Shown here: positions 1 to 39,887 of the stretch, in pieces | Layout of the letters: every line of letters starts with the position of its first letter | How positions within the stretch are numbered: position 1 is the stretch's first letter | IMG/VR virus record: IMGVR_UViG_3300045738_000594 | Span: 1 to 39,887 of that record | DNA length: 39,887 nt | Origin: a virus | Strand: one strand, 5' to 3' | Position numbers and translations under genes: made by a program | Notes under the pieces: generated by a model | Told to the model about the DNA's origin: nothing | Databases searched by the model: none | The model's input: only the letters and a program-made list of their open reading frames with translations

Positions 1-108
1 CATCTCGGCAAGGCCACTCTGATATTTCTTGAAATCGGTGCGCCCCAGCATGAACTCCGAGAGTTCTCCGGCATTGAACTGGGACTGATAGAAGTTGATG
101 TTCGCCAT
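1..108 (-). CDS. Tail nozzle-type protein, N-terminal fragment
   Basis: Only the first 36 codons are in the window, and the gene runs off the left edge. It starts at an ATG (108-106) directly after the TAA of the gp11-like gene. The N-terminus has the pattern QFNAGELSEFMLGRTDFKKY, which resembles the conserved start (NF.aGE.s..l.gR.D..kY) of podovirus nozzle or tail proteins that follow the tail tubular adaptor. The gene order (adaptor, then this) supports the call. The role as a distal tail tube or nozzle component is inferred from family and position. Confidence 0.6.
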   Translation of the reverse strand, partial: MANINFYQSQFNAGELSEFMLGRTDFKKYQSGLAEM

Positions 109-690
109 TTACATCTGCCTGTCGTCAACCCATGAGCCTTCAGGCATTTGCTCGGGGTCATCCTCAATGGCATCGGACCCCTTCGCCGTCACAAGGTCTT
201 CTCCTCCTCTCTTTTCCAATCTGTCCCTGATCGCCTTTCCGGCCTTGATTGGGGTGGACATCTCCGTCGCCAACTCTTGGGCGAATGCCTCCCTGAAATC
301 AGCCGTCATCTGATTGGGGTCTGTCTCCAATCTGACGTAGTCGATGTAAAACTCTTCCGCGTCGGTGTAGAAGCCCGACGCCTTGAGCTGATAGGTAACG
401 CGGCCCACAGCGGCATCGTTGTCGAAGGCGGCGATAGTCCTGATCCAGTCGGCAGGTTTGATGTAGATGTATCTGAAGCCGCTTTTGAGAATGGGTTCAG
501 TCGTTGAGCGGCCCAACTGAGCCTCGGTCTTGGCCCAGTTCCAGTTATGGCTCCGAAGAAGGCTTTCGAGAACTACATCGTATAGGTCGTTGGCGATGTT
601 TGCGTTTCGACTGCCATCAGTCCGCGTGGTGATGCGGGCCGCGCCTATCTTACGGAGGGCCGAATTGATAATCCCAGTTTCTGAGGCCAT
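109..690 (-). CDS. Tail tubular protein A (T7 gp11-like head-tail adaptor)
   Basis: This 193-aa protein resembles the T7 gp11 / tail tubular A family, which forms the ring between the portal and the tail nozzle. Visible family features are the N-terminal helix with INSALRKIGAARI, the YDVVLESLLRSHNWNWAKTEA stretch typical of the family's first domain, and the aromatic Y-I-Y-I-K-P-A-D segment near residues 80-88. The length matches the family. It starts at ATG 690. The stop is immediately followed by the nozzle-type gene, so the two are likely translated together. The C-terminus is acidic and hydrophilic. Confidence 0.75.
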   Translation of the reverse strand: MASETGIINSALRKIGAARITTRTDGSRNANIANDLYDVVLESLLRSHNWNWAKTEAQLGRSTTEPILKSGFRYIYIKPADWIRTIAAFDNDAAVGRVTYQLKASGFYTDAEEFYIDYVRLETDPNQMTADFREAFAQELATEMSTPIKAGKAIRDRLEKRGGEDLVTAKGSDAIEDDPEQMPEGSWVDDRQM

Positions 691-700
691 TCTTCATCCT

Positions 701-1195
701 TCAGGCCTCCGATTGACGTATGTCCTTGAGATCGGACTGGATCACACCCCAGCCCGCATCCCTGTCGTTGGACGTAACCGGAAATCCAGTAAAAGGCTGG
801 AGGAGCCGGGCGTCAGGGAGGCCTTGGTTGGTGTAGAAGTCCCGATCCTGAAGATCGGGGTGCTTCTTGACGTATTGTCGAATGCCTCGAACAACGATAT
901 CGATCCGCTTGTCTGGGTCTTTTGGTTCACGATCTGGTACTGCGCCTGATCCCTTGTGCCAGTCACCGATCATGGTGACGTACACCTCCCTGCCGTCGAT
1001 CTGGTCAACCCTGAACCAGCACATGCAGGGCCGGTCTGAGTTGATGTCGGCAGTGACCCGAATGTAGTCGAGCCGGTACAGGTGTTCCCATACCTGATCG
1101 AAGTACCCCGGCGTCTCCACCTCCTCGACGGTGTCGGACGTTTTATAGGCGTAGTCTTCGCCGTTAACGTGAAGGTCTTGATATCGCATGCTCAT
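701..1195 (-). CDS. Hypothetical protein, probable virion or assembly protein
   Basis: I do not recognise this 164-aa soluble, charged protein. It has no signal peptide or membrane segment. The chosen start, ATG 1195, lies behind a GAGAGG ribosome-binding site located inside the last codons of the upstream glycosyltransferase gene; a second in-frame ATG lies at 1189. It sits between the sugar-modification cluster and the tail tubular protein gene. It could therefore be the first structural gene after the cluster or the last cluster gene. Nothing in the sequence decides this. Confidence 0.6.
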   Translation of the reverse strand: MSMRYQDLHVNGEDYAYKTSDTVEEVETPGYFDQVWEHLYRLDYIRVTADINSDRPCMCWFRVDQIDGREVYVTMIGDWHKGSGAVPDREPKDPDKRIDIVVRGIRQYVKKHPDLQDRDFYTNQGLPDARLLQPFTGFPVTSNDRDAGWGVIQSDLKDIRQSEA

Positions 1196-1197
1196 GG

Positions 1198-1941
1198 CTA
1201 CAACCTCTCCCTGTCGGCCTCATTGATTTCGGCCATATTGTGCCTCCACTCGTCGGCAAACGCAACATTTTGCCATTCCTCAAACCACGGCCCCCCTCTG
1301 GTGAAGTGGACAATGGCAGGATTTAACTTGTCTGAGCTGTATCCCTCCAGCCAATTCCACACCTCTGGAAGCTTCCCGATATTCCCCTCTGGGGGGCTGG
1401 TATTGGTCAGCCAATCGAAATGATGGAGCCATCGGCCCGGCTTGGTATTGACATCATCGAGGGACAGATTGCGATGATCTGGATGGCCGCAATTCCACAG
1501 CACCAAGCTCGACCAGTTTTTGCGGTCATATCCCTCCTGAACCTGACCCATCATTTTTGTCTCGCCCGACTTGATCTTCTGGAAATTCTTGACGCACATC
1601 AGGGCGTATTTGTCGTCTCTCATCTCCCAAAGCGTGTTCATGTCCTCGCGGACCAGCATGTCCAAATCCATGAAGATCGCCCAGCCGCGCCGGGCCATCA
1701 GGAATGGAACCAGAAACCGGGTGAAGGTGAAGGCTGTGGAGAACGGTCTTTCGTCTTCGCTGTCTCGAATGACCCCAGCGGGATCAATATAAGATGATCG
1801 CCGATACAATCCCATGTGACGCAGATCGTCTTGGACAAGTGGAGTGACGCTTGCATTAGGGGTATGTTTGAGAATTGTATGTCGGGCCACGCAGTAAGCA
1901 TCATGCTCTTCGATGTCATAGCCGATGTAAATTGGGATCAT
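1198..1941 (-). CDS. GT-A fold glycosyltransferase
   Basis: This 247-aa protein begins MIPIYIGYDIEEHDAY, a pattern seen in small GT8-like glycosyltransferases. It carries a DxD motif (FMDLDML, Asp92 and Asp94) preceded by a hydrophobic strand. DxD binds the metal and nucleotide-sugar diphosphate in GT-A enzymes. The C-terminal half has conserved-looking W and H residues (VHFTRGGPW). It overlaps the upstream glycosyltransferase by 4 bp (ATGA), indicating translational coupling. Donor and acceptor are unknown. It is the last enzyme-type gene of the cluster before the tail genes. Confidence 0.75.
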   Translation of the reverse strand: MIPIYIGYDIEEHDAYCVARHTILKHTPNASVTPLVQDDLRHMGLYRRSSYIDPAGVIRDSEDERPFSTAFTFTRFLVPFLMARRGWAIFMDLDMLVREDMNTLWEMRDDKYALMCVKNFQKIKSGETKMMGQVQEGYDRKNWSSLVLWNCGHPDHRNLSLDDVNTKPGRWLHHFDWLTNTSPPEGNIGKLPEVWNWLEGYSSDKLNPAIVHFTRGGPWFEEWQNVAFADEWRHNMAEINEADRERL

Positions 1942-2771
1942 TTGTTGCGGTCTCCAATTCTGAGGGTTGGATTGGGTCTGATAATTTCAGATTTGCGGGG
2001 TTTCTCTGGGATGTGCCGCTCTGGGCTAAAGCCCTTCTCCTTCCTCCGGTCGCCCTTCAGATGATCGATGTATGCGCCCAGAGGAGAACTGACCCAACAA
2101 TGCCGCTTTCCCTTCGGCGTCATGTTATGGCAATTCATGCCGGTCTTCTCCAAAATCTGACGGCAATGGTCAAAGACAAAACTGTTGTGCCATTCGCGCA
2201 GGGTGAAGACCAGATCGCTCTCATACATGGCGGCCCAATCCTCGGTCAGGCGTTTGGCCTCTGGGAGCCTGAAGGCGGTAAAACCGCATTCTGAATGATA
2301 GCCTCCCGTGCGGCCCAGATAGGCTACACAGGCCTTCTTCGGTAACAGGCTGGGTACAAATCCCTCCGGCACCCCCTTGAAGACTACACAGTCGGCATCC
2401 ATCCAGACGACGATCCCGTGGCCGATCCGCTTGGCCTGATGCCGGATGTAGAAGGGGATGCGGGCAAATTTGACAGCATCAAAACGGAAATTATATCCGG
2501 CATTCGCCAGTTTGGCCTTCCATGCGAAACCGGGTTTCTGCACTCTGCCTGTGGCATAGGAATCGTTACCGTAATCGGCAAGGAACTTCATAAGATCGGA
2601 GAGGAGGGTGACGTTGATCTGTTCCACCCAGTCCAGTTCGGGCCGGTTCTCTTCGACGTAGGCCACCCACCGGACCTCTGGGTCTTGCCAGTTTTCCCTG
2701 ACACTCTGCATGAACCGCTGGGCATACTGGGTCCAGCCGCTCGGCGACCATCCTGTGACTATCGTCACCAC
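1938..2771 (-). CDS. GT-A fold glycosyltransferase
   Basis: This 277-aa protein has a GT-A-like layout. An N-terminal MVTIVTGWSP strand leads to a WMDADCVV motif (Asp125, Asp127) for metal/nucleotide-sugar binding, followed by a region with YHSECGF. It starts at GTG 2771 (an adjacent GTG at 2768 is possible) inside the end of the SDR gene and overlaps the next glycosyltransferase by 4 bp. The C-terminal 30 residues are basic and proline-rich. Acceptor and sugar cannot be told from the sequence. Confidence 0.72.
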   Translation of the reverse strand: MVTIVTGWSPSGWTQYAQRFMQSVRENWQDPEVRWVAYVEENRPELDWVEQINVTLLSDLMKFLADYGNDSYATGRVQKPGFAWKAKLANAGYNFRFDAVKFARIPFYIRHQAKRIGHGIVVWMDADCVVFKGVPEGFVPSLLPKKACVAYLGRTGGYHSECGFTAFRLPEAKRLTEDWAAMYESDLVFTLREWHNSFVFDHCRQILEKTGMNCHNMTPKGKRHCWVSSPLGAYIDHLKGDRRKEKGFSPERHIPEKPRKSEIIRPNPTLRIGDRNK

Positions 2772-3358
2772 CAGCCCGGCCCCCCCTTCATTTCGATGAC
2801 AGTATTGGTGATATAGCCCTCATCGAGGTATAGCAGAAAGTAGACGAGGCGGGCCACCTCCTTCGCCTTCAGAAACCGTTCCTTGGGATGTTCCGACACT
2901 CGCCGCCGGAGGCTTTTCATGCCGTCCTCGTTCCTGCGCTGGGTCATCCCGCTGTCCATGATGATGGTCGGGGCGATGCAGACGATCTGCTGGTCCCCCG
3001 TGATGCGGGCATTCCTGACGTAGTTGTGGACCCCGGCCTTGGCGGCGGCGTAGACCTGATCGTAGCTCCCCGCCTCACCGGCCTTTGATCCGATGATGCA
3101 GATGCGGGCTTTGGGGTTGTTTAACAAGATAAGCTCACACGATCTAATCGGGCCAAGTGCATTCACCCGCATGCTTTCCTGTGCCTCGCTGTCAGCTTGG
3201 TCAACGATCCTCTTGTTGTGGAGAACGCCAGCGGCCAGAAGATAGCGGTTACATGTTCCTTCCTTGTGATCCCCAAGCCTGACCACCGTCTCCTGCTTCG
3301 GAAGGAATTGGCTCAACTCCTTGACAATCGTCGTATTGTAGCCCGTTACCGCGATCAT
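2765..3358 (-). CDS. Short-chain dehydrogenase/reductase (SDR)
   Basis: A 197-aa Rossmann-type protein. The catalytic YxxxK is visible as YAAAK (Tyr103, Lys107), preceded by Ser91 in IGSKAG and by an active-site-type Asn66 in VNALGP. The N-terminal nucleotide loop (AVTGYNTTI) is atypical compared with the usual TGxxxGIG, and the protein is shorter than the usual 240-260 aa. The start ATG 3358 overlaps the upstream stop (ATGA). Likely an NAD(P)-dependent sugar or small-molecule reductase acting with neighbouring glycan genes; the substrate is unknown. Confidence 0.7.
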   Translation of the reverse strand: MIAVTGYNTTIVKELSQFLPKQETVVRLGDHKEGTCNRYLLAAGVLHNKRIVDQADSEAQESMRVNALGPIRSCELILLNNPKARICIIGSKAGEAGSYDQVYAAAKAGVHNYVRNARITGDQQIVCIAPTIIMDSGMTQRRNEDGMKSLRRRVSEHPKERFLKAKEVARLVYFLLYLDEGYITNTVIEMKGGPGWW

Positions 3359-3816
3359 GTGAACCAAGCCTCCCAGATGCGGCGACCGTAGCCGTGCCAC
3401 TCCTCGACGTTCATCATTTCCTTCTTGCCTACGAACTCACAGGCGTATGTGATCGGCGACCAGTCGGGAAGCTCCCGCTGGAAGTCCTCGGCCATGTCGT
3501 TTGGAACCTTGGCCGTCAGGATCATAAATTCGGTGTCCGGCGGGATGTCGAGATGCACCTCCTTGACCGGCTTCGGCGGGCCGAGCGGTCGCTCCTCCTC
3601 AACCGGGCCGGGACCGGGGAATTTTACAACCCCTTGTTCCCCCTCATAGTTCTCGGCCCATTCGGTGACAGCCAGCATCATATACATCTCGTCACCTTTG
3701 TCCTCATCCTTGCGGTCACTAACCTCAAATGCACTCAGTATCGAAAACGTAAAGTCTCTCATATCCTTGAAACTAAGGCCAAGGATCACGGCCTTCAGGC
3801 TACTCAGATTGAACAT
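3355..3816 (-). CDS. Hypothetical protein in modification cluster
   Basis: This 153-aa protein is not recognised. The N-terminal 40 residues are moderately hydrophobic, the middle is proline- and acid-rich, and the C-terminus is aromatic (EWHGYGRRIWEAWF). ATG 3816 follows a good GGGAG site within the upstream oxidoreductase gene, with 17-bp overlap. Its 3' end overlaps the SDR start by 4 bp. It is clearly part of the same coupled operon, but no function can be assigned. Confidence 0.55.
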   Translation of the reverse strand: MFNLSSLKAVILGLSFKDMRDFTFSILSAFEVSDRKDEDKGDEMYMMLAVTEWAENYEGEQGVVKFPGPGPVEEERPLGPPKPVKEVHLDIPPDTEFMILTAKVPNDMAEDFQRELPDWSPITYACEFVGKKEMMNVEEWHGYGRRIWEAWFT

Positions 3817-4783
3817 CGATAATCTCCCTTACTCTCCTCGCCGCCGAGAAGATCGCGTCGATCTTGCCCGGCTGTACTTGAATGAACCGTCCTTCGTTCC
3901 GCACGATGCACTGGCGGCTGTCGGCCCGACTTAGCGGCACTCCTCTGATCGAGGTGACGCATCCCTTCCACTTCCATGTATCGTTAAACCAAGGGACGTA
4001 GCCTTTGATGACACTCTCCATCGCCGCTTTATTCTCTTCAATCTCCTCAAGAGATTGCTCTTTGAGAATGGTTGCCGCCTCTTCATACGTCTCTGTCTTC
4101 ATTATCGGCGTGTACTCGACAGCCGTCAGCGAAACGCCACCATCCCACCACGGGTAGATGGAAGCGAATGGCCCATCCATGACTGTGATCGCCATCTCGG
4201 GGCCATCGTAGAGATGCATGATACACGGCTCGTATAAAGCAATCCCTTCGGACCCGAAGGCACCAAATGTGCAATCAATCGTCCAGTCCCACTCGTCGCC
4301 GAATACCGGCTGGACGTTGGTATTCAGTTCCGCATTGTCCTTCAATACCTTCTCGAACATCCGCTTTGCCATGCCCTGCTGGATCAATCCTTCAGGACAC
4401 TGTACCGCCCCCTCCAAGCTGGTCAGGCGGTGGGCGGCAGGATTGATTTCAAAGAACGGCGATCCACTCTCGCGGAGAACGCTGAGATAGGATTGGTAGT
4501 CGATCAGGCTGGTGTCGGCGATGGCATAGATATTATATTTTACCGGCGTGACAAGTGGCGGATAAACTTCTTGGAAAAGCTTGTGACCAACAAGGGACGC
4601 CGCCCGCGTCTTGGCGCACCGAGGATAGTGAAACCCTAGATGGAGCCGCGACTGATTGTTGGATGATGCCCCGCTGAAGAGGCTGTCGCTTTTCTCGAAG
4701 ATGGTGATGTCATAGCCGAGGGCTTTGAGGGTTGATCCGATGTGGCACCCGTACCAGCCTCCCCCAATGATCCTAATCTTCAT
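3800..4783 (-). CDS. FAD-dependent oxidoreductase (DAO-like)
   Basis: A 327-aa protein with an N-terminal dinucleotide-binding fold: strand KIRIIGGGWYGCHIG (Gly at residues 7-9 and 12) followed by an acidic strand end (ITIFEKSD), the classical FAD-binding beta-alpha-beta unit of amino-acid or sugar oxidases. A second conserved-looking stretch (SRLHLGFHYPR) resembles the FAD-contacting region of the DAO family. It overlaps both neighbours by a few bases (4 and 17 bp). It probably oxidises or rearranges a sugar or amino-acid substrate in the pathway encoded here. The substrate is unknown. Confidence 0.65.
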   Translation of the reverse strand: MKIRIIGGGWYGCHIGSTLKALGYDITIFEKSDSLFSGASSNNQSRLHLGFHYPRCAKTRAASLVGHKLFQEVYPPLVTPVKYNIYAIADTSLIDYQSYLSVLRESGSPFFEINPAAHRLTSLEGAVQCPEGLIQQGMAKRMFEKVLKDNAELNTNVQPVFGDEWDWTIDCTFGAFGSEGIALYEPCIMHLYDGPEMAITVMDGPFASIYPWWDGGVSLTAVEYTPIMKTETYEEAATILKEQSLEEIEENKAAMESVIKGYVPWFNDTWKWKGCVTSIRGVPLSRADSRQCIVRNEGRFIQVQPGKIDAIFSAARRVREIIDVQSE

Positions 4784-5298
4784 GTTTTATGTTCCCACAC
4801 TGATCGGGAACACTTCCGACTCCGGCCCACATTCAACTCCACCAAATGGAATGACTGCGCCATCTCCTCAATCTGGTTGGCTCCCTTTCTCAAATCGACA
4901 ATGATCGTGCCGCCCGGTCTAAGGCTCCTCTTCACCAAGTCCATATAAGTATGTATCGGGTAGTGGAATCCCCAACTTTTGAGACTGATAATCAGGTCGG
5001 CTGGAATGGTCAATCTCGGGTTGGCCGTGTAGCCAATGGCCTTACACATCCCCAGCATCTTCACTTTCCTGACTGCATGGGTTACGTCTTTCCACGGATT
5101 TGTTCCTTCTGGGTGCCACCCCATCTGACTACGGCACTTGCTGTTACCGTCCATCAGGTGAACTTCGATAGGGCGCAGAGATGGAACGAGGAGTTTGTGG
5201 ATGAGGCCCGAGCCACAACCGATATCGAGAACGCTGATAGGCTTACCGCACCAGTTAGCGATATCGTACCAGTCCTTGGCTTTATTCTCCTCGCTCAT
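4780..5298 (-). CDS. Class I SAM-dependent methyltransferase
   Basis: A 172-aa protein with SAM-binding motif I VLDIGCGSG near residues 23-31, an acidic motif II (HLMDGNS) and a late strand (GGTIIVDLRKG) typical of class I methyltransferases. Start ATG 5298 overlaps the stop of the upstream fusion gene (ATGA). Longer readings upstream in the same frame overlap the preceding coding region and were rejected. Target (glycan, protein or small molecule) unknown. It is the second methyltransferase domain in a row. Confidence 0.75.
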   Translation of the reverse strand: MSEENKAKDWYDIANWCGKPISVLDIGCGSGLIHKLLVPSLRPIEVHLMDGNSKCRSQMGWHPEGTNPWKDVTHAVRKVKMLGMCKAIGYTANPRLTIPADLIISLKSWGFHYPIHTYMDLVKRSLRPGGTIIVDLRKGANQIEEMAQSFHLVELNVGRSRKCSRSVWEHKT

Positions 5299-6815
5299 TT
5301 CTCGCCTTCCATAGAGGAACAAACCCGCACATCCACCCCCTCGAAATTTCTGGCGTTGATCTTCTTTCGCCACCAGCCGCGATCCCTGATTGTCAAATGA
5401 CAATTCCTGCCATCCGGCAGATGCTTCCGCGCCGGGCCGGTATGAACGGCAAAGAAGGCGAACTTGAGAGCGTAGGAGAAGACATGATCGATCAAGTCGT
5501 CCAAGTCCTTCTCCTCGATATGCTCCAGCATGTCGATGCAGAGAACACCATCGAATTTCTGCCCCTTCCGTGGCGGCTTCTCGAACTCCGGCACCGCCGG
5601 ATCGTACATGGTCGGCAACCCAGACAGCCACCCCGTCCAAGACGTATGCTCTCGCTTCGACTTGTACTGCTCTCCCTTCCCGCATCCGTAGTCGAGGAGT
5701 GTCTCGGAGGCGTGTGCCTGTATCATCTCGCCTATCTCCTTGCGCCAGCTACAGGTAGACAGTCCTTTGAAAAAGTTGCCTCTGGCGTGGAGAAATTTGT
5801 ATTGTTCGATAAGCCGGTTCTTGTCTGAAGACTGGATAAACGCCGGGTCAGTCAGCATGGCCTTTGGCGTCTGTTCGAGGATCAACCCCCACGCCTCTCC
5901 GCTCTTCATCTCGTCGGGCGTGAACTGGCAGTATGCAATATCACAAAAGAACTGGTGCCGCTCGGAATCGGTTGGATGCCACGGGTCATCGATCCGCCAT
6001 GTCAATTCGTTGGAATCATCACATTTAGACATCGTCTTTGCGATGCTGTCGCCCACCGTCAGAATTGGAACGCCGGAGATGAGGGCGTCAAGGGCGGCGT
6101 TGGACCCCCAAGTTACCAGACACCAACAATTCTCAAGTTCTTTCCATATGCGGTCTTGGGGGCTAGACATACGGGCGGTGGACTTTCCTGTCATCGGCTT
6201 AATTTCATCCGAGTGTCGAACAGCGTAGCTCGGCTTCGGCCTGTAAACCATCGGGCCGTTCCATCCATCATTGAGACGCCTTAAAATGCCCTTGTAATAG
6301 TCATGGACCGATCCACGCACCATATGGAAATCGTGGAACTTCTGGGAGCTACCGGCGACGAGAATGTGTTTGCCTTCTTTGTTGTCGTCCCGCCAAGGGC
6401 AGAGCTTGATGCCCCACCGATTGAAGCGATCCGAGGGCCGCCCGCACCGGAAATATTGATGGGGATAGAAGCCGTCCACGCTCAAGCGCCATAGGTTCTT
6501 CATTCCCTTCTCGCCCAGCCCGATGGGCCGGAAGTGGGGCTTATCGAGAAACATGATCTGCCTAGACTGCTTCAGGTAGGCCTCGCTGATCCGGCGGGAC
6601 GATCCCTTGCAACCGAAGACGATGGCGAGATCGCAATCCTGTTGGACGCCGTCGAACTCGCCGGATGGCATCATGTCGATGGTATCGCCGTGCTGGAGCG
6701 CCCCCTTGCGAAGAGCCTCGAAGAGTTTCTTCTCACGCTCCTTGGCCCGACCTATCTTGTGCTTCGGCTTGATAGTGCTGTCGCTTTCATGGGCAACATA
6801 AAAAATACATCTCAT
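5295..6815 (-). CDS. Fusion: capsule-synthesis-like domain plus methyltransferase
   Basis: This 506-aa protein has two parts. Residues 1-330 share the layout of the neighbouring proteins at 8701, 9543 and 10385. These features are an N-terminal AIVFGCKG-like strand, a MFLDKPHF segment, KHILVAGSSQ, a VYRPKPS motif and a late LVTWGSNAALDALISGVP segment. The last resembles nucleotide-sugar or lipid-carrier transferases of capsule-synthesis type. From residue 373 a class I methyltransferase starts (LLDYGCGKG, then FDGVLCIDMLEHI). Start ATG 6815 overlaps the upstream stop. The fusion suggests transfer and methylation occur on the same product. The transferase call is inferred from motif similarity only. 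Confidence 0.65.
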   Translation of the reverse strand: MRCIFYVAHESDSTIKPKHKIGRAKEREKKLFEALRKGALQHGDTIDMMPSGEFDGVQQDCDLAIVFGCKGSSRRISEAYLKQSRQIMFLDKPHFRPIGLGEKGMKNLWRLSVDGFYPHQYFRCGRPSDRFNRWGIKLCPWRDDNKEGKHILVAGSSQKFHDFHMVRGSVHDYYKGILRRLNDGWNGPMVYRPKPSYAVRHSDEIKPMTGKSTARMSSPQDRIWKELENCWCLVTWGSNAALDALISGVPILTVGDSIAKTMSKCDDSNELTWRIDDPWHPTDSERHQFFCDIAYCQFTPDEMKSGEAWGLILEQTPKAMLTDPAFIQSSDKNRLIEQYKFLHARGNFFKGLSTCSWRKEIGEMIQAHASETLLDYGCGKGEQYKSKREHTSWTGWLSGLPTMYDPAVPEFEKPPRKGQKFDGVLCIDMLEHIEEKDLDDLIDHVFSYALKFAFFAVHTGPARKHLPDGRNCHLTIRDRGWWRKKINARNFEGVDVRVCSSMEGEK

Positions 6816-7504
6816 CGCCGCCACCTCCAATTCTCAAACCCTTTGGTTCGCGTTGTCTCTGCCTCGTATTTTTGAAAATCGTAGCCACGCAAAAAAGCGT
6901 CGAGGCCAATGTGGTCCGAGCTTTCGAGATTGATCTCAATCTGTACAGAGCGGAGCTGTGGATTTTCCAACGTCTCTGCCATCCCCGCCATGACTCTCGG
7001 CTCGTCGCCATCGACATCGACCTTGATATGCGTTGGCCTCAAATTCAGATCATCGATCCTGATTTCCCACGATCCCTGCAAATGATCGGGCTTTGATTTT
7101 GTGCGACGGTGTATCTGGTGACCGGAGTGGCCGAGGATCAGACGGCCAACCTTTAACTGGGCCGGTCCAGTCTCGTCCGAGGCGGCGAGGGGATAAGCCC
7201 AGATTTGACCACTCATTCGATTAGCCTGAATATTCTGGTTTAATCGGGCGAAATTCTGGCTTTCAGGCTCCAATGCCCACACCCGGCAATCCATCACCAC
7301 GGCGGCGAAGAGGGAATAAACGCCGACGTTGGCTCCGACATCGATGAGAATGTCTTCCGGCTCAGTCATTGTCCTCAACCACGCGATTGTGCCTTTCTCT
7401 TTTCTCCACATTGAGGTTGCCCGCTTCTTGGAGATACCCTCGCCGACGATGAAATTGATGGTCTTGCCGGTGACCGGGTCTTTCTCTTCATGTCTCACCC
7501 TCAT
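6812..7504 (-). CDS. FkbM-family methyltransferase
   Basis: A 230-aa protein with SAM motif I ILIDVGANVGVYSLFA (residues 52-67), an acidic ribose-binding position (WALEPE), an HIKVDVDGDE motif and QIEIN near the C-terminus. This arrangement is characteristic of FkbM O-methyltransferases, which often methylate sugar hydroxyls in surface polysaccharide or antibiotic pathways. ATG 7504 overlaps the upstream oxygenase gene by 17 bp, and the stop overlaps the fusion gene start. Likely modifies a glycan made by the surrounding genes (inference). Confidence 0.82.
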   Translation of the reverse strand: MRVRHEEKDPVTGKTINFIVGEGISKKRATSMWRKEKGTIAWLRTMTEPEDILIDVGANVGVYSLFAAVVMDCRVWALEPESQNFARLNQNIQANRMSGQIWAYPLAASDETGPAQLKVGRLILGHSGHQIHRRTKSKPDHLQGSWEIRIDDLNLRPTHIKVDVDGDEPRVMAGMAETLENPQLRSVQIEINLESSDHIGLDAFLRGYDFQKYEAETTRTKGFENWRWRR

Positions 7505-8180
7505 CCTCCCACAGCTCTGGGTGCCGCTTGATGTTGATCTTCTTCACCTTCTTGCGCGTCGGGTTTTTTTTAAACTGCCGCTCCTCGCCGCCGACATTCT
7601 GCCTGTGTTTCCGCTTGGATTGGACGAGGTTTAAAGTCAGGGTGTTTCTATACTCCCCCTCCGGCCCAGTGAACACCGGCACCTGATGCCAGCTATCATC
7701 ATTCTTAATCATCCAGACGCCGCGGTTGATCTTCCAAGGCACTGGCGTCCACGGCCCCTCCTGCTTCGGCGCAAACTCGGTCGGAGCCGGGACGCCGGAA
7801 TGATAGATGACGATGGACAGCACCTTCACATCGCTGTCGGTGTGGGGAAACAGGTAGCCGCCGTTGGTTACAAGGGAGGAAAATTCCATCCTGCCATCAT
7901 CGGCCCTGACATCGAAGACGCTCCGGCCCCAGTCGCGGAAGCCGTCTCCAGCGATCCATCTGAAGAACGGGAGGAACGGCCCGAGGTAAGGCCGGAACTC
8001 TTTCTTGCCCCGGTTGAGGTGCCACTTCTCATGGCCGTAACCACTGGCCTTACCCTTCATCTTATTAAACACCTCGACCGGCGGGAAGTAGTCGAGCAGT
8101 CCCGGCTCGATGAGGATGTCATCGATGTAGCCGTAGCTGAACGGCTTGGTCTGGAGAGTTACAACGTCTCTGGAAAGCAT
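7488..8180 (-). CDS. Fe(II)/2-oxoglutarate-dependent oxygenase
   Basis: A 230-aa protein with the metal-binding triad of 2OG oxygenases: HxD (FPHTDSD, His113 and Asp115), a distal His165 (DSWHQV) and Arg178 (EYRNTLTLNL), which would bind 2-oxoglutarate. The spacing fits a prolyl-hydroxylase-like jelly-roll core. The C-terminal 40 residues are very basic (KKNPTRKKVKK) and may contact nucleic acid or an acidic partner. It overlaps its upstream neighbour by 22 bp. Substrate unknown. A second, distinct 2OG oxygenase lies at 13064-13624. Confidence 0.72.
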   Translation of the reverse strand: MLSRDVVTLQTKPFSYGYIDDILIEPGLLDYFPPVEVFNKMKGKASGYGHEKWHLNRGKKEFRPYLGPFLPFFRWIAGDGFRDWGRSVFDVRADDGRMEFSSLVTNGGYLFPHTDSDVKVLSIVIYHSGVPAPTEFAPKQEGPWTPVPWKINRGVWMIKNDDSWHQVPVFTGPEGEYRNTLTLNLVQSKRKHRQNVGGEERQFKKNPTRKKVKKINIKRHPELWEDEGET

Positions 8181-8704
8181 GATATTTCCAAATTGAAGTC
8201 GGCGGTGACCAGAGCGAGAATATCGGCCTCGGCATCATAGTCGTGATACTTCCTTGTCAGCTTCAGGTCACGGTAACAGGACAGATAGTGTTCGTTGTCC
8301 CGGTTGACGATGTTGTCGAAGCCGAAGAGGCTGATCTCATCGAAGCCATTCTGATGGGCCATAATCACCGCCGCCGTTCCCCGGCTGAAATGCCCGGCTC
8401 TATCTTCTCTCTTGATGATCCTATACTTCTTCAGAAGTTCCCAGTCTGGTCCAGTGTTCTTATCGTAGCACCAGAGGTTTATGTCTTTGATCATCGACCT
8501 CGGATCAAGATCGAGGCGTTTGCGGCCAGTCTCTGTAAACATCAGGATGTCGGTACGCTCCCCGAAGTCATCCACGGTCATATCAACGATGGCGTCGGCT
8601 GGGTCTTTGGCGAAGCGGAGGACATCAAGATGGCTGTCGATGTAGCCGCCGAGGTCTTTCCCGATCAGCGATTGGCCGTGTCCGACGATGGCGATGTCTC
8701 TCAT
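8159..8704 (-). CDS. Glycosyltransferase-like protein (sialyltransferase/DUF115-like)
   Basis: A 181-aa protein beginning MRDIAIVGHGQSLIG, a nucleotide-binding-type strand and loop, with a later SRGTAAVIMAHQNGFDEISL segment. The pattern 'S/G-T-A... a-G-f-x-x-I-x-L-x-G-x-D' (LFGFDN) resembles GT29/GT42 sialyltransferases and DUF115-type proteins. The gene at 11603-12193 has the same two segments and looks like a distant paralogue. ATG 8704 overlaps the upstream stop. Family membership is my reading of these motifs; the transferred group is unknown. Confidence 0.5.
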   Translation of the reverse strand: MRDIAIVGHGQSLIGKDLGGYIDSHLDVLRFAKDPADAIVDMTVDDFGERTDILMFTETGRKRLDLDPRSMIKDINLWCYDKNTGPDWELLKKYRIIKREDRAGHFSRGTAAVIMAHQNGFDEISLFGFDNIVNRDNEHYLSCYRDLKLTRKYHDYDAEADILALVTADFNLEISCFPETL

Positions 8705-9555
8705 GCGAAGAATCCGTTGTGCTTGAACCAGAACCACGGCTCTCCCTTCGCCATCTCCATGCAGTTCCACTGCCAGTAGCCGACATTGTTCAGCCACTGA
8801 CGCCGGAGGCCGTCATCGGGGAAGAAGGGGGTTTCTATATCAGAAATATCATGGCCGCAAACAGGCCAGCCAATGCCACTATCAATGATGGCCGGGACGC
8901 CCGCCACCACCGCCTCGCACGAGACATTCGAGTGATGGGTGACGACACAGTGTGCGCCAGCAAGTAGGCCTTCAAGCCGTTCTTCGCGTGGGCTATATCT
9001 TGTTCCATCCAATCCCTCCGTTCCTCTGTGTTCAGGCTTCGGCCTGTAAACCACTGGTCTTTCGGTATATTTTCGGATGCCCTGAAGAGCGTGTTTCTCC
9101 CACTGGAGCCACCCCATATCGTAGGAGTGCGCCGACTTCCGGCTCATTCCGGCAAGGATAATAAAATCGCCGTGCCGTCTCGGCTCCAATCCCGGCACAT
9201 GGCGGTCGATCCGATCCGAGGGGCAGGGATTGATCATCACCTTGTCGAAGGGATGACGCTTGTCCACGGTAAAACGGTGGAACTCGGCCTGACGGGCCTT
9301 GCCCTTCTCCCTCCGGCCCCAGTAGCCCAGATCAATAAAGAGCGCATGCTTCCCCGCCTTAACGTAATCATTGAAAATAGTCCTCTTCCCATCCTTCAGG
9401 CCGTAGAAGACGGCAACGTCGGCAGAGGCTCGGCCATCGTGCTGGTATCCGAAGACGGTGGAGGTGGTGTCGCCCATCGCCTCAATGCCCTCGCGCATGG
9501 CGTCACAGATCATCATCGACCGCGCCCCCGGTTCTTTATAGATCAGCGCATGCAT
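8701..9555 (-). CDS. Capsule-synthesis-like putative transferase, paralogue 3
   Basis: A 284-aa protein closely parallel to the gene product at 9543-10385. Shared elements in order are a DVAVFYGLKDG strand, KHALFIDLGYWG, an RxxGDFIILAGMS segment, VVYRPKPE, CVVTHHSNVSCEAVVAGVPA and a C-terminal YWQWNCMEM-GEPW motif. The G-T/S-HHSN...G-V-P region is reminiscent of the nucleotide-binding end of GT-B or CDP-glycerol-type transferases. ATG 9555 has an AAGGA site 7 bases upstream. The start codon is 13 bp inside the upstream gene. Probably acts on a surface or virion glycan (inference). Confidence 0.6.
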   Translation of the reverse strand: MHALIYKEPGARSMMICDAMREGIEAMGDTTSTVFGYQHDGRASADVAVFYGLKDGKRTIFNDYVKAGKHALFIDLGYWGRREKGKARQAEFHRFTVDKRHPFDKVMINPCPSDRIDRHVPGLEPRRHGDFIILAGMSRKSAHSYDMGWLQWEKHALQGIRKYTERPVVYRPKPEHRGTEGLDGTRYSPREERLEGLLAGAHCVVTHHSNVSCEAVVAGVPAIIDSGIGWPVCGHDISDIETPFFPDDGLRRQWLNNVGYWQWNCMEMAKGEPWFWFKHNGFFA

Positions 9556-10385
9556 ATCTGTTCCTTCAGAAATCTCCATGCGGTGCCGTCCACCATCTCG
9601 TCGCGGTTCCACTGCCAGTATGAGAGGCCGGAAAGAAACTGGGTCAGGAAGGTCTTGCCGGGAAAGATCGGCTTCTCGATTAGGCCCCCCTCTGGGCAGA
9701 TGCTCTGGCACGGCCCATCGGTGACCATGCCCGGCACCCCGGCGATCAGGCCGTCTATGGCAATATTGCTGTGGTGGCTGACCGTCAGATGGCATCCCCA
9801 CAGGCACTGGCCGAGGGTCTTCTCCCTTACGTCCACGCACCCCGGCACACTGGGCGCACCATCCCAGCTCGGTTTGGGCCGGTACAGGATCGTCCGCTTG
9901 GTGACCCGTCTCAATTCCTTGGCCGCCCTGATCTCCCACTCGTTGGCCTTCAGCCCGGCCTTGCGGGCTTGGTTGGGCGACATGCCCGCCAGCAGGATGT
10001 GCGATCCCTTGTAGCGTTTCTGTGGATCGATGCGATGGTGCTTCCACCGATCAACCTTGTGGCCCATCCTCATTACATCGTCCGGCGTCGGGTGGAGGCC
10101 ATCGATGGCGAAGCGGTGGTAGCCGTTGTAGTGATCGGTGCCGGGAGGCCGGTGACCGAAGTAGCCCCTGTCGATGTAGATCACATGCTTCCTAGCCTTC
10201 AGGTAGTCGGCCATGATCTCCTTGCACCGGCCCTTGAAGGCGTAGAAGAGAGCAACATCACCAACCGGGCGGCTGTAAATCGGCGTCGGCGAAATCACCG
10301 GGCTATCTCCTACGGTCTTGATGCCACGAGCCATCGCCGCCCCAAGCACCTTGGATCGGGTATCGGTTCTCGTCCAGATATCCAC
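9543..10385 (-). CDS. Capsule-synthesis-like putative transferase, paralogue 2
   Basis: A 280-aa protein with the same segment order as its neighbours: DVALFYAFKG, KHVIYIDRGYFG, GSHILLAGMS, ILYRPKPSWDG, LTVSHHSNIAIDGLIAGVPG and terminal YWQWNRDEM-GTAW. It probably starts at GTG 10385, which overlaps the TAG of the preceding gene. No strong ribosome-binding site lies at that spot, so an internal start is possible. The repeated family suggests gene duplication within the phage, with sequential transfer steps or different acceptors. Biochemical activity is not shown by the sequence. Confidence 0.6.
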   Translation of the reverse strand: MDIWTRTDTRSKVLGAAMARGIKTVGDSPVISPTPIYSRPVGDVALFYAFKGRCKEIMADYLKARKHVIYIDRGYFGHRPPGTDHYNGYHRFAIDGLHPTPDDVMRMGHKVDRWKHHRIDPQKRYKGSHILLAGMSPNQARKAGLKANEWEIRAAKELRRVTKRTILYRPKPSWDGAPSVPGCVDVREKTLGQCLWGCHLTVSHHSNIAIDGLIAGVPGMVTDGPCQSICPEGGLIEKPIFPGKTFLTQFLSGLSYWQWNRDEMVDGTAWRFLKEQICMR

Positions 10386-11146
10386 TAACAGCCGAGCCAC
10401 TTCAACGCCTCCCCGCTCTCGATCTCCTCTCTTGTCCACTGCGCCCACGCCAGCCGCCGGAAGGCGGCGTCACGATCTGGGTAGGTTGGCTCCAAGACTT
10501 TATCGACGCCATTGATCGCGGCCCCGGCCATAATGTGATGTGGTCCCATGTAATAAGCCGGGACGCCGTTGATAAGGCTCACGGTCGCCATATTGGATGT
10601 CCAGACGACGACGGCACTGAGGAGCGGCCACAACTCCTTCAGCGGCCTCTGGTTCTGGTGCAGAGCTGGCGGATCGCGCATCTCAATGTGGCGGCCCGTT
10701 GTTGTCTGGAGCATCTCCCGCACCTCTCCCATGAAGCTTTTTGGCATCGCCATGCCGGGCGCACCGAGGCCGCGCTGTCCGCACAATAGTATCCAGTCGC
10801 CGGTCTTGCGCCATGAGTGGATATCCATTTCCATTCGATTCCACCGCTCCGGCCCCGCATAAGGCGTATAGCCGGAACCGTTGTGGCCGGTGCGGGACAG
10901 CGCCGTGTACTTCCGGCCCGCGCTGTCGGGACTGATGTAGGCGTTCTCGGCTACAATGACGCCGCTCATCTCGGCCTCAAATTCATCAGCCAGTTTCCCA
11001 CCCTCCCGATATCGGTTCCAGATCACCAGCATATCGGCCATCACCGGCTTGTGATTGACGGTGTAGCCGAGCTTCAAGAACCCATCACGAAACATTTCAA
11101 ATCGTTTCAGGGGCCACCGAGAAGCAAGGATCGTAACGGTTTTCAT
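10385..11146 (-). CDS. Capsule-synthesis-like putative transferase, paralogue 1
   Basis: A 253-aa protein with an N-terminal MKTVTILASRWPLK strand, ADMLVIWNRYREG, VIVAENAYI, DWILLCGQRG and a C-terminal VVWTSNMATVSLINGVPAYY segment. The protein ends with LAWAQWTREEIESGEALKW, parallel to the YWQWN..EM..G..W ending of the two following paralogues. Start ATG 11146 overlaps the upstream stop (CCATGA). Compared with the paralogues the HHSN motif is replaced by WTSN. Role inferred only from resemblance and context. Confidence 0.58.
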   Translation of the reverse strand: MKTVTILASRWPLKRFEMFRDGFLKLGYTVNHKPVMADMLVIWNRYREGGKLADEFEAEMSGVIVAENAYISPDSAGRKYTALSRTGHNGSGYTPYAGPERWNRMEMDIHSWRKTGDWILLCGQRGLGAPGMAMPKSFMGEVREMLQTTTGRHIEMRDPPALHQNQRPLKELWPLLSAVVVWTSNMATVSLINGVPAYYMGPHHIMAGAAINGVDKVLEPTYPDRDAAFRRLAWAQWTREEIESGEALKWLGC

Positions 11147-11613
11147 GGTTTCTTGAACTCCAGCCAACTCCGGTAACCCTTCTTGGTCAGGTGATACCAC
11201 CCCGTCCCAGTTGAGAGGTTGTAAAGCCAGAAATTTTCGAGGTTGTGCTGGAAGAGAACGATGATCGCCTCGACGCCGAGAAGCTCGGCAAAATGACAGA
11301 TAGATTTTGCTTGGCCGTCCCGCTTGGTATAGCGGGTGATGATGGCGTCGAGGTAGCCTTTTGGGGGCATCATCTCGCCGTCCATGCGGGTCATTTCAAG
11401 AACGGCCACTGGAACGATCTCGCCGTTGACTACCCGCCACTCGATCTGATCGATGTCGCTGACGTAGGAAGTCCGGTCCCACTTCCTTCTCCATTTCCTG
11501 TACCCCACCATCCGGTCTTTGTTATCCCTACGCACCTGTCCTTTCTGGTCGGTGCGGTTGGAGGACCAGTCCTCGGAGACGCGACCACAGGTTGGGCATT
11601 GATCAAGGGCCAC
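11143..11613 (-). CDS. Hypothetical protein with N-terminal CxxC
   Basis: A 156-aa protein read from GTG 11613, which lies behind an AAGGAG site within the end of the upstream gene. It begins ALDQCPTCGRVSEDW, half of a zinc ribbon with no clear second pair. The middle is basic. A possible beta-rich core follows (EWRVVNGEIVPVAVLEMTR) and ends in a nuclease-like YLDAIITRY...KSICHFAELLGVEAIIVLFQ stretch. I do not recognise the family. It is embedded in the modification operon by overlaps on both sides. Confidence 0.5.
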   Translation of the reverse strand: MALDQCPTCGRVSEDWSSNRTDQKGQVRRDNKDRMVGYRKWRRKWDRTSYVSDIDQIEWRVVNGEIVPVAVLEMTRMDGEMMPPKGYLDAIITRYTKRDGQAKSICHFAELLGVEAIIVLFQHNLENFWLYNLSTGTGWYHLTKKGYRSWLEFKKP

Positions 11614-12193
11614 CGAAGAACTCCTTTGTCCAGCCGGACATCGAGAAGACGGCGTCGTGGGTCCATTCATCCAGTTGCATCTTCTCCCGCATCGTCCTGA
11701 TGGTTGAGGGGAATTTCTCGGCATCCTGAAACGTCGGAGCGTAGATGCCGTCAGCATACGGCCCCGGCTCCAGCGGCACCCCGCACAAGATCACCCGCTC
11801 ATATCCCATGATCAGGGCCGCCTTCGCCGCAAACCATGCCGAGCTTCCAGACCCCGCCAGCTTCGGCCACCAGCCGTCGATCCACGGGTAGTCCTCGTGG
11901 GTCTTGGTCGCGTCCGGCTGAACGCTGTACCACTGGCCCTCGGGATGGATCGCCACCGACCGCCAGTAGGAGGCGTTGTCCCGGTCAAGGGTGAAGTTGA
12001 TGTGGGTCTTGATAAACTGGCAGGAGCGGTTTACGCCGATAATCGCCGGGTGATCTTCATTCTTCATCACCTTGTTCCGCGCCCTCACAAAATCGTCCAT
12101 CAGCGATTGGCCCATGCCGGTCACTAGGGCTGTCGGCGTTATGGCGTCGATTGCCGGGCGGTCGTCACGCAGTTCAGGGGGTATCTCGACCAT
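11603..12193 (-). CDS. Sialyltransferase/DUF115-like putative glycosyltransferase
   Basis: A 196-aa protein with an N-terminal TALVTGMGQSLMDDF strand-loop and a central GSSAWFAAKAALIMGYERVIL segment followed by CGVPLEPGPY. The same two signatures occur in the gene product at 8159-8704. In GT29/GT42 sialyltransferases and DUF115-like proteins the comparable segment lines the nucleotide-sugar site. Start ATG 12193 lies 20 bp inside the radical SAM gene. Donor and acceptor unknown. Confidence 0.5.
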   Translation of the reverse strand: MVEIPPELRDDRPAIDAITPTALVTGMGQSLMDDFVRARNKVMKNEDHPAIIGVNRSCQFIKTHINFTLDRDNASYWRSVAIHPEGQWYSVQPDATKTHEDYPWIDGWWPKLAGSGSSAWFAAKAALIMGYERVILCGVPLEPGPYADGIYAPTFQDAEKFPSTIRTMREKMQLDEWTHDAVFSMSGWTKEFFGGP

Positions 12194-13067
12194 AGTGTTT
12201 CATCAGCTTATCGAATGAGAATTTGCCGTGGAGCGTCCCGTCCACGTTGCACTGGGAACAGGGGTGCATGGAGCGATCTCCCTTGGCGAGGTTGAGTCGG
12301 ATTTCTTTCATCTTGTCCGACATCCAGATATTCTCAATCGTATCGGTCTGGACGTTGCCGATGATCAGGTTGCGGCCCCAGTCGTTGGCGCAAAACAGGA
12401 CATCGCCGTTCCAGTCCACAAACATCTTGTAGAAGGGGTAGTGGCATCTCTTCTCCAGCGGCTCCTGCCTCGGCTTAACGATGCCGGATCGGTTATTGAT
12501 AATCAGGCCGTAGCCGTCTTCGGCATCGAAATGGGGCCGCATGACAAAATCGTGGCAGTCGGCTTCTCGGAAGAGCTTGATGAAGTGGGCGGCCTGTTCT
12601 TTGTTGTCGTAAAGATTGACGTACATCTGGGTCAGCCCGGCCTCAAACACCCGCTGGATGTTCGGGATCGTAAGCGGATCACCATTGGTGTTCATCTCGA
12701 TGATATTCTTCGGCAAATAATGTCGAAAGGTGGAGATGTGACCGGCCACCTCCTTGTTGAGCATCGGCTCCCCGTAACCGCTCATGGAGATGCGGCCCTG
12801 ATACTTTATCTGCTGGAGTTGGAGGGCGAGGATGACGACAAGCTGATGCGACATTTTCCAGTCGTAGCGGTTTGGATATACCTCCTCGCTGGCATGAGGG
12901 CAGAAGGAACAGGTGCGGTTGCACCCATCTATGATGTTGACCTCAACCGAGATCAGGGAGGCCATCGGATCATCGCTCCACTTGGCCTTGCCCTCGTGAA
13001 CCTCCTCCTGACGTAGGCGGTGGTCGAGGAATGTCTGGGCGACGGGGGGGCGGGTGCGGTCTGTCAT
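12174..13067 (-). CDS. Radical SAM enzyme with SPASM-like C-terminus
   Basis: A 297-aa protein with the radical SAM iron-sulfur motif CNRTCSFC (Cys49, Cys53, Cys56), followed by SGYGEPML, which matches the GGE-type SAM-binding motif, and EMNTNG. The C-terminal third has a second cysteine set (KRCHYPF, LFCANDW, HPCSQC), as in SPASM domains that hold auxiliary clusters. A line IGNVQTDTIENIW is typical of SPASM proteins. The family modifies peptides, sugars or cofactors. Start ATG 13067 overlaps the 2OG oxygenase stop by 4 bp. An oxygen-sensitive radical enzyme beside oxygenases is noteworthy. Confidence 0.85.
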   Translation of the reverse strand: MTDRTRPPVAQTFLDHRLRQEEVHEGKAKWSDDPMASLISVEVNIIDGCNRTCSFCPHASEEVYPNRYDWKMSHQLVVILALQLQQIKYQGRISMSGYGEPMLNKEVAGHISTFRHYLPKNIIEMNTNGDPLTIPNIQRVFEAGLTQMYVNLYDNKEQAAHFIKLFREADCHDFVMRPHFDAEDGYGLIINNRSGIVKPRQEPLEKRCHYPFYKMFVDWNGDVLFCANDWGRNLIIGNVQTDTIENIWMSDKMKEIRLNLAKGDRSMHPCSQCNVDGTLHGKFSFDKLMKHYGRDTP

Positions 13068-13624
13068 TTGAGCGCGGGTCCACAAGCCCAGCCGACGAGA
13101 GTTTTTCTGGAGCCTCTGGTGATCTTGGTTACCCGGTGGCACATCATGGCGTCGAAGAGGATCATCTCGCCACACGCTAAATCGATGAAATCCGGCTTGG
13201 GTGCGTACATTACCTCGAAGTGTCCTCCCGTGTATTCATCTGGATGCGACAGGCTGATGGTGAATGAGAGTTTCCGAGGGGCCTGTTCCGGCGATCCGGC
13301 ACGGTCGATGTGCCAGTCGAAGTGGTCGCCCTCAAGATAGTTGGCGTACTGGAAATTATCATAGAAACCGTCGAGGTCATAATTGAAGAAGGTGTCATTG
13401 GCTTGGGCCACCTGAAGGGCAATCTCGTCCCATATTTCGCGGGACATATCAAAATCCATCCACGCTATTTTCCCAGCTCGGCCTCCATAATCCCCCACCT
13501 CCCCCGCGATCTCTTTGTCGGAGGCCTCCCCAATTTTAATCAAAGAATTGACCCATTCCTCGTTGAAGGTACAGACCCGCTTCCAGACTTCTTTTGCCCG
13601 CACTATCCTTGGTATCGGAAACAT
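13064..13624 (-). CDS. 2OG-Fe(II) oxygenase (PKHD-type)
   Basis: A 186-aa protein resembling PKHD-type hydroxylases. It has HxD in DWHIDRAG (His105, Asp107), distal His163 (CHRVTKI), and Arg173 in GSRKTLVGW for 2-oxoglutarate. A PRKLSFTISLSHPDEYTGG strand precedes the distal half, which is very typical of the PiuC/EGL-9-like group. Start ATG 13624 overlaps the upstream TGA (TGATG). Likely hydroxylates an amino-acid side chain or a sugar-linked group. The substrate is not evident. Confidence 0.82.
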   Translation of the reverse strand: MFPIPRIVRAKEVWKRVCTFNEEWVNSLIKIGEASDKEIAGEVGDYGGRAGKIAWMDFDMSREIWDEIALQVAQANDTFFNYDLDGFYDNFQYANYLEGDHFDWHIDRAGSPEQAPRKLSFTISLSHPDEYTGGHFEVMYAPKPDFIDLACGEMILFDAMMCHRVTKITRGSRKTLVGWACGPALK

Positions 13625-14577
13625 CAGCCCCTCAATGCGTTGATCAGTTTTTGAAGAAGGAAGCAGTCATCGATAGTGGCGGCTTCCGATGTCTGGCCGT
13701 GGAGGAAGGCGTCCATCTGTTCGTAGACGCCGGGCTTGAGCGGACTCTTCTCCCAGAAGGTGGAAGCTGTACGCCCGACGTACTTTCGGATCGGGTTGTC
13801 CCTGTCGGCTGGGATGACCTCGACGCCCTTGAAGGTGGTGAGTTGTTCGATGGGCGACAGCACCCACGTCTCCCCGTTGGTGAAGCGGGTGCGGATGCCG
13901 ACCGGGCTGGGATCGTCGTTGTTGACAGTTAGATGGATCGGACAGCCATCCACCGTCTCCAGCGTGGCGGCCACAGAGGTGAAGTCTGGCTCGGTATATC
14001 GGTGGGCGGTCTTCACCACCAGCGGCCCGAAGATAAATGTCATCAGATCGAGAATATGGGCGCAATGTGTCTCCCATAGGTGTGGGATGATCTTCTCGCT
14101 GTGGCGGTTGACGATGGCCGGAATGTGTTCCGAGATGGTTATGGTCGCGCTCTTGAGGGTCTGGTGGGCGACATGGGCCTTGAGGAGGCCTACGGTGTCG
14201 TAGAACCGCCTGTTGAACCCGATGATCTTGTTGGCATGCGGCTCGGTGATCGGCACCTTCTGGCGGCCCAGCAGGACCGGCTTCTCGATCAACATCGGCA
14301 ATGGGCAGTTGAGAAGCTCCTGAAATATCTCCGGCGTCACATCCCACGGCACGGCGACGATGATGGCGTCCAGATCGCCCTCCTTCAGGAGAAGCTCCCA
14401 GCCATTGGTGCTGTTATTGTTGTAGAGAAAGCCATCTTTCGATTGGAACCCCTCGATGTTTTCAGAGGTCTTGCTGGTGACGGCGGTGAGAATAACCTCG
14501 GCACCGAGAGCTTGAGCGGCCCGAGCATGTTCGCGGGCCTGTTTGCCCGCTCCGATAAAACCAAGTTTGGTATGCAT
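13624..14577 (-). CDS. Gfo/Idh/MocA-family oxidoreductase
   Basis: A 317-aa protein with an N-terminal Rossmann loop KLGFIGAGKQAREHARAA, then DAIIVAVPWD and LIEKPVLLG. The latter is the EKP signature of Gfo/Idh/MocA dehydrogenases, whose lysine takes part in catalysis. Family members oxidise or reduce sugar rings using NAD(P), often in nucleotide-sugar pathways. ATG 14577 was chosen because the Rossmann strand starts right there. It is the first gene of the modification operon and is preceded by about 140 bp without genes. Confidence 0.85.
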   Translation of the reverse strand: MHTKLGFIGAGKQAREHARAAQALGAEVILTAVTSKTSENIEGFQSKDGFLYNNNSTNGWELLLKEGDLDAIIVAVPWDVTPEIFQELLNCPLPMLIEKPVLLGRQKVPITEPHANKIIGFNRRFYDTVGLLKAHVAHQTLKSATITISEHIPAIVNRHSEKIIPHLWETHCAHILDLMTFIFGPLVVKTAHRYTEPDFTSVAATLETVDGCPIHLTVNNDDPSPVGIRTRFTNGETWVLSPIEQLTTFKGVEVIPADRDNPIRKYVGRTASTFWEKSPLKPGVYEQMDAFLHGQTSEAATIDDCFLLQKLINALRG

Positions 14578-14641
14578 TCCCTGCACTTCCTTCTGCGGGC
14601 CACATGATATGGTGCCGCATTCCCTTGTAACACACAAAATA

Positions 14642-14690
14642 TGGCAAAAGAAAGGGGCAGTCTCCAATCAAGAAAACCACCCCTCTCATT
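14642..14690 (-). terminator. Possible weak terminator after decoration-protein gene
   Basis: On the minus strand GAGAGGGG (14687-14680) can pair with CCCCTTTC (14657-14650), one G-U pair, across a 22-base loop, and the stem is followed by TTTTGCC. It would separate the head genes from the modification cluster. The long loop and short T run make it weak. The remaining 14578-14719 sequence holds no gene, and I see no convincing promoter in it. Confidence 0.25.
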
Positions 14691-14719
14691 TGCTGGCGAG
14701 GAAGCCAACAGGGAGGTCG

Positions 14720-15331
14720 TTAAGCCGGTACGAACTCGATCATAACGCAAGCGTCAGCCTCATTCGCATTAATCTCGGCGTCACCCATCTTGTCCCATGC
14801 GATCTGCACCGCATCGCCCTCGGAGACGGTGTTCGCCCCCGTGGCTACGGACTGATAGACCTCACCCGCGCCCTGACCGGACTGGTCAATGCTGAAGGAA
14901 AGGCCGGTGACGAGAGTTCCGCCTTTAAGAACTCGAATCGCGCCGATTGTGGTCTGAACTTCACCGTTGGTGATCACCTTCGCCCGACGAATAACGCCGT
15001 CGAATGGGGCCGCAACATACTTCGCGGCGGCCACAAAAAGGTTCTCGATGTCGGTTACTATCCACTGGGTTTCCCCAGACCCCATCTCGGTGGTAACGGT
15101 CGTTCCCGAGACGCTATCGACGCGGAGGTTCGCGAGGCCATCGGAGGCGCTGACGAAGAGGATATCACCGCCGTCCAGCATGTCCGAGGACTGCTGAAGA
15201 GTGGTGCTATCTTTCCCGAAGTAGCCGGACGCCAAGACCGTCGCCAACGTGTCGGCGGTGGTCGTGTACCGATAGACCTTGTTGTTGTTGCCATGAGCGA
15301 TCAGGGCAAGGTTTGAAATATCATATGCCAT
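14720..15331 (-). CDS. Probable head decoration or virion protein
   Basis: A 203-aa, Thr/Ser/Gly/Ala-rich protein without charges clustering or a signal peptide, directly downstream of the capsid gene (15 bp gap). Its N-terminus (MAYDISNLALIAHGNNNKVYRYTTTADTLATVLASGYF) continues into a GDILFVSASDG strand. This arrangement is common in phage proteins encoded just after the major capsid and thought to be decoration or head fibre proteins. The role is inferred from position and composition. Confidence 0.6.
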   Translation of the reverse strand: MAYDISNLALIAHGNNNKVYRYTTTADTLATVLASGYFGKDSTTLQQSSDMLDGGDILFVSASDGLANLRVDSVSGTTVTTEMGSGETQWIVTDIENLFVAAAKYVAAPFDGVIRRAKVITNGEVQTTIGAIRVLKGGTLVTGLSFSIDQSGQGAGEVYQSVATGANTVSEGDAVQIAWDKMGDAEINANEADACVMIEFVPA

Positions 15332-15346
15332 CTCTACTTCCCCCTT

Positions 15347-16165
15347 CTACTGGTGCTGGACTTCGATGACGCCTTGATCATCGATCATGCACGAGCCGCC
15401 TGACATGGCGTGGTTGATGAAATGGGCCGCACGTTCCCCTACCCATGTGATATCGGCGGTGATGCCGGGGGCATTTCCATACCCCATAGTATCCTCATGG
15501 TAAATAAACGAGAGGAAAGTCGATCCCGATTTGACGAAATTGGTCACCGAGCTGGGAACCCATGTGATGCCCATCCACCGCTTCGCCTCGGTCCCGTCAA
15601 GCCACGGGTGCATGTTTCCGACAAAGTCGGAATTGGCGAACTCAGAGATGTTCAGCATATCGTTCCAAGCATTCCAGCCGAGTGTGGCCCACATCTTACC
15701 TTCCTCGAACACATCGTTGTCGCCGAGGGTTTCCACTGCCGTCTGGATTTTGCCCTTGGCGAGAGCCGCCGAAGAATGGGCGACCTCATTAGAAGTTGTG
15801 TCGAGAGTGGTAGAGAGTTGCTCGTCAATCTTCCGCGCCAGCGCGGCGGCACCGCCTTCGGCGATGACCCTGCGCTCATCGTGGTTGACCTTGGCCTCAT
15901 CTAGCTTATCGACATAATCTCCCGCATAAAAATCAGAAAGCGTACACTGGATCGCAGTGTGACTCTGGTTCATGGGGGTTATCAGGCCGTGGCGAGATTT
16001 GGTCGTCGCAACGCCTTTACCAATCTTTTGGAAGGTCGTAGATGATCCGGTCACATTCGGCTTACGGCGAACCGTATTGATCAGTTTTGAGGTGCGGCGT
16101 TGAAACGCGGCCTTAACCTCGCGCTCGTACTGCCTCACAAAACTTGTGTCTACCGAAGTTGACAT
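15347..16165 (-). CDS. Major capsid protein
   Basis: A 272-aa protein starting MSTSVDTSFVRQYEREVKAAFQ. A segment ALARKIDEQLSTTLDTT and a late FLSFIYHEDTMGYG region are typical of podovirus capsid proteins in this position. The order portal, Bbp19-like, scaffold, small gene, capsid, decoration strongly supports the call. Start ATG 16165 has GGAG 10 bases upstream. The transcript leader is long and structured (see 16215-16357). The 272-aa length is at the short end for capsids, and no pro-domain is evident, consistent with a separate scaffold. Confidence 0.82.
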   Translation of the reverse strand: MSTSVDTSFVRQYEREVKAAFQRRTSKLINTVRRKPNVTGSSTTFQKIGKGVATTKSRHGLITPMNQSHTAIQCTLSDFYAGDYVDKLDEAKVNHDERRVIAEGGAAALARKIDEQLSTTLDTTSNEVAHSSAALAKGKIQTAVETLGDNDVFEEGKMWATLGWNAWNDMLNISEFANSDFVGNMHPWLDGTEAKRWMGITWVPSSVTNFVKSGSTFLSFIYHEDTMGYGNAPGITADITWVGERAAHFINHAMSGGSCMIDDQGVIEVQHQ

Positions 16166-16214
16166 GGTTCATGCTCCAAACCGTTGTTGCATTAAAGGGT
16201 TCAGCGCAGAACTG

Positions 16215-16357
16215 GCAGGGTGGCCGATGTTTTGGTGGTTTGGCGGGGTGGCCTTTCGGGGCCGCCTCTCCCCCTATATCGGGGCTTCCGGCTCTAACTA
16301 GTAAGTCGAGCGGGGCGCGGAGTGCGGGTGGCCGCTGTGTTACGATTGCCACCCTGC
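16215..16357 (-). promoter_or_regulatory. Structured leader of capsid gene with 10-bp inverted repeat
   Basis: The 221-bp gap between the small gene (ending 16387) and the capsid start contains a perfect 10-bp inverted repeat, GCAGGGTGGC (16215-16224) and GCCACCCTGC (16348-16357). Between them lie smaller hairpins such as GGCC..GGCC around 16244-16262. In the capsid mRNA the arms could close a leader domain of about 140 nt. No strong sigma70-type promoter was recognised here. Function (translation control, processing or mRNA stability) is a guess. Confidence 0.35.
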
Positions 16358-16386
16358 ACTACCAGATATTGTCTGGTCAAGTTTTT

Positions 16387-16554
16387 TTAGCCCTTGATAT
16401 AGACACGTTTGGCAAGGCTCTTGATCGTCGAGGTCTTCCCGTCAGGTTTACGGACCTTGAAAGAGGTCTTGTTCACCTTCAGGATTTTGACCCGATCTGA
16501 GCCATCCGCATTGGACCATATCTGGCCCGCCGCTGGTTTCTTTGCCGCCATCAT
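16387..16554 (-). CDS. Small conserved-looking basic protein (55 aa)
   Basis: A 55-aa gene starting at ATG 16554 behind AAAGGAGA, overlapping the scaffold stop. The protein begins MMAAKKPAAGQIWSNADG and then has a compact beta-like pattern DRVKILKVNKTSFKVRKPDG, which suggests an SH3-like or KOW-like fold. It is basic (many Lys/Arg), has no membrane segment, and lies just upstream of the capsid gene. Function unknown. The clean ribosome-binding site and coupling make it very likely real. Confidence 0.75.
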   Translation of the reverse strand: MMAAKKPAAGQIWSNADGSDRVKILKVNKTSFKVRKPDGKTSTIKSLAKRVYIKG

Positions 16555-17483
16555 ACTCTCCTTTGATCTTCGCCTACGATAGGCTCTGTGCCGTGGAGGA
16601 CTTCATTGATTTCCGCCACGCGGTCGAGAACTTTCTGGTCGCCCCAGTACTTGGTCTGGGCGTCCGGTCCCTCGGCCAATTTCATCAGGTCTTCCAACTC
16701 TCCTTCAAGACTACCGACCTGTTTCTCATTCATGCCGGTCCTCAATGGATCGGCGATTATCCGGCGACCGGCCCGCGACATGGCGAACAGCATCACCGGG
16801 TGATCCATCAGGAAGCGGCCATTGGCAAGCTCGATGCTCTTGGCCTCCTCCATGAACTCGCCCCAGATTTCTTCGTTGTTGGCGAACTGGATCGCGGCGG
16901 CCTTGTAGTTGTCGTAGTTTACCCCCCACCGCTCTCGGAGCTTCTTGTCAGTATCGGCGGCGAAGTCGTCGTCCATCTTCTTGGTCGCCGCCTCGGCCCC
17001 CTCTTCGAGCTTGTTCCAGTCCTCGTTCAGGACCGCCGCCTGTCTCGGGGTCAAATTGGCCCGGTGGAAGGTATTCTGCATGGTGGCGACGAAGTTCTCA
17101 TCGGGGGTGATTCCCTCGCCGGGCTTCAACTCGTAGCCGGTCGCCTCGGAGGGAATGCCCATCGCCTTGCGGTATTCGCCGAGTTGGTCCTCGGTGGGTT
17201 CGTCGGCCAGCTTCGGGACACCCTGCGCGATTATCTTGCGGGCCTCGACACCGGCCTTCGCCAATTCGATGGGGCCGTCGTACCGGGCCGCAAGCTCGGC
17301 GACCTCCTTATCGTAGACCGGCCCGCCCAGCCATTCCGGTGCGCCATCGATGACAACCGGCTCCGCTGACTTATCGTCGCCGACCGGCTCTTTGGTTTCT
17401 TCGGTTTTCTCGCCTTCCGTAGACTGCCCGCTTATCAGCGGCCAGTCTTCGGTGCCTTCAGCACCAGCCTCTTGTTCAGCCAT
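16551..17483 (-). CDS. Scaffolding protein
   Basis: A 310-aa, strongly acidic, mostly helical protein located between the portal-side genes and the capsid gene, the usual place of the internal scaffold. The N-terminal 50 residues are Glu/Gly/Thr-rich and disordered-looking. A PEWLGGPVYDKEVAELAARYD region and a following GYELKPGEGITPDENFV segment match the general pattern of podovirus scaffolds. The C-terminal helical part carries few basic residues. ATG 17483 was preferred over an adjacent GTG. The scaffold guides procapsid assembly with portal and capsid. Confidence 0.78.
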   Translation of the reverse strand: MAEQEAGAEGTEDWPLISGQSTEGEKTEETKEPVGDDKSAEPVVIDGAPEWLGGPVYDKEVAELAARYDGPIELAKAGVEARKIIAQGVPKLADEPTEDQLGEYRKAMGIPSEATGYELKPGEGITPDENFVATMQNTFHRANLTPRQAAVLNEDWNKLEEGAEAATKKMDDDFAADTDKKLRERWGVNYDNYKAAAIQFANNEEIWGEFMEEAKSIELANGRFLMDHPVMLFAMSRAGRRIIADPLRTGMNEKQVGSLEGELEDLMKLAEGPDAQTKYWGDQKVLDRVAEINEVLHGTEPIVGEDQRRV

Positions 17484-17850
17484 CACTCTCTCCTGTTGGT
17501 TTATTTTCCTCGGGTTCAGAGTGCGGGCTGAACAATGCGATTTCCGCGTTCAGTGCCGCCATGATTGCCGCCGCCACTTCCCGCCGTCCTTCGACGCGGA
17601 GGATGTAGTCGCCGGTCACCTCGTCTGGGGTCGTGGCAAACAAGCCAGCCCAGTCGAATATCTGATAAAGAACCCTCTGCCCCACCGGGTCCGACATGAA
17701 CACCCGGCGAAAGTCGGCATACCGCTCGTCGGCGGTGTACTCGTCTGGGAACCGGCCCCGCCGGATAAACTCCATGAAGGCCATGATGTCGGGAGGGGGC
17801 AAGGGGTTGGACTTTCGCAAGCCCCAGAAAGTAAATCCGTTAATAAACAT
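17476..17850 (-). CDS. Bbp19-like phage protein
   Basis: A 124-aa protein with the pattern FRRVFMSDPVGQRVLYQIFDWAGLF...EGRREVAAAIMAAL. This matches the Bbp19-like domain first seen in Bordetella phage BPP-1, found between portal and scaffold genes of many podoviruses. Start ATG 17850 overlaps the portal stop (TAATG). No membrane segment. The exact role of the family in assembly is not established. The acidic C-terminal tail probably does not form part of the domain. Confidence 0.7.
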   Translation of the reverse strand: MFINGFTFWGLRKSNPLPPPDIMAFMEFIRRGRFPDEYTADERYADFRRVFMSDPVGQRVLYQIFDWAGLFATTPDEVTGDYILRVEGRREVAAAIMAALNAEIALFSPHSEPEENKPTGESDG

Positions 17851-19550
17851 TAGAGGCCGCCGGTCGCCGCACCTTCAGGTGTGCCGGGAGCGGGCGGGCC
17901 GGTGGGCTGGCCTAGATCGCTAATCTGTTCGATTAGGCCGGATTGAGCCACCTTCGATCCGGCGTCAACCGCCATCAAGGCCTCTTCCTTCTGCTGTTGT
18001 TCGGCGATCTGCTGGTTGCGTTCCTGTCTCTTGCGGTCCCTGACATCGACCGGCACCAGCCATTTGGACGGCATGCCGGACGCCACACCCACATCGCGGC
18101 TGATCTGGTCGCCGTCGAAGTTGTCCATGACGGTCGGATCGGCGATGACATAGGGCTGGAGAACCTCTGCCGATCTGGCGGCGGCGGCGGCCTGAATTTG
18201 CTCTCTCGCCCTCTGCACCGGGCTGGTGTACTCGAAGCGCACATCCTTGCCCTTGAGAATGTCCGGTGCTTCTCGGAAGGACTTCAATTCGGCCATGATG
18301 GCGAAGACCTCATCGATGATGGCTCCGGTGTAGTCGCTCTCAAGCCGACCGAAGACGGGGCCAATCGTGCGGATAAACTCTTCTTTTCTTTCAAGCACTT
18401 CCGTAGCCGTCATTTGAGGCCTGTCTATTGGTAATTGCAGGATATTTCGGAAGAAGGCTTGCCAGATTTGTTCTCGGGTGTCGTTCTGCATTTCCCGCCC
18501 GATGGGGATTTGGCCGCCGGTCTTGAGGGCTTCAAGGGGAATGCGGCCCAGTCGCCGGGCGGCGTCGGCGTCGAAGTAGTTGATCCCCCCGGCGAACATC
18601 TTGACCCGGCCCATAATGCTGTCGTTGGCGACGAGGAGCGGCGGATCGGTGACCTTCTCGCCAGCTCGGAGGATCGTCCTCGCCTGTGAATTAACGGTAT
18701 TTGAGTCCGCTAAAGCTACCATTCCCGGCGATCTGCCGTAAATTTCATCTGCCGCGTTGTCCCATGTCGGCACCTGAAACGGGAAGCGTTTGAAGCCGCT
18801 TTCGCTGACCCGCTTCTCGCCCTTTACATCGATCCACTCGGACGACCACGCGAAGTTTCGGTTGTCGATCCTCCGCGCATCGCGGTCGGATCGCGGGGCG
18901 ACGGCCCAGACAAACTCGAACTCGTCCTCGCCCTTGCCTTTCTCCATCGCCTCCTTGACCAGATCGCCGACGTGACTGCCAAATTCCTGAGTGGCCTGAC
19001 GGGCGGTCTTCATGTCGCGGATATAGATGGCGTCCACATCGCCCTCGTTGTTGCGCTGGATGTAGGTGTTCTTGAGGTGGAAGGATCGGAACAGGAGTTT
19101 GTCGAAGGTGTGGCTGATGCCGGTGAAGAGGACGGCGGTCCCGAAGACCACGAGATCGAGATCGACCTCGCCGGTCGCCTGAAGGAAGCGGGCGCGGCGG
19201 TTGTAGAGGGCGGCAATCATCCGGTCCTCTGCATCCTCCAACCACAGCTTGACCTCGTCCAGATCGTTCAACTCGGGGTCTTCCGCCTTGATGGCGAACC
19301 ACCGCTCGGTCTTCGGCTTGAGGAGGCCGTCGATGGCAGAGGCGAGGTTCCTTGCCGCAAGGATGGGAGTGCCGTCGTAGCGGACGATGCCGCCCTGACG
19401 CCTCGATCCCTTCGCCTCCCTGACGGTGAAGTCGGCCCGCTTGGGAAGCATCAACTCTCCCAGACGTTGCCAGTGGTCGTCCCACACGCCCCGGCTAGAC
19501 GAGAGTTTCTCGAAGCGGTCGTGAATGCGTTTGAATGCCGTGTCAGTCAT
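17850..19550 (-). CDS. Portal (head-to-tail connector) protein
   Basis: A 566-aa protein that matches podovirus head-to-tail connectors in length and layout. It has an N-terminal FEKLSSSRGVWDDHWQRLGELMLP, a middle DLDLVVFGTAVLF core, RSFHLKNTYIQRNNEGDVD, a YGRSPGMVALADSNTVN segment and a late MTATEVLERKEEF helix, all typical of the family. The C-terminus is Gln/Ala/Gly/Pro-rich. The ring forms the DNA entry channel and docks the terminase and the gp11-like adaptor. ATG 19550 overlaps the upstream gene by 8 bp. Confidence 0.9.
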   Translation of the reverse strand: MTDTAFKRIHDRFEKLSSSRGVWDDHWQRLGELMLPKRADFTVREAKGSRRQGGIVRYDGTPILAARNLASAIDGLLKPKTERWFAIKAEDPELNDLDEVKLWLEDAEDRMIAALYNRRARFLQATGEVDLDLVVFGTAVLFTGISHTFDKLLFRSFHLKNTYIQRNNEGDVDAIYIRDMKTARQATQEFGSHVGDLVKEAMEKGKGEDEFEFVWAVAPRSDRDARRIDNRNFAWSSEWIDVKGEKRVSESGFKRFPFQVPTWDNAADEIYGRSPGMVALADSNTVNSQARTILRAGEKVTDPPLLVANDSIMGRVKMFAGGINYFDADAARRLGRIPLEALKTGGQIPIGREMQNDTREQIWQAFFRNILQLPIDRPQMTATEVLERKEEFIRTIGPVFGRLESDYTGAIIDEVFAIMAELKSFREAPDILKGKDVRFEYTSPVQRAREQIQAAAAARSAEVLQPYVIADPTVMDNFDGDQISRDVGVASGMPSKWLVPVDVRDRKRQERNQQIAEQQQKEEALMAVDAGSKVAQSGLIEQISDLGQPTGPPAPGTPEGAATGGL

Positions 19551-19761
19551 TTACGATTGCCGCCATCCTGTTGGGGGGAGGTCCGACGATGGGTTCCTTG
19601 GCCCCGACTACGGATGGGCCACGCTCTTTCAGCGGATTTGTTGGAGAAAACTCCTCAGTGACATCGCACCCTAGTCGGCCATCGGGATGCTCCGTTTCGG
19701 TAGCCGTCCGAATGATGAAGCCGTTGGTGATCTCTCTGATCTCAACGCTTTTTGCCACCAC
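19543..19761 (-). CDS. Small hypothetical protein, pre-portal
   Basis: A 72-aa acidic soluble protein read from GTG 19761 (GTG 19758 also possible), which lies behind AAGGTAAAC in the previous gene and overlaps it by 20 bp. The EIREITNGFIIRTATET segment could form a beta hairpin, and the C-terminus is Gly/Pro-rich. No family was recognised. The position just before the portal gene, with 8-bp overlap, suggests co-translation with structural genes. Confidence 0.5.
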   Translation of the reverse strand: MVAKSVEIREITNGFIIRTATETEHPDGRLGCDVTEEFSPTNPLKERGPSVVGAKEPIVGPPPNRMAAIVND

Positions 19762-19894
19762 GTTTACCTTTGTGCTTGAAGAACTGGACTTGCCGTTCCC
19801 GCTTCCTGATCCCGGCCTTGGTCTTGGCCGTGCCGAGATTGCGGCCTTTCTTCGATACGAGTTTGTAGCCGCCCTTGGTGCGCCTGACGACCAT
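19742..19894 (-). CDS. Very small basic protein (50 aa)
   Basis: A 50-aa gene whose ATG 19894 overlaps the TAA of the preceding small gene (TAATG). The protein carries GYKLVSKKGRNLGTAKTKAG and then a very basic stretch, RKRERQVQFFKHKGKRGGKKR. This pattern (K-G-R-x-L-G-T-x-x-T, then Arg/Lys-rich ending with F-K-H) is familiar from small podovirus proteins of unknown role. It may bind DNA or RNA. It was short enough to be missed by ordinary length cut-offs. Confidence 0.72.
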   Translation of the reverse strand: MVVRRTKGGYKLVSKKGRNLGTAKTKAGIRKRERQVQFFKHKGKRGGKKR

Positions 19895-20010
19895 TACTTC
19901 TTCTTGCGGCTCTTGGCCCTGCTTCCGCGTTTCTTCGATGCCCCCCGGCGGGTTGGCCTTGGCCCCTTGGAAACGGATTTAAGGGTAGCCATCTTAACGT
20001 GTTTTGGCAT
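19894..20010 (-). CDS. Tiny protamine-like basic protein (38 aa)
   Basis: A 38-aa gene with an excellent AGGAGG site five bases before ATG 20010. About two fifths of its residues are Lys or Arg, ending in KKRGSRAKSRKKK. It has no hydrophobic segment. It is coupled to the following basic protein. Charge alone suggests DNA or RNA binding, perhaps in the capsid or during packaging, but that is speculation. Confidence 0.7.
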   Translation of the reverse strand: MPKHVKMATLKSVSKGPRPTRRGASKKRGSRAKSRKKK

Positions 20011-20019
20011 CGGGGCCTC

Positions 20020-20331
20020 CTAATGATAGCTGATGGTCAGGCCGGTGACATTGGCGAAGGTGACGTGGAGGTCGTTCTCGAACTCCTTGCCGGGGAACGG
20101 GAACGCGATGTTGTTCTGGCTGTTTGTCGCGCTATAGGTGGTGAAGAGGGTGGTGCCGCCGGGGCCGCCATCGCGCCAAATGACCGTACCGGCGGTGCCA
20201 GCAGAGGTCTGGGTGATGGTCATCAAGCGGCATTTGCCGTTGACCATTGTCGCCGTCGCCGCCGTCGATTTGACATCAATAGCCTCTGGATGGTCCGACA
20301 TGTTGCCGAGGACTGTCTGATTTTGTGCCAT
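20020..20331 (-). CDS. Probable virion-associated protein (103 aa)
   Basis: A 103-aa Thr/Gly/Asn-rich protein with alternating beta-prone segments (CRLMTITQTSAGTAGTVIWRDG) and FPFPGKEFENDLHVTFANVTG near the end. It has neither signal peptide nor transmembrane segment. Composition is similar to the decoration-like protein at 14720-15331. The start ATG 20331 follows directly after the upstream stop. It probably is a small beta-sandwich virion protein (inference from composition and neighbours). Confidence 0.6.
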   Translation of the reverse strand: MAQNQTVLGNMSDHPEAIDVKSTAATATMVNGKCRLMTITQTSAGTAGTVIWRDGGPGGTTLFTTYSATNSQNNIAFPFPGKEFENDLHVTFANVTGLTISYH

Positions 20332-20559
20332 TTAGCTTCCTAACGTGTCTGGTGTCGCCGCCACTTCCTGCGTCTGGATCAAGCCGGTCGTCCCGCCGGT
20401 AGAGGTGAGAACGGAGGCGCGGCGGCCCTTGCGTCTTTTCTCGGCAAGCGCAACGGCCTTGCGCTGGGCCTCGACCGCCGGATCGTCACGGGTGGGCGGT
20501 GGGGGCAGGGGGGCCGCTACTGCCGCCGGGGGTGGTGATGGCGGGCTTAGAAATCCCAC
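20332..20559 (-). CDS. Pro-rich protein with GRRASVLTS motif (paralogue B)
   Basis: A 75-aa protein with a Pro/Ala-rich N-terminal third (FLSPPSPPPAAV), a helical Lys/Arg/Ala stretch, then RKGRRASVLTSTGGTTGL. The neighbouring gene at 20563-20796 has the same plan with RRGRGSIITSGLGTAA. Such paired proteins are common in environmental podoviruses near the portal gene; their function is not established. The spacing of 3 bp between the two genes suggests tandem duplication. Confidence 0.65.
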   Translation of the reverse strand: MGFLSPPSPPPAAVAAPLPPPPTRDDPAVEAQRKAVALAEKRRKGRRASVLTSTGGTTGLIQTQEVAATPDTLGS

Positions 20560-20562
20560 TTC

Positions 20563-20796
20563 CTATCCTCCCAGCGTTTCGCCGCCGACTCCGAGGGTTG
20601 GCGACTGGGTGACGGCTGTCGCCGCCGTCCCGAGGCCTGATGTGATGATGGAGCCTCTGCCCCTTCGCCGACGTTTCGCGTTGGCGGCGGCAACGGCGTC
20701 TACAAGCCCGGCGGTATCGGGCGCCGGTAGTGCCGGTGTTTCTGGCGGCGGCGGCGGGGGCGGCGGCGGCGGTGCGGGTCTATTTCCTCCACCCAT
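20563..20796 (-). CDS. Polyproline protein with RGRGSIITS motif (paralogue A)
   Basis: A 77-aa protein starting MGGGNRPAP followed by a run of about ten prolines, then a helix (DTAGLVDAVAAANAKRRRRG) and RGRGSIITSGLG. It is a paralogue of the next gene by layout. The polyproline tract is encoded by GC-rich repeats that invite slippage. Likely a flexible linker or tether in the virion (inference). Confidence 0.62.
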   Translation of the reverse strand: MGGGNRPAPPPPPPPPPPETPALPAPDTAGLVDAVAAANAKRRRRGRGSIITSGLGTAATAVTQSPTLGVGGETLGG

Positions 20797-20869
20797 GAAA
20801 AATCTCCTTCTTCAAGTTCAGGGGCGAAGTATACGCATTGTTGTGGAAGATGGTCAACAAACCCCAACA

Positions 20870-21253
20870 TCATGTGCCGAGGCCGGTTTCCTCACGACTC
20901 ATTGGGATGCTTTCCGGCGCTCCCAGTCTGGGCCGGAGGGAGACTGGGCCTCGCGCTTTCCTCCCGCCGGACTTGGCACTTGAGCCTTTGGTCTTCACGA
21001 CCGGGCCGGTGGGATCGGGCGGCGGTTCTGCTGGAGCGGCGGCGGCCACGGCGGCGGTAGGTTCGGGGGCGGCCACGGCGGCATCGGGTGCCGGGACAAA
21101 ATCGCCTCGGGCAATCTGTTGCTGTAGGGCCACCCTAAAGAGGTTGCCGAGGAACCCCCCTCCGGCGGTAGCGGCACTACTGGCTTCCAGTTCAGCCCTC
21201 GTCGCCAACCCACCAGTCTTCTGGCTTCTGAATGTCATTCCTGAAAAGCCCAT
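20870..21253 (-). CDS. Ala/Pro-rich hypothetical protein
   Basis: A 127-aa protein. The first 50 residues (MGFSGMTFRSQKTGG...NLFRVALQQQIARGDF) look structured. The middle is a low-complexity Ala/Pro linker and the C-terminus is basic (KTKGSSAKSGGRKARG). No strong ribosome-binding site is visible before ATG 21253. It lies among virion-type genes and is likely structural, but the family is not recognised. Confidence 0.5.
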   Translation of the reverse strand: MGFSGMTFRSQKTGGLATRAELEASSAATAGGGFLGNLFRVALQQQIARGDFVPAPDAAVAAPEPTAAVAAAAPAEPPPDPTGPVVKTKGSSAKSGGRKARGPVSLRPRLGAPESIPMSREETGLGT

Positions 21254-21265
21254 GCCGAAGTCTAA

Positions 21266-21487
21266 TCAGTCGATGATCTTTTGGTCAACTGCTTGCTTGA
21301 GGAGTTCGAGGGAGGCCTTGTGGCCGCATTCGTTGATCATGCCCCTGATCACCAGCGGACTGGGGTCCAGTTTGCCGGGATGCTGTCGCCGGTAGGCCAT
21401 CAGGGTGATCTTGTAAAGCCGGTCGATGTCCTTCGGATCGAGGGTGTCGATGAAATTGATAGGCACATCGTACAAGGGCAAGCTCAT
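21266..21487 (-). CDS. Small hypothetical protein after terminase
   Basis: A 73-aa helical protein starting MSLPLYDVPINFIDTL with a Cys/His-containing end (MINECGHKASLELLKQAV). Start ATG 21487 overlaps the terminase stop by 4 bp. Longer readings extend into the terminase gene in another frame and were discarded. No family recognised. Confidence 0.6.
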   Translation of the reverse strand: MSLPLYDVPINFIDTLDPKDIDRLYKITLMAYRRQHPGKLDPSPLVIRGMINECGHKASLELLKQAVDQKIID

Positions 21488-22932
21488 GCCGGTCGAACCA
21501 TGTCGGCGGTCGGTTGGTTGGCGGCATTGGCATATCCGGTTTTCGGCGTTGTCTTCACCAGCATCTCGCCCTTGCCGTAGCCGAGGTTGAGATACTGGCC
21601 CGCTTCGGCAACATGGGAGTAGTGGTTCTTGTCCGGCTTCTCGGTGTACCGCTCGTCGCCCGCGATCCGCATCCGCCGGAAGCAGTATCCGCCCGCCATC
21701 GCCTTGCGGAGCTTGCGGCAGTTGGGCGAGATCACGAGGCCGGGATCGCCGTCTATCAGCCGCCCAAGGGGGACGGCGACGGCTTCGCGTCTGGGGGTAA
21801 AGAGATTTGTCTCGGTCGGGGTGAAGGGGAGGCCGTTGGCGCGGAGGATGTCGAAGACGGTTTGCTCGTCGGTCGGCGCACGTTGCGAACCGGCGGGATC
21901 GCCGTGCATGCCGCTGATCTCGTAGTCGTTCCAGTCGCGGTTCAGCTTCCCGACCAATGCCTCGGCGAACCTCTGCGCCCCGGCATCTTCCATGATCAAC
22001 TCGTCCAGCCACCTGATCTGGCCGTTGGGTGCCTCCTGTCCGATCACCGCCGCCGGGGTCAGGCCGAAGTCGGCCCCGACCTCGATGGAGATGTTGGGGA
22101 TCGGATCGATATCGATACAGTGGACGCTGTCGTTGTATTCGGTGTAGACCGGCTTGCCGTCCTGAACGAACCCGTACTCGGCCCCGAGGAAGACCTTGAT
22201 CCAGTCCTCCTTGTTGCCCGGTATCTGGTCGAGGTAGTAGCTCTCTGGGAGGTTCTCAAGGTTCTCGGCCCTCGGGTTTAACTTCCAGAGGTCACCCACC
22301 TTTATGACGCCGCCGGGCTGTTTGAAAAACGACCAGCCCTCCGGCTTCTCCTCCTCGGCCCGTTCATAAAGCCAATGATCCTCGTCCGGCATGTTGGTGT
22401 CGGCAAAGAGTCCGTACCATGTCGGCCCGCCGTCCTTCATGGATGGAAAGCGCCCGCAACGCGACCTCGCCATCCTGACGATGGGCCAGCGGACCTCGTT
22501 GATCTCGTTGACCCAGCACCCGGTGAGCAACATGCCTCTGAGGGCGTCCTCCACATTTGGGCCGTCGAGGGCCATGAAGATCACCTCGCAATGGACCGTG
22601 GTCCCGTCCGGCAACCCGAATTTCATATTGTGGTCCGGCGGGTGGCCCCACCGCATCTGGCCGAATTTATCGCCGAATATCTCGTGCCAGCTCTTGATCG
22701 TCGTCGTCTCCAACTCGGGGTAGGTCGAGCGGATCACCAGCCACCTCGAATAGCGGATGCCGTCATGGGCTGGTTCCTGCTGAACGGCGCGGATGTAGAT
22801 TTCCATAACCGCCGCCGTAGTCTTGGCCGATCCAATCGGACCCATCAGGAAGCGCATGCGGTCGTCGCACAGGTGGAAGTCCACCAGTGTGTCGCCCATC
22901 GGTTCATATTCGAGTTGAGCAGTGTTACGCAC
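21484..22932 (-). CDS. Terminase large subunit
   Basis: A 482-aa packaging ATPase-nuclease. Walker A is GPIGSAKT (residues 31-38); the Walker B-type strand with catalytic acid is MLLTGCWVNEINE (135-147). The RuvC-like nuclease domain begins at EVGADFGLT with Asp289, and a further acidic patch lies around GMHGDPAG. Start GTG 22932 was chosen because it follows GAGGAGG and precedes Walker A by about 30 residues; frame extension upstream lies within the preceding gene. It packages DNA through the portal, assisted by the small subunit at 23517. Confidence 0.88.
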   Translation of the reverse strand: MRNTAQLEYEPMGDTLVDFHLCDDRMRFLMGPIGSAKTTAAVMEIYIRAVQQEPAHDGIRYSRWLVIRSTYPELETTTIKSWHEIFGDKFGQMRWGHPPDHNMKFGLPDGTTVHCEVIFMALDGPNVEDALRGMLLTGCWVNEINEVRWPIVRMARSRCGRFPSMKDGGPTWYGLFADTNMPDEDHWLYERAEEEKPEGWSFFKQPGGVIKVGDLWKLNPRAENLENLPESYYLDQIPGNKEDWIKVFLGAEYGFVQDGKPVYTEYNDSVHCIDIDPIPNISIEVGADFGLTPAAVIGQEAPNGQIRWLDELIMEDAGAQRFAEALVGKLNRDWNDYEISGMHGDPAGSQRAPTDEQTVFDILRANGLPFTPTETNLFTPRREAVAVPLGRLIDGDPGLVISPNCRKLRKAMAGGYCFRRMRIAGDERYTEKPDKNHYSHVAEAGQYLNLGYGKGEMLVKTTPKTGYANAANQPTADMVRPA

Positions 22933-23197
22933 CGGGTTCAACCTCCTCGGGTTCGAGGCCGAGATAGGCCACGCTCTCGATGTAGGCGGCGTCGTCCTTT
23001 GAAATACTGCCGCTGTCTTTGAGTTGGTCGATGTGACTGAAAAACAGCATGATGTTGTTGTGGAGCTGGAAGGCCATGATCGCGGTCTTCGCCGCCATAT
23101 CGTTCTCGAACTCGTAGACAAGTTTAAGTCCGCCCCCGTGCAGGACGCCGACCGGCGGCTTAAAAGGCCTCTTCGGAAATTTCAGAATTTTTCCCAT
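22925..23197 (-). CDS. Small hypothetical protein between rusA and terminase
   Basis: A 90-aa protein with a basic N-terminus (MGKILKFPKRPFKPP) and a helical C-terminal part (QLHNNIMLFFSHIDQLKDSG). It overlaps RusA by 16 bp and the large terminase by 8 bp. Function unknown. The coupling with packaging genes suggests an accessory role. Confidence 0.6.
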   Translation of the reverse strand: MGKILKFPKRPFKPPVGVLHGGGLKLVYEFENDMAAKTAIMAFQLHNNIMLFFSHIDQLKDSGSISKDDAAYIESVAYLGLEPEEVEPGA

Positions 23198-23520
23198 GTC
23201 ACCCTCACCATATTTTTATCAGGAGCCAACGACCGCTCCACCTCGACGTAATCGCACCAGCGATCATCTGGAACCACTTGGGAGCGAACCATCGCATCCA
23301 ATATCGGCTTGACGAGGTTATCGATGTCACGCTTCCGGTCAACATTAGCCAGAATTTTGACCTTGTACGGCTTACCGTCCAGAGAGGGGGCGAGGTTGAG
23401 GAAGTAGCCCACATCCTTGAGCCACCGCTTGTACTGGGGGGATTTGTAGCGGTGAGAACCGTGGTGGGCATATAGGTGGTTGGTGCTGGGAGGGGGCGGT
23501 AGGTCAATATTATGGGTCAT
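23182..23520 (-). CDS. rusA: RusA-family Holliday junction resolvase
   Basis: A 112-aa protein, close to the usual RusA length (about 120). It has the N-terminal PPPPSTNHLYAH and the catalytic region RKRDIDNLVKPILDAM with conserved Asp residues, followed by VVPDDRW. RusA dimers cut four-way junctions; in phages they clear branches before packaging. Position between the two terminase subunits supports a packaging-linked task. ATG 23520 overlaps the small terminase end by 4 bp. Confidence 0.88.
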   Translation of the reverse strand: MTHNIDLPPPPSTNHLYAHHGSHRYKSPQYKRWLKDVGYFLNLAPSLDGKPYKVKILANVDRKRDIDNLVKPILDAMVRSQVVPDDRWCDYVEVERSLAPDKNMVRVTWEKF

Positions 23521-24164
23521 CCTTTGAATCCAAGGCTTCTGGCCCGAGCTTCTGGAGAATTATCGTCCTCAATCTCTTCAACTCTTTCCGCTGGCTCTCG
23601 ATGATCTCCCCCAACTTCTCCGATCTGTCGTGGTTCATCACCATCTGGTTCGTGATCAATTGTTGTGACATCCTCCAACTTCTCCTTACCCATCTCGGGC
23701 GTCCTGCGCTTCAGCGAGATCACATGCTCGACAATCAGGTTGCCGCCGCCGACGCCCTCGACCTGAAGACGCTCGTTGAACTTCTCGGGCCGCTTCGCCT
23801 TCGCCATCTGGATCAGGAGCGGGTCCGAGAACTCCTTGATGGTCAGCGGGATCGGCATTCCGTCCTCGCCCAGCATCTTCTCGCCGTTGGCATCGAGCAT
23901 CGGCCTGATCTCGCCCTGATAGACGACGGGCCGGTCCACCCCATCGACGCCCCTGCGCCACATCTCGGCCTCGACGGTATCCGCCGCCGTCTCCTCGGCC
24001 TCGTCCCAGAGGTCGGCGAAGACCTTGTCCTTCTTGCGGGTAACGTAGGCCGTCGATCTGACAATATTCACCTGACGGCATGCCTCGGAGACGTTGCCGG
24101 TGAGGGCGATGATCTGACAGAATTTCTCCCTCCGGTCCCACTCAAATTCAGGGGCTTTCTTCAT
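23517..24164 (-). CDS. Terminase small subunit
   Basis: A 215-aa protein with an N-terminal helix-turn-helix (LTGNVSEACRQVNIVRSTAY, then RKKDKVFADLWDEAEE), as in many small terminases that recognise packaging DNA. A middle segment with PLTIKEFSDPLLIQMAKAKRPEKF resembles the oligomerisation region in related phage proteins. The C-terminus is acidic and probably flexible. ATG 24164 overlaps the stop of the tiny membrane gene (TAATG). Confidence 0.78.
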   Translation of the reverse strand: MKKAPEFEWDRREKFCQIIALTGNVSEACRQVNIVRSTAYVTRKKDKVFADLWDEAEETAADTVEAEMWRRGVDGVDRPVVYQGEIRPMLDANGEKMLGEDGMPIPLTIKEFSDPLLIQMAKAKRPEKFNERLQVEGVGGGNLIVEHVISLKRRTPEMGKEKLEDVTTIDHEPDGDEPRQIGEVGGDHREPAERVEEIEDDNSPEARARSLGFKG

Positions 24165-24340
24165 TAACCCCCCCAGCCGTGCTTGAGGGCGTACATGGTG
24201 CAGAGCCAGATGCCCCAGACGCCGACCACGAGGAGGGTGTGGTAGACGTTCCAGCGGGTCTTGTACTGCATCTGGCTGGTCCTGATCGCCTCCAGAACAT
24301 CGGGGCCGGGATCGTCCGGCTGGTTAATCTTTTCCTGCAT
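24164..24340 (-). CDS. Small single-pass membrane protein (58 aa)
   Basis: A 58-aa gene starting at ATG 24340 behind GGGGGAAAG. The N-terminal half is soluble (MQEKINQPDDPGPDVLEAI); residues about 30-50 (VYHTLLVVGVWGIWLCTMYA) form one transmembrane helix. Its stop overlaps the small terminase start. Size and topology would suit a small holin or membrane effector, but no family is recognised. It lies far from the endolysin. Confidence 0.68.
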   Translation of the reverse strand: MQEKINQPDDPGPDVLEAIRTSQMQYKTRWNVYHTLLVVGVWGIWLCTMYALKHGWGG

Positions 24341-24533
24341 CTTTCCCCCTTATCAGTTTTTGACATGCGTACTCGGTCGCCCTGACGCCGCCGGGCCAAA
24401 TGAAAACCTTATTTTTCTTGAGAGTCTCGCCCATCGCCCGGCAATCCATCAGGCTGTCGTATGGATTACCCTCGATGGGAACGATCTGCCAGCCGGTCTG
24501 AAGGACGAGCATGAAGAGGATGAATTTTACCAC
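24324..24533 (-). CDS. Small exported hypothetical protein
   Basis: A 69-aa protein with a hydrophobic N-terminus (MVKFILFMLVLQTGW), probably a signal anchor or signal peptide, followed by a soluble domain with two cysteines (DCRAMGE and YACQKL) that could form a disulfide outside the cytoplasm. It starts at GTG 24533 behind AAGGAAATG. It overlaps the next membrane gene by 17 bp. Function unknown. Confidence 0.58.
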   Translation of the reverse strand: MVKFILFMLVLQTGWQIVPIEGNPYDSLMDCRAMGETLKKNKVFIWPGGVRATEYACQKLIRGKDAGKD

Positions 24534-24562
24534 CGCTTCATTTCCTTCTCTGTCCGTTCCAG

Positions 24563-24847
24563 TCAGTTCGATGTTAATGGAGGGAGGGGGCCGGTGGTTT
24601 CCTCAAACGGCGCAACCCCCCCGCCTCCTGTCGCCTGTCGTCTCTTCCTTTGGGCCTTCGCCCCCCGGCACATCGCCACGCCCGCCGCCTGACCAATCCG
24701 CTTCATCGCCTGTTGGTTAAAGCGCATGGTGTCGTCGCGGAGGGCGTCCTTGCAGAACAGTGCGTCCTCGGGCCAGTTGGACATTTTCTCGATGGTGCGG
24801 AGCTTCTCGCCGTCCTCGCACAGGACAAACAGCATGACGAGGCTCAC
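24563..24847 (-). CDS. Hypothetical protein (94 aa)
   Basis: A 94-aa protein from GTG 24847, which overlaps the stop of the upstream gene (GTGA). N-terminal LVMLFVLCEDGEKL is weakly hydrophobic, the middle is helical with Cys, and the C-terminus is basic and then Gly/Pro-rich. No family recognised. The start codon is supported by a G-rich site and by coupling only. Confidence 0.45.
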   Translation of the reverse strand: MSLVMLFVLCEDGEKLRTIEKMSNWPEDALFCKDALRDDTMRFNQQAMKRIGQAAGVAMCRGAKAQRKRRQATGGGGVAPFEETTGPLPPLTSN

Positions 24848-25212
24848 GATGCCACCCCCGGCTCCTTCTCGTCCGGCTCCTCGTAATGCTCGTTCTCAGG
24901 CGTGTCTGGATCGTCGGATACGAACTGGCCGGTGTCTGGATCGTGGGCCAGCTCGGGGCTATCCTGCGGCCCGTCAGGCGGCGTATCATCGTCTATATCC
25001 ACGTCGTCGCCCTGATCCTCTATCGGACCCGGCTGTTCCCAACCCTTGATCGTCGGCGGTGGAGCCGTCATCGGCTGGCTCTGGCCCGCGATGATCTCCA
25101 GTTTGGCGTTGATCTGCTCCAATTGGTAAAGGATCGAAAATAAAGCCCAGCCTTGAGCCTCGGTGTCGCTGACCGATCCAGCCAGCAATTCATCACTTCG
25201 CTTCGCGTCCAT
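24844..25212 (-). CDS. Acidic hypothetical protein (122 aa)
   Basis: A 122-aa protein starting at ATG 25212 behind AGGAGAAA. Residues 1-50 form a helical domain (ALFSILYQLEQINAKLEII); residues 60-122 are a disordered-looking tail rich in Asp, Glu and Pro. The strongly acidic tail could mimic nucleic acid charge or be a simple linker; this cannot be decided. No family recognised. Confidence 0.6.
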   Translation of the reverse strand: MDAKRSDELLAGSVSDTEAQGWALFSILYQLEQINAKLEIIAGQSQPMTAPPPTIKGWEQPGPIEDQGDDVDIDDDTPPDGPQDSPELAHDPDTGQFVSDDPDTPENEHYEEPDEKEPGVAS

Positions 25213-25498
25213 GTGGTTTTCTCCTGTCAAGTTCCTCTGATAAAAGCTCTAACACATCCGACCTCTCGTTGTAACGGTTTTTGGCGTATAGGCTATCCTT
25301 GTCCGGCTCCACCCCAGCCAACTCATATAAGGCCCGGCCCGCGAAATAAAGCCTCGCCCTCGTGACCATCCTCGGATACCCAGCCCCAGAATTTGGCGGC
25401 GGCCTCCCCTTGTCGTGGATTTCCCAATCCCACTGCCTCTGAGCCTCACACCACTCCCTGATCACCCCAATCCTCTCCTCTGGTTCTACCTTACTCAT
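25193..25498 (-). CDS. Hypothetical protein (101 aa)
   Basis: A 101-aa charged, helical protein from ATG 25498 behind AAGGTG. Contains IREWCEAQRQWDWEIH and a C-terminal helix LELLSEELDRRKPHG. No membrane segment or known motif. It is the first clear gene downstream of the 300-bp GC-rich gap and overlaps the next gene by 20 bp. Confidence 0.58.
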   Translation of the reverse strand: MSKVEPEERIGVIREWCEAQRQWDWEIHDKGRPPPNSGAGYPRMVTRARLYFAGRALYELAGVEPDKDSLYAKNRYNERSDVLELLSEELDRRKPHGREAK

Positions 25499-25817
25499 AA
25501 GTTCACCTTGTCCTAATCATGGTTTTTTGGGGGGAAAATGTGCGGGGTTTGGAAAATGGTCCACCCCCGGCCTCGCGAAGCGCGGGGGGGGGTCGCGCGC
25601 CACGACCTTCGGTCGTCGCGTTCTTTTCTTCTGTGGTCTGAGGCCTCGAAGGCGGCCCAGTCCTCGCGCTGTGGGGCAGGGCGGCTGGGAGCCGTACATT
25701 CACCCAACCAACGACGGGTCTGTGTACAGGATCGGCGGCCTCGAAGTCTGCTATCGCGCAAGGCTGGTCGCATGTATTCCACGCATCTCATCTCTTCCCT
25801 GTCTGCACCGTCCTTGG
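25499..25817 (-). other. GC-rich non-coding gap with hairpins
   Basis: No convincing gene is seen on either strand; possible readings are Arg/Pro-rich low-complexity translations. Strong hairpins are present, for example ACGACC..GGTCGT around 25602-25616 with a 3-base loop, and a CGCG-rich element near 25573-25590. The decamer GGCCTCGAAG occurs three times nearby (25642, 25737, 26019). The gap would be the 5' leader of the leftward operon or a processing/termination zone. I see no clear promoter. Confidence 0.35.
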
Positions 25818-26108
25818 TTATTGAGGGTTCAGCAAAGGTCGGGATGCAGGGCGAGGGAGTTGGAGAAGGCGAGGAGGGAGGAGGAGGGGAAGACGCTCGA
25901 TGGACTGGCCTTCAAGAACAAGGAGCGGGCGATCAGGCTGGGCGATGTAGCTGGGTGCTGGAGAGATGGTTGCTGGCTCCCAGCCGAATGATGGGGCCGA
26001 GATGCTGGAGGAGGGCGAGGCCTCGAAGCTATAGAGCGATATCGGATCGGCTTGGGCTGGACTGGCAAGAAGAGAGAGGGAGATGATGGCGATGGTTCTT
26101 AGGATCAT
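25818..26108 (-). CDS. Possible small secreted protein (96 aa)
   Basis: ATG 26108 follows AAAGGA at good spacing and encodes a convincing signal peptide, MILRTIAIISLSLLASPAQA, with an AxA cleavage site followed by DPISLY. The mature 76 residues are Ser/Pro/Leu-rich and end without recognisable fold. The opposite strand also has an open frame, so coding is not certain. If real, it would be exported to the periplasm; its job is unknown. Confidence 0.42.
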   Translation of the reverse strand: MILRTIAIISLSLLASPAQADPISLYSFEASPSSSISAPSFGWEPATISPAPSYIAQPDRPLLVLEGQSIERLPLLLPPRLLQLPRPASRPLLNPQ

Positions 26109-26209
26109 TTGATCATCCTTTTCTGCTGTTGTTGGGGAGGCGAAGCCGACCATGCTGGGCGGTTGTGTGAGACGAGGTCTAGAAGTTATCCCCGCTTTCC
26201 ACCGTACTA

Positions 26210-26292
26210 CCTTTAAAGGCTAGTCTAGGTATAGGATAGGGATGCATTGCATTTGCATTCCAATTGCATGCTGGCCGGTGGTGCAATTGCAT
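26210..26292. repeat. TTGCAT repeats and palindrome in control region
   Basis: TTGCAT occurs four times in 46 bp (26247, 26253, 26264, 26287), two of them within the direct repeat CAATTGCAT (26261-26269 and 26284-26292). A perfect 10-bp palindrome CCTTTAAAGG lies at 26210-26219. The elements fill the gap between two leftward genes. They may be iterons, operator sites or part of a promoter zone. The evidence is the repeat pattern alone. Confidence 0.45.
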
Positions 26293-26751
26293 CTACTTCT
26301 TCTTCTCTTTATCCCATCGGCGGTGGGCGGCGGCGGATCGCTCCTCGCTGATACGCTGGGAACGCTGGAGGGTTTCGAGGACGACTGGGTGGGTCCAGCC
26401 AGCGGGTTCGAGGGTCAGAAGATTTGTGATCTTCGGCTCAAATTTTTTCCAGAGATGAGGTGAAATTTTTGCGCTGGTGCGAAGCTCGTCCACAGTAGAA
26501 AGGTAGCCGCCTGTGGAGTAAAGCTGACCCAGAATACGGATGTAGCCCATCCGCTCTGCGTCGGACATGCCAGCCCTGTCGCAACTCTTCTCGAACCTCT
26601 CAAGGTATAAGTGGAAACCCGATTGAAATCGGTACGCTGTTCCATTCATTTTGGGGTTTGCATCCAACTGATCCTCCAGACCATTGCCATTTTTACGCCG
26701 ATCTGGGGTCCAATTCAAATATTTTTTTGGGAGCTGAAAGCGTTGGTTCAC
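26293..26751 (-). CDS. YdaU-like (DUF1376-type) protein
   Basis: A 152-aa protein whose central part follows the DUF1376/YdaU plan: FHLYLERFEKSC...MGYIRILGQLYSTGGYLS, then a short winged-helix-like stretch with ISPHLWKKFEPKI, and a C-terminal SEERSAAAHRRWDKEKKK. Such proteins often accompany phage replication genes and have a DNA-binding-like fold. It probably starts at GTG 26751 with only a weak ribosome-binding site; ATG 26649 is an alternative. It is transcribed away from the adjacent rightward operon. Confidence 0.6.
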   Translation of the reverse strand: MNQRFQLPKKYLNWTPDRRKNGNGLEDQLDANPKMNGTAYRFQSGFHLYLERFEKSCDRAGMSDAERMGYIRILGQLYSTGGYLSTVDELRTSAKISPHLWKKFEPKITNLLTLEPAGWTHPVVLETLQRSQRISEERSAAAHRRWDKEKKK

Positions 26752-26770
26752 AACGTGTCCCGGCTATTTG

Positions 26771-26849
26771 GAAATGCGACTGGGAAGAAATGCGACTAGG
26801 AGGGGTTGACTGTGTGTCCTTTTGAGATTAAGTTCGCCCTTGCGAACTT
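26771..26849 (+). promoter_or_regulatory. Candidate rightward early promoter with operator-like repeats
   Basis: TTGACT (26806-26811) and TAAGTT (26829-26834) are 17 bp apart and fit a sigma70-like promoter with a weak -10. Upstream, GAAATGCGACT is repeated exactly at 26771-26781 and 26787-26797. Overlapping the -10 is a perfect inverted repeat, AAGTTCGC/GCGAACTT (26830-26849), followed by a second hairpin GGCCC..GGGCC (26861-26874). The arrangement suggests a regulated promoter for the rightward operon. Confidence 0.4.
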
Positions 26850-26876
26850 GGAAACGAACCGGCCCCGATGGGCCAC

Positions 26877-26885
26877 TGACTGGAG
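26877..26885 (+). promoter_or_regulatory. Extended Shine-Dalgarno TGACTGGAG (first of a family)
   Basis: The exact nonamer TGACTGGAG precedes plus-strand genes at 26877, 28363, 29354, 29949, 30330, 31588, 32421 and 35947, usually 6-9 bases before the start codon. GACTGGAG appears at 33302 and 34861, ACTGGAG before 30702, and AGACTGGAGG on the minus strand before 35880. The 5-base extension TGACT goes beyond ordinary anti-Shine-Dalgarno pairing and is absent from the structural genes examined. Confidence 0.75.
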
Positions 26886-26893
26886 AAGACAAA

Positions 26894-27097
26894 ATGACCA
26901 AAGTGACCAACTACTACACCCTCCTCGTCCTCGAAGATGACCGCTGGGTCAACGCCTTCGGCGACTACGACCGTGATGTGGTGAAGCAAGAGATCGAAGA
27001 CAGCTACGCCGATACGAAGACCAAGATCATCACCACCGGCCCAGACCAACTGACCATCGACCGCGCCGTTGGCGGCCTGAACAAGGAGACCATATAA
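26894..27097 (+). CDS. Small hypothetical early protein (67 aa)
   Basis: A 67-aa acidic protein from ATG 26894, placed 8 bases after TGACTGGAG; an upstream TTG in the same frame lies within the leader and was rejected. Sequence MTKVTNYYTLLVLEDDRWVN suggests a small alpha/beta fold. It is the first gene of the rightward operon and thus likely expressed early. No family recognised. Confidence 0.7.
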   Translation: MTKVTNYYTLLVLEDDRWVNAFGDYDRDVVKQEIEDSYADTKTKIITTGPDQLTIDRAVGGLNKETI

Positions 27098-27244
27098 ATG
27101 ACCACCACCATGAAAAAGTACTTCTGTGGCCTCGCTGGCCTGTTTGCCGTCTGCGATCCAAATGCAACCAGCCTCGAAACGGCCCTCGCCGTAACCCTCG
27201 CGACAGGCTTGGTCCTGATGGCCCTCTGGGACTTGGAGGTCTAA
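27098..27244 (+). CDS. Tiny membrane protein (48 aa)
   Basis: A 48-aa reading frame from ATG 27098 directly after the previous stop, with AAGGAG 14-9 bases upstream. Residues about 25-45 (LETALAVTLATGLVLMALW) form a likely transmembrane helix. The next gene, also membrane, begins two bases after its stop. Pairing of two small membrane proteins suggests they act together. Function unknown. Confidence 0.6.
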   Translation: MTTTMKKYFCGLAGLFAVCDPNATSLETALAVTLATGLVLMALWDLEV

Positions 27245-27246
27245 CG

Positions 27247-27525
27247 ATGACCGACACTTTTCTCGACGGCACCATTTTCGGCGTGATCGACAACGCCGTC
27301 CTGATCGTCGGCGCTTTCACCGGCCTTGAGGTCGAGCGGTTCCTGCCGTTCAAGACCGTTGGACTGGGCGCTGTGATCGGGGCCGGTTGCGGCAACGCCG
27401 TCTCCGATCTGTTGGGCGGATTGCCCATCGATCTGGGCTTCGCCATCGGCACCTTCGCCGGTTGCCTCGCCGCCCTCGTCATCATCCCGCTGTTTGTGGC
27501 GGCCAAGCAAGAGGTGACCGAATAA
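27247..27525 (+). CDS. Small membrane protein (92 aa)
   Basis: A 92-aa protein with two to three hydrophobic helices (IDNAVLIVGAFTGL; VGLGAVIGAGCGNAVSDLL; GFAIGTFAGCLAALVIIPLF) and a charged end. GGAGGT lies before ATG 27247. It ends overlapping the PP-loop gene start (TAATG). Possibly an early inner-membrane protein for exclusion or host takeover; the sequence gives no direct clue. Confidence 0.68.
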   Translation: MTDTFLDGTIFGVIDNAVLIVGAFTGLEVERFLPFKTVGLGAVIGAGCGNAVSDLLGGLPIDLGFAIGTFAGCLAALVIIPLFVAAKQEVTE

Positions 27526-28376
27526 TGACCCGCATCCTCTCCTTCGGCGGCGGCGTCGATAGCACCGCTCTTCTGGCGATCAACCTGAACCGGAATGTGG
27601 CGGCGGCCCGACTGGGCATCAGCCGCGACGAGTTGGATCGGAAGTTCCCGCCGGTCGATGCCGTGACCTTCGCCGATGTCGGATCGGAGTTTCCCTCGAC
27701 CTACACCAACGTCGAGTATGCCAAGGGCCGGTGCGAGGCCCAAGGCCTCCGCTTCGAGGTCGTCAAGCACGGCACCGACACCCTCCGCGACCAGCTCGAC
27801 CGGACTGGCACCGTGCCGCTCCTGCCGGGCGGCGGCCACACATGCTCGGTGAAGTACAAGAAGACCGTCCAGCATAAATGGGCCGCCGCGAACTACACCG
27901 GCACCGTCTACTGGGCCATCGGCATCGAGGCCAACGAGAAGAGCAGGACGTTCAGCACTGGGTCCACCGAGCGGCACCAGTCCACCTTCCCTCTTCAAGA
28001 GCTTGGGCTGGATCGGGCCGCATGCCAGCAACTCCTCATCGACCTCGACTGGGGAGTGCCGGTGTCCAAGTCCTCCTGCTACTTCTGCCCGTTTTTCAAG
28101 CGGCACGAGATCGAGAACCTGTACCGCAACCACCCGGCCCTGTGGGCCGAGGTCAAAAAGATCGAGGACAACTACCGCGCCACCTCACCGGCCAAGCATC
28201 AGGCATGGATCGACGGCGGGCGTCAGCTCCGAGGCAAGAGCCAACGTGCGCCGGTCGGCCAGTGGAAGGAAGATAGCTGGGCCAAAGGCGGTCGCCTCTT
28301 CGGCGGCCTCAAGATCAACGGCAAAGCCCTCTCGATCCGCGAGTGGGAAGCCAAATTCGACCTGACTGGAGAATAG
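27525..28376 (+). CDS. PP-loop ATPase, PAPS reductase-like
   Basis: A 283-aa protein with the PP-loop SFGGGVDSTA (residues 6-15), which binds ATP pyrophosphate in the PAPS reductase/N-type ATPase fold, then TFADVGSEFP. A conserved-looking Cys107 (GGGHTCSVKYKK) and a CYFCPF pair (Cys185, Cys188) follow, recalling sulfur-handling or zinc-binding members. ATG 27525 overlaps the upstream TAA. Its last codons encode LTGE, which is also the extended ribosome-binding site of the ArdC-like gene. It may adenylate or thiolate a nucleic acid base or cofactor; it is not a QueC by motif. Confidence 0.78.
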   Translation: MTRILSFGGGVDSTALLAINLNRNVAAARLGISRDELDRKFPPVDAVTFADVGSEFPSTYTNVEYAKGRCEAQGLRFEVVKHGTDTLRDQLDRTGTVPLLPGGGHTCSVKYKKTVQHKWAAANYTGTVYWAIGIEANEKSRTFSTGSTERHQSTFPLQELGLDRAACQQLLIDLDWGVPVSKSSCYFCPFFKRHEIENLYRNHPALWAEVKKIEDNYRATSPAKHQAWIDGGRQLRGKSQRAPVGQWKEDSWAKGGRLFGGLKINGKALSIREWEAKFDLTGE

Positions 28377-28377
28377 A

Positions 28378-29286
28378 ATGGCTAAGAATAAAAAGATTGA
28401 TATTTATCAAGACGTTACCGACCGTATCATCAAGGCGCTAGAAGACGGCAAAAACGGCTCTTGGAAGAGGCCGTGGCGCTTTATCGCAACTGGCGACGAT
28501 CTCGCCACGCCACACAATCTCGACGGCAAGGCCTACAACGGCATCAACGTCCTGTTGTTGGGCATCGACGGCCACAACGTCTCCCTTTGGGGAACCTACA
28601 ACCGCTGGGGGAAGGAAGGCTGTCAGGTTAGGTCCGGCGAGAAGGGGACACGGATCGTCTTCTGGAAATTCCTTCGCGTTAAGGACAAGGACACCGGCAA
28701 GGAGGACACCATCCCGCTGATAAAAACCTTCACGGTCTTCAGCGTCTCTCAGGTGGACGGCTTCGACCTCGACGCCTATGTCGCCAAGCGCACCGAGAAT
28801 GCACCGGAGCCAGCCGAGCGTCTGGAGAAGGCCGAGGCCGCCATCTGGAACTACACCTCGGTAGAGGGCATCAAGGTCAACCTTGGCGGCAACCGGGCCT
28901 TCTACAGCCCCCAAGACGACACCGTCAACAGCCCCGTCCGCGAGGCCTATAAGACCCCAGAGGACTTCTGCTCGACGCTGGCCCACGAGTGCGGCCATTC
29001 GACCGGCCACAAGTCCCGCCTCGACCGCGACCTGAAAAACAGGTTCGGGTGCCGTGCCTATGCCTTCGAGGAGTTGGTTGCCGAGCTGACTGCCGCCTTC
29101 TTTTGTTCAAAGGTGGGCATCTCCGACAGCCCTCGCGAGGACCACATCCAGTACATCGAGGGCTGGCTGGAAGGCCTCAAGAAAGACAAGCATGCCATCT
29201 TCAAGGCGGCGTCACTGGCAAACAAGGCCATCAGATACATCATCGATGGTCCCGAGAAGGCCGTCACCTTGGAGGAGGCGGCTTAG
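28378..29286 (+). CDS. ArdC-like antirestriction protein with zincin domain
   Basis: A 302-aa protein with an N-terminal ArdC-type single-strand DNA-binding region (DVTDRIIKALEDG..SWKRPW, YNGINVLLL, NRWGKEG..VRSGEKGTRIVFW) and a C-terminal metallopeptidase-like region with HEXXH (His203, Glu204, His207 in LAHECGHSTGH) plus a distal EELVAE. ArdC proteins protect incoming DNA from host restriction. ATG 28378 follows TGACTGGAG by 6 bases. Its stop codon contributes the first base of the first hammerhead ribozyme. Confidence 0.85.
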   Translation: MAKNKKIDIYQDVTDRIIKALEDGKNGSWKRPWRFIATGDDLATPHNLDGKAYNGINVLLLGIDGHNVSLWGTYNRWGKEGCQVRSGEKGTRIVFWKFLRVKDKDTGKEDTIPLIKTFTVFSVSQVDGFDLDAYVAKRTENAPEPAERLEKAEAAIWNYTSVEGIKVNLGGNRAFYSPQDDTVNSPVREAYKTPEDFCSTLAHECGHSTGHKSRLDRDLKNRFGCRAYAFEELVAELTAAFFCSKVGISDSPREDHIQYIEGWLEGLKKDKHAIFKAASLANKAIRYIIDGPEKAVTLEEAA

Positions 29287-29343
29287 TCGAAACCGCCTTC
29301 GGGCGGTCGCCGGACTGGGTGGTTCCCACCGGCCTGATGAGAC
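29286..29343 (+). ncRNA. Type II hammerhead ribozyme 1
   Basis: All core elements of a permuted (type II) hammerhead are present. GAAA 29289-29292 is followed by stem III (29292-29297 with 29302-29307, six pairs, UUCG loop). Then comes the cleavage-site triplet GUC ending at C29308, and stem I: GCCGG (29309-29313) with CCGGC (29329-29333), a two-base bulge AC, TGGG with CCCA, and a 5-base loop. CUGAUGA lies at 29334-29340. Stem II is GTC 29286-29288 with GAC 29341-29343, possibly extended by GCGG 29278-29281 with CCGC 29347-29350. Predicted cut: between 29308 and 29309. Confidence 0.92.
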
Positions 29344-29370
29344 AAACCGCAACTGACTGGAGAAAGAGAT

Positions 29371-29889
29371 ATGACACAGACCAACATCTTCACCACCGCG
29401 CCGAAGGATTACGACTTCGGATCGACCACCGAGATCAGCCCCAACGTCGGCATCTGCATGCTCGGCATGGACAAGGACAAGCCGGTTCGCCGCATCGTGG
29501 TTGACGGCGACACCTACGATGGCCGCACCCAGATGCAGAGGTACATGAGCGGCCTCTACTTCACGAGGGACGCCGAGGGCTTTAAGAACGAGCTGTTGCA
29601 CGGCGGCGTGATCAAGGCCTCCACGAGCTGGCGGCTGGTCGAGTACCGTGGCCGTGGGCCGGGAACCGTGGGCCTGATTGGTGCCAACCTCCGCGACGAC
29701 GGCGTCATCGACTTCTGGGGCGGGGCGCACGGCAAGCACAGCGTCCTCAACGACGGCGACCTGAAACGGATCAACGCCCACTGGAAGGGCTACGTCCAGA
29801 ACACCAAGCCCAACGGCTCCCCGAGGCGGATCACCAAGGAGATGCTGAACCGCGCCGAGTTGAAGACCGGCGAGGCACTGAGCGAGTAG
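29371..29889 (+). CDS. Hypothetical protein between the ribozymes (172 aa)
   Basis: A 172-aa soluble protein from ATG 29371, nine bases after the extended ribosome-binding site. It begins MTQTNIFTTAPKDYDFGSTT and has a central RGRGPGTVGLIGANLRDDG segment followed by FWGGAHGKH. No cysteines beyond one, no membrane segment, no family recognised. It is bracketed by two hammerhead ribozymes, so its mRNA could be cut out as a single-gene unit of about 600 nt with a 5'-hydroxyl leader hairpin and a hairpin at its 3' end. Confidence 0.75.
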   Translation: MTQTNIFTTAPKDYDFGSTTEISPNVGICMLGMDKDKPVRRIVVDGDTYDGRTQMQRYMSGLYFTRDAEGFKNELLHGGVIKASTSWRLVEYRGRGPGTVGLIGANLRDDGVIDFWGGAHGKHSVLNDGDLKRINAHWKGYVQNTKPNGSPRRITKEMLNRAELKTGEALSE

Positions 29890-29940
29890 CCGAAACGCCC
29901 TTCGGGGCGTCAGCCGGGCGTCACCCGGCTCTGACGAGGC
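29889..29940 (+). ncRNA. Type II hammerhead ribozyme 2
   Basis: A second complete type II core. GAAA lies at 29892-29895. Stem III pairs 29895-29900 with 29905-29910 around UUCG (six pairs), then the GUC triplet ends at C29911. Stem I pairs AGCCGGG (29912-29918) with CCCGGCT (29924-29930), a perfect 7 bp with loop CGTCA. CUGACGA lies at 29931-29937. Stem II pairs GCC 29889-29891 with GGC 29938-29940. Predicted cut: between 29911 and 29912. As in ribozyme 1, the first base of stem II is the final G of a TAG stop codon. Confidence 0.92.
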
Positions 29941-29963
29941 AGACAACCTGACTGGAGATTGAG

Positions 29964-30332
29964 ATGAACCGCAAACGCATCAAGAGGAGTTGGAAGGCCA
30001 AGGTCAACCGCAAGGCCCGCGAGGTCTACGGCCACCGCTTTGTGGTCTGCAATGTGGCAACCCGCATTGCCAAGGACGGGTTCAAGGGCGAACTCGGGTC
30101 CGGCCCCGGCGACACCGACCTGACCTACGATCTGCTGAACAGCGATGACCTCTACGACAACTGCGAGAGGCTGGCCGACTTCAAACTCCCCTCGAAGGAC
30201 TGGTCTGGCACCCTCGACATCTGGGTGTACAGCTACGAGACGATTGCCCTGCTGGCCGAGGGCTACGACGAGTTGGAGTTCAACCTGTACGCCAAGTTCG
30301 AGAACGGCGTATTCATTTCCGTAACCGACTGA
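29964..30332 (+). CDS. Hypothetical early protein (122 aa)
   Basis: A 122-aa protein with a very basic N-terminus (MNRKRIKRSWKAKVNRKARE) and an acidic C-terminal part, ATG 29964 behind TGACTGGAG. Its transcript begins with the 3' product of ribozyme 2 if cleavage occurs. The middle (GDTDLTYDLLNSDDLYDNCE) is acidic. No family recognised. Bipolar charge suggests nucleic-acid or protein binding. Confidence 0.72.
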   Translation: MNRKRIKRSWKAKVNRKAREVYGHRFVVCNVATRIAKDGFKGELGSGPGDTDLTYDLLNSDDLYDNCERLADFKLPSKDWSGTLDIWVYSYETIALLAEGYDELEFNLYAKFENGVFISVTD

Positions 30333-30345
30333 CTGGAGAAAAAAG

Positions 30346-30705
30346 ATGACCGTCTATGATCACATCAATCCTGTCTGCTGGAAGCGGGTAACCCTCAAGG
30401 CCGTGACAAAGAAATTTGTGAAGAAGGCCGAAGTGGCTGGCTTGAAGATCGCAAATCTCAGCGTTGCCCGCACCGGCACCGTCTACATCGCGGTCGCCAT
30501 CGGCGACTGGGACGCCGAGTACCGTTGCTATGGGTCCGGTGATGAGCTGGACATCCGCATCTCAAACCACAAGTGCAGGGCTGGGGCGTGGAGCTTTGAC
30601 GACAGGACAGATAACTACACTTTTCCTCACGCCGACTTGTCCTGTGCCGACGACATCGATGAGGCCATCAAAGACGCCGTTCAAACACTGGAGGGCTACC
30701 AATGA
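30346..30705 (+). CDS. Hypothetical early protein (119 aa)
   Basis: A 119-aa protein from ATG 30346, behind TGACTGGAG. The N-terminus is basic and helical (KAVTKKFVKKAEVAGLK), followed by beta-prone stretches (TGTVYIAVAIGDWDAEYRC) with three scattered cysteines. The stop overlaps the DpdA-like start. No family recognised. Confidence 0.72.
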   Translation: MTVYDHINPVCWKRVTLKAVTKKFVKKAEVAGLKIANLSVARTGTVYIAVAIGDWDAEYRCYGSGDELDIRISNHKCRAGAWSFDDRTDNYTFPHADLSCADDIDEAIKDAVQTLEGYQ

Positions 30706-31607
30706 AAATGACAGACAAAAAGGTAATCCACGGCCTCGACATCAATGGCGAGTGGGAGGGTCAGCCGGTCATCAGCTATCTGGCCGGTGGCTCGTTCCTC
30801 GCCAGCTATTTCTACGCTGATCGGCTCCGCAAGAAAGTGGACTGGATCATCGAAAACGTGGGCCGCGACGAGGTCTTCATGCTCGACAACGGCGCATTCT
30901 CGGCATGGAAGGCCGGGACCGACATCTTCGAGGACGAGGCCTATGTCGAGGGTTTCGAGGACTGGGCCGGTGCCATCATGCATCGTTGCCCGCAAGCCCT
31001 CGTGATCCTGCCGGATCGGATCGGCGGCACCGTCGAGGACAACAACGAGTTGGCCCGGCAGTCGATATTCTACACCGACGACCGCTCAGTCTACGTTTGG
31101 CATATGGACGAGCCGATCTGGTATCTACTGAACATCGCCGAGGACCGGCATCACATCGCCTTCGGCTCGGCTGGCAAGTACAAGGCCGCCTGTGGCAAGG
31201 TCTGGGAGGCCCGTGTCAAGGAGGCCTTCGACGCCCTCGACAAGCACTGGGCCGATCCCGAGGTCGCCGCCGCCTACGTCAAACCGCAAATCCACCTGTT
31301 GAGGGGCATCGGTCAGATGAACAAGTTCCCCTTCGACAGTGCCGACAGCACCAACCTCGGCATGAACCACAACGACCGGCGGAAGGTCTACAACGAGCCT
31401 ATCCCGGCCTTCAGGGATCGCGTCGAGGCGAAGGCCCGCTCCGGCGCCCCCGGCTTCGGCGATCCTCGGATCGGCACCCCTCGTGAACTGTACCACGAGG
31501 CCGAGGCCCACGATGTGCGCTGGGCCGACGAGTTGGAGAATTATAAATTGACCCTGTCCACCGTTATCGAGTATACTGGGTCCACCGTGACTGGAGGTGC
31601 CAAGTGA
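30702..31607 (+). CDS. TGT/DpdA-like transglycosylase
   Basis: A 301-aa protein resembling phage members of the tRNA-guanine transglycosylase fold, including DpdA proteins that insert 7-deazaguanines into DNA. Supporting segments are FMLDNGAFSAWKAG (residues about 60-73), VILPDRIGG with an Asp, WHMDEP, IAFGSAGKY and, near the end, HLLRGIGQM...FPFDSADSTN. The order Asp-NGAFS, Asp, E, and DS matches the family. ATG 30702 overlaps the upstream stop. No complete preQ0 synthesis genes are present, so the base would come from the host (inference). Call is motif-based. Confidence 0.58.
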   Translation: MKMTDKKVIHGLDINGEWEGQPVISYLAGGSFLASYFYADRLRKKVDWIIENVGRDEVFMLDNGAFSAWKAGTDIFEDEAYVEGFEDWAGAIMHRCPQALVILPDRIGGTVEDNNELARQSIFYTDDRSVYVWHMDEPIWYLLNIAEDRHHIAFGSAGKYKAACGKVWEARVKEAFDALDKHWADPEVAAAYVKPQIHLLRGIGQMNKFPFDSADSTNLGMNHNDRRKVYNEPIPAFRDRVEAKARSGAPGFGDPRIGTPRELYHEAEAHDVRWADELENYKLTLSTVIEYTGSTVTGGAK

Positions 31608-32443
31608 CCAAATTCTACCACCGACACGACCATGCCTGTGAGCGGCCTGTGAAGGGCGTCCACGGCATCAAGGGCGACCGTGGCCTGATCACCGAGTTGG
31701 CGACCTGTCATCGCTGTGGCGGGGCTGGCGGCGCCGACCAGTGGAAGCGCACCGGCTGGACTTGCTACAATTGCGGCGGCACCGGCAACAAGGGCTGGAT
31801 CGACCGCAAGGTCTACACTGCCGAGAAGATCGTCAAGCTGGACGAGGCCAAGGAGAAGGCCGCCGCCAAGCGCGAGGCCAAGATCAAGGCCCGGCGTGAC
31901 GCCAACATCGACGCCTTCAAGGCCGAGCATCCCGACCTCGTTGCCGGGATCGCCGAGCTGAAGGACCACAGCCACATCCTCGCCGACTTCTGCCGCACCA
32001 TCGAACAGCGTGGCTCCTTGTCGGAGAGGCAGATCGCCTTCGGTCTGGAGTTGATCGTCTCGGTGCGCGAGGATATCGCCCGTGACAAGGCCGAGGCCGA
32101 GGAGAAGGCCCGGCGGATCGACGCCAGTTCCCATATCACCGGGAAAGTCGGCGACCGCCTCGTCATCAAGGGCGTGGTGCTGGACACGTTCTCCGGCCCC
32201 GGCGGGTTCAGGGGCAACGGCTGGACCCTGACCAAGATCGACACCGACGATGGTCTGGTCGTCTTCTGGGGATCGCTCCACACCGCCGGGCCGGACGACT
32301 TCGAGGTGTATGCCGGGAAGGGCGACACCGTGGAGCTGAAGGCAACCATCAAGGAATTTTCCGAGAGGGACGGGGAGAAGCAGACCACCGTGAACCGTCC
32401 GCACATCATCAACATCGAACTGACTGGAGAAGACAATGCGTAG
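31604..32443 (+). CDS. Zinc-finger plus OB-like protein
   Basis: A 279-aa protein in three parts. The N-terminus has two DnaJ-like CxxCGGxG knuckles (CHRCGGAGG near residue 35 and CYNCGGTGN near 54). A long charged coiled coil follows, rich in Ala, Glu, Lys and Arg (about 75-170). A C-terminal beta-rich region (GDRLVIKGVVLDTF...GWTLTKIDTDDGLVVFWGS) resembles an OB fold. GTG 31604 overlaps the upstream TGA. Likely binds nucleic acid. Another single-domain protein with similar knuckles is at 33841. Confidence 0.65.
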   Translation: MTKFYHRHDHACERPVKGVHGIKGDRGLITELATCHRCGGAGGADQWKRTGWTCYNCGGTGNKGWIDRKVYTAEKIVKLDEAKEKAAAKREAKIKARRDANIDAFKAEHPDLVAGIAELKDHSHILADFCRTIEQRGSLSERQIAFGLELIVSVREDIARDKAEAEEKARRIDASSHITGKVGDRLVIKGVVLDTFSGPGGFRGNGWTLTKIDTDDGLVVFWGSLHTAGPDDFEVYAGKGDTVELKATIKEFSERDGEKQTTVNRPHIINIELTGEDNA

Positions 32444-33134
32444 AGACGATCAGCATATCCGCGACCACTTCAAGTCCACCAAGCTTGACGGCATGGTGGC
32501 CGTTTGCGGTGCCAAGGAAACCGCTTGGGGCAATTACTTCGATATGTCCTCCCCGACCGGCGAGAACGCCGGTTGCATCAAATGCCTCAACATCGTTGAC
32601 AAGGCGAAGGCCGTGGCGATGGTCAACCCCCGCATCCTCCTCGGCGAGAGCGTCAAGGTGGAGAAGGGCGACTACCGGGACTGGAAGTCGAACACCGTCA
32701 TCCTGAACGACTTCGGAGACGTGGTCGGCTACATCCGGCTCGACAACGGCTGGGGCAAGAAGGACTGGAGGGTTCACGCCCTGACAATCAATGACACCCA
32801 CTGGGAGGACAGCAAGCCGAGCCTCGATACCACCCTCCACAGCAAGGGCCACCGCTCGAAGTGGGCCGCCCTGATCGCCGCTCGGGAAAGCTACGACACC
32901 CTCCACAACGAGAAGCGGGCGTGGGAAAACTACCACAGGGCCGAGAAGAAGGCCGAGATCAAGGCCAAGGAGAGGGAGGACGAGGACGCCTTGGAGAGGG
33001 CCGAGTTGGACCGCCAGATCAAGTCGCTCGACTTCCTCGTCCTCCAGCATCAGATGCTCGGCATCGGCAACAACGGCGTCGATGCCCTCAACGCTGGCAT
33101 CAAAGCCCTCAAGGAAAAGAGGGAGCTGGTCTGA
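32436..33134 (+). CDS. Hypothetical protein with C-terminal coiled coil (232 aa)
   Basis: A 232-aa protein, ATG 32436 behind TGACTGGAG, overlapping the previous gene by 8 bp. Residues 1-130 look globular with a CIKCLN pair and a GDYRDWKSNTVILNDFG strand; residues 150-215 form a strongly charged helix (AEKKAEIKAKEREDEDALE). No known family. Probably nucleic-acid or protein binding. Confidence 0.7.
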   Translation: MRRDDQHIRDHFKSTKLDGMVAVCGAKETAWGNYFDMSSPTGENAGCIKCLNIVDKAKAVAMVNPRILLGESVKVEKGDYRDWKSNTVILNDFGDVVGYIRLDNGWGKKDWRVHALTINDTHWEDSKPSLDTTLHSKGHRSKWAALIAARESYDTLHNEKRAWENYHRAEKKAEIKAKEREDEDALERAELDRQIKSLDFLVLQHQMLGIGNNGVDALNAGIKALKEKRELV

Positions 33135-33319
33135 TGGGGCGGCCCGTCACCCTCGTCCAGCAGTATTCCGCCGGTAGCTACAACAGCTACTCGGTGGAGT
33201 ACGGCAACAAGGGCGGCCTCCATCGCGGCCTCCCCGAAGCTCGGGAGGAGGCACTGGAGATCGCCCGCCGCTACCACACCACTGTATCTGAAACACTTTT
33301 GGACTGGAGGTCCGCATAA
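33134..33319 (+). CDS. Small hypothetical protein (61 aa)
   Basis: A 61-aa protein from ATG 33134 overlapping the upstream TGA. It starts MGRPVTLVQQYSAGSYNSYS and then a helix EAREEALEIARRYHTTV. No cysteines, no membrane segment. It was selected over longer overlapping frames because of coupling on both ends. Function unknown. Confidence 0.65.
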   Translation: MGRPVTLVQQYSAGSYNSYSVEYGNKGGLHRGLPEAREEALEIARRYHTTVSETLLDWRSA

Positions 33320-33528
33320 TGTTTACCACCAACCTCAAAATCAATGTCTTCGAGAACAATCAGGTCAAGGGGTCCAAGCCCTCGACCGACTGCGTTGGCA
33401 CCCTCATCTTCGACGGCTTCTGCATCGACGGCAAGGCCATCGCAAAACTGGTCGATGTCCTGACCAACGATATCTACAGCAACGATCCGGTGCGGATCAC
33501 CGTCGAGATGGAGGTCACCAATGACTGA
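33319..33528 (+). CDS. Small hypothetical protein (69 aa)
   Basis: A 69-aa protein from ATG 33319, whose A is the last base of the upstream stop, with GACTGGAGG nine bases before the start. Beta-prone (NLKINVFENNQV; TLIFDGFCIDGKAIAKLVDVL; RITVEMEV). Function unknown; overlaps the next gene by 8 bp. Confidence 0.68.
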   Translation: MFTTNLKINVFENNQVKGSKPSTDCVGTLIFDGFCIDGKAIAKLVDVLTNDIYSNDPVRITVEMEVTND

Positions 33529-33841
33529 CTTGCTGTACATCCCCGCCTTCCTCCGCGCTGGATCGCCGGAGAACAAGAAGGCACGAGAGGTGGGCGCCGC
33601 CCGACTGGCGGCCCTTCCCGCGACACCGAGGCCGGGGGGGTCCAGTCGCCTTGTTCCCATTCAAGGAGTTGTCCCCAACGGACTGGCGAAGGCCAAGTCC
33701 GAGGACGAGCTGAACCGGGGCTACCTCAAACAGCTCGGCTATTCGCCAACCTTCATCGGCCACATCTCCCTGAAGACCGCCAAGAAGATAGTCGAGGATA
33801 TCCGCCTCGGCTTGGGCGCAGTGAGGGAGGATCAAGCATAA
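33521..33841 (+). CDS. Hypothetical protein (106 aa)
   Basis: A 106-aa protein with a Pro/Arg-rich first half and a helical C-terminus (EDELNRGYLKQLGYSPTFIG, then KTAKKIVEDIRLGLG) that might form a helix-hairpin-helix-like unit. Overlaps both neighbours. No family recognised. Confidence 0.65.
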   Translation: MTDLLYIPAFLRAGSPENKKAREVGAARLAALPATPRPGGSSRLVPIQGVVPNGLAKAKSEDELNRGYLKQLGYSPTFIGHISLKTAKKIVEDIRLGLGAVREDQA

Positions 33842-34206
33842 TGCCGTACATCACCAGAACCCTGATCGATGAGGACGCCGGGCCGGACGAGGAGTACGAG
33901 TTCGAGGTCGAGTTCCCGGCAACCCGCGAGAAGTGCGACCGATGCGACGGCACCGGCACCCATGTGAACCCGTCCATCGACGGCAACGGCCTGTCGGAGG
34001 AGAGCCAGTCCGATCCCGAGTTCATGGCCGACTACATGGCCGGTCACTACGATGTCCGGTGCGAGGAGTGCAAGGGCGAGAAGATCGTTCTGGTCATCGA
34101 CCGCGAGGCCGCCGATCCGAAGATGCTGAAGCTCCTCGATGAGGCGGAACAGGCCGAGCGGGAATGCCGGGCCGCCGAGGAAGCGGAGAGGAGGGCCGGA
34201 GCATGA
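33841..34206 (+). CDS. Small zinc-knuckle protein (121 aa)
   Basis: A 121-aa acidic protein with CDRCDGTGTH (about residue 37) and CEECKGEK (about residue 76), two CxxC-x-G-x-G-type knuckles as in DnaJ zinc fingers; they could bind one zinc together. A C-terminal helix is rich in Glu, Ala and Arg. It overlaps the serine recombinase gene by 4 bp. The knuckles resemble those in the 31604 gene product. Confidence 0.68.
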   Translation: MPYITRTLIDEDAGPDEEYEFEVEFPATREKCDRCDGTGTHVNPSIDGNGLSEESQSDPEFMADYMAGHYDVRCEECKGEKIVLVIDREAADPKMLKLLDEAEQAERECRAAEEAERRAGA

Positions 34207-34880
34207 CCAAGTTCATCGCCTACTACCGTGTCTCGACCGCCCGGCAGGGCCGGTCGGGGCTGGGCCTCGAAGCACAACAGGCCGAGATCGAGGCATACGT
34301 CGATGGCCGGGGGGAGATCATCTCCCAGTTCACCGAGATCGAGAGCGGGAAGGTTAACTCCCGGCCCGAGTTGGCCGCCGCCCTCGCCCAGTGCAAGGCC
34401 ACCGGCTCCACACTGATCATCGCCAAGCTGGATCGGCTGGCCCGAAAGGTCGCCTTCGTTGCCAACCTGATGGAGGCGGGCGTCCCGTTCATCGTCGCCA
34501 ACCAGCCCAACGCCGATCCGTTCCGGCTCCACATCGAGGCCGCCATCAACGAGGACGAGGGGCGCAAGATTTCAGAGCGCACACAGGCCGCTTTAAGGGC
34601 CGCCAGAGAGCGTGGGGTAAAACTAGGATTCGCCGCCCCTAGCCGTCTCCAAGGCCAGCGTATGGCCTCTGAGGCGGGCGTCAGAGGCAACATAGAGCGG
34701 GCTGAGAGGCATGCCAACAAGGTAAGGCCGATCATCCGCACCATTCAGGCCGCCGGGGCCATCACACTGAGGGACATCGCCGGACAGCTCAACGAGCTTG
34801 AAGTCCTGACCGCGAGGGGGGGCCGGTGGCACCCGTCCACCGTCAACTCCATCCTCGCCAGACTGGAGGAGGCGGCATGA
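34203..34880 (+). CDS. Serine recombinase (resolvase/invertase type)
   Basis: A 225-aa protein with the catalytic N-terminal domain of small serine recombinases: YYRVST with nucleophile Ser11, GLGLEAQQAEIEAYV, and KLDRLARK (Asp77-Arg78). The long E-helix region (INEDEGRKISERTQAAL) and a C-terminal helix-turn-helix (ITLRDIAGQLNEL...STVNSILARL) follow. Length fits resolvases rather than large integrases. It could resolve concatemers or multimers, invert a segment or act as an integrase; no attachment or res site was found. ATG 34203 overlaps the upstream stop. Confidence 0.85.
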   Translation: MTKFIAYYRVSTARQGRSGLGLEAQQAEIEAYVDGRGEIISQFTEIESGKVNSRPELAAALAQCKATGSTLIIAKLDRLARKVAFVANLMEAGVPFIVANQPNADPFRLHIEAAINEDEGRKISERTQAALRAARERGVKLGFAAPSRLQGQRMASEAGVRGNIERAERHANKVRPIIRTIQAAGAITLRDIAGQLNELEVLTARGGRWHPSTVNSILARLEEAA

Positions 34881-35182
34881 CCTACGCATGGATCATCACT
34901 CAGGACCATCTTTGGACCCGTGGCAAACTCCCCACATACGACAACGAGGCGGGGGTCACAGGTCCGAGGGGCATCAGGATGACCAAGAAACAAATCCTGA
35001 AGCATCCCCAAAAAAAGGTCTTCAAGATGTACGACGACGACAACGAGTTGTACTACACCGGCCAGATCGCTGGCGACGACTTCACCGGGCTGGAGCCGCT
35101 CGATGACTTCGGGATGCCCAACGCCGGATGCACCGGCATCAAGTACAAGAACGAAACCACTGGGAAATGGGAGTACCTGTGA
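34877..35182 (+). CDS. Hypothetical protein (101 aa)
   Basis: A 101-aa protein beginning MTYAWIITQDHLW, with a core KVFKMYDDDNELYYTGQIAG and an ending TGKWEYL. ATG 34877 follows GACTGGAG and overlaps the recombinase stop. Similar small proteins of unknown role occur in many phage early operons; I cannot name a family. Confidence 0.68.
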   Translation: MTYAWIITQDHLWTRGKLPTYDNEAGVTGPRGIRMTKKQILKHPQKKVFKMYDDDNELYYTGQIAGDDFTGLEPLDDFGMPNAGCTGIKYKNETTGKWEYL

Positions 35183-35421
35183 TGGCCGACATTTTAGAAC
35201 GGCTCAAAGACACGCTTACCATCGCCAACAAGGCGGCCCTCTCCGACATCTTCAGGGCCGACTCCGACAAATACAGGAAGGCGTTGCTGGACATCCTCGA
35301 CATCGTCCACGATCCGCTCGGCACACCCGGCAAGCCCATCACCGATGGCGCGAGGCTGGTCGGGGTCGGCAGGGTGGCAACCGAGGCGCTCAAGATCAGA
35401 ATAGAGGAGGAGCTGACATGA
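35182..35421 (+). CDS. Small helical hypothetical protein (79 aa)
   Basis: A 79-aa protein, mostly helical (MADILERLKDTLTIANKAAL; YRKALLDILDIVHD), ATG 35182 overlapping the upstream stop. No membrane segment or motif. Overlaps the HTH gene by 4 bp. Confidence 0.65.
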   Translation: MADILERLKDTLTIANKAALSDIFRADSDKYRKALLDILDIVHDPLGTPGKPITDGARLVGVGRVATEALKIRIEEELT

Positions 35422-35627
35422 CAATCAAGAAACAGCAGTTCAAGAGCTGGCGGAACCGGCTCGGCTTATCTCAGGTCAAGGCCGCCGTCATCCTCGTCAC
35501 CAGCCTGTCGATGATCAAGAAGATCGAGGCCGGTATCAGAAACGCCTCCCGCCGGATCGAATATCTGATGTGGTACAACGAGGAGTACGGGCCGCCGCCC
35601 GACGAGATCAACTGGCCCGAGGCCTGA
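35418..35627 (+). CDS. Helix-turn-helix protein, XRE-like
   Basis: A 69-aa protein whose residues 8-50 (FKSWRNRLGLSQVKAAVILV, then TSLSMIKKIEAGIR) match the Cro/CI-type helix-turn-helix of the XRE family. It is the last gene of the rightward operon, just before the terminator, with GAGGAG ahead of the start. It may regulate the operon or the divergent promoter region near 35.9 kb. Confidence 0.75.
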   Translation: MTIKKQQFKSWRNRLGLSQVKAAVILVTSLSMIKKIEAGIRNASRRIEYLMWYNEEYGPPPDEINWPEA

Positions 35628-35631
35628 TGGC

Positions 35632-35662
35632 AAAACCCCCCGACATTCCTGCCGGGGGGTTT
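35632..35662. terminator. Strong bidirectional intrinsic terminator
   Basis: AAACCCCCCG (35633-35642) pairs perfectly with CGGGGGGTTT (35653-35662), a 10-bp stem with a 10-base loop. T runs follow on both strands (TTT on plus, TTTT on minus). It lies 5 bases after the HTH gene stop and in front of the convergent RHH gene end, so it can stop both transcripts. Confidence 0.85.
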
Positions 35663-35690
35663 CTCGTTCCCGGTGAAGAGAACGTCAGCC

Positions 35691-35699
35691 TGACTGGAG
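35691..35699 (+). promoter_or_regulatory. Orphan copy of TGACTGGAG
   Basis: An exact copy of the extended Shine-Dalgarno motif lies between the terminator and the end of the minus-strand RHH gene. Only short stop-interrupted frames follow it (TTG then TAA after four codons). It may be a relic of a lost gene or have a role other than translation initiation. Confidence 0.5.
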
Positions 35700-35700
35700 G

Positions 35701-35880
35701 TCAAGTTGCGGTTGCGATAATACAGACATTTCCCTGCTTCTTCAACCCTTCAACCTCCAAGCCCAGCCGCACCAGCCGATTGACCTCGGCTGAGAACGAT
35801 TGGCATCCTCGCTGGGTAGCAAAGAACCAGATTTCTTCTGGCAGATCATCATCAAATTTTATGGTGACAATTTTGGTCAT
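35701..35880 (-). CDS. Ribbon-helix-helix-type regulator (59 aa)
   Basis: A 59-aa protein with a short N-terminal strand (MTKIVTIKFDDDLPEE) and two helices (IWFFATQRG; SFSAEVNRLVRLGLEVEG), the plan of Arc/CopG-type ribbon-helix-helix repressors. ATG 35880 lies six bases after GGAGG; the full AGACTGGAGG site is the same as that on the plus-strand genes. A GTG at 35883 is a less well spaced alternative. It is divergent from the recombination genes and probably binds the shared upstream region. Confidence 0.7.
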   Translation of the reverse strand: MTKIVTIKFDDDLPEEIWFFATQRGCQSFSAEVNRLVRLGLEVEGLKKQGNVCIIATAT

Positions 35881-35895
35881 CACTACCCTCCAGTC

Positions 35896-35904
35896 TGTGG
35901 ATAA
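35896..35904 (-). promoter_or_regulatory. Perfect DnaA-box-like site
   Basis: TTATCCACA on the minus strand (35904-35896) is an exact match to the strict bacterial DnaA box. A related TGTGGACAG lies at 35909-35917, giving two CTGTGGA repeats 13 bp apart. It sits in the divergent region between the RHH gene and the recombination genes. A single perfect nonamer can be chance; the intergenic position next to recombination genes makes it worth noting. Confidence 0.4.
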
Positions 35905-35909
35905 TCCTG

Positions 35910-35938
35910 TGGACAGTACATCTGGGAAAGTTTAAGAT
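35910..35938 (+). promoter_or_regulatory. Candidate promoter for recombination genes
   Basis: TGGACA (35910-35915; one mismatch to TTGACA) and TAAGAT (35933-35938) are exactly 17 bp apart, followed 8 bp later by TGACTGGAG. It would drive 35961-38108. The overlapping CTGTGGA repeats and the divergent RHH gene suggest that the promoter is regulated. Confidence 0.4.
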
Positions 35939-35960
35939 CAACCCCATGACTGGAGGCTAT

Positions 35961-36143
35961 ATGAAAATCCCCGAAAGGCCGGGCGACTTCGCCATAAAGA
36001 CAGACGGCCACACCATCGCCACCATTTCCCAGCATGCAAGCGGCTCTTGGTTTATGTATGATAGCCAAGGATACCCTGTGGCACAGTCGAGAAGCTGGCC
36101 TCAGATCGTCGCGCATGCAAAAAAATTCATGGAGGAGGGCTAA
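35961..36143 (+). CDS. Small hypothetical protein (60 aa)
   Basis: A 60-aa protein from ATG 35961; the earlier in-frame ATG (35946) lies inside the TGACTGGAG site and was rejected. It carries FAIKTDGHTIATIS and SWPQIVAHAKKFMEEG. It may be a small binding or accessory protein for the exonuclease-annealase pair, with which it is coupled (TAATG). No family recognised. Confidence 0.68.
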   Translation: MKIPERPGDFAIKTDGHTIATISQHASGSWFMYDSQGYPVAQSRSWPQIVAHAKKFMEEG

Positions 36144-37108
36144 TGCCTGACGCTACGAGGAAGACCATCAGCTCAACCCAGTGCGCGGCACTGGTGGGCG
36201 AGAGCAAGTGGGAGACTTTGTTCACACTCTCGGAGTGGTTCCGAGGCAACGAACTGCCCGACGAGGCCGACGAGCGCATGAGCTGGGGACTAAAGATGCA
36301 ACCCCTCCTCCTCGAACAGGCCGCCGAAGACCTCCGGCTGGAGATCACGCCTAACGCCGACGATGTCTACGTCACCCGAGGTATTTTCGGTGCAACCCGT
36401 GACGCCACCATCCAATGCCCAGACCGAGGCCTCGGCTCCTGCGAAACCAAGGTCGTCTTCGACTACCGCCAGTGGATGGAGCGGTGGTCCGGCGGCGACA
36501 AGCCGCCCATCGATTACGAAATCCAACTCCAAATCCAAATGTATGTCGGCGACGGCGTCGAGCCTTATGGCTGGGGTGTCATCGCGGCATGGCTGGCCGG
36601 TGAAATGCATTACTTCGAGCGCAAGCCGGACGAGAATTTGTGGGCCAATTTAGAAAATCTCGGACAAAAATTCCTGACCAGAGCTTTTGACGAGGCGGAA
36701 GAATTTGACCCTTTCGGTGACCCGCTGGAATATGAATGGATCACGGCCAAGTGGCCTGTGGTTGAGCGCACCACCCTCGATTTGAAGGAGGCGACCGAGG
36801 ACAACATCGCGCTGGCCGAGACGGCTCGAATGTACGAGTGGTGCCGAGGACAGAAGTCGCAGTTCATCAAGCTGGAGAAGGAGCTGAAGACCAAGCTCGT
36901 GGGGCTGGCGAAGGACAACGACACCGTCGCCCTCCCCGCCGACATATACATAAACGTGTCGAAGTCGAAGCCGTCGAAGCCGAAGCTCGTCACCGAGGAC
37001 ATGGTCGGCAACCCGATCCGCAAGTCATCCATCACCACCAAACTCTCGATCACGGCACCCGAGAAGCCCGTGGTCGAGGTCAACGAGGAGGCACCCATCG
37101 ATGCGTAA
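36143..37108 (+). CDS. YqaJ-type viral recombinase exonuclease
   Basis: A 321-aa protein with the PD-(D/E)xK nuclease core seen in YqaJ/lambda-exo proteins. Features are GLKMQPLLLEQ near residues 49-59, a catalytic Asp87 (GATRDAT), ExK at Glu101-Lys103 (CETKVV) and YEIQLQIQMY where glutamines support metal and DNA binding. The C-terminal 130 residues are helical and basic with a flexible end. It makes 3' overhangs for the RecT annealase encoded next, with 8-bp overlap. Confidence 0.85.
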   Translation: MPDATRKTISSTQCAALVGESKWETLFTLSEWFRGNELPDEADERMSWGLKMQPLLLEQAAEDLRLEITPNADDVYVTRGIFGATRDATIQCPDRGLGSCETKVVFDYRQWMERWSGGDKPPIDYEIQLQIQMYVGDGVEPYGWGVIAAWLAGEMHYFERKPDENLWANLENLGQKFLTRAFDEAEEFDPFGDPLEYEWITAKWPVVERTTLDLKEATEDNIALAETARMYEWCRGQKSQFIKLEKELKTKLVGLAKDNDTVALPADIYINVSKSKPSKPKLVTEDMVGNPIRKSSITTKLSITAPEKPVVEVNEEAPIDA

Positions 37109-38108
37109 TGATCTGACAGTGTTCGAGGACCAGCTCAAGCCGCTGGCCCCCCGCTTCGAGGCCGTTCTCGGCGGCATCATGCCGGTGGATCGCCTGACCC
37201 AGACCGCAATCATCTGTGTCGAGAGGAACCCCAAGCTGTTGGAGTGCAACAGGCAGACCCTCTTCAATGCATGCCTGACCTTCGCCACGCTGGGGCTGGA
37301 GATCGACGGGGCCACCGGCCAAGGGTTCATCATCCCCTTCGGATCGACGGCCCAGCCGGTGATCGGATACAAGGGCTACGCCACGCTGGCGGCCCGAGCG
37401 GGCTACACCATCACCGGGGATGTCATCCGAGAGGGCGACGACTACGACTATCAGCTCGGCACCGACGCCTTCATCCACCACAAGCCGAAGCTCGGCGGCG
37501 GCATCGACCGGCGGATCATCGCCGCCTACGCGACAGCCACCAGCAAGGACAGGCCGCCCATCGTTGAGTTGTTGGACATCGATGATCTGCTGGCGGTCAA
37601 GGCCAAGTCGCCGGGGGCCAAGAAGAAGGACAGCCCTTGGAACGATCCGAGGGTGGGTTTCCCGGCCATGTGTGCGAAGACGGCCAAGCGGAGACTGGCC
37701 CGGCACATGCCGCTCAACGTCATGCAACTGGCGGCGACGATGGATCAGGCCCACGAGGAGCTGGGCCAGACGGCGCACATCGATCCAGATAGAGGCGTGG
37801 TCATCGACGGCAAGGCCACGGTGATGCCGGAGCGCGATCAGGTACAGCCCGACCTCCTCGGCGATCCACCGATCTGGGAGGTGGTGACCGATGTCGGGGT
37901 AACCCAGAACCTGAAGAACAAGTCGGCGTGGGTGGCGTTTATGAAGAAGGCGATCTCGTCAGCGGAGAGCGTGGCCCAGCTCAATGACCGCATTCAGTCC
38001 AATCGGACGAGCATCAACGCCCTCAAGAAGGCTGGCGAGGGTGACATCACCGAGGCCATCATCTCCGAGGCATCAACCAAGAAAACAGAGCTGATGGATG
38101 AGGGCTAG
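37101..38108 (+). CDS. recT: RecT-family single-strand annealing protein
   Basis: A 335-aa protein with the family signatures PVDRLTQTAIICVERNPKLL, TLFNACLTFATLGLEIDG, GQGFIIPFG and VIGYKGYATLAARAGY followed by a positively charged middle. RecT anneals homologous single strands. Pairing with the YqaJ exonuclease forms a classic two-component system, probably for replication or repair of phage DNA. ATG 37101 overlaps the exonuclease gene end. Its last four bases overlap a convergent tiny membrane gene. Confidence 0.92.
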   Translation: MRNDLTVFEDQLKPLAPRFEAVLGGIMPVDRLTQTAIICVERNPKLLECNRQTLFNACLTFATLGLEIDGATGQGFIIPFGSTAQPVIGYKGYATLAARAGYTITGDVIREGDDYDYQLGTDAFIHHKPKLGGGIDRRIIAAYATATSKDRPPIVELLDIDDLLAVKAKSPGAKKKDSPWNDPRVGFPAMCAKTAKRRLARHMPLNVMQLAATMDQAHEELGQTAHIDPDRGVVIDGKATVMPERDQVQPDLLGDPPIWEVVTDVGVTQNLKNKSAWVAFMKKAISSAESVAQLNDRIQSNRTSINALKKAGEGDITEAIISEASTKKTELMDEG

Positions 38109-38221
38109 GCGGCGGCGAGGTAGCCGAGCATGAAGAAGATCGCGTAAACCGTCCCATTTATATACGGGCGGTTGCCTAGCACATCGATGGCAAAGTCTCT
38201 GACGGCGTGAACAATTTTCAT
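38105..38221 (-). CDS. Tiny membrane protein (38 aa)
   Basis: A 38-aa reading frame from ATG 38221 behind AGGAGA at ideal spacing. N-terminal MKIVHAVRDFAIDVLGNRPY is amphipathic; residues about 22-38 (NGTVYAIFFMLGYLAAA) form a likely membrane helix. It is the last gene of the leftward lysis group, converging on recT with a 4-bp overlap. It might be a small holin-like or antiholin-like peptide; this is inferred from size and place. Confidence 0.65.
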   Translation of the reverse strand: MKIVHAVRDFAIDVLGNRPYINGTVYAIFFMLGYLAAA

Positions 38222-38230
38222 CGTTTTCTC

Positions 38231-38653
38231 CTATGTTTTTTTCCTGAGACTTCTCTCTCCAAACCACCATAAAGTTGCGCTTGAGGCCATGAAAATAACG
38301 CTGGCCTCGATGGTAGCCTTGCCCCCTGCATCGGATTGGAAATATAAAATTCCGACGAGGCAGATGAGGGTGAATGTTAAAATCGGCCTGACCAACCGCA
38401 AAAAATTTATTACAAACAGCGAGGCGGTGCCGATGCCGGTATCATGCGTGTAACTGGCGATCCGCATCTCGTTCTCGGCCTCATCGGCCTTCATTTCGCC
38501 CTGCAATTTTAGCATCTCCAGCGTCCGCTGGTGATCCGCCCCTGCCTTCTTTTCCTCCTGCCATGCGTCAAGGAAACTGAAGGCCTTCCCTATAAGACTC
38601 CCGACGAGGCCGGAAAGACCTCCAGTCATCACTGTTCCTAGTAAATCAAGCAT
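38231..38653 (-). CDS. 3TM-type holin (gene-transfer-agent holin-like)
   Basis: A 140-aa protein starting at ATG 38653 behind AGGAGAAA. The N-terminal region is amphipathic (GLSGLVGSLIGKAFSFLDAW), followed by a charged helix, then three hydrophobic parts (SLFVINFLRLVRPILTFTLI; CLVGILYF; ASVIFMASSATLWWF). The motif FLRLVRP with a final basic tail matches the GTA_holin_3TM family. It would permeabilise the inner membrane for the endolysin, whose gene it overlaps by 8 bp. Confidence 0.75.
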   Translation of the reverse strand: MLDLLGTVMTGGLSGLVGSLIGKAFSFLDAWQEEKKAGADHQRTLEMLKLQGEMKADEAENEMRIASYTHDTGIGTASLFVINFLRLVRPILTFTLICLVGILYFQSDAGGKATIEASVIFMASSATLWWFGERSLRKKT

Positions 38654-39050
38654 CCCATTTCTCCTTGCCCCATTCACGTTTTCGACCTAAATCAACGTGT
38701 AAGAACGTCCTATAATATCCAAAACCAGTAAAACCCAAGTCCTTGGCAAGTTCTAGAATTAAGTTCTTGTCTTTGCCAACGATCTGAATATCCGCCGCAA
38801 GCCCGAATAGATGCATCGACCGAGGCGCCCCACCGCATTTAGAATTGAAGTAGGCAGTCCGAAAAACACTTGATAAATTAAGAGGAGAATTAAGACGACT
38901 GCGAAGAATATCAAGCTTGCCAACAAGTCCACCACTGACCGACAATTTTCCCGTACCACGGCAAGCACATTCCTTCGGCGAAAAGAATTGCCAAGGCCAT
39001 GCCGACCATGTTCTGGGTACTTCTGACCAATGGTCATAGCTAATCATCAT
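38646..39050 (-). CDS. Endolysin, M15-type peptidase
   Basis: A 134-aa protein with the zinc-peptidase signature SMHLFGLAADI (SxHxxGxAxD) near residues 79-89 and HVDLG toward the end, as in M15A D-Ala-D-Ala peptidases used as phage endolysins. No signal peptide, so release would need the adjacent holin. ATG 39050 shares its A with the stop of a tiny membrane gene (TAATG), which favours it over ATG 39056. A 92-codon frame with a membrane segment is nested at 38759-39037 in another frame. Confidence 0.82.
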   Translation of the reverse strand: MMISYDHWSEVPRTWSAWPWQFFSPKECACRGTGKLSVSGGLVGKLDILRSRLNSPLNLSSVFRTAYFNSKCGGAPRSMHLFGLAADIQIVGKDKNLILELAKDLGFTGFGYYRTFLHVDLGRKREWGKEKWDA

Positions 39051-39118
39051 TACCATCTACTCAAAACAAGCACACATATGACAGCCACTACACCGAGCAT
39101 CAAGGTGTTTGCCGTCAT
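39050..39118 (-). CDS. Micro-ORF: 22-aa membrane peptide
   Basis: ATG 39118 begins MTANTLMLGVVAVICVLVLS, nearly all hydrophobic, ending RW. The TAA overlaps the endolysin start (TAATG), so translation would be coupled. A modest AAGG site lies upstream. It is short enough to be only a leader peptide; either way it probably sets the rate of endolysin translation. Confidence 0.5.
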   Translation of the reverse strand: MTANTLMLGVVAVICVLVLSRW

Positions 39119-39119
39119 T

Positions 39120-39338
39120 TCATTCTACCTTGCGGGAACACACTTCTTTGTCTTCTAAGGCATTAACAATATTGCAGTCCATGCCCGTCGCCCTGCTTAG
39201 AGCAACGTCCGTTATTGTTGGATCATCATTGATAATTTGATGCGTATCATAAGCCGTAAATCCATAGCGCAAGTACGTCAACGGCAGACCGCATCCAGAA
39301 ACCATCAGAATAACCAACCCGGTAAGAATTATTTTCAA
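39120..39338 (-). CDS. Small lipoprotein (72 aa)
   Basis: A 72-aa protein from TTG 39338, with a signal sequence MKIILTGLVILMVSGCGLP that ends in a lipobox (VSGC, Cys16). The mature part (YLRYGFTAYDTHQIINDDPT) includes two more cysteines that could form a disulfide (DCNIV and VCSRK). The gene directly follows the stop of the preceding gene. Its place next to the endolysin would suit an outer-membrane spanin-like lipoprotein, but no i-spanin partner is clear. Confidence 0.7.
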   Translation of the reverse strand: MKIILTGLVILMVSGCGLPLTYLRYGFTAYDTHQIINDDPTITDVALSRATGMDCNIVNALEDKEVCSRKVE

Positions 39339-39554
39339 TTACCTAACCTTCTTTAACTTCCACAGAACATAAGGCTCATATCCATCAACCTGTAGCGGTA
39401 AAGATGGCACCTTCGTATCAACCTTCTTATAACCAACGTAGTGCCAGTTATACCCATCATCAATTTGCCTTGAAGCGGTATCGAAAAAGTCCTTGTTCCC
39501 AGAATAAAACGCGCCACCAAAAACCAACGGTATTATCAATGCGAAAATAAACAT
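39339..39554 (-). CDS. Small membrane-anchored protein (71 aa)
   Basis: A 71-aa protein from ATG 39554 behind AGGG, with an N-terminal hydrophobic anchor (MFIFALIIPLVFGGAFYSG) and a periplasm-type soluble part rich in Tyr, Asp and Lys. A longer reading upstream overlaps the preceding lipoprotein gene and was rejected. Located in the lysis region. Function unknown. Confidence 0.62.
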   Translation of the reverse strand: MFIFALIIPLVFGGAFYSGNKDFFDTASRQIDDGYNWHYVGYKKVDTKVPSLPLQVDGYEPYVLWKLKKVR

Positions 39555-39562
39555 ATCGTTCC

Positions 39563-39887
39563 CTAACTCTCCTGTCCTGCCGCCATCCAATGTTTGCCCC
39601 AAAGTATCATGCAACTTCTACCGCTTCTACTATCAATCAGAACCGTCCAGTCCCTATCCCCCTGCTGGCTGCTATAGAACGAAACTATGACGGTTTCGAT
39701 TGGCGTAATTTGCATCAAGGCGGACGCTCTTAATTTCTCACCCAGCCGTTCTAGCTCTATCTTGGCTGATGGTGTCGGGCCACATTGGGAAGATGGAACG
39801 CGAATGGCAGATGTGTCAACCGCTCCCGACTTCTCTATGGTCGAACAAGCTGACAAGACTAATACACAAAATATAACTAAGGGTCTC
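39563..39887 (-). CDS. Lipoprotein, 5' end beyond window
   Basis: The frame is open to the right edge and reads RPLVIFCVLVLSACSTIEKS, a hydrophobic signal core ending in a lipobox (LSAC), so the start codon lies outside the window. The mature part (about 94 residues) is soluble with a late DRDWTVLIDSRSGRSCMIL stretch. A TTG inside the signal sequence is not a likely start. Probably an outer-membrane lipoprotein of the lysis group; role not known. Confidence 0.68.
   Translation of the reverse strand, partial: RPLVIFCVLVLSACSTIEKSGAVDTSAIRVPSSQCGPTPSAKIELERLGEKLRASALMQITPIETVIVSFYSSQQGDRDWTVLIDSRSGRSCMILWGKHWMAAGQES

Follow-up and report, generated by a model that had tools for sequence, protein, structure and literature searches.

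Two type II hammerhead ribozymes of the same orientation were found by descriptor to enclose one gene in a phage genome, and it is quite likely that they cleave themselves in cis while the transcript is being made, which would yield gene-sized mRNAs with hairpin-bounded ends. The window, i.e., the whole stretch of DNA analyzed, is a virus record of 39,887 bases and is judged to be a phage by the terminase, major head, and head-tail adaptor genes on its minus strand. A block directed oppositely to these structural genes comprises ArdC, PAPS-reductase-like, queuine-transferase-like, RecE-like, and RecT-like genes. The genes around the ribozyme pair are codirectional and separated by short gaps (Table 1). 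On the basis of this gene order, we assumed that both ribozymes lie on one operon transcript; a scan of positions 28378-29964, which performed near chance level, gave no promoter-like match and no terminator-like match on the plus strand.

Table 1. Features of the ribozyme-bearing region (positions refer to the window).
Feature	Position	Strand	Evidence or details
ArdC-like antirestriction gene, 302 aa	28378-29286	+	Pfam PF08401 and PF18818; PHROG 7245 (anti-restriction protein)
Hammerhead type II, copy 1	29286-29343	+	RF02276, strict descriptor, MFE fold, compensatory change in L003
Copy 1, stem II	29286-29288 / 29341-29343		GAA 29289-29291
Copy 1, stem III	29292-29297 / 29302-29307		UUCG loop; predicted cleavage after C29308
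Copy 1, stem I	29309-29333		CUGAUGA 29334-29340
Copy 1, possible pseudoknot	29321-29348	+	Loop I GGUU 29321-29324 with tail AACC 29345-29348; 4-bp run
TGACTGGAGA, RBS-like repeat before gene X	29354-29363	+	
Gene X, 172 aa, between both ribozymes	29371-29889	+	ORF
Hammerhead type II, copy 2	29889-29940	+	RF02276, strict descriptor, MFE fold
Copy 2, stem II	29889-29891 / 29938-29940		GAA 29892-29894
Copy 2, stem III	29895-29900 / 29905-29910		UUCG loop; predicted cleavage after C29911
Copy 2, stem I	29912-29930		CUGACGA 29931-29937
Copy 2, possible pseudoknot	29920-29952	+	GUC 29920-29922 with GAC 29942-29944
Copy 2, alternative pseudoknot			GUCA 29920-29923 with UGAC 29949-29952 of the RBS repeat; 4-bp run
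TGACTGGAGA, RBS-like repeat before downstream gene	29949-29958	+	
Downstream gene, 122 aa	29964-30332	+	ORF; other genes in its place in L003

The conserved core (GAAA ... H17 ... CUGANGA) is present in both copies, as seen in the sequence and by the descriptor. MFE folds revealed the type II topology for both, with stems I and III closed by loops and stem II open, and the MFE structure of each copy taken alone is exactly the three-stem junction. Applied to the window, the strict descriptor matched the two copies on the plus strand and nothing else; 300 second-order Markov shuffles of the window gave four matches in total, never two on one strand. Copy 2 (29888-29948) scored 52.6 bits on Rfam family RF02276 (E-value of 3.5e-8) and thus lies above the gathering score of 37, whereas copy 1 (29285-29351) remained below it with 34.2 bits; the E-value of copy 1 was 0.0023 for the whole window against 4227 Rfam families and 5.4e-7 for RF02276 alone. 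A score above the Rfam threshold, proposed as a check for both copies, was thus obtained for copy 2, but not for copy 1. This threshold reflects curation rather than any structural property of the class. On the basis of its core, topology, and covariation, copy 1 is, with lower confidence, a probable type II member. A chance match was ruled out by the Rfam E-values and by the shuffles, none of which had two matches on the same strand. Both cores and both cleavage positions (29308/29309 and 29911/29912) of the original prediction agree with the sequence, and the cores were recovered by the independent descriptor.

A feature overlooked in that prediction is a possible pseudoknot between loop I and the 3' tail. 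Options of 4 bp exist in both copies, for which the chance rate per single case is about 12-13%. Across 129 ribozymes with a closed stem I, pairing between loop I and tail exceeds that of shuffled partners, and in the phage ribozyme set a pseudoknot of at least 4 bp was found in 50% of cases versus 13% with shuffled partners. According to Perreault et al. 2011 (PMC3088659), such a pseudoknot is present in the majority of the type II class. Each copy is followed by an RBS-like repeat, TGACTGGAGA, which occurs 12 times in the window when one mismatch is allowed, versus 2.7 expected. The distance from the end of the motif to TGACTGGAG (at 29354 and 29949) had been given as 11-12 bases and has to be corrected to 10 and 8 bases. 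Beyond the ribozyme pair, TGACTGGAGA/G precedes many genes of the early block (window positions 26877-35956, plus strand), with or without a ribozyme before it, and far above chance.

At their 5' sides, both motifs start, as predicted, with the final G of a TAG stop codon: the ArdC stop shares this base with copy 1, and the gene X stop with copy 2. The original prediction had noted neither the upstream ArdC gene nor the conservation among relatives. For gene X, no match was obtained in Pfam, PHROGs, or NCBIfam, and no wider relatives were found in annotated phages or genome contigs. Its counterparts lie on two sister contigs, L003 and L124, where the gene X protein is identical or homologous, respectively, and is likewise flanked by hammerheads; a search for more sisters via the ArdC, 119-aa, and queuine-like genes returned only these two. 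The homologue in L124 is shorter (61% across the C-terminal part), lies between two hammerheads, and is preceded by a PAPS-reductase-like gene. All seven ribozymes of the window, L003, and L124 start on a TAG stop codon and have the core in common, and their stems differ while pairing is kept, which is what had been expected of related phages. In stem III of copy 1, both strands changed between the window and L003 in a compensatory manner. A recent tandem duplication of one ribozyme is not favored, because copy 2 is closer to the ribozymes of L003 and L124 than to copy 1. With the compensatory change in relatives and a layout that recurs in many phages, type II identity and the predicted single-gene excision are well supported.

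The comparison with L003 also bears on a possible role at the DNA level. L003 matches the block 29284-29970, which comprises gene X and its two ribozymes, at 98% identity; homology starts at copy 1 and ends just past copy 2, and both neighbors differ, with another gene in place of ArdC on the left and other genes, followed by a third hammerhead, on the right. The ribozymes might hence serve as short common patches at gene ends for RecT-type annealing and cassette exchange, cleavage being incidental, and the phage does encode RecE-like and RecT-like proteins. Over all loci, about 13% of homology ends lie no more than 60 nt from a ribozyme, roughly four times the 3% obtained for random positions, and breakpoints were found at 22 of 30 ribozyme-bearing gene ends versus 140 of 306 ribozyme-free ones (p = 0.004); this modest excess is lost, however, when a narrower distance is applied (p = 0.32), and the loci are related rather than independent. 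Recombination hot spots at the ribozymes are therefore a suggestive lead that is not robust to the size of this distance. A chiefly DNA-level role, which would leave the compensatory stem changes and the invariant catalytic core unexplained, appears quite improbable, yet exchange at the DNA level can coexist with RNA cleavage.

Further differences in gene content were seen around the pair. Upstream of the ribozyme block in L003, two PAPS-reductase-domain-like genes apparently adjoin (4050-5683); window positions 27387-28376 are the counterpart of the second, and the region of the first is partly diverged. The 119-aa gene that follows the pair has a counterpart of 98% identity in L124 (5001-5386), where the surroundings are otherwise different and neither RBS repeat nor ribozyme precedes it, which suggests a single-gene exchange.

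To place the pair in a wider context, we surveyed contigs with a search pattern in which nothing but the core and the inner portion of a UUCG-capped stem III is fixed. Matches were obtained in at least 120 stretches of viral contigs and in 13 genome contigs. An Acidimicrobiaceae MAG contig (L131) carries four hammerheads at 427-2136. Among the matches listed, the strict descriptor gave 213 matches in 123 loci, versus four in total from three scans of the shuffled sequence. At positions left free by the pattern, stem III pairs in 98.5% of 137 distinct phage ribozymes versus 25% with shuffled partners; the corresponding values are 92.7% versus 4% for stem I and 80% versus 34% for stem II. At least two hammerheads were found on 48 locus-strands among the matches listed. 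The largest array among these, in locus L084 (about 4100-9500), consists of twelve hammerheads enclosing eleven consecutive single genes, and several other loci have five to seven hammerheads each. As the loci were picked for carrying the motif, the following fractions describe ribozyme-bearing phages and not phages at large: among the matches listed, one ORF fills more than 80% of the gap in 68 of 106 consecutive hammerhead pairs, and the end of the upstream stop codon and the ribozyme are at most 1 nt apart in 123 of 193 measurable cases. The ribozyme thus usually adjoins the upstream stop codon, a placement that is common but not universal. A shared function of the enclosed genes was rejected, as no Pfam or PHROGs family occurs in more than two of the 74 single enclosed genes, one of which encodes ArdC.

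The arrangement is also found in isolated phages. In Streptomyces phage Celia (L142, NC_054655), one strand carries ten type II hammerheads between 41,305 and 49,020, which occupy 10 of 14 listed gaps; seven score above the Rfam cut-off and three below, and 0-44 nt separate ribozyme and upstream stop codon. Similar sets are present in Streptomyces phages Alvy (L147, NC_054669; recorded host S. lividans) and Salutena. Sub-threshold copies thus adjoin above-threshold ones in Celia and also in L084, indicating that the Rfam cut-off is conservative. This bears on the reading of copy 1 as a decayed, inactive relic, with which no single-gene piece would be released: its 34.2 bits against a gathering score of 37 would fit, but core and three stems are intact, a 4-bp pseudoknot option is retained, the stem III change in L003 keeps pairing, and low-scoring neighbors of this kind are not peculiar to the window, so that we regard decay as very improbable. 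Regarding annotation, the start given for Celia gp71 (46426) falls within a hammerhead (46402-46460); translation more likely begins in frame at 46378, on the downstream side of the ribozyme. Alvy gp10 (20037-20111), a hypothetical protein of 25 aa, mostly overlaps a hammerhead (20031-20084) and is probably not a protein gene. Alvy further carries two type II hammerheads back to back (21404-21459 and 21471-21528), with 11 nt between them.

From the motif and its precedents, we infer that copies 1 and 2 would cleave, and that cleavage would also take place in infected cells and benefit the phage. In the proposed course of events, a polycistronic phage transcript would be cut in cis by both hammerheads during its synthesis. 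The cut after C29308 would leave the ArdC mRNA with a 3' end 22 nt past its stop codon, bearing the stable stem III hairpin and a 2',3'-cyclic phosphate, and, together with the cut after C29911, would release a monocistronic gene X mRNA of 603 nt (29309-29911). This mRNA would carry a 5'-hydroxyl and a stem I hairpin, its own RBS, and a second stem III hairpin at the 3' end; stem I of copy 2 would form the start of the next mRNA downstream. As for the benefit to the phage, the likeliest is an uncoupling of the fates of neighboring cistrons, each gene-sized piece having its own hairpin-bounded ends, in an operon with fast turnover of gene content. A ribosome terminating at the adjoining stop codon might, as an idea only, cover the 5' part of the ribozyme and time cleavage in this way. 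The Rfam and descriptor matches, the active-junction folds, the excess of pairs, the placement kept in L003 and L124, the recurrence of single enclosed ORFs and adjoining stop codons in phage loci, and the activity reported for tandem hammerheads by others (PMC3088659) argue for cleavage, whereas the score of copy 1 below the gathering score and a promoter and terminator scan no better than chance argue against it.

The ends produced by cleavage allow for two other outcomes. A 5'-hydroxyl end can also invite decay, as known for the glmS ribozyme of B. subtilis, the cleavage product of which is degraded by RNase J1 (PMC3997798; PMC11780869). The ribozymes might accordingly cut mainly to limit expression, leaving an mRNA open to 5' exonuclease and gene X expression low or transient. 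However, stem I pairs the new 5' end in the MFE fold, the gene's own RBS comes next, and the placement of the ribozyme directly past the upstream stop codon suggests that the 3' end of the upstream mRNA matters as well; we therefore consider limitation as the main purpose rather unlikely.

The second outcome is religation. RtcB ligases join the type of end that hammerhead cleavage makes. Dulem virus 39 (L146, 18460-19665), in which both strands carry type II hammerheads, encodes an RtcB-type RNA ligase. Among all other fetched loci, which are mostly fragments, RtcB was sought and not found; as Dulem virus 39 is the only case, RtcB was rejected as a general hammerhead partner. Cleavage followed by religation, whether the ribozyme itself or an RNA ligase does the joining, would convert gene X mRNA into a circle, since both cuts would give RtcB-joinable ends. 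Given the single RtcB-encoding phage, and as Perreault et al. report that circular or spliced products were sought and none was found (PMC3088659), a circular mRNA is exceedingly improbable.

It is possible, if somewhat doubtful, that type II hammerheads represent a system dedicated to punctuating the early operons of phages, with gene plus ribozyme as the exchange unit of accessory genes. One ribozyme past each stop codon, with up to 12 in a row, would then provide separately ended monocistronic mRNAs, and gene plus ribozyme could be exchanged as a unit because the ribozyme would supply the 3' end of the incoming gene and a clean 5' end for its neighbor.

Compared with RF02276 (Hammerhead_II), the window pair has the same core, closed stems I and III, an open stem II, and the pseudoknot option, but stem I of copy 1 is bulged and longer, and its score is below the gathering threshold. 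Single-gene excision by tandem hammerheads had been thought undescribed, which is wrong, as Perreault et al. 2011 (PMC3088659) and a 2017 review (PMC6155905) report such a layout. According to the former, multiple hammerheads flank individual genes or short blocks in prophages, from which single-gene-length mRNAs were inferred; three tandem sets cleave in vitro and one in E. coli, and A. tumefaciens has a triple set around the antirestriction gene ardA. The review repeats the flanking layout and calls the role of phage hammerheads open. The window pair is thus a further case of a known arrangement described in 2011. As in the 2011 sets, hammerheads of this class flank a single phage gene, and an antirestriction gene adjoins one of the ribozymes; in the triple set, however, ardA lies between the ribozymes, whereas ArdC lies upstream of the pair in the window, where cleavage is predicted. 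The triple set is the largest named in the main text of the 2011 paper, whereas arrays in the present survey reach 12. An incomplete literature search, which covered few subscription journals and the 2011 main text, found no description of the array size, the stop-codon placement, or the Streptomyces phage sets. Beyond the 2011 work, we add the pair kept around gene X in sister contigs, the motif in at least 120 stretches, the arrays, the stop-adjoining placement, and the Celia set. This exposes a layout of one ribozyme per gene, often at the stop codon, that is found in isolated, culturable phages too. As in the window, consecutive gaps of a single early operon hold type II hammerheads in Celia, Alvy, and Salutena, but the copies are far more numerous and their spacing from the upstream stop codon is less strict (see the range given for Celia). 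In phages of the Celia/Alvy type, core mutants could tell stabilizing, limiting, and separating of neighboring mRNAs apart. With the glmS ribozyme of B. subtilis, the phage hammerheads share natural self-cleavage in bacterial mRNA with a 5'-hydroxyl on the downstream mRNA (PMC3997798). The glmS ribozyme, however, has another fold, requires a metabolite, and lowers expression, whereas no ligand is expected for the phage hammerheads, and their cut is predicted to set the 3' end of the upstream gene as well.
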